Shown here: piece by piece, positions 1-64,000 of the stretch
How the letters are laid out: each line of letters begins with the position of its first letter
How positions within the stretch are numbered: position 1 is the first letter of the stretch
Origin: Obelidium mucronatum
Lineage: Eukaryota > Chytridiomycota > Chytridiomycetes > Chytridiales > Chytriomycetaceae
Reading direction: 5' to 3'
Assembly (NCBI GenBank): GCA_025765595.1
Contig: JAIVFH010000067.1
Coordinates: 1 to 64,000, forward strand
Length of the DNA: 64,000 bases
Made by a program: the position numbers and the translations under genes
The notes under the pieces: model-generated
Told to the model about the DNA's origin: nothing
Databases searched by the model: none
Seen by the model: only the letters and a program-made list of their open reading frames with translations

Positions 1-314
1 AGATTCATTAAAAGTACTGGTTGTTGTGTAGCCTACATTTGAATAAATTTGGGATTTTACCCTACCTTGTACTGAAGAGAAGTGTGTGTTTGTGTAAACT
101 CGGATTGAATAATTCAACCCGAAATTTTATTGTGATGATCCAACATTATCATGAAAGAACTCAATTATGAAATGGATGTGCAATCAGAATAGAAATACAT
201 TTTTTAAGCAAATAAGATGGCAGGGCTTATTCATGAAGCATGTGCAGCCATATTTTTTAACCAATAGCAAGGGTTAGGTGTTGATTACTAAATTCACCCT
301 TAAATACTCCTGAA
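1..314. repeat. repeat-derived DNA with a foldback motif
   Basis: About 110 bases here (the ends of the stretches containing ACCTTGTACTGAAGAG and GGATTGAATAATTCAAC) recur in direct orientation at 923-1032, so the ORF at 315-923 is flanked by direct repeats. The motif near 107-143 (GGATTGAATAATTCAACCCG followed by a TTTTATTGTGATGA tail) belongs to a small family with further copies near 995, 1107 (inverted), 2704, 2812, 2988 and 5768. No gene is seen before 315. Confidence 0.6.
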
Positions 315-923
315 ATGGCATGCATCAACATACTGAATTTAATTTGCAGAATGCAAGACACTCTCCCTCCATTTGATCCATTTGCCTCCTTCCATCTACT
401 CTGCAGTGCTGAGAAGGAGGCTCTGCAACAGATCATTCAATGCGACCGTTATGCTCGAGGCTTCGGTTGGCCGCGCAACCATCTGGTTGGCTTGATCAAC
501 CTTCAAGAAACTTACAGCAATCCAGAGGGGCTTCCAGGCAACCACGCGTCTTTTTTGCAAAGAATGCGCGCCATCAAAGCCTTGCAAAGGTCGATGATTA
601 TCCAAAATACCAGACACCAGTCTCAATTGATGTTGGACATCATGATGCCTCTATACGGCGATTTGGAACTTGAGGCAAAGTTGGCCATACAGTCTGGAAT
701 TCATGACTACTGGAAGGAGATGTATTACGGTGGTGATCGTATTGAAGGATTGTTGCCAAAGCGGGAGCAGTGGAAGGACTTTGCATTGTGGCTGCATTCC
801 GAGCTGACGCGAGATTTACGCTTCTCCTTTGCTGATCCAGTGTTACGTTCTGACTATGCACTTGAGACTATGTATCAGGAGTTGCGTCTGAGATGGAATG
901 CCTTTTTATACCCCTATCAATAA
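315..923 (+). CDS. hypothetical protein, 202 aa, inside repeats
   Basis: A single open frame of 202 codons starting at ATG and ending just before the second copy of a direct repeat. I recognise no family. The product is mostly helical in appearance, with Leu, Gln and Arg spread evenly, no signal peptide, no membrane segment and no Cys/His pattern. Residues 75-125 are rich in Met, Gln and Arg. It lies between direct repeat copies (1-130 and 923-1032), with an inverted copy of the terminal foldback motif near 1107-1147. It could therefore be cargo or a relic of a small mobile element. No intron is needed. It may equally be a decayed exon of something larger; codon content looks gene-like but that is the only support. 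Confidence 0.4.
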   Translation: MACINILNLICRMQDTLPPFDPFASFHLLCSAEKEALQQIIQCDRYARGFGWPRNHLVGLINLQETYSNPEGLPGNHASFLQRMRAIKALQRSMIIQNTRHQSQLMLDIMMPLYGDLELEAKLAIQSGIHDYWKEMYYGGDRIEGLLPKREQWKDFALWLHSELTRDLRFSFADPVLRSDYALETMYQELRLRWNAFLYPYQ

Positions 924-1147
924 AGATTGTTGTGTGGCGTATATTAGAATACATTTTGGCCTTAAACCTACCTTGTACTGAAGAGTAACAGCTGTTGAAC
1001 TCGGATTGAATAATTCAACCTGAAATTTTAAAAGCAGAAAAATATAACTAATATAAGCTTCCTAATTTATTACTGATTGAAAGCTAAACAAAATTCTTTT
1101 TTTCATCACAATAAAGATTTTGGATTGAAATTTTCAATCCGTTCAAC
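923..1147. repeat. second direct-repeat copy plus inverted foldback motif
   Basis: 923-1032 repeats the first 130 bases of the window with substitutions (shared blocks TTGTTGTGT, ACCTACCTTGTACTGAAGAG and CGGATTGAATAATTCAACC). Bases 1107-1147 carry the same motif in the opposite orientation (CACAATAAAGATTTTGGATT then TTTCAATCCGTTCAACT). The inverted pair 107-143/1107-1147 could be the ends of a roughly 1-kb non-autonomous element. Confidence 0.5.
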
Positions 1148-1447
1148 TCCAACACTTCTTAACTTTAACTTTAATATTAGACCACGAAAAATTGACATCA
1201 TTTGTGATTGTGCTTGCATTCAAAAGGCGGCAGGATATGACTACTTTTTTAGGGATCTCAAGTGACCCTTCTGATTGTTGTGTATTATTGACATCTTAAA
1301 GGTCAGGTTTAGATAGCCAACACTTGATGGCTATGGACTAGTTGTACCCTTCAGGGCACATTGGGATGATCTACGAGCAGAGCAGGTGGGTCAAAGGAAA
1401 ACTGGGCCGATGTCTGGAGCCCCCTCACCTACCACTGAGCAGGGAAA

Positions 1448-1670
1448 CTAAAAATGAAGAGCTGAAATATTAATCACTGAAATATTAATCGCTGAAACAT
1501 TAAGCGCTGAAACACTAAACCCAGAAACACTAAGCGCTGAAACATTAAGCGCTGAAAAATTAAGCGCTGAAAAATTGAGCGCAGAAGAATTAAGCGCTGA
1601 GACACTAAGCGCAGAATAAAACGCTTAATCTTTCAGCGCTGAACAATTAACACTTAATCCCTATGCAACA
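1448..1670. repeat. degenerate GCGCTGAAA tandem array
   Basis: Roughly a dozen imperfect 15-base units of the form (A/C)AT/CTAAGCGCTGAAA. This is a diverged, shorter relative of the AGCGCT arrays at 3783-4110 and 4527-4955. It has no coding potential of its own. Confidence 0.75.
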
Positions 1671-2190
1671 AGTGCCAGAGCCAAATAAACGCTGGCCCTT
1701 TGAAACATTTAAGGATCGGACCAAGCACAAGTAGCGGTACGGTAGAACAGCCAACTGGCTCAAGACAAAAACCAATGGCGAAGGACATTAGTGACACCGC
1801 CCCCGCCCCGACGCACCAAGGTGCAATATCGCGGCAGAGGAGGGACCCGGGCTAAGATGCGAAACAAAGCGTCACAAGCCGGCCCGAGCTACCGTCTGCG
1901 GTGTCCTTTCTCTTTGCAAGAAGATGGCCGCCGACACCTCCCTCTTTGATCAAACGGTTCACTCCGTGAGTTCAATCAGAGAGTTTGGTGCCACCGTCAA
2001 AATGGCGGCAACCTTCGAGCACAGAAGATGTCCATTGCTGTGTGTTCAATATGCCACGGTCAAAGCAACCTGCGAGTACAGATGACATGGAGCGGTCGGT
2101 CAACTAAAATGAGAAAGGTTACCATTATTTAGTACAACAAGCGGTGTAGAAAGAAAGAAAATACTGGAGATGTCAAGAACCTCGAGCGGC
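1671..2190. other. intergenic, no gene seen
   Basis: A stretch of mixed composition with short GC-rich patches near 1795-1900 and no open frame of note. I see no RNA gene, palindrome or recognisable element in it. Confidence 0.5.
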
Positions 2191-2192
2191 AA

Positions 2193-2404
2193 ACAAGGTC
2201 CCTTGCGGTGGCAACCCGTAATTTTAAGAGCGAGGAGCGTTTCAACTCCTCTTCAGGTCGCCAACCAAGGCCCCTTGTGGTGGCAACCCGTAATTTTATA
2301 GCGAGGAGTCTTTCAACTCCTCTTCAGGTCGCCAACCAAGGCCCCTTGTGGTGGCAACCCGTAATTTGAAAGCGAGGAGCCTTTCAACTCCTCTTCAGGT
2401 CGCC
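2193..2404. repeat. 72-bp tandem repeat, three copies
   Basis: Three head-to-tail copies of about 72 bases, each containing CAAGG(C/T)CCCTTG(T/C)GGTGG, AACCCGTAATTTTA and CAACTCCTCTTCAGGTCGCC. The last copy breaks off in CGCCAAACCAGC. Within a unit GAGGAG and CTCCTC can pair. There is no open frame through the array. Confidence 0.85.
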
Positions 2405-2655
2405 AAACCAGCAAGGTGCCATCAAGGGTGAGGTGTGTGGCCAGGTGGGCAGATCATTTTTGGAGAAAAAGTGAAAAAGTGGCAATTGTGTTGGGCCTTT
2501 TTCACTGCAGGGATTTTCATTTTTTTCCTTTTTTTTTTGGGGAAAGAAATCAAACCAACTCGAGGGGAAAACTCGGTGTGTGAATGGCAGAGCCTCGGTT
2601 GGTCTGTTGCTTCCTCCAATATGAGATCGAGGGAAGTTGAGGCGCAGTCTTCGAA

Positions 2656-3070
2656 AGCGGTGTGCCCCAGGTTCGAATCGCAGAATCACCTTTTATTTTA
2701 ACAATAAAGATTCGGGTTGAAATATTCAATCTGTACAACTTATAGTTTATTTCTCTGTAAAGTAGTGTAAGTGATATTGTATCTTTATGCGTAATACTCA
2801 ACAGAACTTGGCTTGAATAATTCAATCCGCAATTTTATTGTGATGAATATAAAAATTCTCCAAGCTTACCAGGAAACTCAATAATAAAATTGATTTGCAT
2901 TGATGTTGAGTATTAATATGGAATATAAAAGATACAATATTACTTGCACTGCTTAGCAGAAATTAGATATATACATAAAAGTTGGATGAATTGAATATTT
3001 CAACCCGAATCTTTATTGTTAGTATAAAAGGAGATTCTGTGATTCGAACCTGGGGCATACCGCTCTCAGA
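2656..3070. repeat. inverted repeat with tRNA-like arms (foldback/SINE-like)
   Basis: The left arm at about 2656-2735 (+) and the right arm at about 2990-3070 (inverted) are near-identical over about 80 bases. Both contain GCCCCAGGTTCGAATC, a tRNA T-arm with a box-B-like core, followed by TTTTA, AACAATAAAGATTCGGGTTG and AAATATTCAAT. The right arm extends into a fuller tRNA-like sequence (minus strand, about 3028-3100). The arrangement suggests two tRNA-derived SINEs in opposite orientation, or one foldback element with tRNA-like ends. The spacer between them is AT-rich with no gene. Confidence 0.6.
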
Positions 3071-3782
3071 GCCAGCGCCTTGACCGATGCACTAAATACT
3101 TATTCATGCAAACTGGAATACAGTAATACATGTGCCGTAGGCTGCCAAGATTAGGGGACGCCTTTGCTCACATGAGAAAGATGAATACATTTTGTAAATG
3201 ACACTTTATAAATTTGTAATTAATTTCCCCTTCATGATTTCCTCCAATCAGAAATCAACACGTCAAGTTGATGCACCACATCAATGGGCAAATGGGCCAC
3301 AGGGTTCTCAACCTCAACAGGTCAATGGGACCATGTAAAAGAATTCCTGCTTGGACCAACTTTGGAAATTCAAGATTTCATTTTATCGCCTAACACAATA
3401 AAAATAAAGAGTAGTTTTTACATTTGCTGCTACTTACTGTACTTGGCTGCTGGTGGTTTGGTGGTGTTTGTGTAACCTGCATTTGTAACACATTTTTGGA
3501 TGTATATCAAAGTCAATTTAGTACTCAAATATTAATAGTTTCTGTAAAAGTGCTGTTTTTGTATCATCAAATGATTGCAAATAGTGGGTGGTTTATGATT
3601 TTTTTGATTAATAGATTAATAAAAAGAGAACTTTTCATTTTTAGTTGAAAAATTTTTCATGTAAAATTTTTCATGTGCATTAATGTGTTCCAGATTAAGA
3701 GACTAATTTGGTGATTTTCTTGGCTTAAAATTTTCACAGCGCTTGATTTATAAGCACTTGGATGGTCAGTGCTTTCAATTAA

Positions 3783-4110
3783 TTGGCACTTAAAGTGTCA
3801 GCGTTTAATTATTCAGCGTTTAATTATTCAGCGCTTAAATATTCAGCGCTTAAAGTGTCAGCGCTCAATTATTCAGCGCTGAAATATTCAGCGCTTAAAG
3901 TGTCAGCGCTTAAATATTCAGCGCTGAAATATTCAGCGCTGAAATATTCAGCGCTTAAAGTGTCAGCGCTTAAATATTCAGCGCTTAAATATTCAGCGCT
4001 GAAATATTCAGCGCTTAAAGTGTCAGCGCTTAAATATTCAGCGCTGAAATATTCAGCGCTTAAAGTGTCAGCGCCTAAAGTTTCTGCGCTTAAATATTTT
4101 TTTAAGTGAA
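3783..4110. repeat. 15-bp AGCGCT tandem array (about 20 units)
   Basis: Units are TCAGCGCTTAAATAT, TCAGCGCTGAAATAT and TTAAAGTGTCAGCGC variants, in a loose higher-order order. Each unit carries the self-complementary hexamer AGCGCT, so the hexamer recurs every 15 bases. The frame is open only because 15 is a multiple of three and the unit lacks stops. Confidence 0.9.
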
Positions 4111-4158
4111 GTTATACTCCATGGCGCCGTATAAATTTTTAGAGCCACTTCTAGTATA

Positions 4159-4228
4159 GCCTGCTAGTTTAGCTGTAACAATCTCTGCTTGCAAGAGGAT
4201 GTCCGGGGATCGAACCCCGGAGTAGGAT
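4159..4228 (+). pseudogene. tRNA-like sequence (SINE head), copy 1
   Basis: A box-A-like TAGTTTAGCTGTAAC and a T-arm CCGGGGATCGAACCCCGG are present. A 5-bp anticodon stem TCTCT/AGAGG encloses loop GCTTGCA. The loop lacks the usual T at position 33 and the acceptor pairing is imperfect, so this looks like a tRNA-derived repeat rather than a working tRNA. Confidence 0.4.
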
Positions 4229-4526
4229 TTTGGAAAATGAAAATTTTTATGAAACCCTAAGTCTAATCCTGAGCTAATGAGTATAAAACCCTTGTGTCAT
4301 CAAATGATTGCAATTAGTGGGTGGTTTATGATTTTTTTGATTAATAGATTAATAAAAAGAGAACTTTTCATTTTTAGTTGAAAATTTTTCATGTAAAATT
4401 TTTCATGTACATTAATGTGTTCCGGATTAAGAGACTAATTTGGTGATTTTCTGGGCTTAAAATTTTCTCAGTGCTTGATTTATAAGCACTTGGATGGTCA
4501 GTGCTTTCAATTATTTAGCACTTTAA

Positions 4527-4955
4527 GTGTCAGCGTTTAATTATTCAGCGCTTAAACATTCAGCGCTTAAAGTGTCAGCGCTCAATTATTCAGCGCTGAA
4601 ATATTCAGCGCTTAAATATTCAGCGCTTAAAGTGTCAGCGCTCAATTATTCAGCGCTGAAATATTCAGCGCTCAATTATTCAGCGCTGAAATATTCAGCG
4701 CTTAAAGTGTCAGCGCTGAAATATTCAGCGCTTAAATATTCAGCGCTTAAATATTCAGCGCTTAAAGTGTCAGCGCTCAATTATTCAGCGCTGAAATATT
4801 CAGCGCTCAATTATTCAGCGCTGAAATATTCAGCGCTTAAAGTGTCAGCGCTGAAATATTCAGCGCTTAAATATTCAGCGCTTAAAGTGTCAGCGCTTAA
4901 ATATTCAGCGCTTAAATATTTTGCGCTGAATTATTCAGCGCTTAAAGTGAATTTA
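4527..4955. repeat. 15-bp AGCGCT tandem array (about 28 units)
   Basis: Same unit as the array at 3783-4110, longer, with TCAGCGCTCAATTAT as an added variant and repeating higher-order blocks of about 105-120 bases. The open frame across it reads SALKYSALKVSALNY and is a by-product of the unit length. Confidence 0.9.
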
Positions 4956-4999
4956 TACTCCATGGCGTCATATATATTTGTGAAACTTTTAGCAGTATG

Positions 5000-5068
5000 G
5001 CCGGTTAGTTCAGCTGTGACAATCTCTGCTTCCAAGAGGAAGTCCGGGGTTCGAACCCCGGAATAGAA
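5000..5068 (+). pseudogene. tRNA-like sequence (SINE head), copy 2
   Basis: Box-A-like TTAGTTCAGCTGTGAC, T-arm CCGGGGTTCGAACCCCGG with a canonical box B, and anticodon loop GCTTCCA closed by TCTCT/AGAGG. The acceptor arms GCCGGTT and AATAGAA pair poorly. It is the counterpart of 4159-4228 in the second composite unit. Confidence 0.4.
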
Positions 5069-5136
5069 TTTTTGAAAATGAAAATTTTCATGAAACCCTA
5101 AGTCTAATCCTGAGCTAATGAGTATAAAACCCTTCT

Positions 5137-5511
5137 GTCCAAAGGTTAGTTGTTGATTTAAATTTCACAACTGATGAGAAGCAGGATATACCAGGACAAA
5201 AAAACGGCTTTGATTGCGGGGTTTTTACTTGTATGTACGCCGAATATCGCAGTCGAAACTCCGGCTTTGATTTTTGTCAAGAGAAAATGCCCTACCTTTG
5301 TCGACGCATGGTTCTGGAAATCATTCAAAAGCGTTTGACATTTGATGAAGCCAAGGAAATGGTTACCGAAACCCTGCTGATTGTTTTGGACGGTATCGAA
5401 TGTTCCGCTGTTATCAATTTGGACGATTCTGACGATGATGAAGTGGTGGTTATGCGTGTTGGAGGCTGCAGCAAAGAGGCCACTGGTGGGGAAGCAATTG
5501 TTTTGGATTGA
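5137..5511 (+). pseudogene. truncated Ulp1/SENP-type SUMO protease (C-terminal exon)
   Basis: The frame reads through DIPGQKNGFDCGVFTCMYAE, the conserved end of the C48 (Ulp1) peptidase domain: the catalytic Gln in the PGQ segment and the catalytic Cys in DCGVF. It is followed by the family's FxQExMPYxxRRMVLEI helix. The catalytic His and Asp, which lie about 60-80 residues upstream in this family, are missing because the frame begins at the edge of the composite repeat ending near 5138. After the domain comes an acidic tail (DDSDDDE) and a stop at 5509-5511. SUMO proteases deconjugate SUMO in the nucleus and are also frequent passengers of large eukaryotic DNA transposons. Whether this is a host SENP remnant or a transposon passenger cannot be told from the fragment. 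I judge it broken, although an upstream exon to the left cannot be formally excluded. Confidence 0.75.
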
Positions 5512-6367
5512 TAAGAACCGTTTGCAGAAAGCCATTAGTGATAACAAAATTATAACCCTTTTATGTAGTTAAATTAAAGTTACTCTGCATAAAATACGGG
5601 TCTATAAATATGAAAAAATGGTGACGTTTCCATTGTTTGGAATGTCTAACGTGACAGTGACGTCTGGACAGGGCTCACAATTTTCAGCCAGCATCGAGGA
5701 TAATACGCAGGAACAACGATTGCTATAACGTTATAATAATAATGGCAAATCTTGATGCTTGGGTTTTTCATCACAATAAAGATATCCGATTGAAATCTTC
5801 AATCCGTTCAACTCAATACTTCTTTTTTTTTGTATAACATGAGCTGTATTTTATAATAAACACTTTGTCGAACTGTTAATCCCCCTCCAATTTCTTAAAA
5901 CGGTTTAACAAGGCCCGGCCCCATTTACTCTATTCCCTTGCAGACCTCCCGCCTACCAACACGACGACCCCGACTTGCAATCCCAAACTCTTCCTCCCTC
6001 CCTTCATCCTCCTCAATCCCCGCAGTTTTGACTTGGCTCTTGATTTTCTCCTAGGGGGGCGCAACTGCCCCTAAGGTACTTGATGCTAGGTGCGGCTTGC
6101 ACCTGAGCTAATGAGTATAAAACTCTCCCCAACCTCCCCCATGAGTAAAGAACCCAGAATGAGCAGATCATCAAGGAATGCTGGCAAAACTGTCATAAAT
6201 AGGTGACACATGTTGCGAGTTACTTGCCTCCTCGATTTTCGTTAGTCGTGCTCGCGCTTGGCACCACTGTAAACAACATTCCTGTTGCTGGTACGCTGCG
6301 TCTGATGTTGCTGTAATTCCAAAAGATGCGTTGTTTGTGTTGATGTTGTTTGTTGTTGGCAGTTTGT
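5512..6367. other. intergenic with dispersed repeat motifs
   Basis: 5768-5810 carries the CACAATAAAGAT...GATTGAAATCTTCAATCCG foldback motif, and GAGCTAATGAGTATAAAAC recurs near 6105. A C-rich patch covers 5880-6010. No gene is recognised. Confidence 0.5.
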
Positions 6368-6394
6368 AATCTCATGTGGCCGCCACATGAGATT
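6368..6394. repeat. palindromic site 1
   Basis: AATCTCATGTGG-CCG-CCACATGAGATT: 12-base arms around a 3-base centre. With the shorter arm CACATGAGATT the spacer is GCCGC. The right arm continues TATTATTGAC. It resembles the palindromes at 24156 and 31819 but has a different spacer. Confidence 0.8.
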
Positions 6395-6402
6395 TATTAT
6401 TG

Positions 6403-6835
6403 ACGCCAACAGTATTTTTGTTTCAGGGCATAAATCAAACAAATAAAGAAACACATGGTTAGTAAGTCTTATCGATAAAAGGTAAATTGAGAGGAAATAT
6501 TCTAATTTGGTTATCGGTGCACCAGTCGGAGGAGTAGAACACCAGTGGGGAGTTACTGGGCGGCACAACTGCCTGGCCAATGGGAAACGCAACCATTGAG
6601 CAGTTTGGACGCTTACCTTCCGTAGATAGTTGTATTTTCATAAACCAAAAAAGCAGGAAATTTTTGTTTCGTTTCAACGATTTTTTGTTCTTTTGTGTTA
6701 AATACTGTAGGAAGGTTGGGCTCGTTTTTTTGATCCCAGCCACACCAAAAAAGCATATTTTTGAAATTGTACTTGAAACCTCCTTATGAAAAAAATTGAA
6801 ATCTGAAATATAGCAGGCTGCAGACAGTTTTTTTA
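6403..6835. other. intergenic, 3' flank of TIR gene 1
   Basis: AT-rich sequence downstream of the stop of the first TIR-domain gene. No supported gene or RNA is seen. Confidence 0.4.
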
Positions 6836-9578
6836 CAATGTTCCCTCTTGAGCCTCTTCCAGCTTCTTTCCGGCTCTCTTGATAGAGTTTTTGACACGTA
6901 GCCCTATTGTCTGGAGTACAGCTTGAGCAAAATCTGTTTTTAGTTCCCAAGCTAGATTGAAGGTTAATAAGTAATCCGACAATTATCTGTGATTGCACCT
7001 GACAGGAAGACAAAGGATTCCAGAGTAAGCCCTCCATCGGCATCATTTTCTTTCTCTTTGCATTGATTTCCTTCGCCACGCTTTGTTTTCTTTTGGATAG
7101 AATGCCTGAAAATCTCACTCAGATTCCTATCATTTTTTTTGGCATCACATGCTATAAGGACACAGTCATCCATGTTCAACTTGTAATGGTCTCTAAACTC
7201 TTGAAACTTCTTGACTTGATATTCATCATCAATAGCTTCCTCATCGTCTTCACTGCTTTGCTTGGCTACCCTTTCACGGCCACCAAAAACAAAGACATGA
7301 ACCATGACAAAAGTCTGATCATAGTCTTTCTCGCTTTTTGGCTGCTTTACGCCTATGTATTCCAAAAAGTCCCGCAGGTTTTCCGCCACAGGGTGCTTGC
7401 AGTCAAATGAATGCACTGCAACTGAGACATTACCAAGATACTTTGATTCAATTAAATCCATTGATATCTCGGAATTGTACATAGGCAGAAAAGTTCCAGA
7501 CGCTTGATGCAAAACTGATGCAGTATAGCTTGGTGCCACTTGATTTGCATGATGTAGCGTCCCTTCCTTTGTACTGAGAACCCTTTTCAGCTTAGGGCCC
7601 GGTTTGCCACGGTACTCAAAGTCCCAACCAATCCAGCGCCAAGGTGGATCAATTTGTACGTCAAAGCAATTTGCGGCCAGCAGTGGTTTGACGCAATCTG
7701 GGGGGTCCAATCGGCAGTCAACCAAACTCCATGTCCCGAAGTCAAGGCAAATTGTATACTGCTTCCAATTTAAGTGAAAATATGAATGAATTCAGCGTGC
7801 TTACCAGGCATAAAACAATGCAAAACACAAAGATAATGTACATCGTATATGACAACTCAAAGTGATAAATGCCAACAATTGAAGTTGCAAATACTATCAT
7901 CATCGTGATCGCCCTCCAAGGCACAGTAAATCCTTTATAACTTGAATGGCGCATATCTTGCGAGATCCAGACATTTGATACTGTCACGGCTACTGTTAGT
8001 TGTCAATTGAGAATAGAAACAATACCTCGGATTGCAGTCCATGGAACTATACTACCCCAGAATCGGTTCCATTCCAAATGACACGTGGAATCAAGTGGAT
8101 TAGAAGTGCCATGCAGGTTGAATATTGACCATCTTGATGGTCTGTATGGGATGACAGGTTTGTTTGGAACTCCAAAACTAAGGCCTACGTACTTCCGCCA
8201 CCTGTTGCAGAGAGTTAATATAAGTTGATAAAAAATTCACGTGCCATTTGAAATGAGACACGTTCACGGAGTAAATGACAGTTTCATTTAGGTGCCTGAT
8301 AAGTGACGGCCAATTCTCTAACACGGCAAACTTTTGACATCGTAGCCGTTTCTTAAGATCTTCAACTTTTTTTGAACTATTTATCGGCATTGGCGTATCG
8401 TCATTTTTTTCAGATACAGGGTACAGGGACTTGTTAGGGCAAAAGAATATCACTCGGTTCCTTGCGTTGGGAACATTAAGTGCTGCATACAACTCGGATA
8501 AACAATTTGAGCGGTTGATGTACAGAGGTGTCAAAACCACCACAACAAATTCTGCATTTGCAGCGACAGTTCTTGTCATTTCTGAGCTGTTGTCACCAGA
8601 AATCAAGTTCTGCACATCAATCCACACGCCAATCCCGTTCTTAATGAGGCCCTGGGCAAGACAGTGTATATCATCTTTAAGACCATCTTGCCATGCATAG
8701 CTGAACATGACGTTTTCTACCAAGGGTCTACCGATCTGACGCAGGTACGGTATTATCCCGCAATGTGTTCGCCGGTGTGTGGCAGTTATGCAAAAGAGCC
8801 AACAACTTAGGAGAAAAAGCAAAGATCCGCCAATATAAGCAGCTTGAATTGGAACAATGTTTGCATAGGCAGCGCCTAACGTAGGCATGTAGTGTTCAAA
8901 CAGCCAATAGAAGCAGAAAGCAGAGAAGCCCACCGCGAAGATGAATCCTTGAAGAAGATTCCAATAACTAGAAAACCATTTGTATGATCTTAATCTAATG
9001 GAAGTGAGTACAGTGGAGTGCTAATTTCAATTCGAGTAACCTTGATAATTGCCCACCTGTCTCAAGAATGAGACATGCTCCCAGTTCGTAGTGCCGGTGA
9101 AACATAAATATCCATGGTAAAAAAAAGGTCTTGCCTGCCGACCAATTCTGCAGAGATTTGCCATTGAGAAGCACTTTATAAATTGGATGACCCCTCTTCT
9201 CTTCTCGATAATCAAAACGGGGGATCTCTTTCCAATTCGTCGCAGAGCGATTTTCATCAGAAGTAGGGTCGAACGAGAAAAAGGACTCTAAGTCTATTTT
9301 GCGTTCGTCTTGAAGTTCTGGTGAGCCAAGACTTTTATAGAAGTTTCTTGATTGATCAGCAGTCCCTTGTAATTATACGTGATGTCAGCCGTTGTCCACA
9401 CAAATGCTGAATTTTCACCATCTTTCGATTCTGCTATCTCTTCACAGTCTGTTATCTTGGATCTGCCTGTTGTAGCAGATTCCTGTATTGAATCTAAATC
9501 TTCATCGTATTTTGTCTCGGAAAATTCAATGTCGTCATATTCATATTCGCTTTCTCTATTTAGATCGGAGTCCAGCAT
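6836..9578 (-). CDS. membrane-anchored TIR-domain protein, paralog 1
   Basis: Multi-exon minus-strand gene; the ATG is at 9576-9578 and the C-terminus ends RAGKKLEEAQEGTL. Order: acidic N-terminal region (many Asp, Glu and Tyr); two hydrophobic segments near 8790-8930; a TIR domain at about 8430-8725 (ENVMFSYAWQDG, GIGVWIDVQNLISGD, then VVVVLTPLYINRSNCLSELY); two more hydrophobic segments near 7800-7930; and a long C-terminal region with DPPWRWIGWDFEYRGKPGPK. The Glu in NCLSELY sits where NADase-type TIR domains carry their catalytic Glu. TIR domains act in innate immune and cell-death signalling, as adaptors or NAD-cleaving enzymes, and are uncommon in fungi. Four hydrophobic segments imply a membrane protein. 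The second paralog lies immediately upstream. Splice joins such as CTGTCAG/GTGCAATC near 7000 are inferred. Confidence 0.75.
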
Positions 9579-10180
9579 TTTTCTTGACGTCCAGGTTGTT
9601 GTGAAACTATTCACAGATCGTTGGGATTGCAACGAAAATAATATTACAGAAAACCTACGTTTCTTAGAGCCTACTCTGTCACTGCCGTAAAAAGTTGTTT
9701 GGTTTGTATTCTGTGCAGCTGCTATTGAAAAGAAGACTCCTCAAGTCACTCCAGACGTATAAACCAGGAAGAAACGACTGTTTTTCGTGGAAAACTTTAA
9801 GGTGTTTGGGTCGTGTCCAAGAGTGCTCTAGAATAGCTGCGAGGGATTGGTGTGATCGTCAACAAGAATCCTCTCTTTTGACAATTCTTGAAACAATTCA
9901 TTGAGCGGCACGTCTTTGCATACCGCCCAACCAACAATAATTGTCGCATAATATTACAGATCAACTGAACTTGAGTTATTATCTCCCATATAACCATGTG
10001 ACATCCCCACTTTCGAACCCTTTCACTTCTGCCACTTGTAAGTCTACGGATTGGCTAGTAGTAGTTACACTTTGCACTGTATCCTGGGGATTGGCAAATG
10101 AACTTTCGAAGATATGTATTTTCAATTGGGAAAGCCTGAAAACTGATAAACTAATATGAAAAAAAAATGAAAATAAAAGC
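9579..10180. other. intergenic between the two TIR genes
   Basis: About 600 bases holding the promoter region of TIR gene 1 and the 3' flank of TIR gene 2. No additional gene is supported. Confidence 0.5.
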
Positions 10181-12768
10181 CTAATAAGAATTTCGCTGAA
10201 TGTTCGACACGAGGTTTGGGCAATCTTTCTGTCCGGCCCTCTTGAAAGAGTTTTTGATGCGAAGCCCTATGGTACGCAGTACTGATTGAGCAAAATCAGT
10301 TTTAAGTTCCCAGGCTAGGTTGTATTTAGTTGTAAGCCACATCTGAAAAATGCCTCTCTTCTTGAAATTCACCTGACAGGACGACAAAAGATCCAAGGCA
10401 TTCATCGCCGCCAATTGAATGCTTGAAGATATCATTCAGATTGCTGTCGTTGTTAATTGCGTCGCAAGCTACCAGAACACAGTCGTCCATTTTTAACTGA
10501 TGCCGGTCTCTAAACTCTCGAAATTTCTCGATTTGATATTTATCATTGATGGCTTCATCATCTTCTTTGCTTGGATGTATCTTTTCACAGCCCCCAAAAA
10601 CAAAGACATGAACCATGACCAAAGTCTGATCATAGTCTTTCTCGCTTTTTGGCTGCTTTACGCCTATGTATTCCAAAAAGTCCCGCAGGTTTTCTGCCAC
10701 AGGGTGCTTGTAGCCAAACGAATGCACTCCCACGCAGACCTTACCCATATATTTGGTTTTAACCAGTGCCCTTGATATTTCAAGATTGTATAAAGGAAGT
10801 GAAGGTTCGGACGTCTGGCGGAACATTGAAGTGAAACTTGGTGTCACACGCTTTGCATGGTATAGCGTTCCTTCCTTTGTACTGAGAACCCTTTTCAGCT
10901 TGGGCCCTGGTTTACCGCGGTACTCAAAGTCCCAACCAATCCAGCGCCATGGTGGGTCAATTCTTACGTCAAAGCAATTTGCGGCCAGCAGTGGTTTGAC
11001 GCAATCTGGGGGGTCCAATCGGCAGTCAAACAAACTCCATGTCCCGAAGTCAAGACAAATCGAGTACTGTTTGTAATTTAACTAACAAAGTACACAGCTT
11101 GGCCTACTTACAATGCATAAAAGAATGCAAAACACGAAAGCAATATGCGAAGGACGTGACAACTCAAAGAGATAAATACCAACAATTGAAGTTGCAAATA
11201 CTATCATCATCGTGATCGCCCTCCAAGGCACAGTAAGTCCTTTATAACTTGACTGGCGCATATCTTGCGAGATCCAGACATTTGATACTGTCACCGTTGC
11301 TGTTAATTGTCAATTGAGAATAGAGACAATACCTCGGATTGCAGTCCATGGAGCTATTCTACCCCAGAATCGGTTCCATTCCAAGTGACAGGAAGAAGAT
11401 AGCGGATTAGATGTGCCATGTGAGTTAAAAAACGACCGTTTTGGTGGTCTGTATGGGATGACCGGCTCATCTGGAACTCCAAAACTATGTCCATCACCAA
11501 CATATTTGTGCCACCTGTCGTAGGAAGTTATAATCCATTGGTGCAATTAGAATTCACGTGCCATTTAAAATGACAGGCGTCCACAGAGTAAATGACAGTT
11601 TCATTTAGGTGTCTGATAAGTGACGGCCAATCATAAAGCACGTTGAATCCCTCTTTTTCAAGTTGTTCCGTTAACTTTTTGACTTTTTTTGAGCTGTTGA
11701 GTGGAATATTCCCGTTTTTTTCAGATGAAGGATATAACGACTCGCTAGGACAAAAGAAAATCATTCTGCTTTTGGAATTTTCCGCATTGGCATTGAGTGC
11801 CTCGTAAAACTCAACGAAGCAATTGGAACGATTTATGTACTGAGGTGTCAAAACCACCACAACAAATTCTGCATTTGCGGCGACAGTTCTTGTCATTTCT
11901 GAGCTGTTGTCACCAGAAATCAAGTTCTGCACATCAATCCAGACGCCAATCCCGTTCTTAATGAGGCCCTGCGCAAGACAGTGTATATCATCTTTAAGAC
12001 CATCTTGCCATGCATAGCTGAACATGACGTTTTCTACCAAGGGTCTACCGATTTGACGCAGGTACGGTATTATCCCGCAATGGGTACGTTGATGCATGAC
12101 AGTTACAAGAAATATCCAACAACTCATCAGAATTGCTAAAAGTGTCCAAATAGCTGCATTTTGCAATGAAACAGCATTGCTCCAACGAATATTTGAGCCT
12201 GGGACATAATATGTAAAAAACCAATAGATGCCATATACCAAGAAGGCCACTGCGAAGACAATTCCTTGGAGAAGATTCCAATAACTAGAAAACCATTTAT
12301 ATGCTCGCAATCTAATCGTAAGATAGTACAGTAAATACACTTGGGGGTTATCTCCAAAACATTACCTTGATTGTCCATTTTTCTCAAGAATGAGGCATTT
12401 GCCCAACTCATAGTGACGAAAAAACACGAAGATCCAAGGCAACAGAAGGATATTGAATCGGTTGCGCATCGACCAAATCTGTGGTTAGAGTCAGCGTTTA
12501 AATACTTACAGTATCTACAGTACTAAACCCTAACCTTCTGCTCTTGATAGTCAAATAAAGGAATCTCTCTCCAAGCCATCAGGGGCTCGAGTTTTTTGTC
12601 AGGGTTCTTGAATGCCTCAGATATGTGAAACCCAAAAAGGGGGGAAAAATCACAGGTATTGCCGAGGTTCTTCCAAAAGCGTATTGAGCTCAGGGATTCT
12701 GTCGTATGTCCTGATTTCGGTGATTTCAACGATGTAGATGAATTACTGGTGTTTTCTGCCTTTGTCAT
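10181..12768 (-). CDS. membrane-anchored TIR-domain protein, paralog 2
   Basis: Tandem paralog of the gene at 6836-9578 with the same exon plan; ATG at 12766-12768. The N-terminus is Ser/Thr-rich and shorter. Two hydrophobic segments lie near 12120-12290. The TIR core at about 11790-12035 keeps MFSYAWQDG, GVWIDVQNLISGD and the Glu of NCFVEFYEAL. The C-terminal DPPWRWIGWDFEYRGKPGPK block is retained. The end of the protein differs from paralog 1 (KRAGQKDCPNLVSNIQRNSY). DNA identity between paralogs is patchy: the stretch around 10600-10700 is almost base-for-base identical to 7285-7390, while other exons have diverged, which suggests gene conversion or local constraint. Its start lies only about 110 bases from the 3' end of the giant nuclease gene on the same strand. 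Function in signalling or allorecognition is inference. Confidence 0.75.
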
Positions 12769-12880
12769 TTTCTTTTCCTGCCTCTAGCTATGGCGAATAG
12801 ATTTGCAGATCGTAGTCTGTTCTGTCCAAGTCAATTGTGATGGAAGTTGTTGACAAAAAATCACAGTAAACGCGTACATA

Positions 12881-15800
12881 TCAGCAATAGGAGACAACGG
12901 AAGATAGCTTTCGAGGCAAAAATTGCTGGCTCGCGTTCAAGAGTTGGTCTGGACTGCAAGTAGGAAGCGGTGCGATTTGCAGGCAGGTCGAAAGAAGATT
13001 CAAAATCTTGTCAAGTAACAAGTGACAATTCTCTAGCAGGGACAATACTGTTAATTTCGAAAAGAAAGACCCAAACAAATTGTCAGGTAGAATTGTCAAG
13101 TTAACAAAAATCACAAAAAAAAAAAAGGAAAAATAATAAAGACTCACGATTATTCGGCATCACCGTGTTGACCGCTCCAAAGGAGGCATATGGGCCAATA
13201 GTTTTGAGCAAGAAACTCAAATAAAATGTGCTCATCAAAAAGAGCAAATATGCAAATAACGCACGCATCACCAGGCTTGTAGGGCAGACATCAACTGTCA
13301 TTGGTTTCAAATACAGCTTTGAGGGACTGTCAACGGTCATTTCCAACTGTTTAAGAGTTGAGGTACCCTTTCTGCCACGCCCCCTGCTTCTACCCCTACT
13401 AGTGACGCCTCCGTCTGATTTAGAATCCCCACCTGTACCGTGTTTACTTTTGTTCACACCACTACCTACATCACTCCCACCATCACCACCATCACCACCT
13501 TCACCACCTTCACCACCATCACCACCATCACCACCATCGCCACCATCACCACCTTCACCGCTGTCACCACCGTCACCAAAGCCACCACCTTCACCACCGT
13601 CACCACCATCACCACCATAGCCACCTATCCCGCTGTTCCAAAGCTGGTCAACGTCATGTGAGACACGCATCAAGGAGATTGTCCAAGCCAGGTTTTCAAT
13701 AAACAAAGCAGATTTCGGATCCCTTTCCATTTGGAATCCGCACCTGGGATTAGAACACTTGAAAGTTTTGCTGGCCCCAATTCTGCTAATGCGACCACAG
13801 AAACAGAGAACTGTAGAGCCTGATGAACATGGATTTCATTAAACAAACCAATGCATACCAAATTGAAAAAGGTTGGGTCAAATACCACATTCAGTAACAA
13901 GCAAAACTATCCTGATTCTTCCTACACGACCCAGAGTAACATCATCCTGTGGTTCAGCCAAGTACTTTTTGATTTCCCCCTTTCCAGGAGACCCCTTCTC
14001 AAACCATGCGTCTGCATTTTGAGATTTCTTGAATGCCATCATGGTAGTTTTTCGACGAATTGTGGCATGGGCTGCATATGAAAGCACAGTCTTGACAAAA
14101 CCTGACAAAAGACCCTTGAGAGTTAGGAAGTATTCTTGGGCATCAAAAAATAAAAATTTAAACCTGGTATTCCCTGCTTTCCAGAAGTTTTCACTTTGTT
14201 GGTTGACTTGGAATTGAAATCGGAGGTGATATAGACATCTGCACTGGAATTCCACCTTGCTGCGTCAAACTGCACTTGTTTAGCATATCTTGCGAGCTTT
14301 TCATGCAGTGTCTTAATCCTTTTGGAATACAGGACCCCTTCTTCAGTTACCGCCTCTTTCCGCCTCTTATCCAGCAGATCATCAAGCTCCTTCTTTGCAT
14401 CAAATAGGGATCTTTCACAATCCCTTTGGTCAACGTCACCAACACCCAGCAAACACTGATCCATCTGTCGTTCAGCTTCACAAACAGACTGTCTTGCATC
14501 AATGACATCATCAACCTTCTCAAGGTCAGAATCACGCATAGACTGAAGTTTGTCAATTTGACCCTGCATGAATCGAATTTGGTGTTCAAACCCTGGAGCA
14601 ATCTGAATTCGATGACCTGATGATGCCTGCTGAGTTTCCACAGTTCTTCCACCTGGATCACTGGACAAGACGAGTCTTGTGGTTCCAAACGCCAAAGAGA
14701 AGGAGCTTTTAGGAGAAGGTGGGTCATTTCCATTTTCTTGATGGTCTCTCTCAACAGCAGGAGGATTCTGGACCCATATATGAGGGCTGCGAAAGTTGCC
14801 AGCCTTGGATGTAAACAAAGTTGCGGAATCTGGATCCATAACAGTCGGATCATATCTGGTTGACTTGTACTTGAACTTGCGGCTCAATGTCTCCAGCAAG
14901 GAATCAAACTTTCGTCGATACTTGGGAGAATTGGTTTCCTTGAACTTGGTGCGCAAATACTGGACCAAATGTGAAGCTTCTTGAAGAGTCTTGAGGGCAA
15001 CTGAGTCAGACTTGTCTTTGGCAAAGGCCTGCCTTGCTTCGGCCAAGTTCTTGACTGCATCAGTCAAGGGATCAACAATAGCTTGAAAAAGGGCTTCATT
15101 GGATGCCGGTTTCAGTTTGTGTGTAGGATACATGCGGTTGACAAAGATTGGTCTAATTGCCTCCAATTCCTTCACTGTCATGTGCACAGTAGTCAAGGGC
15201 AATGTTGCGGTGTAATCCCCAGTATCACGATCCAGAGAGACTTGGAGTTCACCAGGACAATAACTTAGAAATCGATTATCCCTGGGGAAATTGACAGTGC
15301 TCTGGTTTTGCAATTGCAACACAATCTGGGCTTTTTCTGAGACACTGATCTTGTACCCAAGTGGCTGTGTTACAAGACGCCTGTGGTTGTCTGGTCCACG
15401 TTGAAGAGCCAATTGCATCAGATTCAAACCAGACAGAGGAACGGGTTCAAAGTCGAAATCAAGAGGGGATTTCTTGAGAATATCAGGGGCATCAATGGAG
15501 TCCATAAACCAAGCTCCGACATAAATGTGAGTACCGGAGGTTAAGTCAAAGGAAGCCTGTTGATAGCCACGACGCATTGAGGAAACAAGCGCTGGAAAAA
15601 TGATTTTCCCATCAAGAGACAAATACTTGCGATTACTGGATGCAAGCTGTTCAACGAAGGGTTTGCCTTGAGGTATGGTCTTTTAATAAATTGATGTTGA
15701 AACAAAAGGTAACTGTAAATACCTGCTTTAACATGAATGGAAGCCCATGACAAATGACGAGCCTTCCAGTTTCTTGCTGAATTCTGACAGAATCTGGCAA

Positions 15801-18800
15801 TATTTTTGGCAGATTCTCCAAACTTTGACTGTATTTTCCCTCCATCTCCAAATAACATCCACTCCGCATTCACCAGCTTATCCATTCCATCAAGCAAATG
15901 AAGAAAATCATCTTTTGCCATATCAATCAAGCTTGAATATGGATGAGTAGGTACAGTGCGACTCCGGCTTGCAAGTTTCCCACCCCCGTGGTAATTTGCC
16001 AAAGACCACTGAACCGGCTTGAGATAGCTCATGGTATTATATAGAATATTGCTCCTCAATTGTTCTTTGGCTCTGTTGGCCAGTGTATCCCCCAAGTCTA
16101 ACCCCTCTCCCTCCTCCGCATCAGCATTGGCTTCGTCATTAACAACACCTCCAACTGCTACATCATTGTTTCCAGCATCTGAAACTACAAATGACACTGC
16201 CAAACCACTCAAAAACTCAAACAGACCCCTGGCAACAAAATCACTTGAGGTATTTGGCAGCACTCCAGTCATGATGGCATTATGACGGTATTTTGCACTT
16301 GCTTCAGGTGGTACACTCAAGAGGTAGGAGTAAATTGCTTTTTCGTGAGGAGAGAGGTGGTCAAGAGTGACTAGATGTTCAGTACCCAACTTTAAGCCAT
16401 CAACTTCATTGAATGGAGCTGTTTCAATGATGAATTCAAGACTTGCGTCAAAGGTGGTTTCAGCCTCACTGAGTGGTACATTGGAATCCGCAAACCGAGG
16501 GCATAAAAAGTCAGAGAGAAACTGAGCAGCCTCACTTTTAAGAACTGAAAAGGCTTCCTCCTCCAATCTTTTCAAAACCAACAGTTTTTCCTTCCTAGCA
16601 AGGGCGGCCTGGTCCTCCAAGCTTTCACTGGTTGACAATCTGGTTTTCTTTTGATTGGTTTCACGAACATTGCAGTTCTCTTCAACAGCAGCTTCCTGGA
16701 TGTCAAGGTCTGCTGGAAGTTGGGGCCTCACCCTGTACAATAAAACTCCATCACTGGAACCATCCATCCCTTGTCCAGCAATGTCAAGTTCTTTGAACTT
16801 TTCTTCCAAAATCTTTTTGAATTGTGGCAAGTTCTTTTTGGAAGAAATCCAGAAAGCTGAGAGAGCAGCCTTTTCAGGGATGGTAAATCCATTTCCTTCC
16901 AAAAGGAGAGAATCGATAATGGACTCCCTCAGCACAGCTAGACCATGGGGAGTTTGATCCAGAGGGTAGTAGCGGTAAGGCGTATAGTGGTTCATGGTTG
17001 CCCCATCATTATCCCTGATCCATCCAACAGCTCCAGCAGTCATGGCATCTTTTAATTCCTCCAAATCATCCGCATAGCAAGAGCCTTCAACATCAAGAAT
17101 AAGAGCCAACACCATCATCTTGGACCAGCTTGACCTCTTGGTCAAGGTCAACGAATGCAGCTCTTTAACAACCATGAGTAATGAAATAATAAATGATCCC
17201 TTTGATGCATTGAACAGACTCTTGACAATTTGCAACAATAGAGCCGGATCAGTTTCAAGCATGTTGGTGTCTTCCAGAGGGTTTGAGTATCGCTTGAAAT
17301 CATCAGACTGTAAAAACTTGGTGATTGCTACAGCACTTTCAGTCAGTGACAGGGATTGTTGATCATTCACAAGAACAGGGAGATTGAGTGAAACAGCCTT
17401 TGAATGGATCTTGGTAAAAAGGTTGCTGGCTCCTTGAACAAGCACTCGGCCAGTGTCAAAAATTACAGTGGCCAATTCAATTAAAACCTTCATGGTTATT
17501 GCATCACCCTCCATGACGTTGGCTTTGGGAAATGTGCAATATTTTGAGGTTATTTAGAATTTAAATTAATTTGGTTAAGTGACTAGTTATTCACCTTTTG
17601 CAGAGTAGCTATTCAAAACTTTCTGCTTGTGTTCAAGAGCACCTGATGCAATCTTTTCTCGGGAGCCAATCATATCCGCAAGGGCTGCCTCCATCAGTCT
17701 GTTGATTTGTTGGTTGAGTATTGATTGTCATTATTTGCCTTCAAACTTACGTTGTGTCCACTAATGTACCATTTGAGTCTGATGGCAGATCTTTTACCTT
17801 GTGATTAAAGCTTGCCAGCTGGGCTTTATCTGCTTGCACCATTGCTGCTCCATCCATCTCTTTTGGTTTTCTTTTGCTTTTGCTTTTGCTGATTTTGAGG
17901 ATTCGTCTGGTGGTCTAATATGGTTTGGTTAAGTTTTGCTTCCAGTAACAGACTTGTGAGTAAGATTTACCATTCTATTCCTCTCCTCTTTGTTTGCCTT
18001 TTTGTATCCTTCTTTGCCACATCATCTTGGACATCATCCTCAGCAATGTCCTCGATAACATCCTCCCCATCTTTGACCCCATCACTGACCACTTCTTCAT
18101 CTTCAGCAACCCGCCCATGCCCTTGGACCAAACCATCAATATGGTCAAAAAGAGCTGCAAATGGGTTGTTTTCTAGCTGATTCCAGAGTGCTGGAGTTGC
18201 ACCAGCTTGACCATGTATTGAAGGATTGGCATTACCAGACATGAGCCTCCCTCGATAACCAGGCGCAAATTTAAAAGAATAAAGACCTTGACTTGAAAAG
18301 GACAGAACCAGGGGTTGAATGTTTCGCTGCTTTCCTGCAGATACATTGTCTTGCATCTGAATCTCCAGTCCATTAACAGTGTGATTTTGGAACTTGAAGT
18401 GGAAATTTGGAGTATCGTCAGGAGGCATTTCCTGGACAGTTGAGCTCAGAGAAAAGTCCATAGTCAAAGTCAACCGGCTTGCCTGGTGCAGAGTCTGGGA
18501 TAATATTGGTTGAATACACAATTCCAAGCCACCTCTGATTGACAACAGTTAAATCTTCAAGGTCCAGCTTGGTTATGGATTCAGCAGACGTTCTAGCCCT
18601 GAAGATGTGCCCTCTTCCAAATGACGAGTCGAGAGCCCCCATGAGTAGCTTGCTAGATGGTGTGCCAATTCCAGCCAGTGAGGGATGAGTTTTGAGCAAC
18701 TTTTTGAAAAGCAAGTTGAAGTTGTCTCTGTAGGTATTCCCTAGAAATGAATTGAGGGAAACATCAACTGTTGCCATAGTCTGTGGGGCGACGGCTGCAA

Positions 18801-21800
18801 TGGCCCTATCCAGCCCCCACTTTCGCAAGGACATCGAATCCCATGTCTCTGACTTGGAGTCAAGCATGTCAGTGCGGGTTGGCAGCGGCCTGCTGATTGT
18901 GTGTAGTTTTGACAACGATTCTTGGCCCAAGTCAAAACAGCATGTTGTGGCTCTTTGGAAATCCCTCAAATACATGTGACTTTTGTAAAAGAGGGAGTGG
19001 ATGGCTTGGACCTTGACTTGAGAAACCGTGGGGTTGGCAGCACTTGGACTGAATGTGGAGGACTCCAAGACACGAAAGAGGGGAACCAGCTTTTGGGAGA
19101 AAAGAGATTGATTTAATTGGCCAATACTCAACAAATGAGATGGTTAAGAATAACGCTTACCTTTGAGATGCTATTGGATTTGTCAGCTCTTCTTTTGAAA
19201 ACAACAGCAACCTCTGAAACACTGATTGACTTTGTTGGATTGGCCAAGTCAGGATCTTTGGTATAGAATCTGTACATGACTGTTCCTGGGTGCCACGTTC
19301 CTGGAGACTTGTCCAACTCAGTCAGTTTATCCATAGCTCGCAGGAACACAACATGAATTCCCTCACGCTGGATCTTGTAGGACCGGCTGATTAACTTCTT
19401 GTTGACCAGTGACAAGCCAATCCCAAAGAGTTTGGCCAGTAGAGAGAGCTCACTGAACAAAGAGCAGGCTTGACTGAAGGAAGCTGCTGAGACTGGTTGG
19501 TTATCAACCACAAGCTGACAGGGATTTCCATTAGGATCATCCTCAACAACTGGAGGATCCACTTCCATGGCCACAGGGTCCGCAGGCAAAGTCTCCAGAA
19601 TTGCCTCCACCATCTCCACATCTTCTTCAGCATCAACAAGAGCCACATTACCCAAAGCATCAGTCTCAGTGGCCAAGTTGTGCTGATTGTTGTTGGCTAT
19701 TTGGGTCCTGAAGTGGTGAATGGGAGTATTCAAGAGTCTTGCGGCATCCATCCACTCAGAGGAAGCAACAATCTTGGCTGTTGTAAACTTGATGCTTCCC
19801 TTTGGATTATACTGCTGTTTAGCCCCAAGTCTAACCACCGCATCAGCCAGAGACAGTTGGTACAAATTTGCTGTCTGGTAGTTGCTTCGTCTTGCCAACC
19901 AGGGTCCAAAAGCACGAGCGGCATCTTGATTCTTGAGGTTTGCATAGGCTGTAGACCATTCTTCATCAGATAGGTCCACTCCAGTAAGACAACCAACAGT
20001 AGCCTTGATTTGGGTCAAGACCAGAAAGTCCAGCAACTTCAAGTCTTTGTCCCGCATAGGAGCCTTTGGTGGATCCAGAATCCAGTTTGCTGTGCCGCCA
20101 CCACCGCGTTTATTCCAAGTTGGGAATGTCCCTGACTCAAAGTTGTGTGGAGCTGTAGCAGGGTGGTTGATTGAAAAGATGGAGTGCTCCCCCACTTTGA
20201 CAATATTCCCAAGAATCTTCATGATTCCCTTGTTGGTGACACACTGGCTAGCATCCGATCCAGCAACCAGTTGTTTCGAAATTTCAGGAGTATTGGACCC
20301 AGGCTCCTGCTGATTGGGGTAGTTTCCAGCTTTCGAAATTAATCTGAGAGTGATGGCATACATGGCTTGATGAGTGGCTTCCATACAAGCTTTGGAAGAA
20401 GACCCCAAGAGTGGTTGCGAGCAAACACCATAGTCCCCCAGTAACTTTGGACAATAAAGGTAGCGATTGAGCGAGAGCATGAACACAACTCTTGGGTAAT
20501 TGGCCTGTGGGTGTCCAATAGCCTGTTGAAGAGTGCAGTGGCTGATGTCCCTGTTGGCTTGTAGCATGTCAAGACATGCGTCATTGATTGCCCAGCTCCA
20601 ATCTCCAGTAAAACAGGAACACTGGTCAATTCCATCATGAAAGCCTTGGGGGCACTTGTACAGACAGGGAACCACTTCAAACTTGGTGGTTGGCACCATC
20701 ACACCACCGTCAATGTCCAGAGAGTCGGTGTTGATGTTGACCTGCTGCTGATGGTGGATCACCTCCTTGATTTGAATCAGCGCGTTTTTGGCAGGGTGTT
20801 CAAACTGGAAAACTTGGAGAAACTCGGCAAGGCAAGTTTCCAAGCTGTTGAATACTTCAGGACTGGTGTCAAGATGGGCTAAAAAGTCTTGACATTTCTG
20901 CTGCGACCCCCCCGATCGAACAAAGATGTCATATTTCCTAGCATAGCGTTGGACAAGATGGGGGGGAGCAGGGGCTACAGTTCCATTGGCATTTACAATC
21001 AAGGAGCCAGCAGGAAGGGCAGGTAGGTCAGAATTGGCCTTGAGGCAAGAAACAGAATTGGCCTTGAGGCAAGAAAAAAATAAGCATGTATTATGATTGA
21101 TGGTAAAAAAGTGAACATTTTTTTACCTTTGATTTTTTGTTTGAGTCCTCCTTCTGTTGAGCCCTCGCGCGTTTTGGCAGTGGTGGTGGTGGTTGGGTGG
21201 TGGCCTCCTGTACAATGTCAATGGCTCTTTCTTTTCCTTTGCGCGACATTGGTTGCTTGGTTGTAGACGAGGAGGAGGGTGGAGGAATGGGGGCATCAAC
21301 AACCGGTTGCGGAACAACTGGAGGTGGATTAGAAGGACCTCCACCATCAACTGGTCTTTGAGCTTTCCTCCTGGTGCTGCCTCCAGGCAAATGCGATGAT
21401 AAGGTGAGTTGTGAGAGAAAATCGACTCCACAATCTGTAAAATGGTAGTATGGGTTAGGGTCACTTGTGTGGAAAATGTAAAAGATAACAAAAAAATAAA
21501 AAAGGTACCTGACAGCACCAAACAGTCTCTTAGAACTTTAGATTGATATAATAAATATGTTTGTTTCGTGGGCACCCCAGTCTTGCAATAAATCATCCGT
21601 CTTGCATCACCGACAGTAGTACCAGGGCCCACCTGCAGGGCCAGAGTTGTCCCGTTGAAAAGCCGGACATGGACTTTGGACTTGATGCAAGCAGCATGTC
21701 TCAAGACCTTCTCCTGTTCGATGGTGGAGGAGGACTTTGGAAAAATGTTGAAGTGTGTGTGAGTGTGTGTAAACAAATTAACAAACACACCCAATCAAAA

Positions 21801-22155
21801 CCAAAACCTTCAAGTCACATACCACAGGAACAGACATGACTGTATCATGTTCTTGAAGCAACGGTTGCATTGCTGGCATCGACTGTTCATGTGTTGTTGT
21901 AAGCTTTGTTTTTGGAGACAAGGGGCAGGGTGTCTGGCAACAACCCCACTTGAATGGCCACAGACAGTCAAGAAGTGCCATGGTTTGCAATCCTTGATCA
22001 TCTTGCAAGCAAGGAGTGTTGGCGGTTGTCATCAAAGGGGCTGGCATCTGTTGGTGCGCATCAAATGTTAGTGAGTGCACAAGGCCTATAACAGAGAAAA
22101 TCAAGGATCCAGTACTCACTTGGTTGGCCTTGGGCTTGCTATGGAGGCGCTGCAT
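12881..22155 (-). CDS. giant ubiquitin-like/Fanzor (TnpB-type) nuclease gene
   Basis: I read one minus-strand gene of about 14 exons and roughly 2,700 codons. Order: short leader; a 76-residue ubiquitin-like domain ending GG; a Pro/Ser-rich basic linker; about 1,900 residues I cannot assign; then a Fanzor/TnpB-type nuclease end. RuvC-I is VLSSDPGGRT (Asp codon 14657-14659). A helical stretch follows with IKTLHEKLARYAKQ. The join GAAT/GTGGTA (13888) to CATCAG/GC (13819) creates LLVTECSTVLCFCGRI, matching the E-x-x-T/S-x-x-C segment before the TnpB zinc ribbon; its second Cys pair is CSNPRC. RuvC-III is QMERDPKSALF (Asp 13719-13721). The tail is Gly/Asp-rich, then RGRSRGRGRK, then a hydrophobic stretch, and it ends in a last exon spliced at PNN/CGTGAGT. 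TnpB and Fanzor are RNA-guided DNA nucleases carried by transposons; activity here is inferred. The intron at 17.5-18.5 kb and a 37-nt intron near 18.5 kb are the weakest joins. A split into two genes near 17514 is possible. Confidence 0.65.
13440..13625 (-). repeat. trinucleotide-type GGTGGTGAT array in coding sequence
   Basis: A run of imperfect GGTGGTGAT units (CACCATCAC on the + strand) encoding a Gly/Asp/Glu-rich linker directly after the RuvC-III motif of the giant nuclease. The unit length keeps all frames open, which explains long shadow frames on the + strand. Confidence 0.8.
21379..21680 (-). other. ubiquitin-like domain of the giant nuclease
   Basis: Translating 21680-21509 and 21434-21379 across a 74-nt intron gives a segment that aligns with ubiquitin without gaps over 76 positions. 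It starts SKVHVRLFNGTTLALQV, keeps the Ile36-Pro37 region as TGVPTKQ, keeps LSD before a hydrophobic strand, and ends SSHLPGG followed by Ser. The terminal Gly-Gly at exactly position 75-76 is the site where ubiquitin-fusion proteins are cut by deubiquitinases, so the downstream protein could be released. The Lys48 position is an aligned Lys (YQSKVL) but most other ubiquitin lysines are absent. Confidence 0.7.
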
Positions 22156-22404
22156 GCTTGTTGAAAGTGTTCCAATTTCAGGGGTGGGTGATAGTCTTGC
22201 GTCACAGTTTTTAGCTACTTTTTTGGCACATTTTCAAGACAACGGATTTTTGATGAAGGAGAAAATTTTCTCCTTATTGTTCTCCACAAAGCCCATTGCT
22301 CCCGCTATGACTCTGATTAGAGACATGGCAGTAGTTAAACCTACATGCCCCTGTTTGGGGACACTTGGTAACATGAGGTGGGAACCAATGAGATTAAAAG
22401 CCAA

Positions 22405-22416
22405 TCAAGTGAGAGA

Positions 22417-22464
<48 letters not shown>

Positions 22465-22470
22465 TAGAGA
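22405..22470. repeat. GA dinucleotide microsatellite
   Basis: An almost uninterrupted run of GA dinucleotides between 22410 and 22470 in the 5' flank of the giant nuclease gene. Confidence 0.9.
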
Positions 22471-22489
22471 AAGGAGAGATTCATTCAAG

Positions 22490-23520
22490 AGAACAAATCA
22501 TGGAAACATGAAAGTTTCAAACGTGTAGCCAATCAAGGGATTCACACCAAACCAAACAAAAGACAAAGACACCACCAGCCGTGAGAGTTCTCAACATACT
22601 GGTTGTCAATGCAGCGCGTGAGAGGACATCTGCATTGCCTGGAGTCCAAGGCTTCGGGGCCTGGCTTGGCAAAGGCGTAGGCAGGCTCAAAGAATACAGC
22701 CCCCTCCTCCCCCAGACAGACCAACACAACTCTGCTACCCTGTCTGCCTCATACCCACAAGGATGGACCAACAATGAATAGCAGAGCCAACAGTTTTGGT
22801 AAACACAGTAAAACAGCCTATTGTAAATTGGAAGATTTAATAACACCTTAGATTTAAAAACAAAACTAAAGAAAAAATGGCTTTACCATGAATTAAAATC
22901 TGGCCACAATACAGGAGCTTAGGGATCCAAAACTCCAGGACCAATCCAAAAAACTTAATAGAAGCCAAAAGAAGACACCACCAGCCACAATCATTCTTGA
23001 TAAACTGGTTGCCCACGCAGTGTGTGAAAATCACAACACCTGCATTTGCTGGTGTCCTTGGCTTATATCGAGTGCCCATATATAGGAGAGAGGGAGATGG
23101 AAATGGAGGTGTGAGGAATAAATTCATTCAAAAGAACAAACTTTGGAAACAGAGTCAAAAACTCAGTTTCAGAGCGTAGGCAATCCAGGGATTATAGTCA
23201 CAATATGGCCATAGAAGTCGGAGACACCACCAGCCAAACAAACTGGTTTGCATAGGCAGCGAGATAAATCGCAACAACTGCCAATGCTAGTGTCCCCAAC
23301 TTCAAGGTCAGCGTGACAAGGGCGCTGGTGGACTCAAAAATTACAATCCCCATCCCTCCCAAGGTTGACCAACGCGACTCCAGAATCTTGGTTGCTCACC
23401 AAAAAAACCGGATAGACAGTTTAGGTAAACAAGAGTCAAACAGCCTACTTGAGGGTGTTAATATTGCACAATATTCATGAAAAATTTAGTTATTTATACC
23501 TTGAATTAAAAAGGCCTCAA
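22490..23520. repeat. three diverged copies of a stem-loop-bearing repeat
   Basis: Copies centre on 22567, 22974 and 23222, each beginning AGACACCACCAGCC or GAGACACCACCAGCC. They share ACTGGTT, a GCAG(C/T) block, TGC(A/C)A(T)TTGC(T/C), (G)GTGTCC and, in copies 1 and 3, ATTCATTCAA(A/G)AGAACAAA upstream and AAACAGCCTA downstream. GACACCACCAGC can pair with GCTGGTGTCC in copy 2, giving a hairpin of about 80-100 nt, and less well in copies 1 and 3. Frames are open in part but interrupted. The region is upstream of the giant nuclease ATG and may be repeat or non-coding RNA sequence; I cannot assign a function. Confidence 0.6.
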
Positions 23521-24155
23521 TGGTGATGTGTGAGAATGTTGTGTTTGTGGTTTCACATCCAGATGCACAATTCAACTATGAGAATGGTAGTGAAGCCATA
23601 ATGGACCTTGGATTCCGTCTATGAAAGCCTTGACAAAAGGACCGCGTTGTTGTTTGGTATTTTTCGCGTTTCTGATGCAGTTGTTGATTCATCATGAGTG
23701 TTGTAAACTGTCAACTTAAAGTCAGCACTTTTGGAGATTGCCCCATCAAATAAAATAAAACCCTGCACTCTTTACCTTTAAAAGACTCGGTTTTAGGCTA
23801 ATCAGAGCGCGTTTTCGCAATAGGTCTTTAGTTTTGAAGTCAGGTGCCAAGCAGCAGACTAGTGGTATAAACAAACATTAGCACTGGCACTGGAGCAGGA
23901 CATTGTGCTGATAAAATTATGCCACATACCAAAGAGAGCAGAGGGTGCAGGTGGGTGGCTAGTACTGAGGCCTGTCAAACCAGGCTGTTTGTCAACAGTT
24001 GCCAGTGCAGGGCCCCAGGATCATAGGCTCCGAAACCACTTGGTTGGTTGAATCAGCCACATTGCAGGGAGCGGTCCAGTGCCAGCAGTGCCGGTGTTGG
24101 TCTTGTGTTGGTGGTTGGTTGGTTGGTGTGGTCATTTTTGAGTTTTTTTTTGGGT
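23521..24155. other. intergenic, no gene seen
   Basis: No open frame of note and no recognisable domain. A run of TTGGTTGG repeats and a T-tract lead into the palindrome at 24156. Confidence 0.5.
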
Positions 24156-24193
24156 GTCAATAAATCTCATGTGTAGCACACATGAGATTTATT
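24156..24193. repeat. palindromic site 2, spacer TAGCA
   Basis: Left arm AATAAATCTCATGTG (extended outward GTC), spacer TAGCA at 24174-24178, right arm CACATGAGATTTATT. The arms match perfectly over 15 bases. The left arm together with the right arm of site 3 would give perfect 18-base arms (GTCAATAAATCTCATGTG). It could be an element end, a recombinase core site, or a two-way poly(A)/hairpin element, since AATAAA is present on both strands. Confidence 0.85.
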
Positions 24194-24341
24194 AATGAGC
24201 AACATTGCTATTTCCCAATCACTTTTGAATGTGGTTACAATAAATATACATTATTCTTATTACATTAAATGGAGATAATTTCTCTTTCAATTCACAAATT
24301 GGGGCCCAATTGGAGGAGTTGTGAGCTGGTGTTGGTTTCCC

Positions 24342-25322
24342 CAACACACCAAAATCTCGCACACTACCTATCGCGGTTTTGAGCGTGTTTTTGGTTAGTA
24401 TATATTACTACTAGCTCATTTTTAAAATTGCAGCTCATTTGGTGCCCCCGCGGGTTGTTGGGGGTGAATAGTGTTGGTGACCAGGCATCTTCACGTCTGC
24501 GGCTCAAGAACTACGAGCCGCCCCGCCATGCCCTTTCAACCATGGTTAGTAACTATACTAAACTACTCTGCATATTAATTGCAAAGTGCAGCGCCAAAGG
24601 GCGCTTGCGATACTGACATTTACCCAACACACCAAAATCTCGCACACTACCTATCGCGGTTTTGAGCGTGTTTTTGGTTAGTATATATTACTACTAGCTC
24701 GTGTTTAAAATTGCAGCTCATTTGGTGCCCCCGCGGGTTGTTGGGGGTGAATAGTGTTGGTGACCAGGCATCTTCACGTCTGCGGCTCAAGAACTACGAG
24801 CCGCCCCGCCATGCCCTTTCAACCATGGTTAGTAACTATACTAAACTACTCTGCATATTAATTGCAAAGTGCAGCGCCAAAGAGCGCTTGCGATACTGAC
24901 ATTTACCCAACACACCAAAATCTCGCACACTACCTATCGCGGTTTTGAGCGTGTTTTTGGTTAGTATGTATTACTACTAGCTCGTGTTTAAAATTGCAGC
25001 TCATTTGGTGCCCCCGCGGGTTGTTGGGGGTGAATAGTGTTGGTGACCAGGCATCTTCACGTCTGCGGCTCAAGAACTACGAGCCGCCCCGCCATGCCCT
25101 TTCAACCATGGTTAGTAACTATACTAAACTACTCTGCATATTAATTGCAAAGTGCAGCGCCAAAGGGCGCTTGCGATACTGACATTTACCCAACACACCA
25201 AATTCTCGCACGCTACCTATCGCAGTTTTGAGCGTGTTTTTGGTTAGTATGTATTACTACTAGCTCGTGTTTAAAATTGCAGCTCATTTGGTGCCCCCGC
25301 GGGTTGTTGGGGGTGAATAGTG
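24342..25322. repeat. 283-bp tandem repeat, about 3.5 copies
   Basis: Copies start at 24342, 24625, 24908 and 25191 with only a handful of substitutions; the last breaks off in GGGGGTGAATAGTGT. Each has CTATCGCGGTTTTGAGCGTG, a GTGCCCCCGCGGGTTGTTGG block and CGTCTGCGGCTCAAGAACTA. The array runs straight into the leader of the H3-tail gene (ATG 25375), so the unit may be a multiplied promoter or 5' untranslated segment. The same short open frame recurs in three copies only because the copies are near-identical. Confidence 0.9.
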
Positions 25323-25374
25323 TGGTTGTTTGGGGTGAATAGAAATAATATTTATTTTATTTTTCATAATCAAA

Positions 25375-26453
25375 ATGGCAAGAACAAAGCAGAATGCTCG
25401 TAAATCCACTGGAGGAAAGGCGCCACGCAAACGGCTTGGAACCCAAGCAAACAAGAAAGGTGCGCCAGCAGATGCAGCAGTCTTTGGAGAGCGGGGTGAA
25501 GCGATAAGACACATTGTTGAAACAAGCAGCAATCCCCACAGCATCCATCTCCAGGCTGCCAAAGACCTTCTCAACAGAATGCACACGCTCTTCAACCTAC
25601 CGCAATCTGGCCTCCCCGACAACCTCCCATCTCTCCCCCCCTTCTCCATGAATGAGTTGCGCCAGAACGCCCCACTCCTACTTCTTGATCCAATCAAGAC
25701 GGGCCTCCCTGTTTCCGAATTTAGATCAAGAATCCCTATTCGCTTACTGCCATACCTTATGGAGAAGTCCATTTGTTTCACAACCATGAAACAAATGAAA
25801 CAATATGTGGATCTGCCAGACTATGGAGATGCAGCAGTGTACCCTAGTGCAGCTGTTGCCAGGGAAATGGAAGCTCTAGTGGAAACTCTTGGAGTGTGCG
25901 CTGTGCAGGTTGTTTATGACACAATGAAAAAGTAAGTTGTGGTTTTTTTGTTGGTGGGCTGTTAACAAAAAACTGTAGTCAGACAAAGACCATTCCAGCT
26001 CATTCCACCATTGTTGTTGTTGAAGCCACCTCCGTCATTCTTTTTCAACCACACTACACAGGGGATCTGTGGTCTTTGCCTGCTGTAAACTTGTTGAGCA
26101 AGTTGACGTCTCGTCGAATGCGAAGCTTGTACGTGGTCAATGGAACACAGACAACATCTGACGATTGTGCTTACCGCTGCATCGCATTCCTTTTGTTTTA
26201 TTTGGGTCTTCCACCCAATGGTGGCTTGTCACGTTGCCAAGCTCGTCGCTTTGAAAGGGTCATTGTGAATGATATCCCTCCAGGCTTGAACATATGTCGC
26301 AAACTCAACATGAATGAAAGGGAGTTGGTAAAGGGATTGGGTGAGGAGTTTGAGGAGCTGGTTCATAGTGTTGGGTTGGAGCTTGATGAAATCAAGAAGG
26401 ATGCGGTGCGGGTTATTGAGGACCCACCATATGATCCAAAGATGGATGATTGA
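25375..26453 (+). CDS. histone H3 tail-bearing protein of unknown function
   Basis: The first 19 residues, [19 protein letters not shown], copy the canonical H3 tail with one change (Thr6 to Asn). They keep the positions of Lys4, Lys9, Ser10, Lys14 and Lys18. Similarity fades after about residue 31 and the rest is not a recognisable H3 core. It has a Pro/Leu-rich middle, then [20 protein letters not shown], which is helical and could be part of a histone-type fold, but weakly so. Exon 1 ends AAAAA/GTAAGT at 25932. The best frame-keeping acceptor I find is TTGTTGAG/CAAG near 26098, which adds a second part with [17 protein letters not shown] and an acidic end ([10 protein letters not shown]). 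A nearer acceptor (ACACAG/GGG) would instead end the protein at 26161. The gene follows the 283-bp array and lies between the two TAGCA palindromes. Mimicry of H3 to engage readers or writers is inference. Confidence 0.65.
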
Positions 26454-26725
26454 TGGGGAGGGGGAAGTGCTTACAGCTCTTTTTTTTTTGGTTACAGACT
26501 CAAGAATAAACTGTGAAGGAATCAACTGCAACAAAACCAACGGCCACTCCAGGAAGCCTGAAACTTTCAGGAATATCTAACTTGGTTTTTAATACAGCTT
26601 TGACATTCATTATGGGATTTTTCTTCCAGGCCGAGAGGGGCTTGTGTACACTGTGAAGGAATCAATTAAAACAAAATGCACAACTTTGAAAGTACTCTTT
26701 ATTCTTACTTACTCTAAAAACTAAT

Positions 26726-28851
26726 TTACCCATCCAACAAGCCCATCTCACTCACTGAACCAGAATCGGCAAATTTACTGGAATCCCACTCCGCCAGATA
26801 AAGATCAATGGGAGTGCCTTTGAAACCCCGGGGATTGTTCCACTCGGCAAGCACAGTGGAGGTTTCCTTCACTGCAGTAGAGTCACCAATTGCTCTCATG
26901 TTATATTCCTCCCAACTCTCCAAAGGCATGTCCACAATGTCTTCCAAGTTATCAGCAACTACAGAACTACTGTCACCACCAAACAAATCAACAAGTCTTG
27001 CAGCTCGCATATAACGGTGCAAGTAGTTAAAAACTTCACGGTCACTTTCAACAAACCCCAGCATAGTATGCCCTAGAAAAAAAGCAGTTACTTTCAGGTA
27101 GAGGGGAAATTGATACAACTAACCCTCACGTAGCACGTTTCTTGCAAGTTGAACAAAGTGGACAGAATGGCGGAAACCTTTGATGTAGGCAGCTGCTGAG
27201 CTACTTTGGACCCGCCCATATGATGTAATTGTGCGATCATCATAAGGGTCGGCACACAGTTGGTCAAAAAACTTGTATTGCGGTTTACCTCCTTCTACAT
27301 AGGTGGTCACGGTGCGTGGTTTTGATTCGGGGGGAAACAGTTGGCATTTGCAAAATAAGATGCCAACAGGCGACTTGCTTTGATACTGGGGCTTGACAGA
27401 TTGTCTCTTGCACCAACAGTTGTCAGCCAACTTTGGGATGTCAGCCTCATTTCCCACTTCACAATGGGCAGCTAGACCTAGGAAGGAAACTTCGGAGCCG
27501 GGAATGTAAGTCCTTGCGCTCCACTGCTGTGGTGGTGAATCTGTAAGCAGGCGTGAATAATTTGCCTCAACATAGCGTAGGTCGTCCTCAACAAGAGGCA
27601 TTCCACTGGCACTTTGGAGTATAGCTGCATCTCTTTCTCCAATTTTTTGAGATCTGATTATTGTAAAATCACTGATTAGAACAATCTGAAAGAAATCAAG
27701 CCAAAAAAACCAATTCACCTGCGACGGTATTCCTCCATGAATTTGTCTGTTTGATGAAACAGAGTCGTTTTTGTGGTGCTCCCAATGCTCATCAATGTTG
27801 AATAAACGCCCATGACCTGGGCATCAAAATGGTCCAGTTGCTGAAACGTGAGTTTGGGAATACTCATCAGCAGTGCTACTCCAGTGCTCTTGATATCAGA
27901 TTCAACCAGTTGGATTCCAAAAAACTCGCTCATGCACTGGGCGTAGGCGTTTTGTCTATTCAACTTCATTTTCTTTAAGGCAGACTTGAGGATTGAAAAC
28001 TTTCCAGGACCCAACTGCAATTTCTCTGAATTATCAGCAGCCCACTCCTCGATATCAGACCAAGTTTCGAGATGGTATTGGAAATTATTTCCAGAAATCC
28101 GTTCAACTCCAAGTGGTAATTCGACGCCATTCAAGATCATGAATTTTTTGCCAGCACGATGATATTCTTGTAGCCATTCTGACCTTGCACGGGTCTCTGG
28201 CCAAAAGACACGTTCCGCCATTTGTGCAAGAAGTTGTGTCACAATGTTGGTCTCTTCCATTTCCAGAGGATGCATGACATGACAGACTCCATGGTGCTTT
28301 AGACGCGATAATAGCTCATTGGTGTTTGAATAGTCGAGAATAGCTGTAAAATTATCCGCATTTTAAGGATTTTAAAGCCAAAAGAGTAAGTACAGAAATG
28401 AGGACTCACTTGGAAAGGGTGGGTATGTGGCAGACACCTCATCAAAAGCGGCATGAATACAGTCTGTGGCCAATTTCATGGTACTGTCAACTGTCCATTG
28501 ATTCAGGACAGGCCACATGTACATTTCGACAGAGTATGTGTTATGATCGATCATACAGACCCAGTCATGCTTTGTCCAGTGGTTTTGGACTGGATTTTTC
28601 CGCAACTGCGTCCTGTGAGTCAGAATGGCATCTAGTCTCTCTTTGAATGCATCGCAGATGGCGGGGGTCCAATCCTTGGGTAGCTCAAACAGAGTGGCAA
28701 TCACATAGAACTGGGTTGGGAGGGCTGCTCCTTGGATCCCTCCCTTTTCGCAATGTCCTTGAAGTGTAGCCCGCACTTCAGCAGGATCAAGTAAGGTCCC
28801 CCACTCAATGAGTGGTCTTCTCTCTGGTGGGCCAGCACTGATTGGGTTCAT
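26726..28851 (-). CDS. unknown multi-exon protein, about 600 aa
   Basis: Minus-strand gene with ATG at 28849-28851 (MNPISAGPPERRPLIEWGTL) and about four exons; the end reads SEMGLLDG before the stop at 26726. I recognise no domain. Visible features: Trp-rich N-terminal part (WTPAICD, HWTKHDWVC, MYMWPVLNQWT); a central helical part with QLLAQMAERVFWPETRARSE; and a possible metal site NCWCKRQ...FCKCQLF in the third exon. The last exon is acidic. Introns lie near 28350-28410, 27640-27715 and 27075-27120. It converges with the H3-tail gene, about 270 bases away, and lies downstream of the other unknown gene on the same strand. The trio and their palindromic bounds suggest one mobile unit, but no transposase or integrase fold is recognisable. 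Confidence 0.6.
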
Positions 28852-29023
28852 TAAATTGAACTAGATTAAATTTTTAAATTATTAAAAATAAAAAATACAT
28901 TTATTTCATACATGCTAAAAATAATCAAACTAGTAATAATCAAACATCTAAACTAATGCAATACGTGTGAATAAACAAAGGTATACTTGGTGGCAAGAGA
29001 TCCCAAAACAGTGCATCATCTTT

Positions 29024-31800
29024 TACTCCTCACCACTGTTGGGCTGTGGTGCTGTTGACGGGAGGTGGGGTGAGCTGGCGTCCCAATCAAAGTAGTCATC
29101 ACTTTCCAACAACTTTTCACCAGGATTCTCCACCCCTGCCTGTTTGGCCTGTGGTTCAACTCCTTTTCCAGCCAAAGTTCCTAACTCACCCAAACCTCCC
29201 AACTGTATCCCTCCCCCCACCAAGTGTTGGCTAATGTCCAAACCTGCCTCCTCATTGTTGTTTGCAGCTACTGATTCTTCAGGAGCACCATCACTCCCGG
29301 TGCTGGGACCAGAATCCCCATCCACAACAACCACTTGACCCAACAAGTTTTCAAAACCATCCACTGATTCCACTTCTTCCACTGATTCCGCTTCTGCCAT
29401 GGTGGTATCTTCAGGAGCATTTGGGTCATCTTCTTCCTGCTCTCTAATGGCTTCCGTGACCTCCGAGTTGGCTTCTGCTGCTGTAGCACAATCCTCTGGT
29501 TCATCCATCTCAACCACAATGCTTCCCTCATCTGAATTGTATTCCTCCTCATTATCAGATGAATCAGATACAAACTCCTTGGAAAGGGGTTTGGCTAAAA
29601 CCAAATCAGAAACACATAATACAAAAAGTAAATCAAACCTGTTTTGAAAACGTTTGCATACAGTTGGCCAAGCTGTTTAGCAAATCCAGCATCTGCGGCA
29701 TACCGTCTGAACTCTTCCATCGATAGGTGCCCATACTTTAGAAACATAGATGCCGCGTCATAGAATTCGCTCTTGACAAAGACAGGCTCAACTGTGTGTT
29801 CAATAATAACACAGTCATCGCCGTCTTCATTGCTGTCGAAAGTTCCTTCAAACGCATCAATAAAGAAGCGCTTATTCTTGGCAATCAATAGATCCGGGTC
29901 AGGCTTGACTGCTTGTTGGGGGACTTTTATTTCTCTGGAACGGGTGCGGGATTTTCTAACTCTGGGAGATGGTGAATAGTTATGCCTCTTGGTGCCTCTG
30001 GCTGGTTTTGGCTTGGTGGATGGAGCGGCAGCAGGAGGGACATCCTTGGCAGTTTTTGTTGTGTCTTTCTTGGGAGATTCAGCAGTTGCAGTTTCAGTGG
30101 GAGGAGCTGAGTCAGTGGAAGCGGGATTGTTTGACTGCGGAGGTGCTGTTGATGGTGGGGATACTGCCGATGGTGAGGTTGCTGTTGGAGGTGGTGGTGG
30201 TGATGGGGCTGGTGGTGGTGGTGATGGGGGGGGAAGAGCAGATTGTGGAGGAGAAGTTGCTGGTAAGGGTGAAGTGGATGGTGGGGGTGAAGTTGCTGAT
30301 GGCGGATTTTGTTGAAGAGATGGGATTGGATTAATGTCAGCTGAAGTTGGTTGATCCGGTGTTGGGGGAGGAGGAGTGGGGGAGCGATCGCGTGTTACAG
30401 GCCATAGAATTTCACCATCTTCAGGCTCGGGACAGTAGTAATCCTCTGCATCACGGAAATACCTGCCTTGATTGTTATCATTCCCCTCCTCTTCGGCGCC
30501 ATCTGTGATGGTTTCCTCTAGAACAGAAGTTGATCCCTTTTTGCTGCCTGAATGTTTCACACCATCAGCAAGATTTAGGAAAAAATAGTCAAGCAAAAAC
30601 ATACCGCGTTTGTTGACTTCAATTAGCCTACACAGGCTTGTGGTAGTTACAGCATCCAGTACACACGCAGCTTTAAGCTCTGAGGATATTTCCGCCACTG
30701 GATGTATTGACGGTTTAGGCATAAAGTCCTTGAATGCTTTAAGCAAGAGTGAGGGGAAATCAGCCGGCTCCATCTCCTTCACTTGCTTTCCATCCAAGTA
30801 GTTTGTTGCAAACCAGCGGGTCTTTGCAATAGCTACTCCAGCTGTAACAACCTGACGGAATTTAGCCTCAGAGTTGGAGTTAACAGGCTGACCAGTGAGC
30901 TTGACAGCTTTTCGACACATTTTTTGGAATGCAATATACTTGGTATCCGTGGTAGCGCGAGTTTCAGAATCGTATTGATCCGACACAAGACTTATGGGCG
31001 CAGTTCAATTAGAATATCATTCAATTAGAACATCACTTCAAGCAATTGAGACAAAGAACTCACCAAGCATAGCTGCATAAGAAGGCCAGTTTTACTTGCT
31101 CCTCTTTAGCTTCTTGCGTTTTGATTTTATAGCTGCGCTCATATTGTCTGGCAGCTAATAAGCACGGTTGAGCAATTTCCGCATCATCGCAAAAGGGGTT
31201 CTTTGTGATTTGATTAAAACAGTTTTGATGAAGACAGAATATTTACCTCTGCATCTTGATCAATGCGCGTTTGATCCAGAGGAAGTTCCATCAATGGTTC
31301 TTCCAAAAGATGTTCATTTGATGAGGAAGGATTGGTGGAATCATTTGGCGTATTTGGTGTTGTTTCTAAAAAAGAGTGGTTTAGTTGTTGGGTCATCAAG
31401 TAGGTGATAAAAAGGATTTCACCTCTCAATATTTCGACAATCCTTGGCCTGGGAATAGAAGGAGAGGGTATGTTCTCTGTTGATGTTTTATTTTTATCAA
31501 GTGCTTGGCAACAGAATGCATTCTCTCACCACTTGATAGGAGACCGGCCCTTCCTACTATCGATAAGCCTGTTGGTTCTCTGGTTACAACTAGAGGTGCG
31601 TAGTAAGTCTATACTTGGATTGGACAGAGTTTTGAATGCTGGACTTACTTGAATTTCCACTCGCAGTAGTTTTCAATGGCCCCAAAGCTGCTGCTGTTGA
31701 CCCGGCATCTGATGGATTGATAAGGGCCAGGGCATGGATTCGTTTACTGTTTGCAAGGGCCTCTTTGCGGTTTTGCATAATTTGGGCGTGGTTGCTCATT
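29024..31800 (-). CDS. unknown multi-exon protein with Pro-rich and acidic regions
   Basis: The ATG at 31800 lies about 20 bases inside palindromic site 3; the protein ends QPNSGEE at 29026. The N-terminus MSNHAQIMQNRKEALANSKR is basic and helical. Later exons give SDQYDSETRATTDTKY..., a region with CRKAVKLTGQ, then a long Pro/Ser/Thr-rich stretch (29.99-30.4 kb). Next comes a basic motif cluster KRHNYSPSPRVRKSRTRSRE that could be a nuclear localisation signal. A helical acidic segment and a highly acidic C-terminal exon (29024-29594) rich in Glu, Asp and Ser close it. No known family is apparent. A basic patch, a disordered Pro-rich linker and an acidic tail are typical of chromatin-associated or activator-like proteins, but that is inference. 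Exon joins between 31000 and 31700 are tentative. Confidence 0.55.
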
Positions 31801-31818
31801 TTTTGATTTTTTTGGTTG

Positions 31819-31862
31819 GTCAATAATAAAAATCATGTGTAGCACACATGAGATTTATTGAC
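31819..31862. repeat. palindromic site 3, spacer TAGCA
   Basis: Left arm (GTCAATAATAAAAATCATGTG, slightly decayed), spacer TAGCA at 31840-31844, right arm CACATGAGATTTATTGAC. Same spacer and same orientation as site 2, 7.67 kb away, so the two form direct repeats around the block with the H3-tail gene. The right arm lies at the 3' edge of the CENP-B-like ORF. Confidence 0.85.
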
Positions 31863-32435
31863 AAAAAAACTTGACAGACTCGCACACACCCAATTGGTTA
31901 ACGCTTTAAATCTGGCACCGATTGGGTGATTAGTAACAACAAGAGAATACATCCACTCCCGCAGGTCACTGAAGGAAACTGTAAGCCCGTGATTTCTTTG
32001 ATCTGCAACAATTGAAAACAGTTCTCTTTCTTCGAAAGGGAATCGGCATTGAAGCATGGTAGGAGAAAAGACTGCTGTTGAGACAATTCCATCTCTATCT
32101 ATTAGTGTTTGCGACAATGGCTTTGGTTGTTGGATTAGTGGTTTCCTTTGTGTTAGCAGGTTTACACCACCACCAGGCATACGTTTTCCCCATCCTAAAT
32201 GAACAGCTCCTTTTCCTCTAGCTTTAACATCAGCCTGGATTATTTTGATAGATCTGATCCACTTTGAGAGAGTAGACCTGGACAAATGGTGATCAGCTGC
32301 CACTTTGGCGGCAATACCACGTGTCGTTAGACTGTTGGTAGAGGCTGAAGCAAGAAGCTGTTGATAGATAGCTACAACGCGCATTTTGTACACTAGAGTG
32401 TGTGAAGACCTTGAGCAGGTGTTGGTAATTGTCAT
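31833..32435 (-). CDS. pogo/CENP-B-like DNA-binding protein without catalytic domain
   Basis: Open frame of about 200 codons. The first half has a helix-turn-helix of the Psq/pogo kind (LTTRGIAAKVAADHHLSRST, then LSKWIRSIKII). The second half resembles a CENP-B-type HTH (FPFEERELFSIVADQRNHGL, then DLREWMYSL and ARFKALTNWV). In pogo/Tigger/Fot1 transposases these two helix-turn-helix modules precede a DDE catalytic domain. Here the frame stops about 15 residues later, inside palindromic site 3, and no DDE domain follows on this strand. It may be a transposase cut off by insertion of the neighbouring block, or a domesticated DNA-binding protein. The unknown gene at 29024-31800 begins about 40 bases past the stop. 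Confidence 0.65.
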   Translation of the reverse strand: MTITNTCSRSSHTLVYKMRVVAIYQQLLASASTNSLTTRGIAAKVAADHHLSRSTLSKWIRSIKIIQADVKARGKGAVHLGWGKRMPGGGVNLLTQRKPLIQQPKPLSQTLIDRDGIVSTAVFSPTMLQCRFPFEERELFSIVADQRNHGLTVSFSDLREWMYSLVVTNHPIGARFKALTNWVCASLSSFFVNKSHVCYT

Positions 32436-32473
32436 GGTTTGACAATTTTTTATTTGAGTCTTTCTTTTTGAAA

Positions 32474-33643
32474 TTAACAGTATTCGCCTTCCTCCAGTGC
32501 ATCAGTGATGACATCAAGCAGTGGGTCAATTGGATAAGTCCCATCATTCTCTTCCAGAAGGCGCCCAATATACTTCTCGTAAACGTCTTGAACTTGAACA
32601 AGCTCTGTTGCACCATTTACAGCATCAAGCTCATCTTTTGTCATGAAGTTATTGGGTAAGAGTGCAGTAGCCGCTTGTATATGCACCAGTTTCGAATTGT
32701 TAAGGTCAAGTAGATTCGTTAATGCTCTGTCAAAAGTGACAAAATTCAGTTGTCGGCGTGGATTGAAGATTTTGCTGAACTTCTCAAGTTCTTCATGACT
32801 GAAATCGGGTGCATATGTGTTTTCATTTATGGGGTTCTTCCACTCATGTACTGGTTCTCCTGAATCGGTTGGTTTGATGATTTGGAGTCCTGAGTCGCTG
32901 TTCTCTACTAGAATTGGCTGTCCTGCGTTTGACTAGCTAATTGGAACTTTTTTTTCTTTTGGTTTATAGAACTGTGAACTGTTGGAGATGCTGGCTCCAA
33001 GGCGCCCTAGAGTTTGCTTGCAATTGTCACAGGGACATTGTGTTTTCACCACTGTGCCCGCTTTGTTTGATTTAAGTTCTATAGAGATGGTCAGTAGGCT
33101 TTCAAGCATCTTTTCTTGGTCACTTTTGAAGGTTTCTTTTTCCTTGTCGGAGAGCTCATGAATTGATCGGCCCTGATATTTGTCATCCAAAATCTTGATT
33201 TGAATGGCCAGTATACACTGCGACACAGCAGACTCTTCACTACATGAATCCAAAGGATACTGCTCTATTTGGGACCTCGGTGGTTTTTGTAAGAATATCT
33301 CACGTTGCAGGGTAACATCTGGATTCAGCTGGATGTTGTGCTTCCTTAACAGTGTACGTTGCAACTCGGAGAAAACTTGCTGGTTTTCATTCAACTGCTC
33401 AAGACCTTTTTCAAGCTCCTTTTTCAGGAGTGGAGTCGGATTTTTTGAGAGTTGATCATTATACTTTTGACGCATTTCTCCGAAAGGATCCACCAGCTTT
33501 TCCAACGCCTTGCGGCCGGATGAGGATAATCCAAGAAAATTGCCGGCGGGCGAAGCAGTTATACTGGCAAAAACATTCTTAATTGGTCTCATTGCTTGTT
33601 GTTGTTGAACATTCTTGACTCTTGAGTCTTCAAAGAAACCCAC
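32474..33643 (-). pseudogene. unknown coiled-coil protein with one in-frame TAG
   Basis: The frame from ATG (33643, MGFFEDSRVKNVQQQQAMRP) runs to the TAG at 32933-32935, then stays open in the same frame to 32474. That gives 390 codons interrupted by one stop. The first part is rich in Gln, Lys, Glu and Leu, with heptad-like stretches (EKGLEQLNENQQVFSELQRT) and a pair of Cys pairs (CPCDNC). The part after the TAG reads ...ENTYAPDFSHEELEKFSKIF... and ends ALEEGEYC. No family recognised. A single stop in an otherwise intact frame suggests a recent nonsense mutation, stop readthrough, or an intron I fail to see. The gene lies between the CENP-B-like ORF and an ankyrin-like gene that starts divergently. 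Confidence 0.5.
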
Positions 33644-33784
33644 TACAAGAAGTGTGGAATATTTCGCAGCATTTGTAAATGCGTCGATACTGCCTTTGCC
33701 TCTCTATCATGAATATGAGATGGTGCCTGCAGTGAATGAGTCATACCCACCGAAAGCATTCTTTTCTGGAAGGTTTTTGAAAAA

Positions 33785-34948
33785 ATGGCAGTACGTTGGG
33801 TTCAATCACTCTTTACCCAAAACACAGGCGCAGCCAGAACTCATCAGCTAACAACGTTTGACCTCCTTCGAGGATTTATTCGCGACCATCCAAACACTCA
33901 CAGACTGTTGAAGCAGTCTTCTGTGTGGATTTTGTGGAACGAAACAGTTGCAAACCCCGACGTGCATCCATTCACACTAAGACGAAGTCTCCCTTCGATG
34001 GTATTACCGGATCCTATTTCCCGCGCTGAATCAAAGGATTTGATCCGCTGGTTGACACATACTTGTTCGATGGAAGTCTGTGAGCTGGCGAACAATGCAG
34101 CTGTGCTTGGAAATGTGGCCCTGTTGGACTTGATTGCTGAAGAATATCCACAGGATTTGCGGGGCTATGGTGGTGTGTGGTATACGAGAGAAAACATGCT
34201 ACAATCCGTTGTGAGCTCGTTTTCTGCGGTGGATGGAGTCAAATGCAACTTCTTTGCCCAAGACCTCCCTGACTACCAATCCACACCACCGGACAATCAA
34301 GCTGTAGAAGATGTGGCGGATATTTCAATCTTGGATCACGTCCTCAACCACACTTTTAAATTAATTGGAGCACCTTATAGCCATGATGATGACGAAAGAG
34401 TTGTTATTCCAGATGACTATGATGCGTCCAAATGGCAAGTAACCAAAAGCGAAATGGATGCTGTTCTACACACTGCCATACAATATCGCCCTTCCACGCG
34501 TCTACTTCGCCATCTTGTGCAAGACTTGAAATTTCCTCTCAACGCCAATGTTTTTGAGGAAATGGATACCTCTGCAAAGGGGTTCTCTGGATATCCACAC
34601 TTTCGATTCCTGCTAGCTACCAAAGACTCGCACGTGCGTGCACTGATATGGGTACTGTTGATTTTTTTTTCTTGGTTTTTTGTTGAGCCAAATTCCATGA
34701 AATAGGCGCGCCTCAATGATTCTCCTAGCAGCGCTTTAGCCAGTGTCATATACCCCTACTGTATTGCTGACGGATGGAACGAAGATGGGTACAGCGATGT
34801 AATTTGGAATATGGCAAAGGATGCGGTTGTAGCTGGTCAGTTGCTTTCGAGCCAATTGGATAGTGCTATTCAGTTGGTTCAAAAGAGAGCCGAGAATGAA
34901 CAAGACGAGGAGGCAAAGTTGCAAGTTGAAAGAATTTTGGTGGTGTAA
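33785..34948 (+). CDS. ankyrin-like hypothetical protein
   Basis: Two exons; intron 34650-34703 (TATGG/GTACTG to AAATAG/GCG). The product is about 365 residues. One stretch, ANNAAVLGNVALLDLIAEEY, resembles an ankyrin helix pair, and TAIQYRPSTRLLRHLVQDLK is similar, spaced as in poorly conserved ankyrin proteins. The C-terminus ends in a charged helix (RAENEQDEEAKLQVERILVV). No signal peptide or membrane segment. The start ATG has a purine-rich context. An upstream exon (33.64-33.8 kb, minus-gene overlap) is possible. Function unknown. It is the last gene before the split RING/PHD gene. Confidence 0.55.
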
Positions 34949-35098
34949 CAAAAAGCGTTTCCAAGTTTCGTCCTTTTAAAAAAAACATGCAAAGACATCT
35001 ATTTAATATTTTTAGAAATTGGGAACATATGTTTTCATCGTCGCTATTTGGAATGGAACAGGTCCAAATTAGCAATTTCCTCAATTTGTTTTTTTATT

Positions 35099-35400
35099 AT
35101 GACTGAGATCCTCTGCAGCATCTGCCTGATGCAGATGCAGACAGCCGAAGAAGTGGCGCGCGTCGATGCAGCGTGTCGTCATGTATTCCACTTGGCTTGC
35201 CTGAGCCGCTGGGCGCTGGTGACTGCATCGTGTCCGCTGGACCGACTCGCGTTTGCCCAGGCGCACGTGGGCACCAGCGCCGGCGCCGACCCGTTCACAG
35301 TCCGACGCGTTGTCGGCTTTGCGGCGCCGGCGGCTGCCGACTTTGGCGACTCTGACGACGACGGCGCCGACGCGTGCGGCGTCGGCGTCCACCTGGCATC
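35099..35400 (+). pseudogene. RING half of a split PHRF1-like RING/PHD gene
   Basis: ATG at 35099. The frame gives a RING finger CSICLMQM...CRHVFHLACLSRW...CPLDR, the arrangement found in PHRF1/TOPORS-type proteins. It is followed by an acidic DSDDDGADACG, which is where the PHD finger should start. The expected PHD cysteines after DACG are missing: the frame becomes AT-rich, non-homologous sequence from about 35400. The sequence up to that point is conspicuously GC-rich, matching the second half at 39665-40695 and unlike the 4.2 kb between. PHRF1 is a ubiquitin ligase linked to RNA polymerase II. The RING half alone could still be expressed as a short protein. Confidence 0.6.
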
Positions 35401-35499
35401 TTACCAAAGTATCCCTATAATCATGGTGGCATCAACAGCAGCAAACACTTCAATAGATAATCTAAAAATGCAAGAGTGCCATTAACAATTGAATGCAGT

Positions 35500-35612
35500 A
35501 AACTCTGTTAGAAACTCACCAACAATGGCACAATGCAGCCCAATGATGGGTCAAAACGCTGGCACCAGTGGACTCAATCTAAAACGCAAGTGTGTTAACC
35601 ATTGAGCGACTC
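35500..35612 (-). pseudogene. tRNA-like sequence (possible SINE)
   Basis: Read on the minus strand: GGAGTCGCTCAATGGTTAAC (box-A-like), CACTTGCGTTTTAGATTGAG, then GCCAGCGTTTTGACCCATC (box-B-like). The stem fit is partial. It sits close to the left edge of the inserted DNA. Confidence 0.3.
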
Positions 35613-35819
35613 CAACAAAATTGGGAATTCAACTGTATTCAAAGTACTTAGCAACCTGAAAGCATGCCGAGACGGGGGTGCCAGGATGGGCGATGCATGG
35701 GGATGGAGGATGGTCGACTTTGAGTTGGCCATGCAAAAAACAATGATTCAACATAATTATAATAATAGAGTACATAATTATAATAATAGAGTTGCATGCA
35801 TGAATAAACAATAATTTAT

Positions 35820-37028
35820 TTTTTGTCGATTTTGGGTATTTAAGTCCCATTTTTGGGCGGGAATTGCAAAATAGACATTCCTGAAAACAACAACTGTCAA
35901 TGAGCGCGACTACTCTAAGACAACATATGCTGACTATCTCTCTCCACATCTCCCGCGCTTACGAGATCTCAGCGCTTCTCAGTAGTGTGGAGTGTAGATA
36001 CCAGCATGTGTGTTGATGATGTCGCGTCGTTGTAGTTGTTGGTTGAAGGCTGTCTCAATCACTCTGCCGCTGGCAGGGCCCGCTTGCCACCTTGAACTGA
36101 ATGCCAGCAACTTCCAATTTTGGTCATGTAATTTTCGAAAACATCAGTGTAGGATGGGGAGGTTTTCTTTTTGTGTTTGCCATTACTTTCACTCTGCTTA
36201 CCCTTTTTTTATCCACAAACTGACAATGGCACATCAGTATTTGGTATTTTATTGTATGTATTGTGGCTGGTTGTTATTAACTTCTTGTTTTTTAGGGCAG
36301 TTTTTGTTTGCGATTTCTACGACATGTAAACGTCTAGCCTCGTATCTGCTTTCCTCAATCAGAACTTTTTTTTGTTTGGTGCTATAAATTCAATCTTATT
36401 TTTGTGTTTCATTTATTTAAAAAGAGCAAAGCAGTAGCAATTGAAGAACACGTGAACAGTGCCAACATGCCCAAATCGTACGCGTCCGAGCCCTAAACAG
36501 AATGAACCTGAGGCTTCAAGTTCAGAACGCTATCGTTCCCTTTCCTTGTAATACTGGTGGACTTCTATTTCAAGAATCAAAAGGAAATCATATTCGGGTG
36601 CCAAATGGATGTCTGGCCATTCTGCTGTTGGTTTTGGAAATAAACAGAATGCCATTTCCTCGCCAGCGTCGGCGGAAAGCCCTGCTTCTGCTTCTTTATG
36701 TGACACACCCTACTACTGATGGTGGCCCCCTTAAACGCGTTCCTGATGGGAATATGTTTTGAAGCTTGTACCTCTGCACTTTTGATCAGTGGTTATCAAT
36801 TGTACCAAATTTTGGCGGTACAAGCGAGAAAGGAATCACCATTTATAACGTTGCGTATCGTAATCTTCAATGCCGGAGCTATGTTCAGTCAGAATCAGTT
36901 TCATAATATCTGTGGTTAGGTTATCATATTTGAATATTTATTATCTTGTTGGTGTTGCGATACAGACATTAAATGTGTTCTGTTCGGACATTGAAAGCTG
37001 AGCGATTGTTCCACAAACCAAAGAGAAA
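35820..37028. other. AT-rich flank of the inserted nuclease gene
   Basis: Several short frames, none convincing. The ATGCCCAAA at 36468 resembles the start used at 37029 but stops after nine codons, so it may be a remnant of a duplicated first exon. Otherwise nothing is recognised. Confidence 0.4.
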
Positions 37029-39523
37029 AACATGCCCAAAACTAACAACACCTGCTGCTCTCCACCATCTATTGAAACACATTCCGCTTGTCGTTGCGTG
37101 TCTGCAGACCCGCCAACAGTGTCAAAACGCGCTCTTCCCGACCTTCCCGACCTTGCGTCACTGCTTCATAAACTAATCAACAACGCAAGAAGTGCAAAAA
37201 GCGCGTAAGTTAACTGACTCCACTCCCTCGTGGTGCATTCTCTCTTCCTGCTGGCTGGAAGTTTGCTTTTTTAAAATAATGTGGAAATCAGCTTTTCGTG
37301 TCAATCCTTTCCACTGCAACTTGTCCATGACATTGTCGAGTACACTCGAAACTATTGCGATCAATGTCAATGTTTTCCTCATCATCTTGAGCACGCCCCT
37401 TGCGCATCAAAACCCTCATCTCGCTTTGATATCCTTCCAATGAGCTATAACGGTCACGATCAAGTTGTTTCAAGCGGATATACTCCCATGACTGGTCCCG
37501 AAGAGTCTCGATGGGAAGCCGTTAACTATTCACTGCCAAAACCTGTTGAATACAAGACTAGCGTATCATCAACAAAACGAAAGCGGGTATAGTTTATAAA
37601 TTCTCTGTCTAAATTTTTCTACTTGTAAATACTTACTCATTATTCACAGGAGCACGGAAATGCCAAGTATCTTCAATCTCAAGTTCAGCACAGCTCATTG
37701 CAAGCAGGAATTTACTCACAGCAGCAGCGACAGCAGCAGCAGCAACAATTCCAGAAGTACCCCACTTTTAGTGATGGATATGGATATTACCCGCCAAACG
37801 ATTACTCCTACCAGACGATATCGCAGCCGACATTCTACAACCCTGTGGTCCCCAGTGAGAGTGGATATGGATATTACCCGCCAAACGATTACTCCTACCA
37901 GACGATATCGCAGCCGACATTCTACAACCCTGTGGTCCCCAGTGAGAGTGGATATGGATATTACCCGCCAAACGATTACTCCTACCAGACGATATCGCAG
38001 CCGACATTCTACAACCCTGTGGTCCCCAGTGAGAGTGGATATGGATATTACCCGCCAAACGATTACTCCTACCAGACGATATCACAGCCGACATTCTACA
38101 ACCCTGTGGTCCCCAGTGAGAGTGGATATGGATATTACCCGCCAAACGATTACTCCTACCAGACGATATCACAGCCGCCACAGCCAACATTCTACAACTT
38201 AACAACAATTGCGGCCCCTAGTGGGGGGATTCTACCACCAGTGCCAGCCGGTGGAGCTCACGGCGCGGGTGGAGAAGGAAGTACTCCAGAACACAAACAA
38301 AGAGGAAGAAAAGTAAGTCCCGCAATCAACTTCTATTGTGCCTTCCGAGTTCCCAGGTTCAGAAAGCTGTATTAAACAGATTTATTACTGCCAGAAATGT
38401 GAGCACGGAAGTCGTCGCTCCAGGTGTAAGCCGTGTGGAGGAGGCTCTATATGCAAACATGGAAGTATTCGCTCCGAGTGTAAGCCGTGCGAAGGAGGCT
38501 CTATATGCCAACATGGAAGTATTCGCTCCAGGTGTAAGCCGTGTGAAGGAGGCTCTATATGCCAACATGGAAGTATTCGCTATGGATGTCTGGCTTGTGT
38601 GTCCAGTGAAGTGGCAGTCCTGAAGGGCTGGCTGTGTAAAATCTGTCTCACCAATAGAACTAAGGTTGGAATCTGTGGTTCGTGCTACGCGCGAATAGAA
38701 GATGACCCAGTTCATAAAATTGAAGCAATTGTTTTGCAGATTAGAGCATTTGTTTTTCTCTCAAGAATATAATTTTATTTGTGTATAGTCAGTATGCCAT
38801 TTCTTTGGCATGGGTATTGTGTTCAATAAGAACACATATCTTGGGGGAGCTTCGTGTAAGGTTCAACTGGATGGAGCATGCAGCGAGGAGAAAGCCAAGG
38901 GGGCCTATCCAGATATTTTGCTTGTGTTGCTGGACCGTGTCTTGATCGTGGAAGTTGATGAGAATCGACACCGCTTTTACGAACAATCTTGTGAGCTTGC
39001 TCGCTATGATACACTACAGTTTGGAAGCACCACCCTCCTACCAAGCAGAATTGTCCGATTCAACCCGCATGACACTCCAAATGTTCAGCTGGATCTGACA
39101 GCAAAATTGCGCATTCTGATTCAAAGAATCCGTGATTACCTTAACGAGGAACTTGATATTGATGCGGCACCCGTTGAATCAGTCCAGTTCTTGTTCTACG
39201 GGCAGGTAGGTGAATTCAATTTTCCTGTTTTGCTTAACATCAAGCTACAACAGGGGAGCGAACATCGCACCTTTGCTGATCAAGCTGCATCCACATTGTC
39301 AGTCTTCCCGGATATTAATGATTTGACAATGTCATTAGATGCAGATGTAATGGCATTTGTTTTGTCTGATCTAATGTCTGCGGACACTTCAACTGCTGGA
39401 TCTGTTGTAAGCAAAATTCGCGAGCTCGGCGGTCGCGAAAATCGGTGCGACGCTTTTTCCTCACGCACTGGCAGGAGATGTTCGGCGGTTGGAGTTGGAG
39501 TTGTTGGGTGTTTTCATGTCTGA
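37029..39523 (+). CDS. Cys/His-repeat protein with PD-(D/E)XK-type nuclease domain
   Basis: I join about six exons (roughly 730 codons). Exon 1 starts MPKTNNTCC. Exon 2 has CDQCQCFPHH. Exon 3 is Gln-rich and carries a 29-residue tandem repeat. Exon 4 has repeated CKPCEGGSICQHGSIRSR units (Cys/His zinc-binding type). Then comes a domain with PDILLVLLDRVLIVEVDENR and later SRIVRFNPHD. The order of Cys/His repeats followed by PD...E-x-D and RFNP is that of a nuclease-like family I associate with large DNA viruses of algae/protists, oomycetes and other protists. The Asp of PDILL and the E-V-D form the likely PD-(D/E)XK centre. Key joins: AGAAAA/GTAAGT to AAACAG/ATT (38377), and a 37-nt intron at 38750-38786. 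It lies inside the DNA splitting the PHRF1-like gene, consistent with a homing or selfish nuclease. Confidence 0.65.
37775..38180 (+). repeat. 87-bp tandem repeat in coding sequence (about 4.6 copies)
   Basis: Near-perfect copies starting at 37775, 37862, 37949, 38036 and 38123. Each encodes a 29-residue unit beginning GYGYYPPNDYSYQTISQPTF. The Tyr/Pro/Gln/Ser composition is that of a disordered, self-associating linker. The near identity of the copies implies recent expansion. Confidence 0.9.
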
Positions 39524-39664
39524 TTCTAGTTTTAGGTAGCGCTCAAAAACTCCAACGTATGTTCCAGACATTCACGAATGAAACAGAGGGGAAAAATTGT
39601 GATGTTTAATTTGTGTGGTGGTTGAAAAGGGGTTTTTTTTATGTTAACAAATGAAGCTGCGAGG

Positions 39665-40695
39665 CCCCACAGACAGCTTTGTTTTTGTGCGCCAGACTTC
39701 GACGGGTGCCGCGGGGCGCATGGTTCTGCGGCGAGTGTCGCGCGCGTGTTGTTCGGGAGCGGCCGGCCGCCACGCCGCTGTCGCAGGCGCTGCTGGAGCA
39801 GCCGCGGGATGCGCGGCGTCCTCGAGTCTCGCGTGCGCAGGCCCTGAGAGAGATTAGGCAGGACCTGGCCCAGGAGCGCGTCGGTAGGATCGCGGAGGTT
39901 ACTGTCGTTGCTGCTTCAAACAAAGGGACAGACGACTTTATCACGAACGACGACGATCACGATGAAGCTAGCTCAGTTCTGCTACGCTATATTCAACTAT
40001 ATAAAGGTCGCGGAAAGAATGTTGTTTGGGAGTCGGTTTCAACATCACAACCAGGAAAAAATGTGGGTTCAGTCACAAGTCTGGCAGCCAGTTACAAACG
40101 GAAAAGAGAAAGGGAAGCACAGGAAGCTGCGGCTGAAAAACTTGTGCAGCAACAGCAACAGCAAACCAATGTCAAAGGAGATTTCTCGTTGGATTCCATA
40201 TGGTCGCAGTTGGATTCCTCTATTGCAAAGAAAAAAAGAGCATCAACTGCGCCTTTAGTTCATTGTGCGCGTTTAGATTCAATTGGGTCTGTGTCATTCC
40301 CGCGCTCCGTTTCGTCTTCAAGCTCCTGTGTTTCTTCACGTGCAGCAACCTGTATGAATAACCCCCCTGTCTCTGACGTCAATACAGCACGGCCTCATGC
40401 ATCAACAAAGACATCAATAAATCCACTGAAACCCACAATAACTTCATCGGCACCCATAACTTCATCGGCACCAATATTAGCCCGTGAATCTGACCTGCAC
40501 GTGAAACAAGACATTTTCGCTCAAGTCAAACAAGTTTTGGATCCATATTATAAGCGGAAAGAAGTTTCGAAAGAGGCATACAAGACTATCGCAAAGCAGG
40601 CAACAGAAATGATATTCTCTCATCGGAAAGGAAAGTGGAAAGAGCTACAAACGGATGAGATAACGAAAGTTGTGTGTGAACTTATAAAGCAATAA
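39665..40695 (+). pseudogene. PHD/C-terminal half of the split PHRF1-like gene
   Basis: The frame reads LCARLRRVPRGAWFCGECRA, the second half of a PHD finger (the last Cys pair before and after the conserved Trp). The His-x-x-Cys and earlier pairs are missing upstream. It continues as a low-complexity basic/Ser-rich region and ends in KQVLDPYYKRKEVSKEAYKT...FSHRKGKWKELQ. The latter is similar to the conserved C-terminal end of PHRF1-type proteins that links them to RNA polymerase II. The first 190 bases are GC-rich like the RING half at 35099-35400. No ATG fits a natural start at the PHD end. An internal ATG at 39721 lies in another frame, so this half is probably not translated as a normal protein unless spliced across the insertion. 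Confidence 0.6.
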
Positions 40696-41014
40696 ATATG
40701 TAAATATTAGAGCAAGTAAACTGAAGACAATGGTCGAAAATGATTAATCATGACTCACAAACACGATTGAGTCAAAGCCGAGCGAGTACGCATTTAAAAA
40801 TATAGAAAAATATTAACCGTTACTTTCATATCTAAATTATTAATAAATAAAATAACTCTCTCATGTCATGTTACAATGACGTCATTTGTTTGTCAGGGTT
40901 CTTTCATTTTTCGTTGATGTCGCAATCGCATTTGGAACAAATTCGCAATCGTCACGCTTTTGCTCTATAAAAAGACTGACCCTGCCACAATCCCCTCATC
41001 CCACTTGAAGTTTT
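40696..41014. other. intergenic
   Basis: AT-rich sequence with a GACTCA element at 40751-40756 and a TATAAAA at about 40966. It is probably the promoter of the following gene. No further gene. Confidence 0.4.
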
Positions 41015-41848
41015 ATGCATATGCCAGTCTCTACTATTACCACAGCTACTCGCCGAAATATGCCATCAACTCTTATTCACACTCGCTCTGTATATCCAAT
41101 GACTCCAGTGTCTGTGGCACAGAAGGCCACCACAACTACCACCAAGACTGACTCACTTGTACACTCTCCAATCTATCTTTTCGCTTACGGCTCTTTGATC
41201 AACCCACTGTCACTCAAACGAACAATCGGGCGACAAGAGTCTGCAGTTCCTGTTCGCGTGGCTGGTTTTCGCCGGTGGTGGGGCTTCAGATGTGCCCGCC
41301 GCTCTTACACCGCAGTTTCCATTGCTCACACTGGTCGAACAGAAGACATGGTCAACGGAGTTTTGATTCCAGTCTCTACTTCTGATCTAGTTCATCTGGA
41401 TGAACGGGAGGCGGGCTACCTGCGGCGAGAAATCTCCATCAAAGATGTGGCTGCCTACACATCTGGACTCCAACTTCAAAACGCTACCGTCTTTGCCTAT
41501 GTCTTGGAGGAAGATGAAGGGTACGACTCGGATGGGTCTGTTGCCTCCAGCACTACAAGTCACGTTGCCTGCCCCTTGGTTCCAATCCCCCAATCATATG
41601 TTGACTGCATCTTGACTGGTGCACTGATGGAGCACGGACACGCCTTTGCAAGAGACTTTGTGCAGTGGACTCAAGGCTGGCACCAGGGCCACTGGATCAA
41701 TGACCGGTATGCTCCCGAGTCGGTGAAACGATATGTGCCCAACACGCAAGCGGGTGAATCAGATGTTGCTGAGTCTGTTGCTCAGTCTGTGGACTCGCTG
41801 TTGAAGAGTTTGATTCCTCAGGCGTTTGAGGCGCGTGTGCAAGTGTAG
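41015..41848 (+). CDS. gamma-glutamyl-cyclotransferase-like (GGACT/AIG2-like) protein
   Basis: Single exon, 277 codons. After a Thr/Ser-rich N-terminal stretch comes YLFAYGSLINPLSLKRT, the YGSL motif that binds the substrate in the gamma-glutamyl cyclotransferase fold. Next come VRVAGFRRWW and VNGVLIPVSTSDLVHLDERE, with the Glu (DERE) at the position of the catalytic acid. The C-terminal part (WTQGWHQGHWINDRY) is also found in proteins of this family with a longer tail. The reaction would be release of 5-oxoproline from gamma-glutamyl amines or peptides; the exact substrate is not determinable. A TATAAAA lies about 50 bases upstream. No signal peptide. Confidence 0.8.
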   Translation: MHMPVSTITTATRRNMPSTLIHTRSVYPMTPVSVAQKATTTTTKTDSLVHSPIYLFAYGSLINPLSLKRTIGRQESAVPVRVAGFRRWWGFRCARRSYTAVSIAHTGRTEDMVNGVLIPVSTSDLVHLDEREAGYLRREISIKDVAAYTSGLQLQNATVFAYVLEEDEGYDSDGSVASSTTSHVACPLVPIPQSYVDCILTGALMEHGHAFARDFVQWTQGWHQGHWINDRYAPESVKRYVPNTQAGESDVAESVAQSVDSLLKSLIPQAFEARVQV

Positions 41849-42013
41849 AACTGCTTTGTGTGTTGACGCACTGTGCATATTATTTTTTCATTAGTCCCCC
41901 TTTGCAACATATGAATTCTATAGAGCATTTCAGCATCATTGAGTGTCTTTTAATAAACAGTACATATTCCATTTTACTTTTTTCTGTTTCCTTTTACATA
42001 AGCTCCACGCAAA

Positions 42014-43630
42014 ATGCAAGCAACGCTGACGCCCGTCTGTTTTCCGGCGCCCGAGTCGCAGCCGAGCGCCAACGAAGTGCGCCGACTCGTGGCGCGGCGG
42101 GTGGCGCGGTTCGCCTTCGGCGCAGTCGACGTTGGCTGCGAGCCGCTCCGTGGACAGCCCGGCGTTGTATTCGCAGTCGACAACATAGTTTGCGCGGAGC
42201 GGCGCCGAGTCGTGCGAGTAGCGGTGCCGAACGATAGGCTTCTTGGCGCTGGCGCAAACACCACAACCACCTGCAAGCACAGCGCACTCGCGTGGGAGCG
42301 ATGCGGCACTGTCGGCAGCAGCAATAGCAGCTACAACAACAACTACGACGACTACAAGTTTGCCGAAGGATCCACAGACCATGCCATCAAAGACACTTCG
42401 TCTGTTAAACCCTGTCGGCCATGCGCAGGCGCGGGATTCAAGCCATGTCGGGAATGCAATGCATCGGGTAAAATACTATGTAAATTCTGTGATGGCGATG
42501 GATTCATTCTGAAGGAAGAGGTGGAGGATAGAAAGAAACAGCAGCAGCAGCAACAACAACAACAAATCATCAAAAAGACTCGAATCATCAAGGACGCAAA
42601 TGGAAAGATTCGGGAAACAGAGGAAACAATTGAACAAGTCCTACCTGCGCCAAACAGTGACTACAACAACAACAACAACAACAACAACAAGTCGCAACAA
42701 CAAAAGAAAGTGCTTCATCTTCCTTGCAAACACTGTAAATCCACGGGAAACCGCTTCTGCTGGGAATGCGACGGAAAAGCCAAACAAACTTGTGAAACGT
42801 GCAAAGGACACGCTTCCGTCGTGGAATACTTGGCCCTTCGCGTTTCTCGATTCATTACGCATTCGACAAATTGGTTCTATAAGCCAAGAAACTCTGTCAC
42901 GGGTTTATACGAAACTGTGGCCAACAGTGATAATATACTTTCTTCAAAAGTCAAGTCCAGCATTGCCACACGTGTCCTTTGGGAAGGGTTGGAAGTAGAC
43001 GCCAATGAAGCATGCCATTTGTCAAACGGAGCCCGCACCACTGCCACTTGTTTACCAGACCGGATAGTTGCTCCAACCGTCATTGTACCACTGGATACTG
43101 GAAGAGATTACGATGACGTCAGAGCCAGTATTGCAGCCATCGAGTTGGACGACGTGATCAACGACGTGGTGTCATTGCCATTGGCACTTGGGAAAAGAGA
43201 GACCGAGAACGATAGCAACAGCAGCAGCAGCAGCAGCAGCAGCTTGAACCTTGAAGAATGCCCTCCTGACAAGGCTTTGGCCAGACGTGTTCGTATACGT
43301 CAAGGCGTTTGTTATATTGTTGATTGTGAATATGTGTCTTCTTCTACTTCTGCTTCGTTTTTTTCGTTCACGCGACGCAGCGATGCAGAGAAATGCATGT
43401 TCCGTGTTACATTGGGTTTGAAAAATGTTGGAGGAACAGAATATGATACTGATGTGAGGACACGCTCCATTTCAAACGGTGACTCTCAATGGGAGATTTT
43501 GGAGATGAGTGGGTATCCCATGGTGAGGGCGTACTGGAGGCTTGGAATGTGGACATTCGCAGGTATGCTTACTGTTGGTACCTTGTGGAGTTTTCTTGCG
43601 ATGGCAAAAAGGCGAATTGAACAACAATAA
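42014..43630 (+). CDS. Ssu-2-like (SSUH2) zinc-finger protein
   Basis: Single frame of 538 codons. After an Arg/Ala-rich N-terminus the protein has CRPCAGAGFKPCRECNASGK and CKFCDGDGF, then CKHCKSTGNRFCWECDGKAK and CETCKGHA. These are DnaJ-type CxxCxGxG zinc clusters typical of the Ssu-2 homologs of animals and chytrids. Glutamine and asparagine tracts (42540-42570 and 42660-42690) and a Ser tract (43215-43245) interrupt it. The C-terminus has one likely membrane segment (GMWTFAGMLTVGTLWSFLAM) followed by a basic end, so it may be tail-anchored. The molecular function of the family is not well defined. GC content of the first 250 bases is high. Confidence 0.75.
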   Translation: MQATLTPVCFPAPESQPSANEVRRLVARRVARFAFGAVDVGCEPLRGQPGVVFAVDNIVCAERRRVVRVAVPNDRLLGAGANTTTTCKHSALAWERCGTVGSSNSSYNNNYDDYKFAEGSTDHAIKDTSSVKPCRPCAGAGFKPCRECNASGKILCKFCDGDGFILKEEVEDRKKQQQQQQQQQIIKKTRIIKDANGKIRETEETIEQVLPAPNSDYNNNNNNNNKSQQQKKVLHLPCKHCKSTGNRFCWECDGKAKQTCETCKGHASVVEYLALRVSRFITHSTNWFYKPRNSVTGLYETVANSDNILSSKVKSSIATRVLWEGLEVDANEACHLSNGARTTATCLPDRIVAPTVIVPLDTGRDYDDVRASIAAIELDDVINDVVSLPLALGKRETENDSNSSSSSSSSLNLEECPPDKALARRVRIRQGVCYIVDCEYVSSSTSASFFSFTRRSDAEKCMFRVTLGLKNVGGTEYDTDVRTRSISNGDSQWEILEMSGYPMVRAYWRLGMWTFAGMLTVGTLWSFLAMAKRRIEQQ

Positions 43631-43692
43631 CATGTAAGACCATAAAATAAAAAAATAAAAAATAAGGGTTTTACTGGGACATCTCTTTAAAG

Positions 43693-45327
43693 TTAAGAAG
43701 AAGGTGCACTTTCCAAAGCTTTTAATGAAATTTCTCCTGATCCTCTTTTTGCTGGTTTGGGTTGTGATTCATCGGGCTTCCAGCCAATCTGTAACAAAAA
43801 CAGAAACTGATAAACACCCACCCGTTTGAGATAACCCAAACAAACATACCATGTATAGAATCTGGAAAGTTGCTGGGATAGTACCATCTTCGTTACCATA
43901 AACAGCTAATAAAGAAACGAGTCAATTATTCTTATTTTTTGAGTTCTAATCATGGTCTAGTAAAATCCTACATTGGTAAATTTCAGCCGCAGCATCAATT
44001 GTATCACGCTTCAAACTACCAGATCTGTTTTCGGCAAACAAGGAGGTTACTTTCACCAACGAAGCCATTGTTTAACTTACCGATTTATGATGGCATTGCT
44101 CTCCCCCATCGCATTCAAATCTTGAATCAGTTCGTACATTGATGGGTACCGAACAACAATTTCATCCGTATCCACTTTTTTGTGTTTTTTTAAAGAAAGT
44201 TATATAACCATTGCCAAAGGCTAAAAACGTGGTTATTATACTCACAGGTTGTCAATGTGAGGCCTGCTCTGGATAACAACGATCCCAAGTCCTTAAGATC
44301 TATAACGGGGTTAATAGGTCAGAAGAAGGAAGAAGGGAGAAAGGAATAAAAAAAAACCCCCCCAAAGTACCTGCCATAGGAGACACATGTGGAGAGACTC
44401 CACCTTCTCTTTCAATTTGAGCCAGTTGAAGGGAAGTTCTTGAGAACAAAGAAATAAAATTCCACTTTTACTGAAACAAAAAAACACATGCAAATTAAAC
44501 TCACCGCAATTCGTATAAAGTTTCCCCTCCCACCATTGCTCCCAAGAAAACACCATCAGGTTTAAGACATTTGCGAATTTGGATCAAGGTTCCTGTGTGT
44601 TTTTTTTTTTTCGGTTTTCAATGTCAGACTTTCCAGATGGATTCACATGGCAATGACTACTGAACCTGGTAAATCATTGACCCAATGCATCGACATGCTG
44701 CTTAAAACACAATCAAAGGTGTCATCAGGAAAGGGAAGAAGTTCTTCATCGGCATGAACGCGCTCCGTTGAAACTGCAGCGAGGAGTTCATATAACACCA
44801 ACTCTGAAAACACAAAATACACGCACCTTCGTATTTCTCGTCCTTGTCTCGAAAAAGCATTTTTTCTAAAAGAGTTGAGGAGAAGGACGTTAGAAACAAC
44901 ACCTTGATTATTACTTTTTTTTTCCGTACCAGCAGAGTCCATCTGAACCAAGTGATTCATCATATCTTTATCGACAAACTTGATGATATGTCCAGCCCCA
45001 GCTCCAACATCCAGTACTTTTGGAAAACGACGCTTGATGTCCTAGCACGAAAAAAAAAAAACCTGAGCCAAACGAAACTTTTTGAAAAGAGTGGACTGGG
45101 AGCCAAACCAGAAGTCTGTCCACGAGCCGGTCGGCTACTTCATCCTTCAAATAATCATACGTTTTCGAGTCGGGTCTTAGGGCGCTTGCGTTCCGTTGCA
45201 AGACTTTCACATGGCGATCAAATACTTTTGCAGCGGCAGGAATTGTCTTGACGGGTTCTGCAGTAGAAGAGGCTACTGATGTGAATCCTCGGGAGAGAAA
45301 AGAAAAACAGCACGATCGCATTCGCAT
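43693..45327 (-). CDS. NDUFAF5: NDUFAF5-like methyltransferase/hydroxylase, complex I assembly
   Basis: Seven or so short exons. The N-terminus is a likely mitochondrial presequence ([20 protein letters not shown]). Then come [20 protein letters not shown] and a SAM-binding loop [12 protein letters not shown] created by the splice near 45042 (CTAG/GACATC). Next are [20 protein letters not shown] and HWVNDLPGS, followed by short exons matching the family's conserved order, and a C-terminal MYMIGW-like end ([19 protein letters not shown]). In animals NDUFAF5 hydroxylates an arginine of NDUFS7 during early complex I assembly. Its presence implies a species with complex I. Transcribed divergently from PFD2 across an 82-base gap (45328-45409). 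Confidence 0.85.
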
Positions 45328-45409
45328 TTGTAATTACGATTGGAGTGTTTTTTTTTTATAAACGATAAATATAAAAGTCGAAATAATAAAAGTAAAAATA
45401 AAATAACCG
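45328..45409. promoter_or_regulatory. short shared promoter between NDUFAF5 and PFD2
   Basis: Only about 80 AT-rich bases lie between the two divergent start codons, so the genes must share a bidirectional promoter. I see no defined motif. Confidence 0.5.
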
Positions 45410-46080
45410 ATGTCGACATCAGCGGAAAAGCAACAACAGCGGCCAAGTGACCAGGAAATCGTGGCGCAGGTTCTCGTATTTTCGATATTTGTTTCCCTGT
45501 GTTGAATGATTTGGGTCGTTGGACTGACTGTGGAGCACACTTCCACCCCCTCCATTGCTTGGGTCTCTTAGTTTAATGCCATGAAGCAAGACCTGCAGGC
45601 AATCGCAAGTAAATTGGGAGAACTCGAGCAGGAAAAGGACGAACACAAGTAAGACTTTGCGTTTAGGGTCTGACTCACAAGCAAACCTAAATGCATCCAA
45701 CTACAACAAAAAGAATGGTTGTGGATACAATGAATCCTCTCAATGCGGACAGAAAATGCTTCAGATTGATCAATGGTGTTCTGGTTGAACGCACAGTTGG
45801 CGATGTATTGCCAGCACTCAAACAAAACATGGACAATGTAAAAAACATACGGATTCCTTTTTCAAAAAACAAAGTCTCTGCTGTGTGTCTAAGCCCTGCT
45901 TTTCTCGATTCGAATTAGATTGATAAAATTGTGCAGCAGCTTGTCCAGTCATACAAAAAGAAGGAGGAGGAGTTCATGGCGTTTCAGGTAACGATACGCT
46001 TTGTGTTAGTTGCAAAGCGCGTCTTTTGACTCTTTGTGATATCTTAGAAAAAGTGGAATATTCAAGTGAAGCCGCAGTAA
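45410..46080 (+). CDS. PFD2: prefoldin subunit 2
   Basis: ATG at 45410; five exons. Joins: AAATCGTGGCGCAG/GTTCTC, CACAA/GTAAG to AAAAAG/AATGG, GACAAT/GTAAAA to AATTAG/ATTGAT, and TTTCAG/GTAACG to TCTTAG/AAAAAG. The product has the two long coiled-coil helices and the beta-hairpin between them: FNAMKQDLQAIASKLGELEQ, then CFRLINGVLVERTVGDVLPA, then DKIVQQLVQSYKKKEEEFMA and KKWNIQVKPQ. Length (about 115 aa) fits the family. Prefoldin 2 is a beta-type subunit of the hexameric chaperone that hands unfolded actin and tubulin to the CCT chaperonin. All conserved blocks are present and the order is intact. Confidence 0.9.
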
Positions 46081-46284
46081 AAATCAATTCTGAATAAACG
46101 TGATTCTCTTTATCGCATTGAAGTCTCACCAGTTTCTGGCCAATTGCAATTCATATTTTTCCAATGTTTCCCCAATTATTCCTGTTGACTTAATTTATTG
46201 GCAACCAAAGATATTCGAGATAAAAACAAAAAAGATGCTGCAGATGATAAAACGATGAAAAAACAAGAGAATGACCAAACGTAT

Positions 46285-47946
46285 TCATCTCTTCTTGTTG
46301 TTCTTCTTCTTTCCAAAGAATCCACCTGTCTTGGTTGATCCTGATGTTGCCGCCGGTGTAGTGTCACTTGTCACTGTTTCCTTTTCAATCTTCTTACCAA
46401 AGACTCCCGATACTTTCTGGGCCAAAGATGGAGAGGTCTTCTTTTCCACATGGTCTTGAATGGTTGGTGTGAAAGGTTTTGGCGTAGACGAAGAACTACG
46501 TTCAAACTCAATAGATTCCAATCGAGACGACACGCTGTCCCTTTCAGCTTTTTTGAATACACCAGAGACCCTCTTGGCCAGCGATTCCTTGACGTTCATA
46601 GCAGCAGATTGTTTGAGTTCAATAGATTCATACCGAGCAGAAATCACTTCAGCAGTGGTGGCTGGAACTGGTGTGGGTCTGCGTTCTAATGTTGATTTGT
46701 GGTTGCTGGTTTCTTCTTTCACAGCTGAAGCTGGCTGTTCAGTAGCGACATTCTTTTCAGCCGAAATGTGCCGCTTTTCAACCAAGGGAGTAACAGCCTT
46801 CGCTTCAACCAATGGAGTTATAACCTTCGTTTCAACCAATGGAGTAACAGCCTTCGCTTCAACCAATGGTGTAATAGCCTTCGTTTCAGCCAATGGAGTA
46901 ACAGCCTTCGCTTCAACTAATGGTGTAATAGCCTTCGTTTCAGCCAATGGAGTAACAGCCTTCGCTTCAACTAATGGTGTAATAGCCTTCGTTTCAGCCA
47001 ATGGAGTAACAGACTTCTCTTCAACCAATGAAGTTACATCCTTCTTTTCAATCACTGGAGTTGCATCTTTCTTTTCAACTAATGGAGCAGCAGCAACGGC
47101 TGTTAGCACTGCTTTCTTTTCTTCGACTGATGCTTGCTTCTTGGCTTCATTGGCAACCTTCACAGTCTGTTCTTCGACAACAATTGACGCAACAGTCGGG
47201 ACTAATGTAGATTGAGACTTCTTTTCACTGAAAGGTTCCTTCTTTTCGGCTGGCTCCTCCAATGTGATCTTTTCCGTCAAAGTTGCTGACATAGATTCGG
47301 CAGCAGCAGCAACAGCGGCAGTAGAAGCAGGTGAGCACAAAAGAACAGGAGCTTCTGGCTCAGCATTCACTTGTGGAAAAGTGAAGACGTTGTTTTCGTT
47401 TCCGTTGCCATCGTCTTGGATTGGGTTGGATGAAGAAGTCTTCCATACACCGTCAACAACAAACTACAAAAAAAAGACAATAAGAAAGTAGTTTAGATGC
47501 AGAAATCCAAACGGATACATGAGAAATAAGATGTAAAGCCAAGTTGAATTCCCCGATCAAGCCCCGGCCTTATCTTTGGCTACCAGTTCCGATATCCCTA
47601 CCTTGAACATAATCTTGTCTCCTGGTTGAACAGTATCAGCAAGAGGCACTCGGGCGGTCTGTTTGGCATTGCGATCAGATCATCATGAGGGAGAAAAAAA
47701 CAGGGTTTATCCCATGAAACACATGCTGGAATCCGATCTCACTGCTCAACTTACAAAGGTAGATCCATCAGTTTCCTTCTTCATCTTAATCGATTGAGAC
47801 CAGTTATCGAATTCGCCAGTGACGATTACTTGCTGGGCCGTCCCGTTAGACTTGTACTCAAACTGGGCAACTCTGTTGTGAGTCAATGATCCCTTGGCGC
47901 TGGAAGCATTGGGAAGAACGGTAGATAGGATGGTGGCGGTACTCAT
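46285..47946 (-). CDS. CRP1/MDG1-like protein with AMPK-type glycogen-binding domain
   Basis: The ATG is at 47944-47946. The N-terminal domain reads RVAQFEYKSNGTAQQVIVTG EFDNWSQ in two pieces and matches the CBM48/AMPK1 domain (Trp and Asn of FDNWSQS). After an intron comes FVVDGVWKTSSSNPI, and NEN-type residues close the domain. The rest is long, Lys/Glu/Ala/Thr-rich and repetitive: about six copies of a 20-residue unit (VTPLAETKAITPLVEAKA) at 46770-47040. It ends in a basic FFGKKKNNKKR. Fungal relatives (CRP1, MDG1) bind cruciform DNA or act at the plasma membrane in pheromone signalling; the function here is inferred only from the domain. Two introns lie in the first half. Confidence 0.75.
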
Positions 47947-48301
47947 TGCTTGGGTGGGATGTGTTTGATGTCGGTGGGATGCTGCTTGGTTTTTTGTTAT
48001 TGTTTTGGTGCACTTTTTTTCTAGGCCTGGCTTGATCTGCTTCGTCGGGAGGCGGGCAAAAAATAACAAAAAACAACAAAAGGAAATAAAAAGGGACAAC
48101 GACCCACCGTCCATTCCCCCCTCTATCTCTTCAGACGTCCATCGCGTCTTTTGCATTTAATTACACATTCAAATTTCCACACATTCACCCTCCTGACTTC
48201 AGCGTCACTTTTTCATTTCCTTTGCACATTATATTGTTTGCATCTTCAGTTCCTACATCTATCTCTCCTCTCTCTCTCTCGTTTTGCCTCAGTTAAATTC
48301 A
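47947..48301. promoter_or_regulatory. divergent promoter region
   Basis: Between the CRP1-like (-) and WHI-like (+) start codons. It is rich in CT tracts (TCTCTCCTCTCTCTCTCTC just before 48290) and poly-A/T. No further gene. Confidence 0.4.
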
Positions 48302-50040
48302 ATGGATCTTAACGCTGGTCCTCCGTACACCAATGTAATGTTCGGCTTATGGCTATTCCTTCCTTGTAACACAAATATCTAACGCCCCGCGTCTATCAGG
48401 ATGCGATTGAAGATATTTCCACGATCTTTATTAGTGGTTTTCCGGATGATGTACAGGAACGCGAGCTTCGCAATATGGTAAGTGCCGGTTCCATTATTTG
48501 ACAGGTTGGTGGGAATTTTCGTTCAAACAACTACAATACTTTATAGTTTATTTTTGCACCTGGCTTTCAAGCTGCCTCATTGAAATTATCTACTGGTGGA
48601 GATTCCGTCAGAAGTTTGGTGAGTAAAAATCCCATTTTGTCTTCGGCTCGTCACCTAAAACCTCAACAACCGTAGGTTGCATTTGCGAAATTCCGGACAT
48701 TCAACGAGGCCAGCTATGCCCGCGACTATCTCAACGGGAGAACTTTTGACAGTGACCGAGGTCTTATCTTGAATGCGACCCTTGCAACCAGAAATCTCCA
48801 AATCTCCCACAGACAAGACTATATACCCCAACCCTCCCATTCCGTCTTTAAATCCACCAGTCCAAACTTTTTGGATTCAGTTGGTCACCTGGCGTCTGCT
48901 TCTTCAACATCTGCTTTGGATTCTGCATTTCTCGGTTCTCAGCAACAAGGCTGTATCCCCTGGGACATTCTCAATGAGACGGGAGACTCTGCAGTGAAAC
49001 CGGTACTACCAACCAATAGCATTTTGGGATTCTCTTCGACAACTTCCCGATCCCTTCGAATCAACACTACATCTTGCCAACTTCGTTTGGACACTGAAGT
49101 TTCATCACTCTTCAACGAAAACACGGACAGGAACATGACGACATGCAGAAACTCTCCAACTGGACTTGATAATGAACCTCTTGAGATTTTACCTGTTCCG
49201 ATTCCTAATGGTGGGGATTCGCTCATGTCGAGTCGGTCGGGGAGTCTTGTTGCATATGATGGATCAGTGGAAGAGACATCCTCTTCTAGCAGCAATGCAA
49301 CGTTTGTTAATCGACTTGCAGCCAGAATGAATAGTGTTGCAAGTGACCGTGGGTTCAGCAGTGCCTTGTTTAGTAGTGATTCATTGTGGTCTTCCCGATC
49401 TGTCGACAGTCCCGGTGGACTCAGTGGATTGAAGATCTCCAACACTGGAGGATATTCCTCAGCTGGAATGACGCAACAGCAAATCATGTATGCCAATGCT
49501 TCTGGTATTGGATATAATGGCAACTCTTCAATGGCTGGTGGGAACAATGGGCCTGGTTTCAACGTCAGCATGCCAACTGCCGCTTCAATTGCTGCGGCTG
49601 GTTATAGATGTCCAGCAGACCAGAACCCACCGTGCAATACTTTGTATGTTGGGAATTTGCCGCTCAACACTTGTGAGGCCGAGTTACGTGAGCTCTTTTC
49701 GCGATGCCTCGGATACCGAAGAATGAGTTTTCGTATGCGTGTAAATGGGCCCATGGTTTTTGTTGAGGTTTGTTGATTGTATTTTTTGGACACGTGCTCT
49801 TCTCACACAAATCGATAGTTTGACAGTGTTCCGTACGCCCAGCAAGCTTTGAATGATTTGCACGGAACGCTGTTGTCGAATTCAATCAAGGGTGGGATTC
49901 GATTGAGTTTTTCAAAGAACCCGCTTGGCGTTCGGCCAACCGCGCAAACCCAGTTTGGAAGTACCAATGGCTGGGGGATGCCAGGATCTGGTTTAGTATC
50001 GCCGGTATCAGGATTTTATGGTGGAGAAATGATGGTTTAG
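48302..50040 (+). CDS. WHI3/WHI4-like RNA-binding protein with two RRMs
   Basis: ATG at 48302. Short exons give the first [58 protein letters not shown] Ser-rich disordered region of about 250 residues follows. A second RRM begins [20 protein letters not shown] and continues [20 protein letters not shown], with [13 protein letters not shown] at its end. The RNP motifs FISGFP and LYVGNL are clear. The architecture and the KNPLGVR end are those of the fungal Whi3/Whi4/Mcp-type family, which bind mRNAs and influence cell-cycle entry. The first four exons are unusually short (about 10-45 codons), so their exact joins are tentative. Confidence 0.8.
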
Positions 50041-50842
50041 AAGTTAGATGTTCATTGATTTGATACCGTTCTCGTTTTTTCTTTTTCGAGTTTTTGATTA
50101 CTGGGTGGGGGAGCATTGTTGCACGTTGCATTTGGTGAAATGCGTTCATGTTTGTTTATTTAATAAGATATTACTGTTTGTTTCAAAAAGAAAGACCCAA
50201 CCCAATTTCGAATACCATACTTATGTACTCAACACAAAATCAATTTATGTAAAAGAATGCCCCTTATTATTTACGAAAACACATGAGAACAAGGGGGAAA
50301 ATTTTCCGAAGTATTTATTTCATATCGTCATTTCAGATCAGAAAAGTCTATAAAACCAGCCGCTTTTCCCCCTTGAATCATCACAAAACCATCTCAAAAG
50401 ATAGAATCTTCGGCGATGGCTCCGCATTCCCCTGGCCTTTTCACGACCAGAACTCGGTTATCCAGTCCTTTCGTTCAAGTTCTCAACTTTGTCAAGCTCC
50501 TGTCCGACTTTTGCCAAATCTCGCTTCTTTCGTCGGCTTCCGATTCGATTCTAATTCAAGAAATTAAAGAACACACAAATGACCGAAGGGTCTCGATTAT
50601 TATTCAATCAACATAAATTGCCAACCCAGCACTATTGGTCCATATGCCTCCTTTTGGAGCGACCAACACGGTGATGCCGATAATAATCGTAAGTTTGTAT
50701 ATTTGGATGTTGGTTGTTTATTTTGTTGTTGTTCTAACGTTCATTTATACTTTGGGTCTATAACTCTCCAGAACTAAAATCATTATTTGAATAAGAATAA
50801 CTGTTTCTGATTGACTTTATTACTGTATAACCGTCAATTTGT
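50041..50842. other. intergenic, one possible tiny coding exon
   Basis: Mostly AT-rich. ATG at about 50648 reads MPPFGATNTVMPIII followed by GTAAGT. It looks like a short exon of a small membrane protein, but no convincing partner exon is visible. Nothing else is supported. Confidence 0.3.
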
Positions 50843-51409
50843 TTACTTTTGGTGGAATTCAAGAGCCTTGAGGTATGCGAGACGCTCTTGGAGAACTTTC
50901 TTTTCCGCCTCTGGTACGTCGCTAGAAAAAAAAGAAGAAAGGAGAAGATCAGTTATACCGCCATTATTCAACTAGTACTGTAATCGGATCTAGTGCAATC
51001 GGTTGGAACTAGTCGCATATTGGAGTCAATTGCTGCCCATGCCATCAACAGATGCCGTTCGATTGACAGAATAATTCCATTTATGGTATAAATCAGCCCA
51101 GGAACACAAAGATCGCAATCTACAAGTCTCGCTCGTTCGCTCAATCTAGTTCCAAGTACTCAACTCGACCCAGAGGTTGTACCACAAGAAGCCAGCCCAG
51201 AGAGCCACGGGGTAAATGAGTCTGTATTGGTACTTGTAGTACACGGCATCGGCCACCTCGCCCAGAGTCGATCCGGCGTTCAAGTGGCTAACGCGTGGAA
51301 GCAAGGCGCCGATGCTCTCGGACGAAAAGGCGCCGACAGTCTTGACGGTCGAGTAGCTGCGCACAGCGGCGGCAGCCGGGCGGATGTTGAAGCTGCGGAG
51401 ACCAAACAT
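50843..51409 (-). CDS. small mitochondrial inner-membrane protein
   Basis: Exon 1 from 51409: MFGLRSFNIRPAAAAVRSYS, a typical cleavable mitochondrial presequence. Then comes GSTLGEVADAVYYKYQYRLI and a hydrophobic segment YPVALWAGFLWYNLWV. Exon 2 (about 50843-50918) adds DVPEAEKKVLQERLAYLKAL and ends EFHQK. Total about 110 residues with one membrane segment and a charged C-terminal helix. The overall plan suits an accessory subunit of a respiratory complex or the ATP synthase, and the next gene is ATP17, but I cannot name it. The donor I use is GTCGA/GTTGAG near 51160; another frame of the last exon is possible. Confidence 0.6.
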
Positions 51410-51513
51410 TTTGGTGTTTTTTGTAAGCAGGTAGAAAAAGGAAAAGGACGTCTTTTTTATTCATTCTGCTTTCAACAACAGCAACGGCCAGTTCCAGCGA
51501 TCGAGCCAGGTGC

Positions 51514-52148
51514 TTAGTGGAACTCGGTGGTTGGGTGGTAGTGCTGCGAGGGGAAAAGCGTAGTTAGTGGTTTGGCGAATGGCGAAAAAAACAAAACGGA
51601 CAGAGGGAGACGAGGGATCCAGGATCGCGATTTCTGTTGCTTATCGCGGGGCATTCTTTGGATGAAGTCCGTACAATACACCTGTCTCCATCGTTGAAGA
51701 AATAAACCAACTGAGGAAATCAACTCCGTCTGCCATCCACTTTCGATAATCCACTTCATTTACCGCCAAGGGATGAGCAATACGATAAATCCCAAGCGAC
51801 TAGGCGGATGATCCGATTGAGTTCAGGGGCATGACAGCAATACTCACGCCGCCCTTGAAGTAAGCCAAGTAGTATCCAGTGGGAATCAACACGCCGAGGA
51901 AGTGCAAAACTGGCACAAACGAGTCCTTCTTCAGGTATCTCTCGTAGTAGGCGTCCTTGAAGGACGTGGCGACAGTCTGTGGTCTTGGGCCCTTTGGAAC
52001 ATTCTTGTAGAAGTTCTTCATTGCCGAGAACAACTCGGGGTGCGCCTGCGGGTGGGCAGACTGCAAGCGGCCAATCTCCTTGAGCGACGACACGTGCGGG
52101 GGGATGATGCTGGTGCTCTTGAAGCGACGGAAGATGAGTTGGACCATT
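51514..52148 (-). CDS. ATP17: mitochondrial ATP synthase subunit f
   Basis: ATG at 52146-52148 gives MVQLIFRRFKSTSIIPPHVS (basic, presequence-like), then LFSAMKNFYKNVPKGPRPQT and YYERYLKKDSFVPVLHFLGV. A single membrane segment LIPTGYYLAYFKGG follows. Splicing GGCGGC/GTGAGT (51848/51847) to CTCGCAG/CACTAC (51543) adds the C-terminal HYHPTTEFH before the stop, matching the His-rich end of fungal subunit f. Subunit f is part of the membrane F0 sector near subunit a and supports dimer formation. The intron of about 304 nt is much longer than the others in this block. Confidence 0.85.
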
Positions 52149-52203
52149 TTTCTCAAAGCGAAAAAGGGAAAACGGTGAAGTCAATTGTTGATTTGCTGTA
52201 AAA

Positions 52204-55200
52204 ATGAGCATGAAGAAGGACGACGAATCAGGTGCGTTTTTACAGCTGCAAATATCGGAGGAAGAATATAGGAAGTTAGAGAAGACAGGCGGACGGGCAT
52301 GCGTGGATCATGTCTATGACTGGTCCCATGAATTAACACACCTTCTCTCTCCCACATGCTGTCGCTAGACTCCTCCCTGTATTCGCACCTGGACAAGAGT
52401 ACTGTTCTCCAAGAAGCCCGGGTCTTCAACGAAACTCCAATCAACGCTCGCAAATGCAGAGCAACTCTCACAAAGATTCTGTATTTGATTTACCAGAGCG
52501 AGCGTCTGCAGACCAAAGAGGCCACGGAAACATTCTTTTCAATCACGAAGCTGTTTCAGAGTCAGGACGTATGTGTGTGGCCCGTTTAGTTTGACATCAG
52601 TCCCAAATTATAATCAAGAACGGATGAATGAAAGAAGCAGGCGGATCGAAGTTGCATTTTTCCGGAAGAACAGGGGCTCTCACAGCTTGGCTGGATGTGG
52701 ACTCGTGTTCTATCTCCCAACGCTGTGGCGTGGAACTAAAATCACTCAATATTTTTTTAGATCCCACTTCGTCAAGCAGTTTATCTTCTAATCAAAGAAC
52801 TTGCTACCGTCGCTGAAGATGTAATCATGGTCACAGCCTCACTCTCCAAAGACCTCACGGCGAAATCCGAAATCTCCAAAGCCAATGCAATCCGCGCCCT
52901 CTGCAAAATCACTGACGCGAGCATGATACAAGGAATTGAGCGCTTCCTTAAACAAGCTATTGTTGACAAGAACCATGCCATCAGCTCTGCGGCTCTTGTT
53001 TCTAGTTTACACCTCTTTGCAAATTCCAAGGATGTCGTGCGACGATGGGCCAATGAGGTGCAAGAAAGCGTAAACAGTAAAGGGGGGATCACACAGTACC
53101 ATGCTTTGGGACTTCTGTACCAGATTCGGCAGCATGATCGAATGGCTGTTATCAAACTCGTTCAATCTCTTTCAAGAGGTACTCTCCGATCTCCTTTGGC
53201 TTACTGTATGCTTGTCAGATACACTGCCAAAATTATGGATGAAGAAGAAGGGTACGTGTTGATGATGATGCGCGGATTGAGAATGTCACTTAAGTAATCC
53301 ATTGCCAGATCTCGTGCATTATACGAATCTCTAGAAGGATGGTTGCGACACCGCAACGAAATGGTAGTCTACGAGGCCGCTCGAGCTATTTGTAACATCC
53401 GTGATGTCACTGCGAAAGAACTGTTCCCTGCCGTTTCGGGTGTGTTGAATTAATTATGTTCTCTTTCCTCTTTTTTGTTAATTCATCCTGACAACAGCTC
53501 TGCAGCTAATGCTTGTCAGTCACAAGGGCAGCTTGAGATTTGCTGCGATCCGAACTCTTAACAAACTGGCTCTTAGCCATCCTGCGTCCGTAGCCCCATG
53601 TAACTTGGATATGGAGAACTTGATTACGGATACCAACAGAAGCATTGCTACATACGCTATTACCACGCTCTTAAAGGTTGGCGTTGTGACGCGTCTTTTG
53701 CTTGGTTACTCACTCTTTTAGTGCAGACTGGAAACGAAGCAAGTGTAGACAGACTTATGAAGCAAATTACTGGATTCATGTCTGAAATATCCGACGACTT
53801 CAAGATAATCGTTGTTGATGCTATTCGATCTTTGTGCCTCAAATTCCCAGCCAAACAAAGTGTGATGATCAACTTTTTAAGCAACATCTTGAAGGATGAA
53901 GGAGGATATGAGTTCAAAAGGTCTATTGTTGAAGCCATTTTTGATATTATTTATCATATCCCCGACGCCAAGGAGTATGGTACGACTTTTTGAGATTCCC
54001 TTTTTTTTTCGTTTTTGAGTTCCTCACAAACTATTCCTAGCTCTCTGCCACCTGTGTGAATTCATTGAAGACTGCGAGTTCACAAAGCTTGCGGTACGAA
54101 TCTTGTACCTTCTTGGAGTTGAAGGACCAAAGAGCTCCACACCTTCAAAATTCATTCGATACATTTACAACCGTATTATCCTCGAAAACGCTACTGTAAA
54201 AGCGGCAGCTGTAAGTGCCATGGGACACTTTGCGGTTGAGGTGCCGGAGTTGAGACCAAGAATCCGTGTTTTGTTAACAAGAGCCATGGATGATAACGAT
54301 GACGAAGTGAGAGACCGTGCCGCGTTGTTTTTGAGAGTTACAGCCAATGATGAACTTGCCCTGAAGTTTGCCAGTTTGGGTATGTACTTCTACTCTTCCA
54401 TTTCTCCCGTTTCTCATATGCCAAAATAGGGGAAACCTTTTCATGGCCTACTCTCGAGAATGGTCTTGTCAACTACTTGGCTCACCCGGAACTGCAGCGT
54501 GCACCATTCGATATTGCTGTCGTTCCAACAGTGTCACGTGCTCAAGAAGAAGCCGAAAAGCAAAGACAAAAGACTGCAAAGCAGGAGAACATTGCGCCAT
54601 CCAGCAAATCCGCTGCAGCTGCGGCCGCTGCCACCGCCGCCGCGGGTCCCGTTGGCTCTGGAGATGCACAAAAAGCCTACGCAGCCGCCATGGAGAAGGT
54701 TCCTCAATTGGCCATGTTGGGCGACATTTTCAAATCCAGCAAGCCTGTTGACTTGACTGAAAGTGAAACTGAATACGTTGTGTCGTGCGTGAAGCATGTT
54801 TTCAAAAGCCATCTGGTGTTTCAGTTCAACTGCCGCAACACAATCAACGACGTCCTTCTTGAGAATGTCACTGTCACCATGCAGGTTGAGCAAAACGAAG
54901 ACGGTACAGCTGGCAACCTTGTTTTGGAAGGCACTGTCGCTGCCCCTCAGCTGGCGTATGATGTTCCAGGAGTTATTTACATGATCTACAAGCGCAATGG
55001 AAACGTAACCCCCGTCGCCACTTTTGGAAACACTCTCAAGTTCATTGTCAAGGATTGCGATCCTGCCACTGGTGAGGCTGATGAGGAAGGTTATGAGGAT
55101 GAGTACTTGTTGGAAGACTTGGAGCTCACGACAGCAGATTACATTTTGCCCACATTTGTTTCAGACTTTGGGCGTGCATGGGAGCAGGTTGGGGAGGAAC

Positions 55201-55540
55201 ATGAATTGGTGGAGGCTTTTGAGCTTTCGGCGATTCCAAGTGTTAAAGGTATTGAAGTAGCTCTCATCTTTTGAACGATGGACTAATTAATTTTTTAAAT
55301 TTAGCCGCTGTTACTCAAATCATCGATATTTTGGGTATGGAGACTTGTGATGGAACTTCTGCTGTCAAAGACAAAGCAACGACCCATACTCTGCTGCTGG
55401 CAGGAATGTTCGTTGGTGGAGTGGGTGCTTTAGTGAGGTGCCGAATGGCCTATGATGCAAGCTCTGGGGTTACTTTGGAGATTGCGGCGAGATGTACTGA
55501 CCCAGAGATTGCCGAACGTATTGTGAATTCAATCGCTTAA
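52204..55540 (+). CDS. SEC21: coatomer subunit gamma
   Basis: Start ATG 52204 (MSMKKDDES), spliced GAATCAG/GTGCGT to TCGCTAG/ACTCC, giving [20 protein letters not shown]. Then come the adaptin-type alpha-solenoid exons ([24 protein letters not shown] region near 52470, [15 protein letters not shown] after the intron at 52569, [20 protein letters not shown] near 54150). An Ala-rich linker (54600-54650) follows, then the C-terminal appendage ([60 protein letters not shown]). The length (about 880 aa) matches the family. COPI coats retrograde Golgi-to-ER vesicles; the appendage recruits ArfGAP. About eight short introns. Confidence 0.95.
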
Positions 55541-55588
55541 TATTTAGCAGAGATTGGAAAGTGGTTTATTTGGAATAAAGCATATATA

Positions 55589-56977
55589 TCAATTCAGTTC
55601 AACAGGATCTGAGCGGATGAAGTGTTGGGGAACATCGTAGTTTGTGACCACGCAAAGAGGCTTGAATTGGGTTGTGCCGCTTGTCCCTTCGCAGTCGATT
55701 CCGAGCAGTCCGCGTTTATCATGTCCCGAGCTTCCCAAGATAACAATTCGCACTCGATCTCCCTCCTTCACAGGCATCTCGTTCGTAAAAAGCCTTGTGG
55801 TGAATGGAGCTTTACACCCTTCAACAAATATTCCAAGGGCGCCACTGTTAGCAAGATCTTCGTTTGCCTCCTGCAGAACAAAGAGGGATGTACATATCCA
55901 TTCCAGGTTATCGATTAGTTTGGTCGGCTCTTTCGCCCCGTTTCTTAAAAGTGTTTTTGCCTTCACAGAATCTGGAAAAGTGCGGGATCCAGAATCGACA
56001 GGAGCGACCCGTTCCACTTTTACCAATCGAGACTTCAAGAAAACGTATTTATCGGCGTGGACTTTTTTCTGGCTAATAAGAGTTTTGTCCCAATCAATTC
56101 GATTTCCATGTGCCATTTCAGGAATATCATGGATTTGCGGAATCCAAAAACTTCCCTTTTGTGAAAATCGATGCGTTGCAAACAAGGATAAATCTCCGGA
56201 TTTTGTGATGACCTGGCGACATAGGTCTTCCCAGAGCTTCTGGACGGGAGTGTCATACGCGCACAATGGAATGTCCACGGTAAACGGTATCAGTCCCAAA
56301 ATACCATACACTCGATCCTGCTCCTTTTCGCAACCTCGACCCTCCAGCAGTTTCAGGATTTGGGCTAAGGATAAACAGGAGCCTTTACACGCACCACCCA
56401 ACTCACTCAGAACATTGATTGCGCCCTTTCCCTCCCGATAACCTCGAGTTGCCCAAAACATCTTCTCTTCATGTAAGGTTGTCCAAACGCTATCGCGATA
56501 AAAGAATATTTGTTTCGGGAGCACAAGTTCTTGCAATGTCCAAACACGATCATACCACTCGGTATCGAAAATAGAATCGTTTGGATCCTGCGTATAGGCA
56601 GCAACACAAAAAGCCATGGAATAGATGCTGCTCATTAATGGGATGTAAACTGACTTGTCTTGCTTTCCAACGGGAGTTGGAGACTGGTTGATACTGAACG
56701 AATCCATCCAGATCCAATCGATGGACTGCTGCTTTGCGAGTTCAACGCATGCCTTGAGGGTGTTTAATGGCGCGCTTTGACTGAGCCATTCGTTTCCTTG
56801 TGCGTCTGTAACCGTTAATGGAAAAGATTGGAGGGGTTTCCAGCGGTATGATATTGCGAGATATGGAATAGATGTTGATTTTAAGTGTGTTTTAATTTGA
56901 GGAGGGCTGTCAATGGCGGAGTTGCAGCTGTTTGCATTTGAAGATTCTAGAATATAAGACAGTTCGGATCGGGACAC
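55589..56977 (-). CDS. HET-domain (heterokaryon-incompatibility) protein
   Basis: Single exon, 462 codons; convergent with SEC21, their 3' ends 49 bases apart. It begins MSRSELSYILESSN. Core motifs: YLAISYRWKP, then CVELAKQQSIDWIWMDSFSI with NQ, then FCVAAYTQDPNDS and EWYDRVWTLQELVLP. These are the conserved blocks of the HET domain (SYRW; WxDxxxINQ; RxWTxQE). The remainder is a partly conserved C-terminal region of unknown role. HET proteins trigger cell death on non-self recognition in filamentous fungi; in chytrids their role is not known to me. No membrane segments. Confidence 0.85.
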   Translation of the reverse strand: MSRSELSYILESSNANSCNSAIDSPPQIKTHLKSTSIPYLAISYRWKPLQSFPLTVTDAQGNEWLSQSAPLNTLKACVELAKQQSIDWIWMDSFSINQSPTPVGKQDKSVYIPLMSSIYSMAFCVAAYTQDPNDSIFDTEWYDRVWTLQELVLPKQIFFYRDSVWTTLHEEKMFWATRGYREGKGAINVLSELGGACKGSCLSLAQILKLLEGRGCEKEQDRVYGILGLIPFTVDIPLCAYDTPVQKLWEDLCRQVITKSGDLSLFATHRFSQKGSFWIPQIHDIPEMAHGNRIDWDKTLISQKKVHADKYVFLKSRLVKVERVAPVDSGSRTFPDSVKAKTLLRNGAKEPTKLIDNLEWICTSLFVLQEANEDLANSGALGIFVEGCKAPFTTRLFTNEMPVKEGDRVRIVILGSSGHDKRGLLGIDCEGTSGTTQFKPLCVVTNYDVPQHFIRSDPVELN

Positions 56978-57179
56978 ACAGCGAAGAGGACAATCATGAA
57001 TTGAGTGACGATTAAAGAAACTGCCCTTCTGAAAAAGGTAGAAAAGAAAAACGCAAGATGTTTATTTCTCAAGTGTGAGTTCAAGATAAGATTGCATACG
57101 CAATTGCACGCAATTTTACGCAAATCGACGCGAAAAAAATCTACCTGCGATTTACTTTGAAATCAGCTGTAAAAAGAAG

Positions 57180-57854
57180 TCATTTCTGGTAAGCCACAAC
57201 AACGGCCTTTCCGATCGCACTTCCAAGCTCGTGCGAAACCCCAACAAGAAACTCTGCCATATCGCAAAAGGCAATTGTACTTGCTGTCGCATCAGATACA
57301 ACGAGCTTCCCACGCGATGAACCTTCTTCTGGCAAGCGCATTCTCACAAAAGTGTACCTCAAATCCTTGTGGCTTGAGGAATACAAGTAATCGGCAACCT
57401 TGTCATTGTCTGCAATCTGGGCCTGCAATCCAATCAAGCTGGACAAAATATACTTGATAACTTGACCAAAGAATGTGGGTGCCTCGTCTTTAGGGAGAGT
57501 AAAGATTCCGCCCAAGTAGATAATGTTTGTTTGGGGGAGCCACTGTTGTTGAGCCAGAGTTTCGACGATCACAGGAACGGCGATCGCATTCAAGTTTTGG
57601 ATTGGGGCTTTACGAGGAGGAGTCGACGCGACAATAATTCCAGTTGGTTTGGTGTCGCGGACTACTTTGGAAACTGCCAGCTTGTCCGTCAGGTCTCCTT
57701 GAATCACCGTGATTCTGGAACGGAGAGAAGCATCCAGTTTTGCTGCATCTCGAACAAAGACGGTAACTTTATCGCCTTGCTTGATGGCTTCTTGAAGAAT
57801 GTATTTTCCAGTGGCGCCTGTGGCACCGAAAATGAGAGTGGAATGGTTATTCAT
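57180..57854 (-). CDS. NAD(P)-binding atypical SDR (NmrA-like/YwnB-like)
   Basis: Single exon, 224 codons. LIFGATGATGKYILQEAIKQ carries the Gly-rich dinucleotide loop (GATGATGK), followed by DKVTVFVRDAAKL and the acidic ITVIQGDLTD. It lacks the YxxxK pair of classical SDRs and has the length of the NAD(P)H-binding 13 family. Such proteins act as reductases or redox sensors. The C-terminal half has VRMRLPEEGSSRGKLVVSDA, which is common in this group. The intergenic region to the ABCA gene is about 790 bases. Confidence 0.85.
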   Translation of the reverse strand: MNNHSTLIFGATGATGKYILQEAIKQGDKVTVFVRDAAKLDASLRSRITVIQGDLTDKLAVSKVVRDTKPTGIIVASTPPRKAPIQNLNAIAVPVIVETLAQQQWLPQTNIIYLGGIFTLPKDEAPTFFGQVIKYILSSLIGLQAQIADNDKVADYLYSSSHKDLRYTFVRMRLPEEGSSRGKLVVSDATASTIAFCDMAEFLVGVSHELGSAIGKAVVVAYQK

Positions 57855-58640
57855 TGTTATTTGAAGTTCTTTCGGTTATGAGGAAGTATTGCATATTGCT
57901 TTTGACCTTTTATATTTTCATTGGATTCGAATTAAACGTTTTACATTTCAAATCGCATGGGAAGGATGAGCGCTCGATTTTGAGCGCTCTTGGAATGCTG
58001 ATCACGTGACACAAAATTTGAGCAAAATTCATATTTACATATCATCCAAAGTTCTGTGCGTACTCATCACAGAAAGTAGAATCCAACGAAGAATTATATT
58101 GTTCACCAAACCCATACCCCATAGTCGCATGAGCCCCGCATTCCAAGTAAACACCTCTCGAGATCACTTTGGTTCATTAACCATGGAGGAAACGACAAAG
58201 TGTAGGTTTGGTTGAACCGGGTCATATAAAAGAAACGAAAGAATCATTGTTTGCATACTTGCCTCGCGTCGGCAGAGGTATACAAATGCTCTCCCTGCAC
58301 TGTAGTAAGAATACACAAGGGCCCGAATGCAGAATGAAATACGGGTATTGTGGTCCGTCGAAACCATCCTGTACGCAATTCGCGATGGTGGTCTGGTGCG
58401 GGTTGGCCATCGTCGGCTTTCAGATGCAACCGCTGTTATTGCTCAGGCAGGACGCAAAGTCCTCGTTGCTGTTTAGAGCGAGGGTTCTCCTCTGCCACCT
58501 CTTTGTCTATATATCTGCCAGCGAAGGGAGTATCTGTACAACTGGAAAAAAATAGCGTATTGATTGTATCTGATTATTTATAAAGGCCAGACGGTAAAGC
58601 AAGATGTGACAATTATTTTTAAATTTCAAAACAAAATAGG
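57855..58640. other. intergenic, no gene seen
   Basis: About 790 bases with several short frames on both strands, none with a recognisable motif. It contains the promoters of the NmrA-like gene and the ABCA gene. Confidence 0.5.
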
Positions 58641-61600
58641 ATGGAATCAAAGGAAGCACTAGCACAATCACGTCCATCTGTTCAAGCAAGCAGCAGACAA
58701 GTTTATCCAGAGCCTGAAGCTGACGCATCGGTACCGAAAAGCCACCAGTTTAGAGCACTGAGCAAAAAAGCAGTTTCGTTCCAAAAACGGCAAATGTTCA
58801 CCAACGTCTGTTGTATTTGGTAAAATCATAAATTCGAAATTTCCACGCATTTGCTCTTAAACTGCTATTCTATTCAGCCTTTGTCCTTTAATGATGGTCG
58901 CAATTTCCGCCTTTCTAGGAACTTTGATCAACACCTTGATCGCCAAGTCTTCAACAGCCGAAGGTTCTCAAAAGAAAAGCACCATGCCAATCTTAATAAT
59001 TGATTTGAATAGATATTCTTTACTGCGGCAACAATGCATCTTTGAATGATGCTGGTTTTCCGATATTCAACACATCTGATCCACGGGTATATGGCTTCAA
59101 GACTACAAACGGAAAAAGCGTCAACTTTTACTTCTATACTGGAAATATTCTGACGTTCGGGGGAGGGCAAACCAGTCATGCTTGTGTTCACTGGTTTGGC
59201 GAAAACTATCCACAGAACTCAGCCATTTATGAACGGAATGCCGGGCTTTCGGGAATATCAAAATTAGACTCGTGAGCTAATTATTGTATCAAATTATTGA
59301 TAATATAACGCTTCGTTTAAAAGAACGTACATGGTACCTCCGGACAATGGTTGGGTAACAGCCTTGACAAATCTTGCGGCAGCGAGCTCATCTGATTACC
59401 TCAGTATGGTGAGCACCCTGTCGACAAATCAAGTGAACCAGTGGTTTCTCGCGTCTTCTGCTTCAGGGCTATCTGACATTCTTGGAGCTCGGCCTCAAAA
59501 AACAGCATTAAGTGTCGCGGGAGCCGTGGCGGCTGGTATTGCAGCTATATCAACCCCTTTTACGAGCTACTCTACAGCACCAGACTCATCTGGAAACAAG
59601 GGAATGTTGGGCTCTATCGAAGGACGTCTTTATATCAACGTTTCTTCGCCAACAACCTTCAACTCGGTTCCTTTTGCAGAGATTAAATCAACCACTTCAG
59701 ATGATGATTTAGATGATTTATTATCTGTCCTTATCAACCAAGTTATAACGGGATTGGCTGGACTCGACAAGTCGGTGTTGCTATCGTCTGATTCGTCTAC
59801 AAAAGACTTGATCAACTTCTACAAAAGCGCGCAACAAGTAACGCAAGTGATGCCTCATGGAGCATTGTATTTGAATTCTTTCAGTAGCTCGAGTTTATCT
59901 CTGCAAATGACACTCCACTTCGGTAAAGATTCACGAATTGCAACAAGTGGGAACTTTCCATCACAAGGATTCAGACAGCTGAATGTTGTGACTCAACTGG
60001 GGCAAGTTGCTTTACGCAGTTTGCTTGGTTCGAGTGGGCATTCCGGGTCTACAATCACACAAGGAATTAGAATCTTTCCCCAGAGTTTTAGTACTGCTGT
60101 TGATTTCCCGTTTGGTGGACTCATTGGACGTGTGTTATATCCGTTTGGTGTATCTTTCTTATTACCTATTTTTACAATCATGCTGGTCAAAGAAAAGGAG
60201 GAGAGAATGTGAGTCGAGTTCGATTTTTTATCCTCAAATTCTTCAACAAGAAAAAACAAACATCTAAACTTCAAACCAGCTTCATCATGATGAAGTTAAA
60301 TGGCCTTAAAACCTGGACTTACTATTTGAGTCATTATATCACATTCTATATCCTCTACACTTTCTCGGCCGCAATTTTCCTCATTGCTGGCATTCAATCA
60401 AAGCTGACCTTTTTCACTCAAACACAAATCGGTGTTTTAATTTTACTTTTTTTTATTTGGGGACATGTTCAAATCGTGCTGGCTTTCTTGTTCAGCACAC
60501 TGTTCAGCAAAAGTCGGATCGCTCTTGGTAAAGGAGAAAATTCCAATGAATACTTTGGTGGTTTTCTGACTGTCTTTTTCATTCTTCAAAACGCTTTTGG
60601 ACATAAGTTTTGGTCTTCTTGGTTGTTTTGGTTGGAGTCATCATCTCCTTGGTTTCGGAAAGATTATACAGCAAGACTACTGCGCCAATGGCATATTTAC
60701 TTTGGCCACCATTTGCTTTTTACCGATCGCTTTCAATCATTAATACTGCCAGTTATACAACGACTCTTCAGGTATTCTTCATTTCATCTATATTATTCTA
60801 ATTGGAGTACAGCCGTACAAAACCAGCATGCTTGTGGCTGGAAACGAAGTTTACACTTGTATATCGTTTTTGATTGGCGAGGTTTTCGTGTATGGAGTCG
60901 TGGCGTTATACTTGTCCTTCATCGTTCCGTCTGAGTTTGGGAAAGCACTTCCGTGGCATTTTCCGATCACAATGCCAATCGCAAAGTTTCAGAAGCAACA
61001 AAGAAGGAAGCTAAACAATGGAATTGTGAGTTTAGACTTTTTATTTTGTTTAGGTTTTATAGGTCTTTTTATTTTCTATTTTTTTTCGCATTTTTCCTAA
61101 AATTTTTTGGAAGGACCCACTATCTGAAACCCAACTTGCCCAAACGGTTGTGATCGATACTACTGAAACTCAATTCGAGGATGCGGATGTAAAGGAAGAA
61201 AAGAATAGGGTGGAGCAAGGGGAATATCCGAGAGATAGTCCTTTGGTTATTTCGCACATGCGGAAAGTGTACCCCAGTCGCGGGGGATTGGGGCCCAAAT
61301 TTGCAGTTAAAGATATTTCATTTGCCGCTGATATGGGAACTGTATTTGGATTACTTGGGTGATTCGAGTTTTTTTTTCCTCCTATCTTCTATTTAATTAC
61401 GCAATTCTCACTGACGTCTTTTTTTTTGATGCAGACCAAATGGGGCTGGAAAGACGACGTTAATCAGTATTCTGACTGGGCTTTATCCAGCCAGTTTTGG
61501 AAATGCGATTTTAGCCGGGTTTGACATCAAGAGTGATGCATCAGATATTTGCAAAGTCATGGGGATTTGCCCCCAGTTTGACATTCTGTGGGAAGAGTTG

Positions 61601-62509
61601 ACTGTGGAGGAGCATCTCTATTTTTATGTAATATTTGGCCTGAGGTGCCCTTCCTCAATTGAATGCAAACTGAAACGAACATTAAGGCTAGAATGAAAGG
61701 CGCCGAACCAAGCACTGAAAAACAATACGTTCAAAGAGCCCTGCAAAATGTGTCCTTGACTAGTCTTGCCGACAGACAAACTAAGAGGTTGAGCGGTGGT
61801 GAAAAGAGAAGACTTTCGATTGCAATCGCACTTATTGGGAATCCAAAAATTGTGTTCTTGGATGAACCCACGGTGACCTGATATTTTTTTAATTTTGTTT
61901 TTTGTTGTCTTTTGAGTTTAAACTGTATTTCCCCTTAGACTGGTTTGGACCCTGAAGTACGCCGTTTGATCTGGAATATTATTCAACACGCAAAAGAAAA
62001 CAAAACTGTGGTCTTGGTGAGGGCAAGCCCTATATCCCTGACCATGATTTTTTACAAATGCAACAGACAACTCATTCGATGGAAGAGGCAGAAGCATTAT
62101 GCAGCAGGATTGGAATCATGGCGAAAGGAACACTTCGCTGCATTGCAAACTCGTTAAGACTGAAAGAACTTTATGGATCTGGGTTTCGCGTGTACTTCAA
62201 CACAGAAGCTTCAGACATGGAGAAAGCATGCGCCTTTGTTGAGGGACTACTTCCGTCAGGATTCAGAAAAATTGATGCCTTTGCAACGATGTGTGGGCTT
62301 TTTTTGAAGAGGTTTCTCGAAGACTGATTTTTCATATTTGCAGGGCCTCTTACGAGTTTCCGTCTTCTCAAAATGCAATCTCAAATATATTCGAGAAGAT
62401 GGAATCTGGAAAGTCGGTTCATGGAGTATTAGATTGGGGAATCTCTCAAACTACTCTGGAGGATGTGTTCGTCAAGATCATTTCAGAAGATGATGCGAAC
62501 GCCGATTGA
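58641..62509 (+). CDS. half-size ABCA-type ABC transporter
   Basis: Multi-exon gene, ATG 58641 ([20 protein letters not shown]). After a hydrophilic N-terminus a first membrane segment lies near 58880-58960. A large luminal/extracellular loop (59050-60050) follows, then membrane segments at 60110-61070 with the loop motif [10 protein letters not shown] that marks ABCA proteins. The ATPase has Walker A split by an intron (GLLG, then [11 protein letters not shown] at 61435). It also has Q-loop [13 protein letters not shown], signature [14 protein letters not shown], and Walker [15 protein letters not shown] split by an intron at 61875. The H-loop is [17 protein letters not shown] short regulatory domain ends the protein. 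Only one membrane half and one ATPase are present, so it must dimerise. ABCA proteins move lipids. It has about ten introns, several with ambiguous joins. Confidence 0.85.
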
Positions 62510-62995
62510 AAGGAACATAGAGCTATTGTATCGGAACCTAACTGAACAATACGAATAAATAGACACTGTAAGCCGTCCTATGATAGACCTCTTAACTTCC
62601 CAGTAGGTTGATCATCTTAACGTCTAAGGATGCATAAAAGTGTCCTGGATGCCGGGCAGTTGCGCCTTCTTGCTGTACATGCCTGGTGGTTAGACTGCAG
62701 ACACTTGGATGTCTGGTGGAAACAAATAGCGCATCACGCGCATCGCACACATCCAAGATCAGGCACGAAAGGCCTTGTGACAACCTAGAGTTCAAGCAAA
62801 AGAAGTCATCGAAAGCACTTTTGTTGCAAACATTCACAATTGAACGAGGGCTTGGGTCTCTCATTAATTTTTTCGATTTGAAGGGGAAAAGTGGCCAAAT
62901 CCAAATTGGAAAATTCGCTGATTGAAAGCAAAACGTATTTAAGGCGACACTTCGCACGGAAGGAAGTGTACACAAAAAAGTTAGATTTAGAAAAG
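62510..62995. other. intergenic and 5' flank of the Ala/Pro/Thr-rich gene
   Basis: No recognisable gene. A possible in-frame upstream ATG at 62891 would lengthen the next protein by 35 codons; I prefer the later ATG at 62996. Confidence 0.4.
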
Positions 62996-63451
62996 ATGGG
63001 TCTCGCTCCAGTCTACGTTGCTCCAGTTGCGCCAACCACCGCCCCAGCTTACACTGCCACTGCTCCTCCAGCTGACAACAAGCCAACCACCACTGCTGGC
63101 GCCGTCTACACTGCCCCACCAGCATCCGTTGCCACCACCACTGCTGCCACTGCTGCCTACACTGCCGGCCCAGCTGCTGACAAGCCAACCACCGCTGCTG
63201 CCTACGTTGCCCCAGCTCCAGTTGCCCCAACTGCCACCTACGCCCCAGCCAACAGCACCCCAACCCCAGCTGCCACCACCGTTGCCAAGTGCATCCAGGC
63301 CACCCCAACCCCAACCCCAGCTGCCGACAAGCCAACCGCCTACGTCCCAGCTGTTGTGAGCACCTACAAGCCAAACACCAACTTGTACTCTGGAGCTGTC
63401 CAAACCTCCATCCTCACTGCCGCTGCTGCCGTTGTTGCCCTCTTCATCTAA
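62996..63451 (+). CDS. Ala/Pro/Thr-rich surface-type protein, possible GPI anchor
   Basis: From ATG 62996 (AAAAGATGGG) the product is about 150 residues. It is mostly Ala, Pro, Thr and Val, with repeated (T/A)AYVAPAP and DKPTTAA units, one Cys (AKCIQAT) and a hydrophobic C-terminus VQTSILTAAAAVVALFI. A short hydrophobic tail after a small-residue stretch is what a GPI-anchor signal looks like. A convincing N-terminal signal peptide is missing, both with this start and with the upstream ATG 62891. Strong third-position C bias (GCC, CCA, ACC) suggests high expression. A cell-wall or cyst-coat role is inference. Confidence 0.6.
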   Translation: MGLAPVYVAPVAPTTAPAYTATAPPADNKPTTTAGAVYTAPPASVATTTAATAAYTAGPAADKPTTAAAYVAPAPVAPTATYAPANSTPTPAATTVAKCIQATPTPTPAADKPTAYVPAVVSTYKPNTNLYSGAVQTSILTAAAAVVALFI

Positions 63452-63803
63452 ATCTGTTCTATCTTGATCACTCCCTTTTCCCCTCCCGTTTTTGAATAAA
63501 CACTTAGACAATTCTATTCTCGATACTTCTCTTGCATTTCCATCATTTCAGTATGCATACATTACTTAACTCTTGTGTTGCCTTTCAGCTTGCATTATTG
63601 AATATTTTTGGCACGACAGAGAATCGACGTTACCAATATAGCGAAAAAATATCGAGTTCATTTTTGAACATACCGAGCGTTACAACAACCTGCGTGACGT
63701 TGAAGACCCCGAAACTAGAGTCACCTTGAACTAGAATAAGAATTCCGGTAAAGGTTTTTGGACGCTTTTGTTGAAGACTTCCTCAGGTTTTCTGACACTG
63801 TGA

Positions 63804-64000
63804 CGTTATTTACTGGAAATTGGAACAAACATCTCGCCCCCAATTGAGATCCACACATGCGATTTGGTCAAGGACGGTTTTGCGTTTGATGTTTCTGAAG
63901 CAGTACTAGTTTTGGATGGCAAGCAAAAGATGGCTGCTTGGTTCCACAAGAAGGCAGCTGCAAGCAGACATGAAAGCGCCCGTGTACGTGAAACTGGGCA
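63804..64000 (+). CDS. partial open frame at the window edge
   Basis: Open from the stop at 63801 to the end of the window, reading ...EIHTCDLVKDGFAFDVSEAV then LVLDGKQKMAAWFHKKAAA. It could be an internal exon of a gene that continues to the right. No family is recognised and no start codon is claimed. Confidence 0.3.

Follow-up and report, generated by a model that had tools for sequence, protein, structure and literature searches.

A giant Fanzor-type gene as probable cargo of a multi-copy transposon in the chytrid Obelidium mucronatum

Fanzor proteins are eukaryotic relatives of CRISPR cutting enzymes. The stretch of Obelidium mucronatum DNA analyzed here (64,000 nucleotides, the window) quite probably contains a degraded copy of a giant Fanzor-type cargo gene, which in another copy, C35, encodes an intact protein of 2,762 aa. 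The predicted protein would carry a ubiquitin-like domain with a GG end at its N-terminus, followed by about 2,000 residues, then by a zinc-ribbon RuvC nuclease of Fanzor type, and finally by a tail rich in glycine. A 2,762-residue Fanzor under purifying selection would show the RuvC/zinc-ribbon unit serving inside a large multidomain machine. The chytrid, with several copies and with relatives in two further genera, provides a tractable case that bears on the roles of extra Fanzor domains in the host and on why many transposons carry Fanzor.

The giant gene occupies 13101..22155 on the minus strand, with an ATG at 22155 and a stop at 13101. Its 12 exons (22155-22120, 22047-21823, 21734-21509, 21434-21127, 21038-19161, 19089-17971, 17914-17751, 17698-17595, 17522-15723, 15666-14164, 14101-13886, and 13819-13101) are separated by 11 short GT-AG introns of 52-88 bp (53-87 bp in C35). 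The exon open reading frames lie where the original prediction had placed them. That prediction also extended the gene to 12881, which proved incorrect: coding ends at 13101, and 12881-13045, reached through an intron-like 3′ end, is flanking DNA because the transposon ends at 13046. The joint before the zinc ribbon is actually LLVTECGSTVLCFCG, one G having been lost in the original prediction. In C35 (contig C35:43471-53242; 97% identical), the 2,762-aa frame is fully open. In the window copy, comparison with the other copies shows a disturbed frame at about 18.5-18.0 kb, and a stop ends it after 1,114 codons, whereas C35 and C90 read through this region. The window copy is thus not a working gene itself. 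The proposal of a single giant gene is borne out by the open frame of C35, by purifying selection, and by exon joins in relatives, but not by the broken window copy. NCBI gene models in R. globosum and Obelidium use the same exon joins as the giant-gene model, and relatives of the gene were found in Rhizoclosmatium and Podochytrium. A splicing artefact as the source of the giant size was rejected, since C35, at 97% identity, has no interruption and the frame is under selection along its length. The sequences support one giant gene that is cargo of a multi-copy transposon, a setting that the original prediction had missed.

Substitutions among four copies point clearly to purifying selection along the giant frame. 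After codons with gaps or stops were dropped, dN/dS was 0.22-0.34 across 2,744-2,758 codons in all six pairs, with 0.11-0.23 in the nuclease core and 0.23-0.35 in the N-terminal 2,264 aa. Introns diverge by 2.6-4.8% between copies and synonymous sites by 6.2-8.2%. Measured against introns, the low ratio therefore stands out less, dN (1.4-2.3%) being about half of intron divergence. As predicted, a ubiquitin-like domain precedes the nuclease (21379..21677, minus strand; Pfam PF00240). It is split over exons 3 and 4, ends in LSSHLPGG, and is matched with E 2.2e-10 (40.6 bits) on the spliced C35 exons and E 1.1e-6 on a single window exon.

The transposon, designated type A, spans about 19.4 kb (13046..32482, minus strand) and is present in Obelidium mucronatum in multiple copies. 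Its termini read TACTGTTAATTTC in inverted orientation, and terminal inverted repeats (TIRs) are present at both ends, with cores at 13046..13058 (gene-side 3′ end, plus strand) and 32470..32482 (5′ end, minus strand). Repeat copies stop at 13045/13046 in the 12 places listed, with 11 distinct flanks, and at 32482-32485 at the other end. Outside the 5′ terminus, flanks diverge at once in the six loci, of eight examined, in which the pattern was found. The transposon is mobile, its copies having distinct flanks. TA borders both ends, with divergence directly beyond; it may be a duplicated target site, but could instead be part of the TIR. Two other candidate ends were rejected. An apparent end at 22820 in C35, C54, and C75 is a switch between two 5′-half types, since all three share common upstream sequence; near 50.6 kb, what had looked like the TIR partner is the 3′ block on its own, the true partner being at 32482.

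The C-terminus encodes, as the original prediction described, the Fanzor hallmarks in order: DPG, a Glu placed six residues ahead of the zinc ribbon, the four cysteines, and RD. All of these features lie on the minus strand. The RuvC-I motif SSDPGGRT (14642..14665) holds a predicted catalytic Asp and is conserved in Rhizoclosmatium and in Obelidium family B. The canonical RuvC-II site lacks a Glu; VYITSDF/FLTPNFD aligns there, and with relaxed hhalign settings VYITSDFNSK (14207..14236) falls where Fanzor has its I/L-x-P-x-F strand. The predicted alternative catalytic Glu is in LLVTEC (13887..13904), and splicing to 13819 puts it six residues ahead of the zinc ribbon. The zinc ribbon itself (CFCG...CSNPRC, 13740..13805; PF07282 below cut-off) carries C-x-C and C-x4-C, and is followed by the RuvC-III motif ERDPKSA (13707..13727), with a predicted catalytic Asp, and by the glycine-rich tail of GGDGGEGG repeats (13464..13625). 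In C35, the predicted catalytic residues are D2282, E2517, and D2552, with S2520 T2521, C2524/2526/2540/2545, and RD at 2551-2552. Intact catalytic residues and possible activity had also been claimed; D, E, and D are in place, but the window copy has its frame disturbed at about 18.5-18.0 kb.

These features can be set against two published descriptions. The Fanzor motif D-X(125,275)-[TS][TS]-X-X-C4 zinc finger-X(5,50)-RD (PMC3627910) is fitted by C35 at its long form with spacings of 237 and 5 and with four cysteines, though not as CxxC. The other fingerprint combines DPG at RuvC-I with an E six before the zinc finger (PMC10711439). DPGG occurs in C35 and in the relatives that span the site (P0001, P0003, P0005, P0006, P0007, P0011, and P0012), whereas P0002 (Podochytrium) does not span it, and six residues separate E and the first C in C35, P0001, and P0006. 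PMC10711439 also gives a search pattern, which is not a definition, of CxxC...CxxC with 120-160 residues from DPG to Glu; the giant protein departs from it in its C-x-C and C-x4-C ligands and its longer D-to-E distance of 235 (C35), 293 (P0001), or 216 (P0006). When the 2,762 aa were shuffled 5,000 times, neither relaxed Fanzor pattern appeared even once. Two diverged Obelidium families and Rhizoclosmatium keep the complete motif in its order, and Podochytrium has it without the DPG region; Glu, the cysteines, and RD are conserved in three genera and DPG in two. P0001 and P0006 (a shorter version, from family B), which are gene models, not transcripts, connect the DPGG exon with the zinc-ribbon exon. 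This evidence supports a Fanzor-type RuvC and zinc ribbon at the C-terminus, where D, E, and D are all retained.

Profile comparisons were built from 31 viral-contig loci, divided into 9 Fanzor-type (DPG), 6 TnpB-type (D-phi-G), and 16 dropped (seven fragments, seven duplicates, and two without a D-x-G match). The loci were picked by one DNA pattern demanding E-x-Y-T-[ST]-K-T-C, and hence both groups have the Glu by the zinc finger and represent that signature alone. The motif G-x-x-K-x-F-x-C, common to the viral-contig Fanzors, also occurs inside the zinc ribbon of the giant protein. A chytrid-only profile (seven input sequences, five retained by hhalign after filtering; without P0003, P0005, P0007, P0009-P0011, and L009) matched the profile of the nine Fanzor-type proteins at 95.9% with a score of 65.8, compared with 23.3 for the best of 200 column shuffles. 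Against the six TnpB-type proteins it reached 74.5% and 44.4, below Fanzor. The strong part of the match is 48 columns around the zinc ribbon. Against the Fanzor HMM, chytrid sequences took the first 10 places among 2,861, and ORF 13104-13835 came top of the window ORFs of at least 40 aa (E 1.2e-5, 2,861 sequences). Curated profiles gave less. PF07282 scored 21.8 bits (E 2.1e-4; cut-off 26.3) on the zinc ribbon, matching one of four zinc-ribbon pieces, none of the relatives P0001-P0005, and nothing across the genome at E 0.001, and NCBIfam guided_TnpB reached 12.7 of the 100 bits needed, in P0006 alone among four sequences. By profile, the C-terminus fits Fanzor better than the alternatives tried, but curated profiles stay below cut-off. 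In the PDB, the best match of a 65-aa zinc-ribbon piece was the TnpB-like protein L79 (9b0l), at a marginal E of 0.018; two longer queries, one of them profile A2 with 24 matches up to E 10, found no TnpB or Fanzor. AlphaFold models were unusable (pLDDT 37 for P0001, 52 for P0006). A conventional Fanzor was sought elsewhere in the genome and not found, a search that is uninformative on absence.

The RuvC part is likely to cut DNA. Its most plausible use, which we propose tentatively, would be to make breaks at target or emptied sites, with repair helping the element to persist and spread; such a role follows proposals for other transposon-borne TnpB/Fanzor proteins. Movement itself would probably depend on another, separate transposase with TA targets; Pfam recognized no DDE transposase in the ORFs scanned. 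The long stretch ahead of the nuclease probably takes the place of REC/WED or encloses it, and probably recruits host factors; host enzymes could possibly cleave after the ubiquitin-like GG. Guidance of the giant protein by RNA is conceivable, on balance somewhat doubtful. If a guide RNA exists, its expected location is the element's 3′ end, where a conserved block dispersed in the genome (13131..13202, minus strand; alignment of eight) contains a 5′ splice-site-like AATC|GTGAGT, and 24 of 44 repeat matches fall wholly within the last ~180 bp of the element. No guide (omega) RNA was found at this end, the conserved block being a lead only: folding was not better than in shuffles (z -0.49), and Rfam gave no match at the gathering threshold. 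Upstream of RuvC-I, comparison with seven of the nine Fanzor-type viral-contig proteins detected no similarity to Fanzor REC/WED (hhalign probability 0.1). With neither REC/WED similarity nor a guide RNA detected, RNA guidance is unproven.

These two null results also suit a Fanzor-descended nuclease that has lost RNA guidance, whose giant N-terminal part recognizes DNA, transposon ends, or chromatin, and which takes part in transposition, perhaps as the transposase itself. That the N-terminal 2,264 aa are constrained and that no transposase was recognized in the ORFs scanned point the same way, and still we consider this unlikely. WED and REC evolve fast, so a sequence search could miss them, a conserved 3′-terminal block does exist, and TA borders with TIRs suit a DDE transposase. 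To our knowledge, the RuvC-TNB unit is RNA-guided in characterized Fanzor/TnpB families. A bolder reading, which we regard as improbable, is a new lineage in which the compact RNA-guided enzyme became embedded in a 2,700-residue multidomain protein that works with a cleavable ubiquitin-like domain and with an H3-tail mimic encoded by the transposon, which would manage host chromatin and DNA repair while cutting DNA; such a nuclease may lack REC/WED of the known type or be the transposase itself.

Two further explanations concern the gene's unity and its family. Two or more adjacent genes, an N-terminal protein with the ubiquitin-like domain and a separate RuvC protein, would agree with the split NCBI models, in which P0014 spans exon 4 to exon 9 and P0001, P0006, and P0017 each cover parts. 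Yet all 12 exons of C35 share a single frame and are separated by short introns of canonical type, the joins of P0014 from exon 4 to exon 9 largely agree with the 12-exon model, the single model P0005 (Rhizoclosmatium) combines matches to exon 9 (its residues 79-449) and to the DPGG exon (its residues 472-616), skipping a stretch, and the final residues of P0017 are the first residues of P0005, all of which makes separate genes very unlikely. A zinc-ribbon protein of another family, with DPG and RD by chance and no RuvC fold, could account for the sub-threshold Pfam and NCBIfam scores, the failed AlphaFold models, the odd cysteine spacing, and the concentration of the hhalign match around the zinc ribbon. 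It is very unlikely given the motif order kept in two Obelidium families and Rhizoclosmatium (and in Podochytrium without the DPG region), a profile score almost threefold that of the best shuffle and higher for Fanzor than for TnpB, and the absence of the pattern from the 5,000 shuffles.

The preferred reading, a giant Fanzor-type cargo gene, can be compared with known systems. L79, which we take to be a mimivirus Fanzor2, has its Glu, cysteines, and RD aligned with the zinc-ribbon piece, but is a compact 520-aa chain. Like Fanzor1, for example SpuFz1 of Spizellomyces punctatus (residues 1-638; PMC10432273), the giant protein is eukaryotic and transposon-borne, with DPG at RuvC-I, the Glu relocated beside the zinc ribbon, and the ribbon between Glu and RD. 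It is about four times the usual Fanzor1 length of 600-700 aa (PMC11423790), some Fanzor1 reaching about 800 residues, and differs in its C-x-C and C-x4-C ligands, 216-293 residues from RuvC-I to Glu, ubiquitin-like domain, undetected REC/WED, and an RNA guide that is only hypothetical. PpFz1 of Parasitella parasitica is likewise a Fanzor with added material, in its case a cyclophilin-binding insertion, FRI, within RuvC (PMC11423790). The host-factor tie is that of PpFz1, and its extra is ~100 aa within RuvC, compared with ~2,000 aa ahead of the nuclease and a longer RuvC-I-to-Glu stretch in the giant protein. The Fanzor1-carrying Tc/mariner elements PGv-1, PUl-1, and PUl-4 are also TIR elements with TA targets and a Fanzor aboard (PMC3627910); some elements of this type encode a Mariner transposase, whereas the 19.4-kb element has no recognized transposase and has an H3-tail mimic.

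This mimic, a 186-aa ORF (25375..25935, plus strand), resembles H3 residues 1-37 at its start (E 5.5e-9, C118 version) and suggests that the element may also interfere with chromatin. It is found in two diverged element types, being open in C67, C118, and C149, interrupted by one stop in C36, and diverged in C75, C54, and C35. At the element's 5′ end, an ORF with a possible helix-turn-helix (31833..32501, minus strand; weak in Pfam, E 0.18; no PDB match) might, as a guess, encode a terminus-binding protein, and has 21 matches in the genome, fragments and itself counted. Between the giant gene and the mimic lie 3.5 copies of a 283-bp tandem repeat (24336..25323), a unit with about 11 matches on C149 and 4 on C118.

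The gene model could be tested because an assembly search found near-identical copies of the giant gene on other O. mucronatum contigs. In the window, the model runs on the minus strand from an ATG at 22155 to a stop codon at 13101, with 12 exons and 11 GT–AG introns of 52–88 bp. With the same exon boundaries, contig C35, whose copy is 97.3% identical, gives an uninterrupted 2,762-aa frame, whereas the window copy is disturbed at about 18.5–18.0 kb and reaches a stop after 1,114 codons. C35 and C90 have no stop at this break and read through it, and the C54 and C90 copies are broken at other places. Thus, the original prediction for 12881–22155, some 2,700 codons, holds in that the gene is real and giant and all exon ORFs are present, but the window copy is not intact. 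Many exon length differences among copies are multiples of three, and the remainder are single-copy frameshifts. Across four copies, dN/dS is 0.22–0.34 over 2,744–2,758 codons (6/6 pairs), with 0.11–0.23 in the nuclease core (residues 2265–2580) and 0.23–0.35 in residues 1–2264. Intron divergence (2.6–4.8%) is lower than that of synonymous sites (6.2–8.2%) and higher than dN (1.4–2.3%).

Annotated models also join parts of this coding unit. On the C54 copy, the NCBI model P0014 connects exons 4 to 9 in much the way modelled here, and the zinc-ribbon part is joined to the DPGG part, as originally predicted, in gene models P0001 (R. globosum) and P0006 (the diverged Obelidium family B). A single Rhizoclosmatium model, P0005, matches exon 9 (34–49% identity) and the DPGG exon (41%) while skipping the intervening stretch. 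The 1,357-aa R. globosum protein P0017 is 35% identical across 72% of a 999-aa query; it ends in ...QMAPKVLSGKG and P0005 starts with MAPKVIKILKEEQ, which suggests that the two are one gene split by annotation.

The nuclease motifs of the C35 protein are ordered as SSDPGGRT (D2282), a long predicted-helical stretch, VYITSDFNSK, LLVTECGST (E2517), the zinc-ribbon cysteines (C2524-x-C2526 and C2540-x4-C2545) and ERDPKSA (D2552). The giant protein contains the Fanzor/TnpB motif D-X(125,275)-[TS][TS]-X-X-C4-X(5,50)-RD (PMC3627910) and the Fanzor fingerprint of DPG and a Glu six residues ahead of the zinc finger (PMC10711439). A stricter search pattern in the latter paper sets the zinc-ligand spacing and 120–160 residues from DPG to Glu; the giant protein departs from it in both, the distance being 235 residues in C35, 293 in P0001 and 216 in P0006. 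The nuclease residues are conserved in Rhizoclosmatium and in family B (L008/P0006, 31% identity). P0002 (Podochytrium) retains the Glu, cysteines and RD, its coverage not reaching the DPG site, and the zinc ribbon of P0010 (copy on C18) is degraded. Because the D-E-D set is conserved, the C-terminal domain is likely to be an active nuclease. Separate copies of the diverged RuvC/zinc-ribbon family (31% identity) lie at L008 and L009 (contigs C389 and C194) and on C263 and C73.

For comparison independent of chytrids, a DNA pattern encoding E-x-Y-T-[ST]-K-T-C-x-x-C-G was used to scan viral contigs; it gave 31 loci, from which nine DPG proteins were retained as a Fanzor set. A seven-sequence chytrid profile matched this set at 95.9% probability and a score of 65.8 (hhalign), against a maximum of 23.3 in 200 column-shuffled versions. 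The confident part covers 48 columns at the zinc ribbon; under relaxed settings, the alignment spans DPG to RD and pairs DPG with DPG, TSDF with the Fanzor IPxF strand, Glu with Glu and RD with RD. Six TnpB-type (D-phi-G) proteins from the same scan scored 44.4 (74.5%), so that the nuclease part is, judged by these profiles, nearer to Fanzor than to the TnpB type. An HMM of the nine Fanzors was applied to 2,861 sequences, comprising chytrid proteins, window ORFs of at least 40 aa and 2,000 shuffles. It ranked P0006 (4.3e-6), the window ORF at 13104–13835 (1.2e-5) and the C35 protein (5.9e-5) at the top; the best shuffle reached 0.26. PF07282 gave 21.8 bits for the C35 piece, below the 26.3 cut-off, and no match for three other zinc-ribbon pieces, for P0001–P0005 or in the assembly search, and guided_TnpB gave 12.7 of 100 bits in one of four proteins tested. 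PDB searches with 579 aa (phmmer) and with the A2 profile returned no TnpB or Fanzor. A 65-aa zinc-ribbon piece matched best 9b0l, the TnpB-like protein L79 (E 0.018); as a yardstick, the bacterial TnpB of ISDra2 reached L79 with E 1.1e-10, and none of its matches was a chain labelled Fanzor. AlphaFold models (mean pLDDT 37 for P0001 and 52 for P0006) indicate nothing firm on fold.

The best reading remains the one first proposed for the C-terminus, a Fanzor-type RuvC and zinc-ribbon nuclease, here forming the last domain of a giant protein encoded by a transposon. Fanzor1 proteins are mostly 600–700 aa (PMC11423790), with an upper size of about 800 aa (PMC10711439). Among the matches listed for Fanzor literature on transposons and fungi, chytrids, and eukaryotes/domain fusion, no comparably giant protein was found in titles and abstract openings. 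The 16 database proteins recovered are all from three genera, Obelidium, Rhizoclosmatium and Podochytrium, the first two being chytrids of the Chytriomycetaceae. The predicted ubiquitin-like domain was recovered on the spliced exons (Pfam 2.2e-10) and ends in ...LSSHLPGG; it has no Pfam match in the annotated P0017, and Pfam found no other family on the scanned N-terminal exons. When compared with the N-terminal halves of seven Fanzors from viral contigs, the region ahead of RuvC-I (residues 1926–2270, with two relatives) showed no similarity (probability 0.1).

The gene-side boundary of the copies falls at 13045/13046 (12 places, two sharing the same flank) and the other at 32482–32485 (6/8 loci inspected), which gives an element of about 19.4 kb. 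TACTGTTAATTTC faces inward at both ends, with similarity over about 45 bp by eye; the flanks differ directly outside, and TA at both borders fits a candidate TA target duplication. C35, C54 and C75 carry a second 5'-half type (type B) with a switch point at 22820, and C194 holds DNA akin to the element's 5' half (68%) about 12 kb from its family-B locus. The 5' end contains an ORF with a weak HTH match (31833–32501). A minus-strand open frame at 32474–32932 reaches this end, which points to a possible insertion of the element into a gene. The 3' end (13048–13147, minus strand) is intron-like by eye, with a GTGAGT donor, a CTGAC branch-like site, a pyrimidine run and an AACAG acceptor exactly at the terminus; element transcripts may therefore splice into flanking DNA. 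Alignment of copies revealed a conserved block here. In the copies read, some of its indels are not multiples of three, and this suggests conservation as nucleic acid. No guide RNA was found at this end, where the fold is no better than shuffles (z -0.49) and Rfam gave no match. Blocks of about 60–72 bp from the 3' end also stand alone at 50631–50704 and on C488, C629, C136, C578, C125 and C16 (83–89% identity, ending short of the terminus).

The element also carries a histone H3-tail mimic (25375–25935, plus strand). Its N-terminal 37 residues are similar to histone H3 (E 5.5e-9), with no histone match downstream. Because the match is confined to the tail, further tail matches in the genome are presumably its own histone H3 genes. 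The ORF is open in C67 (the window's contig), C118 and C149 and has a single stop in C36. Type-B copies (C75, C54 and C35) hold diverged versions with the tail retained (MARTRQTAGKSTGGK...) and a stop, or an unrecognised intron, about 60 codons on; the tail is thus kept across two diverged element types. No transposon-encoded H3 tail was found in titles and abstract openings among the matches listed for histone mimics and transposons. Tandem repeats of 283 bp adjoin the ORF at 24336–25323, with more units on C149. The window also holds a tandem pair of related minus-strand genes (8178–9020 and 11528–12361; DNA 77% identical), the latter encoding a TIR domain (Pfam TIR_2, 4.9e-15) after a stretch that is hydrophobic by eye.
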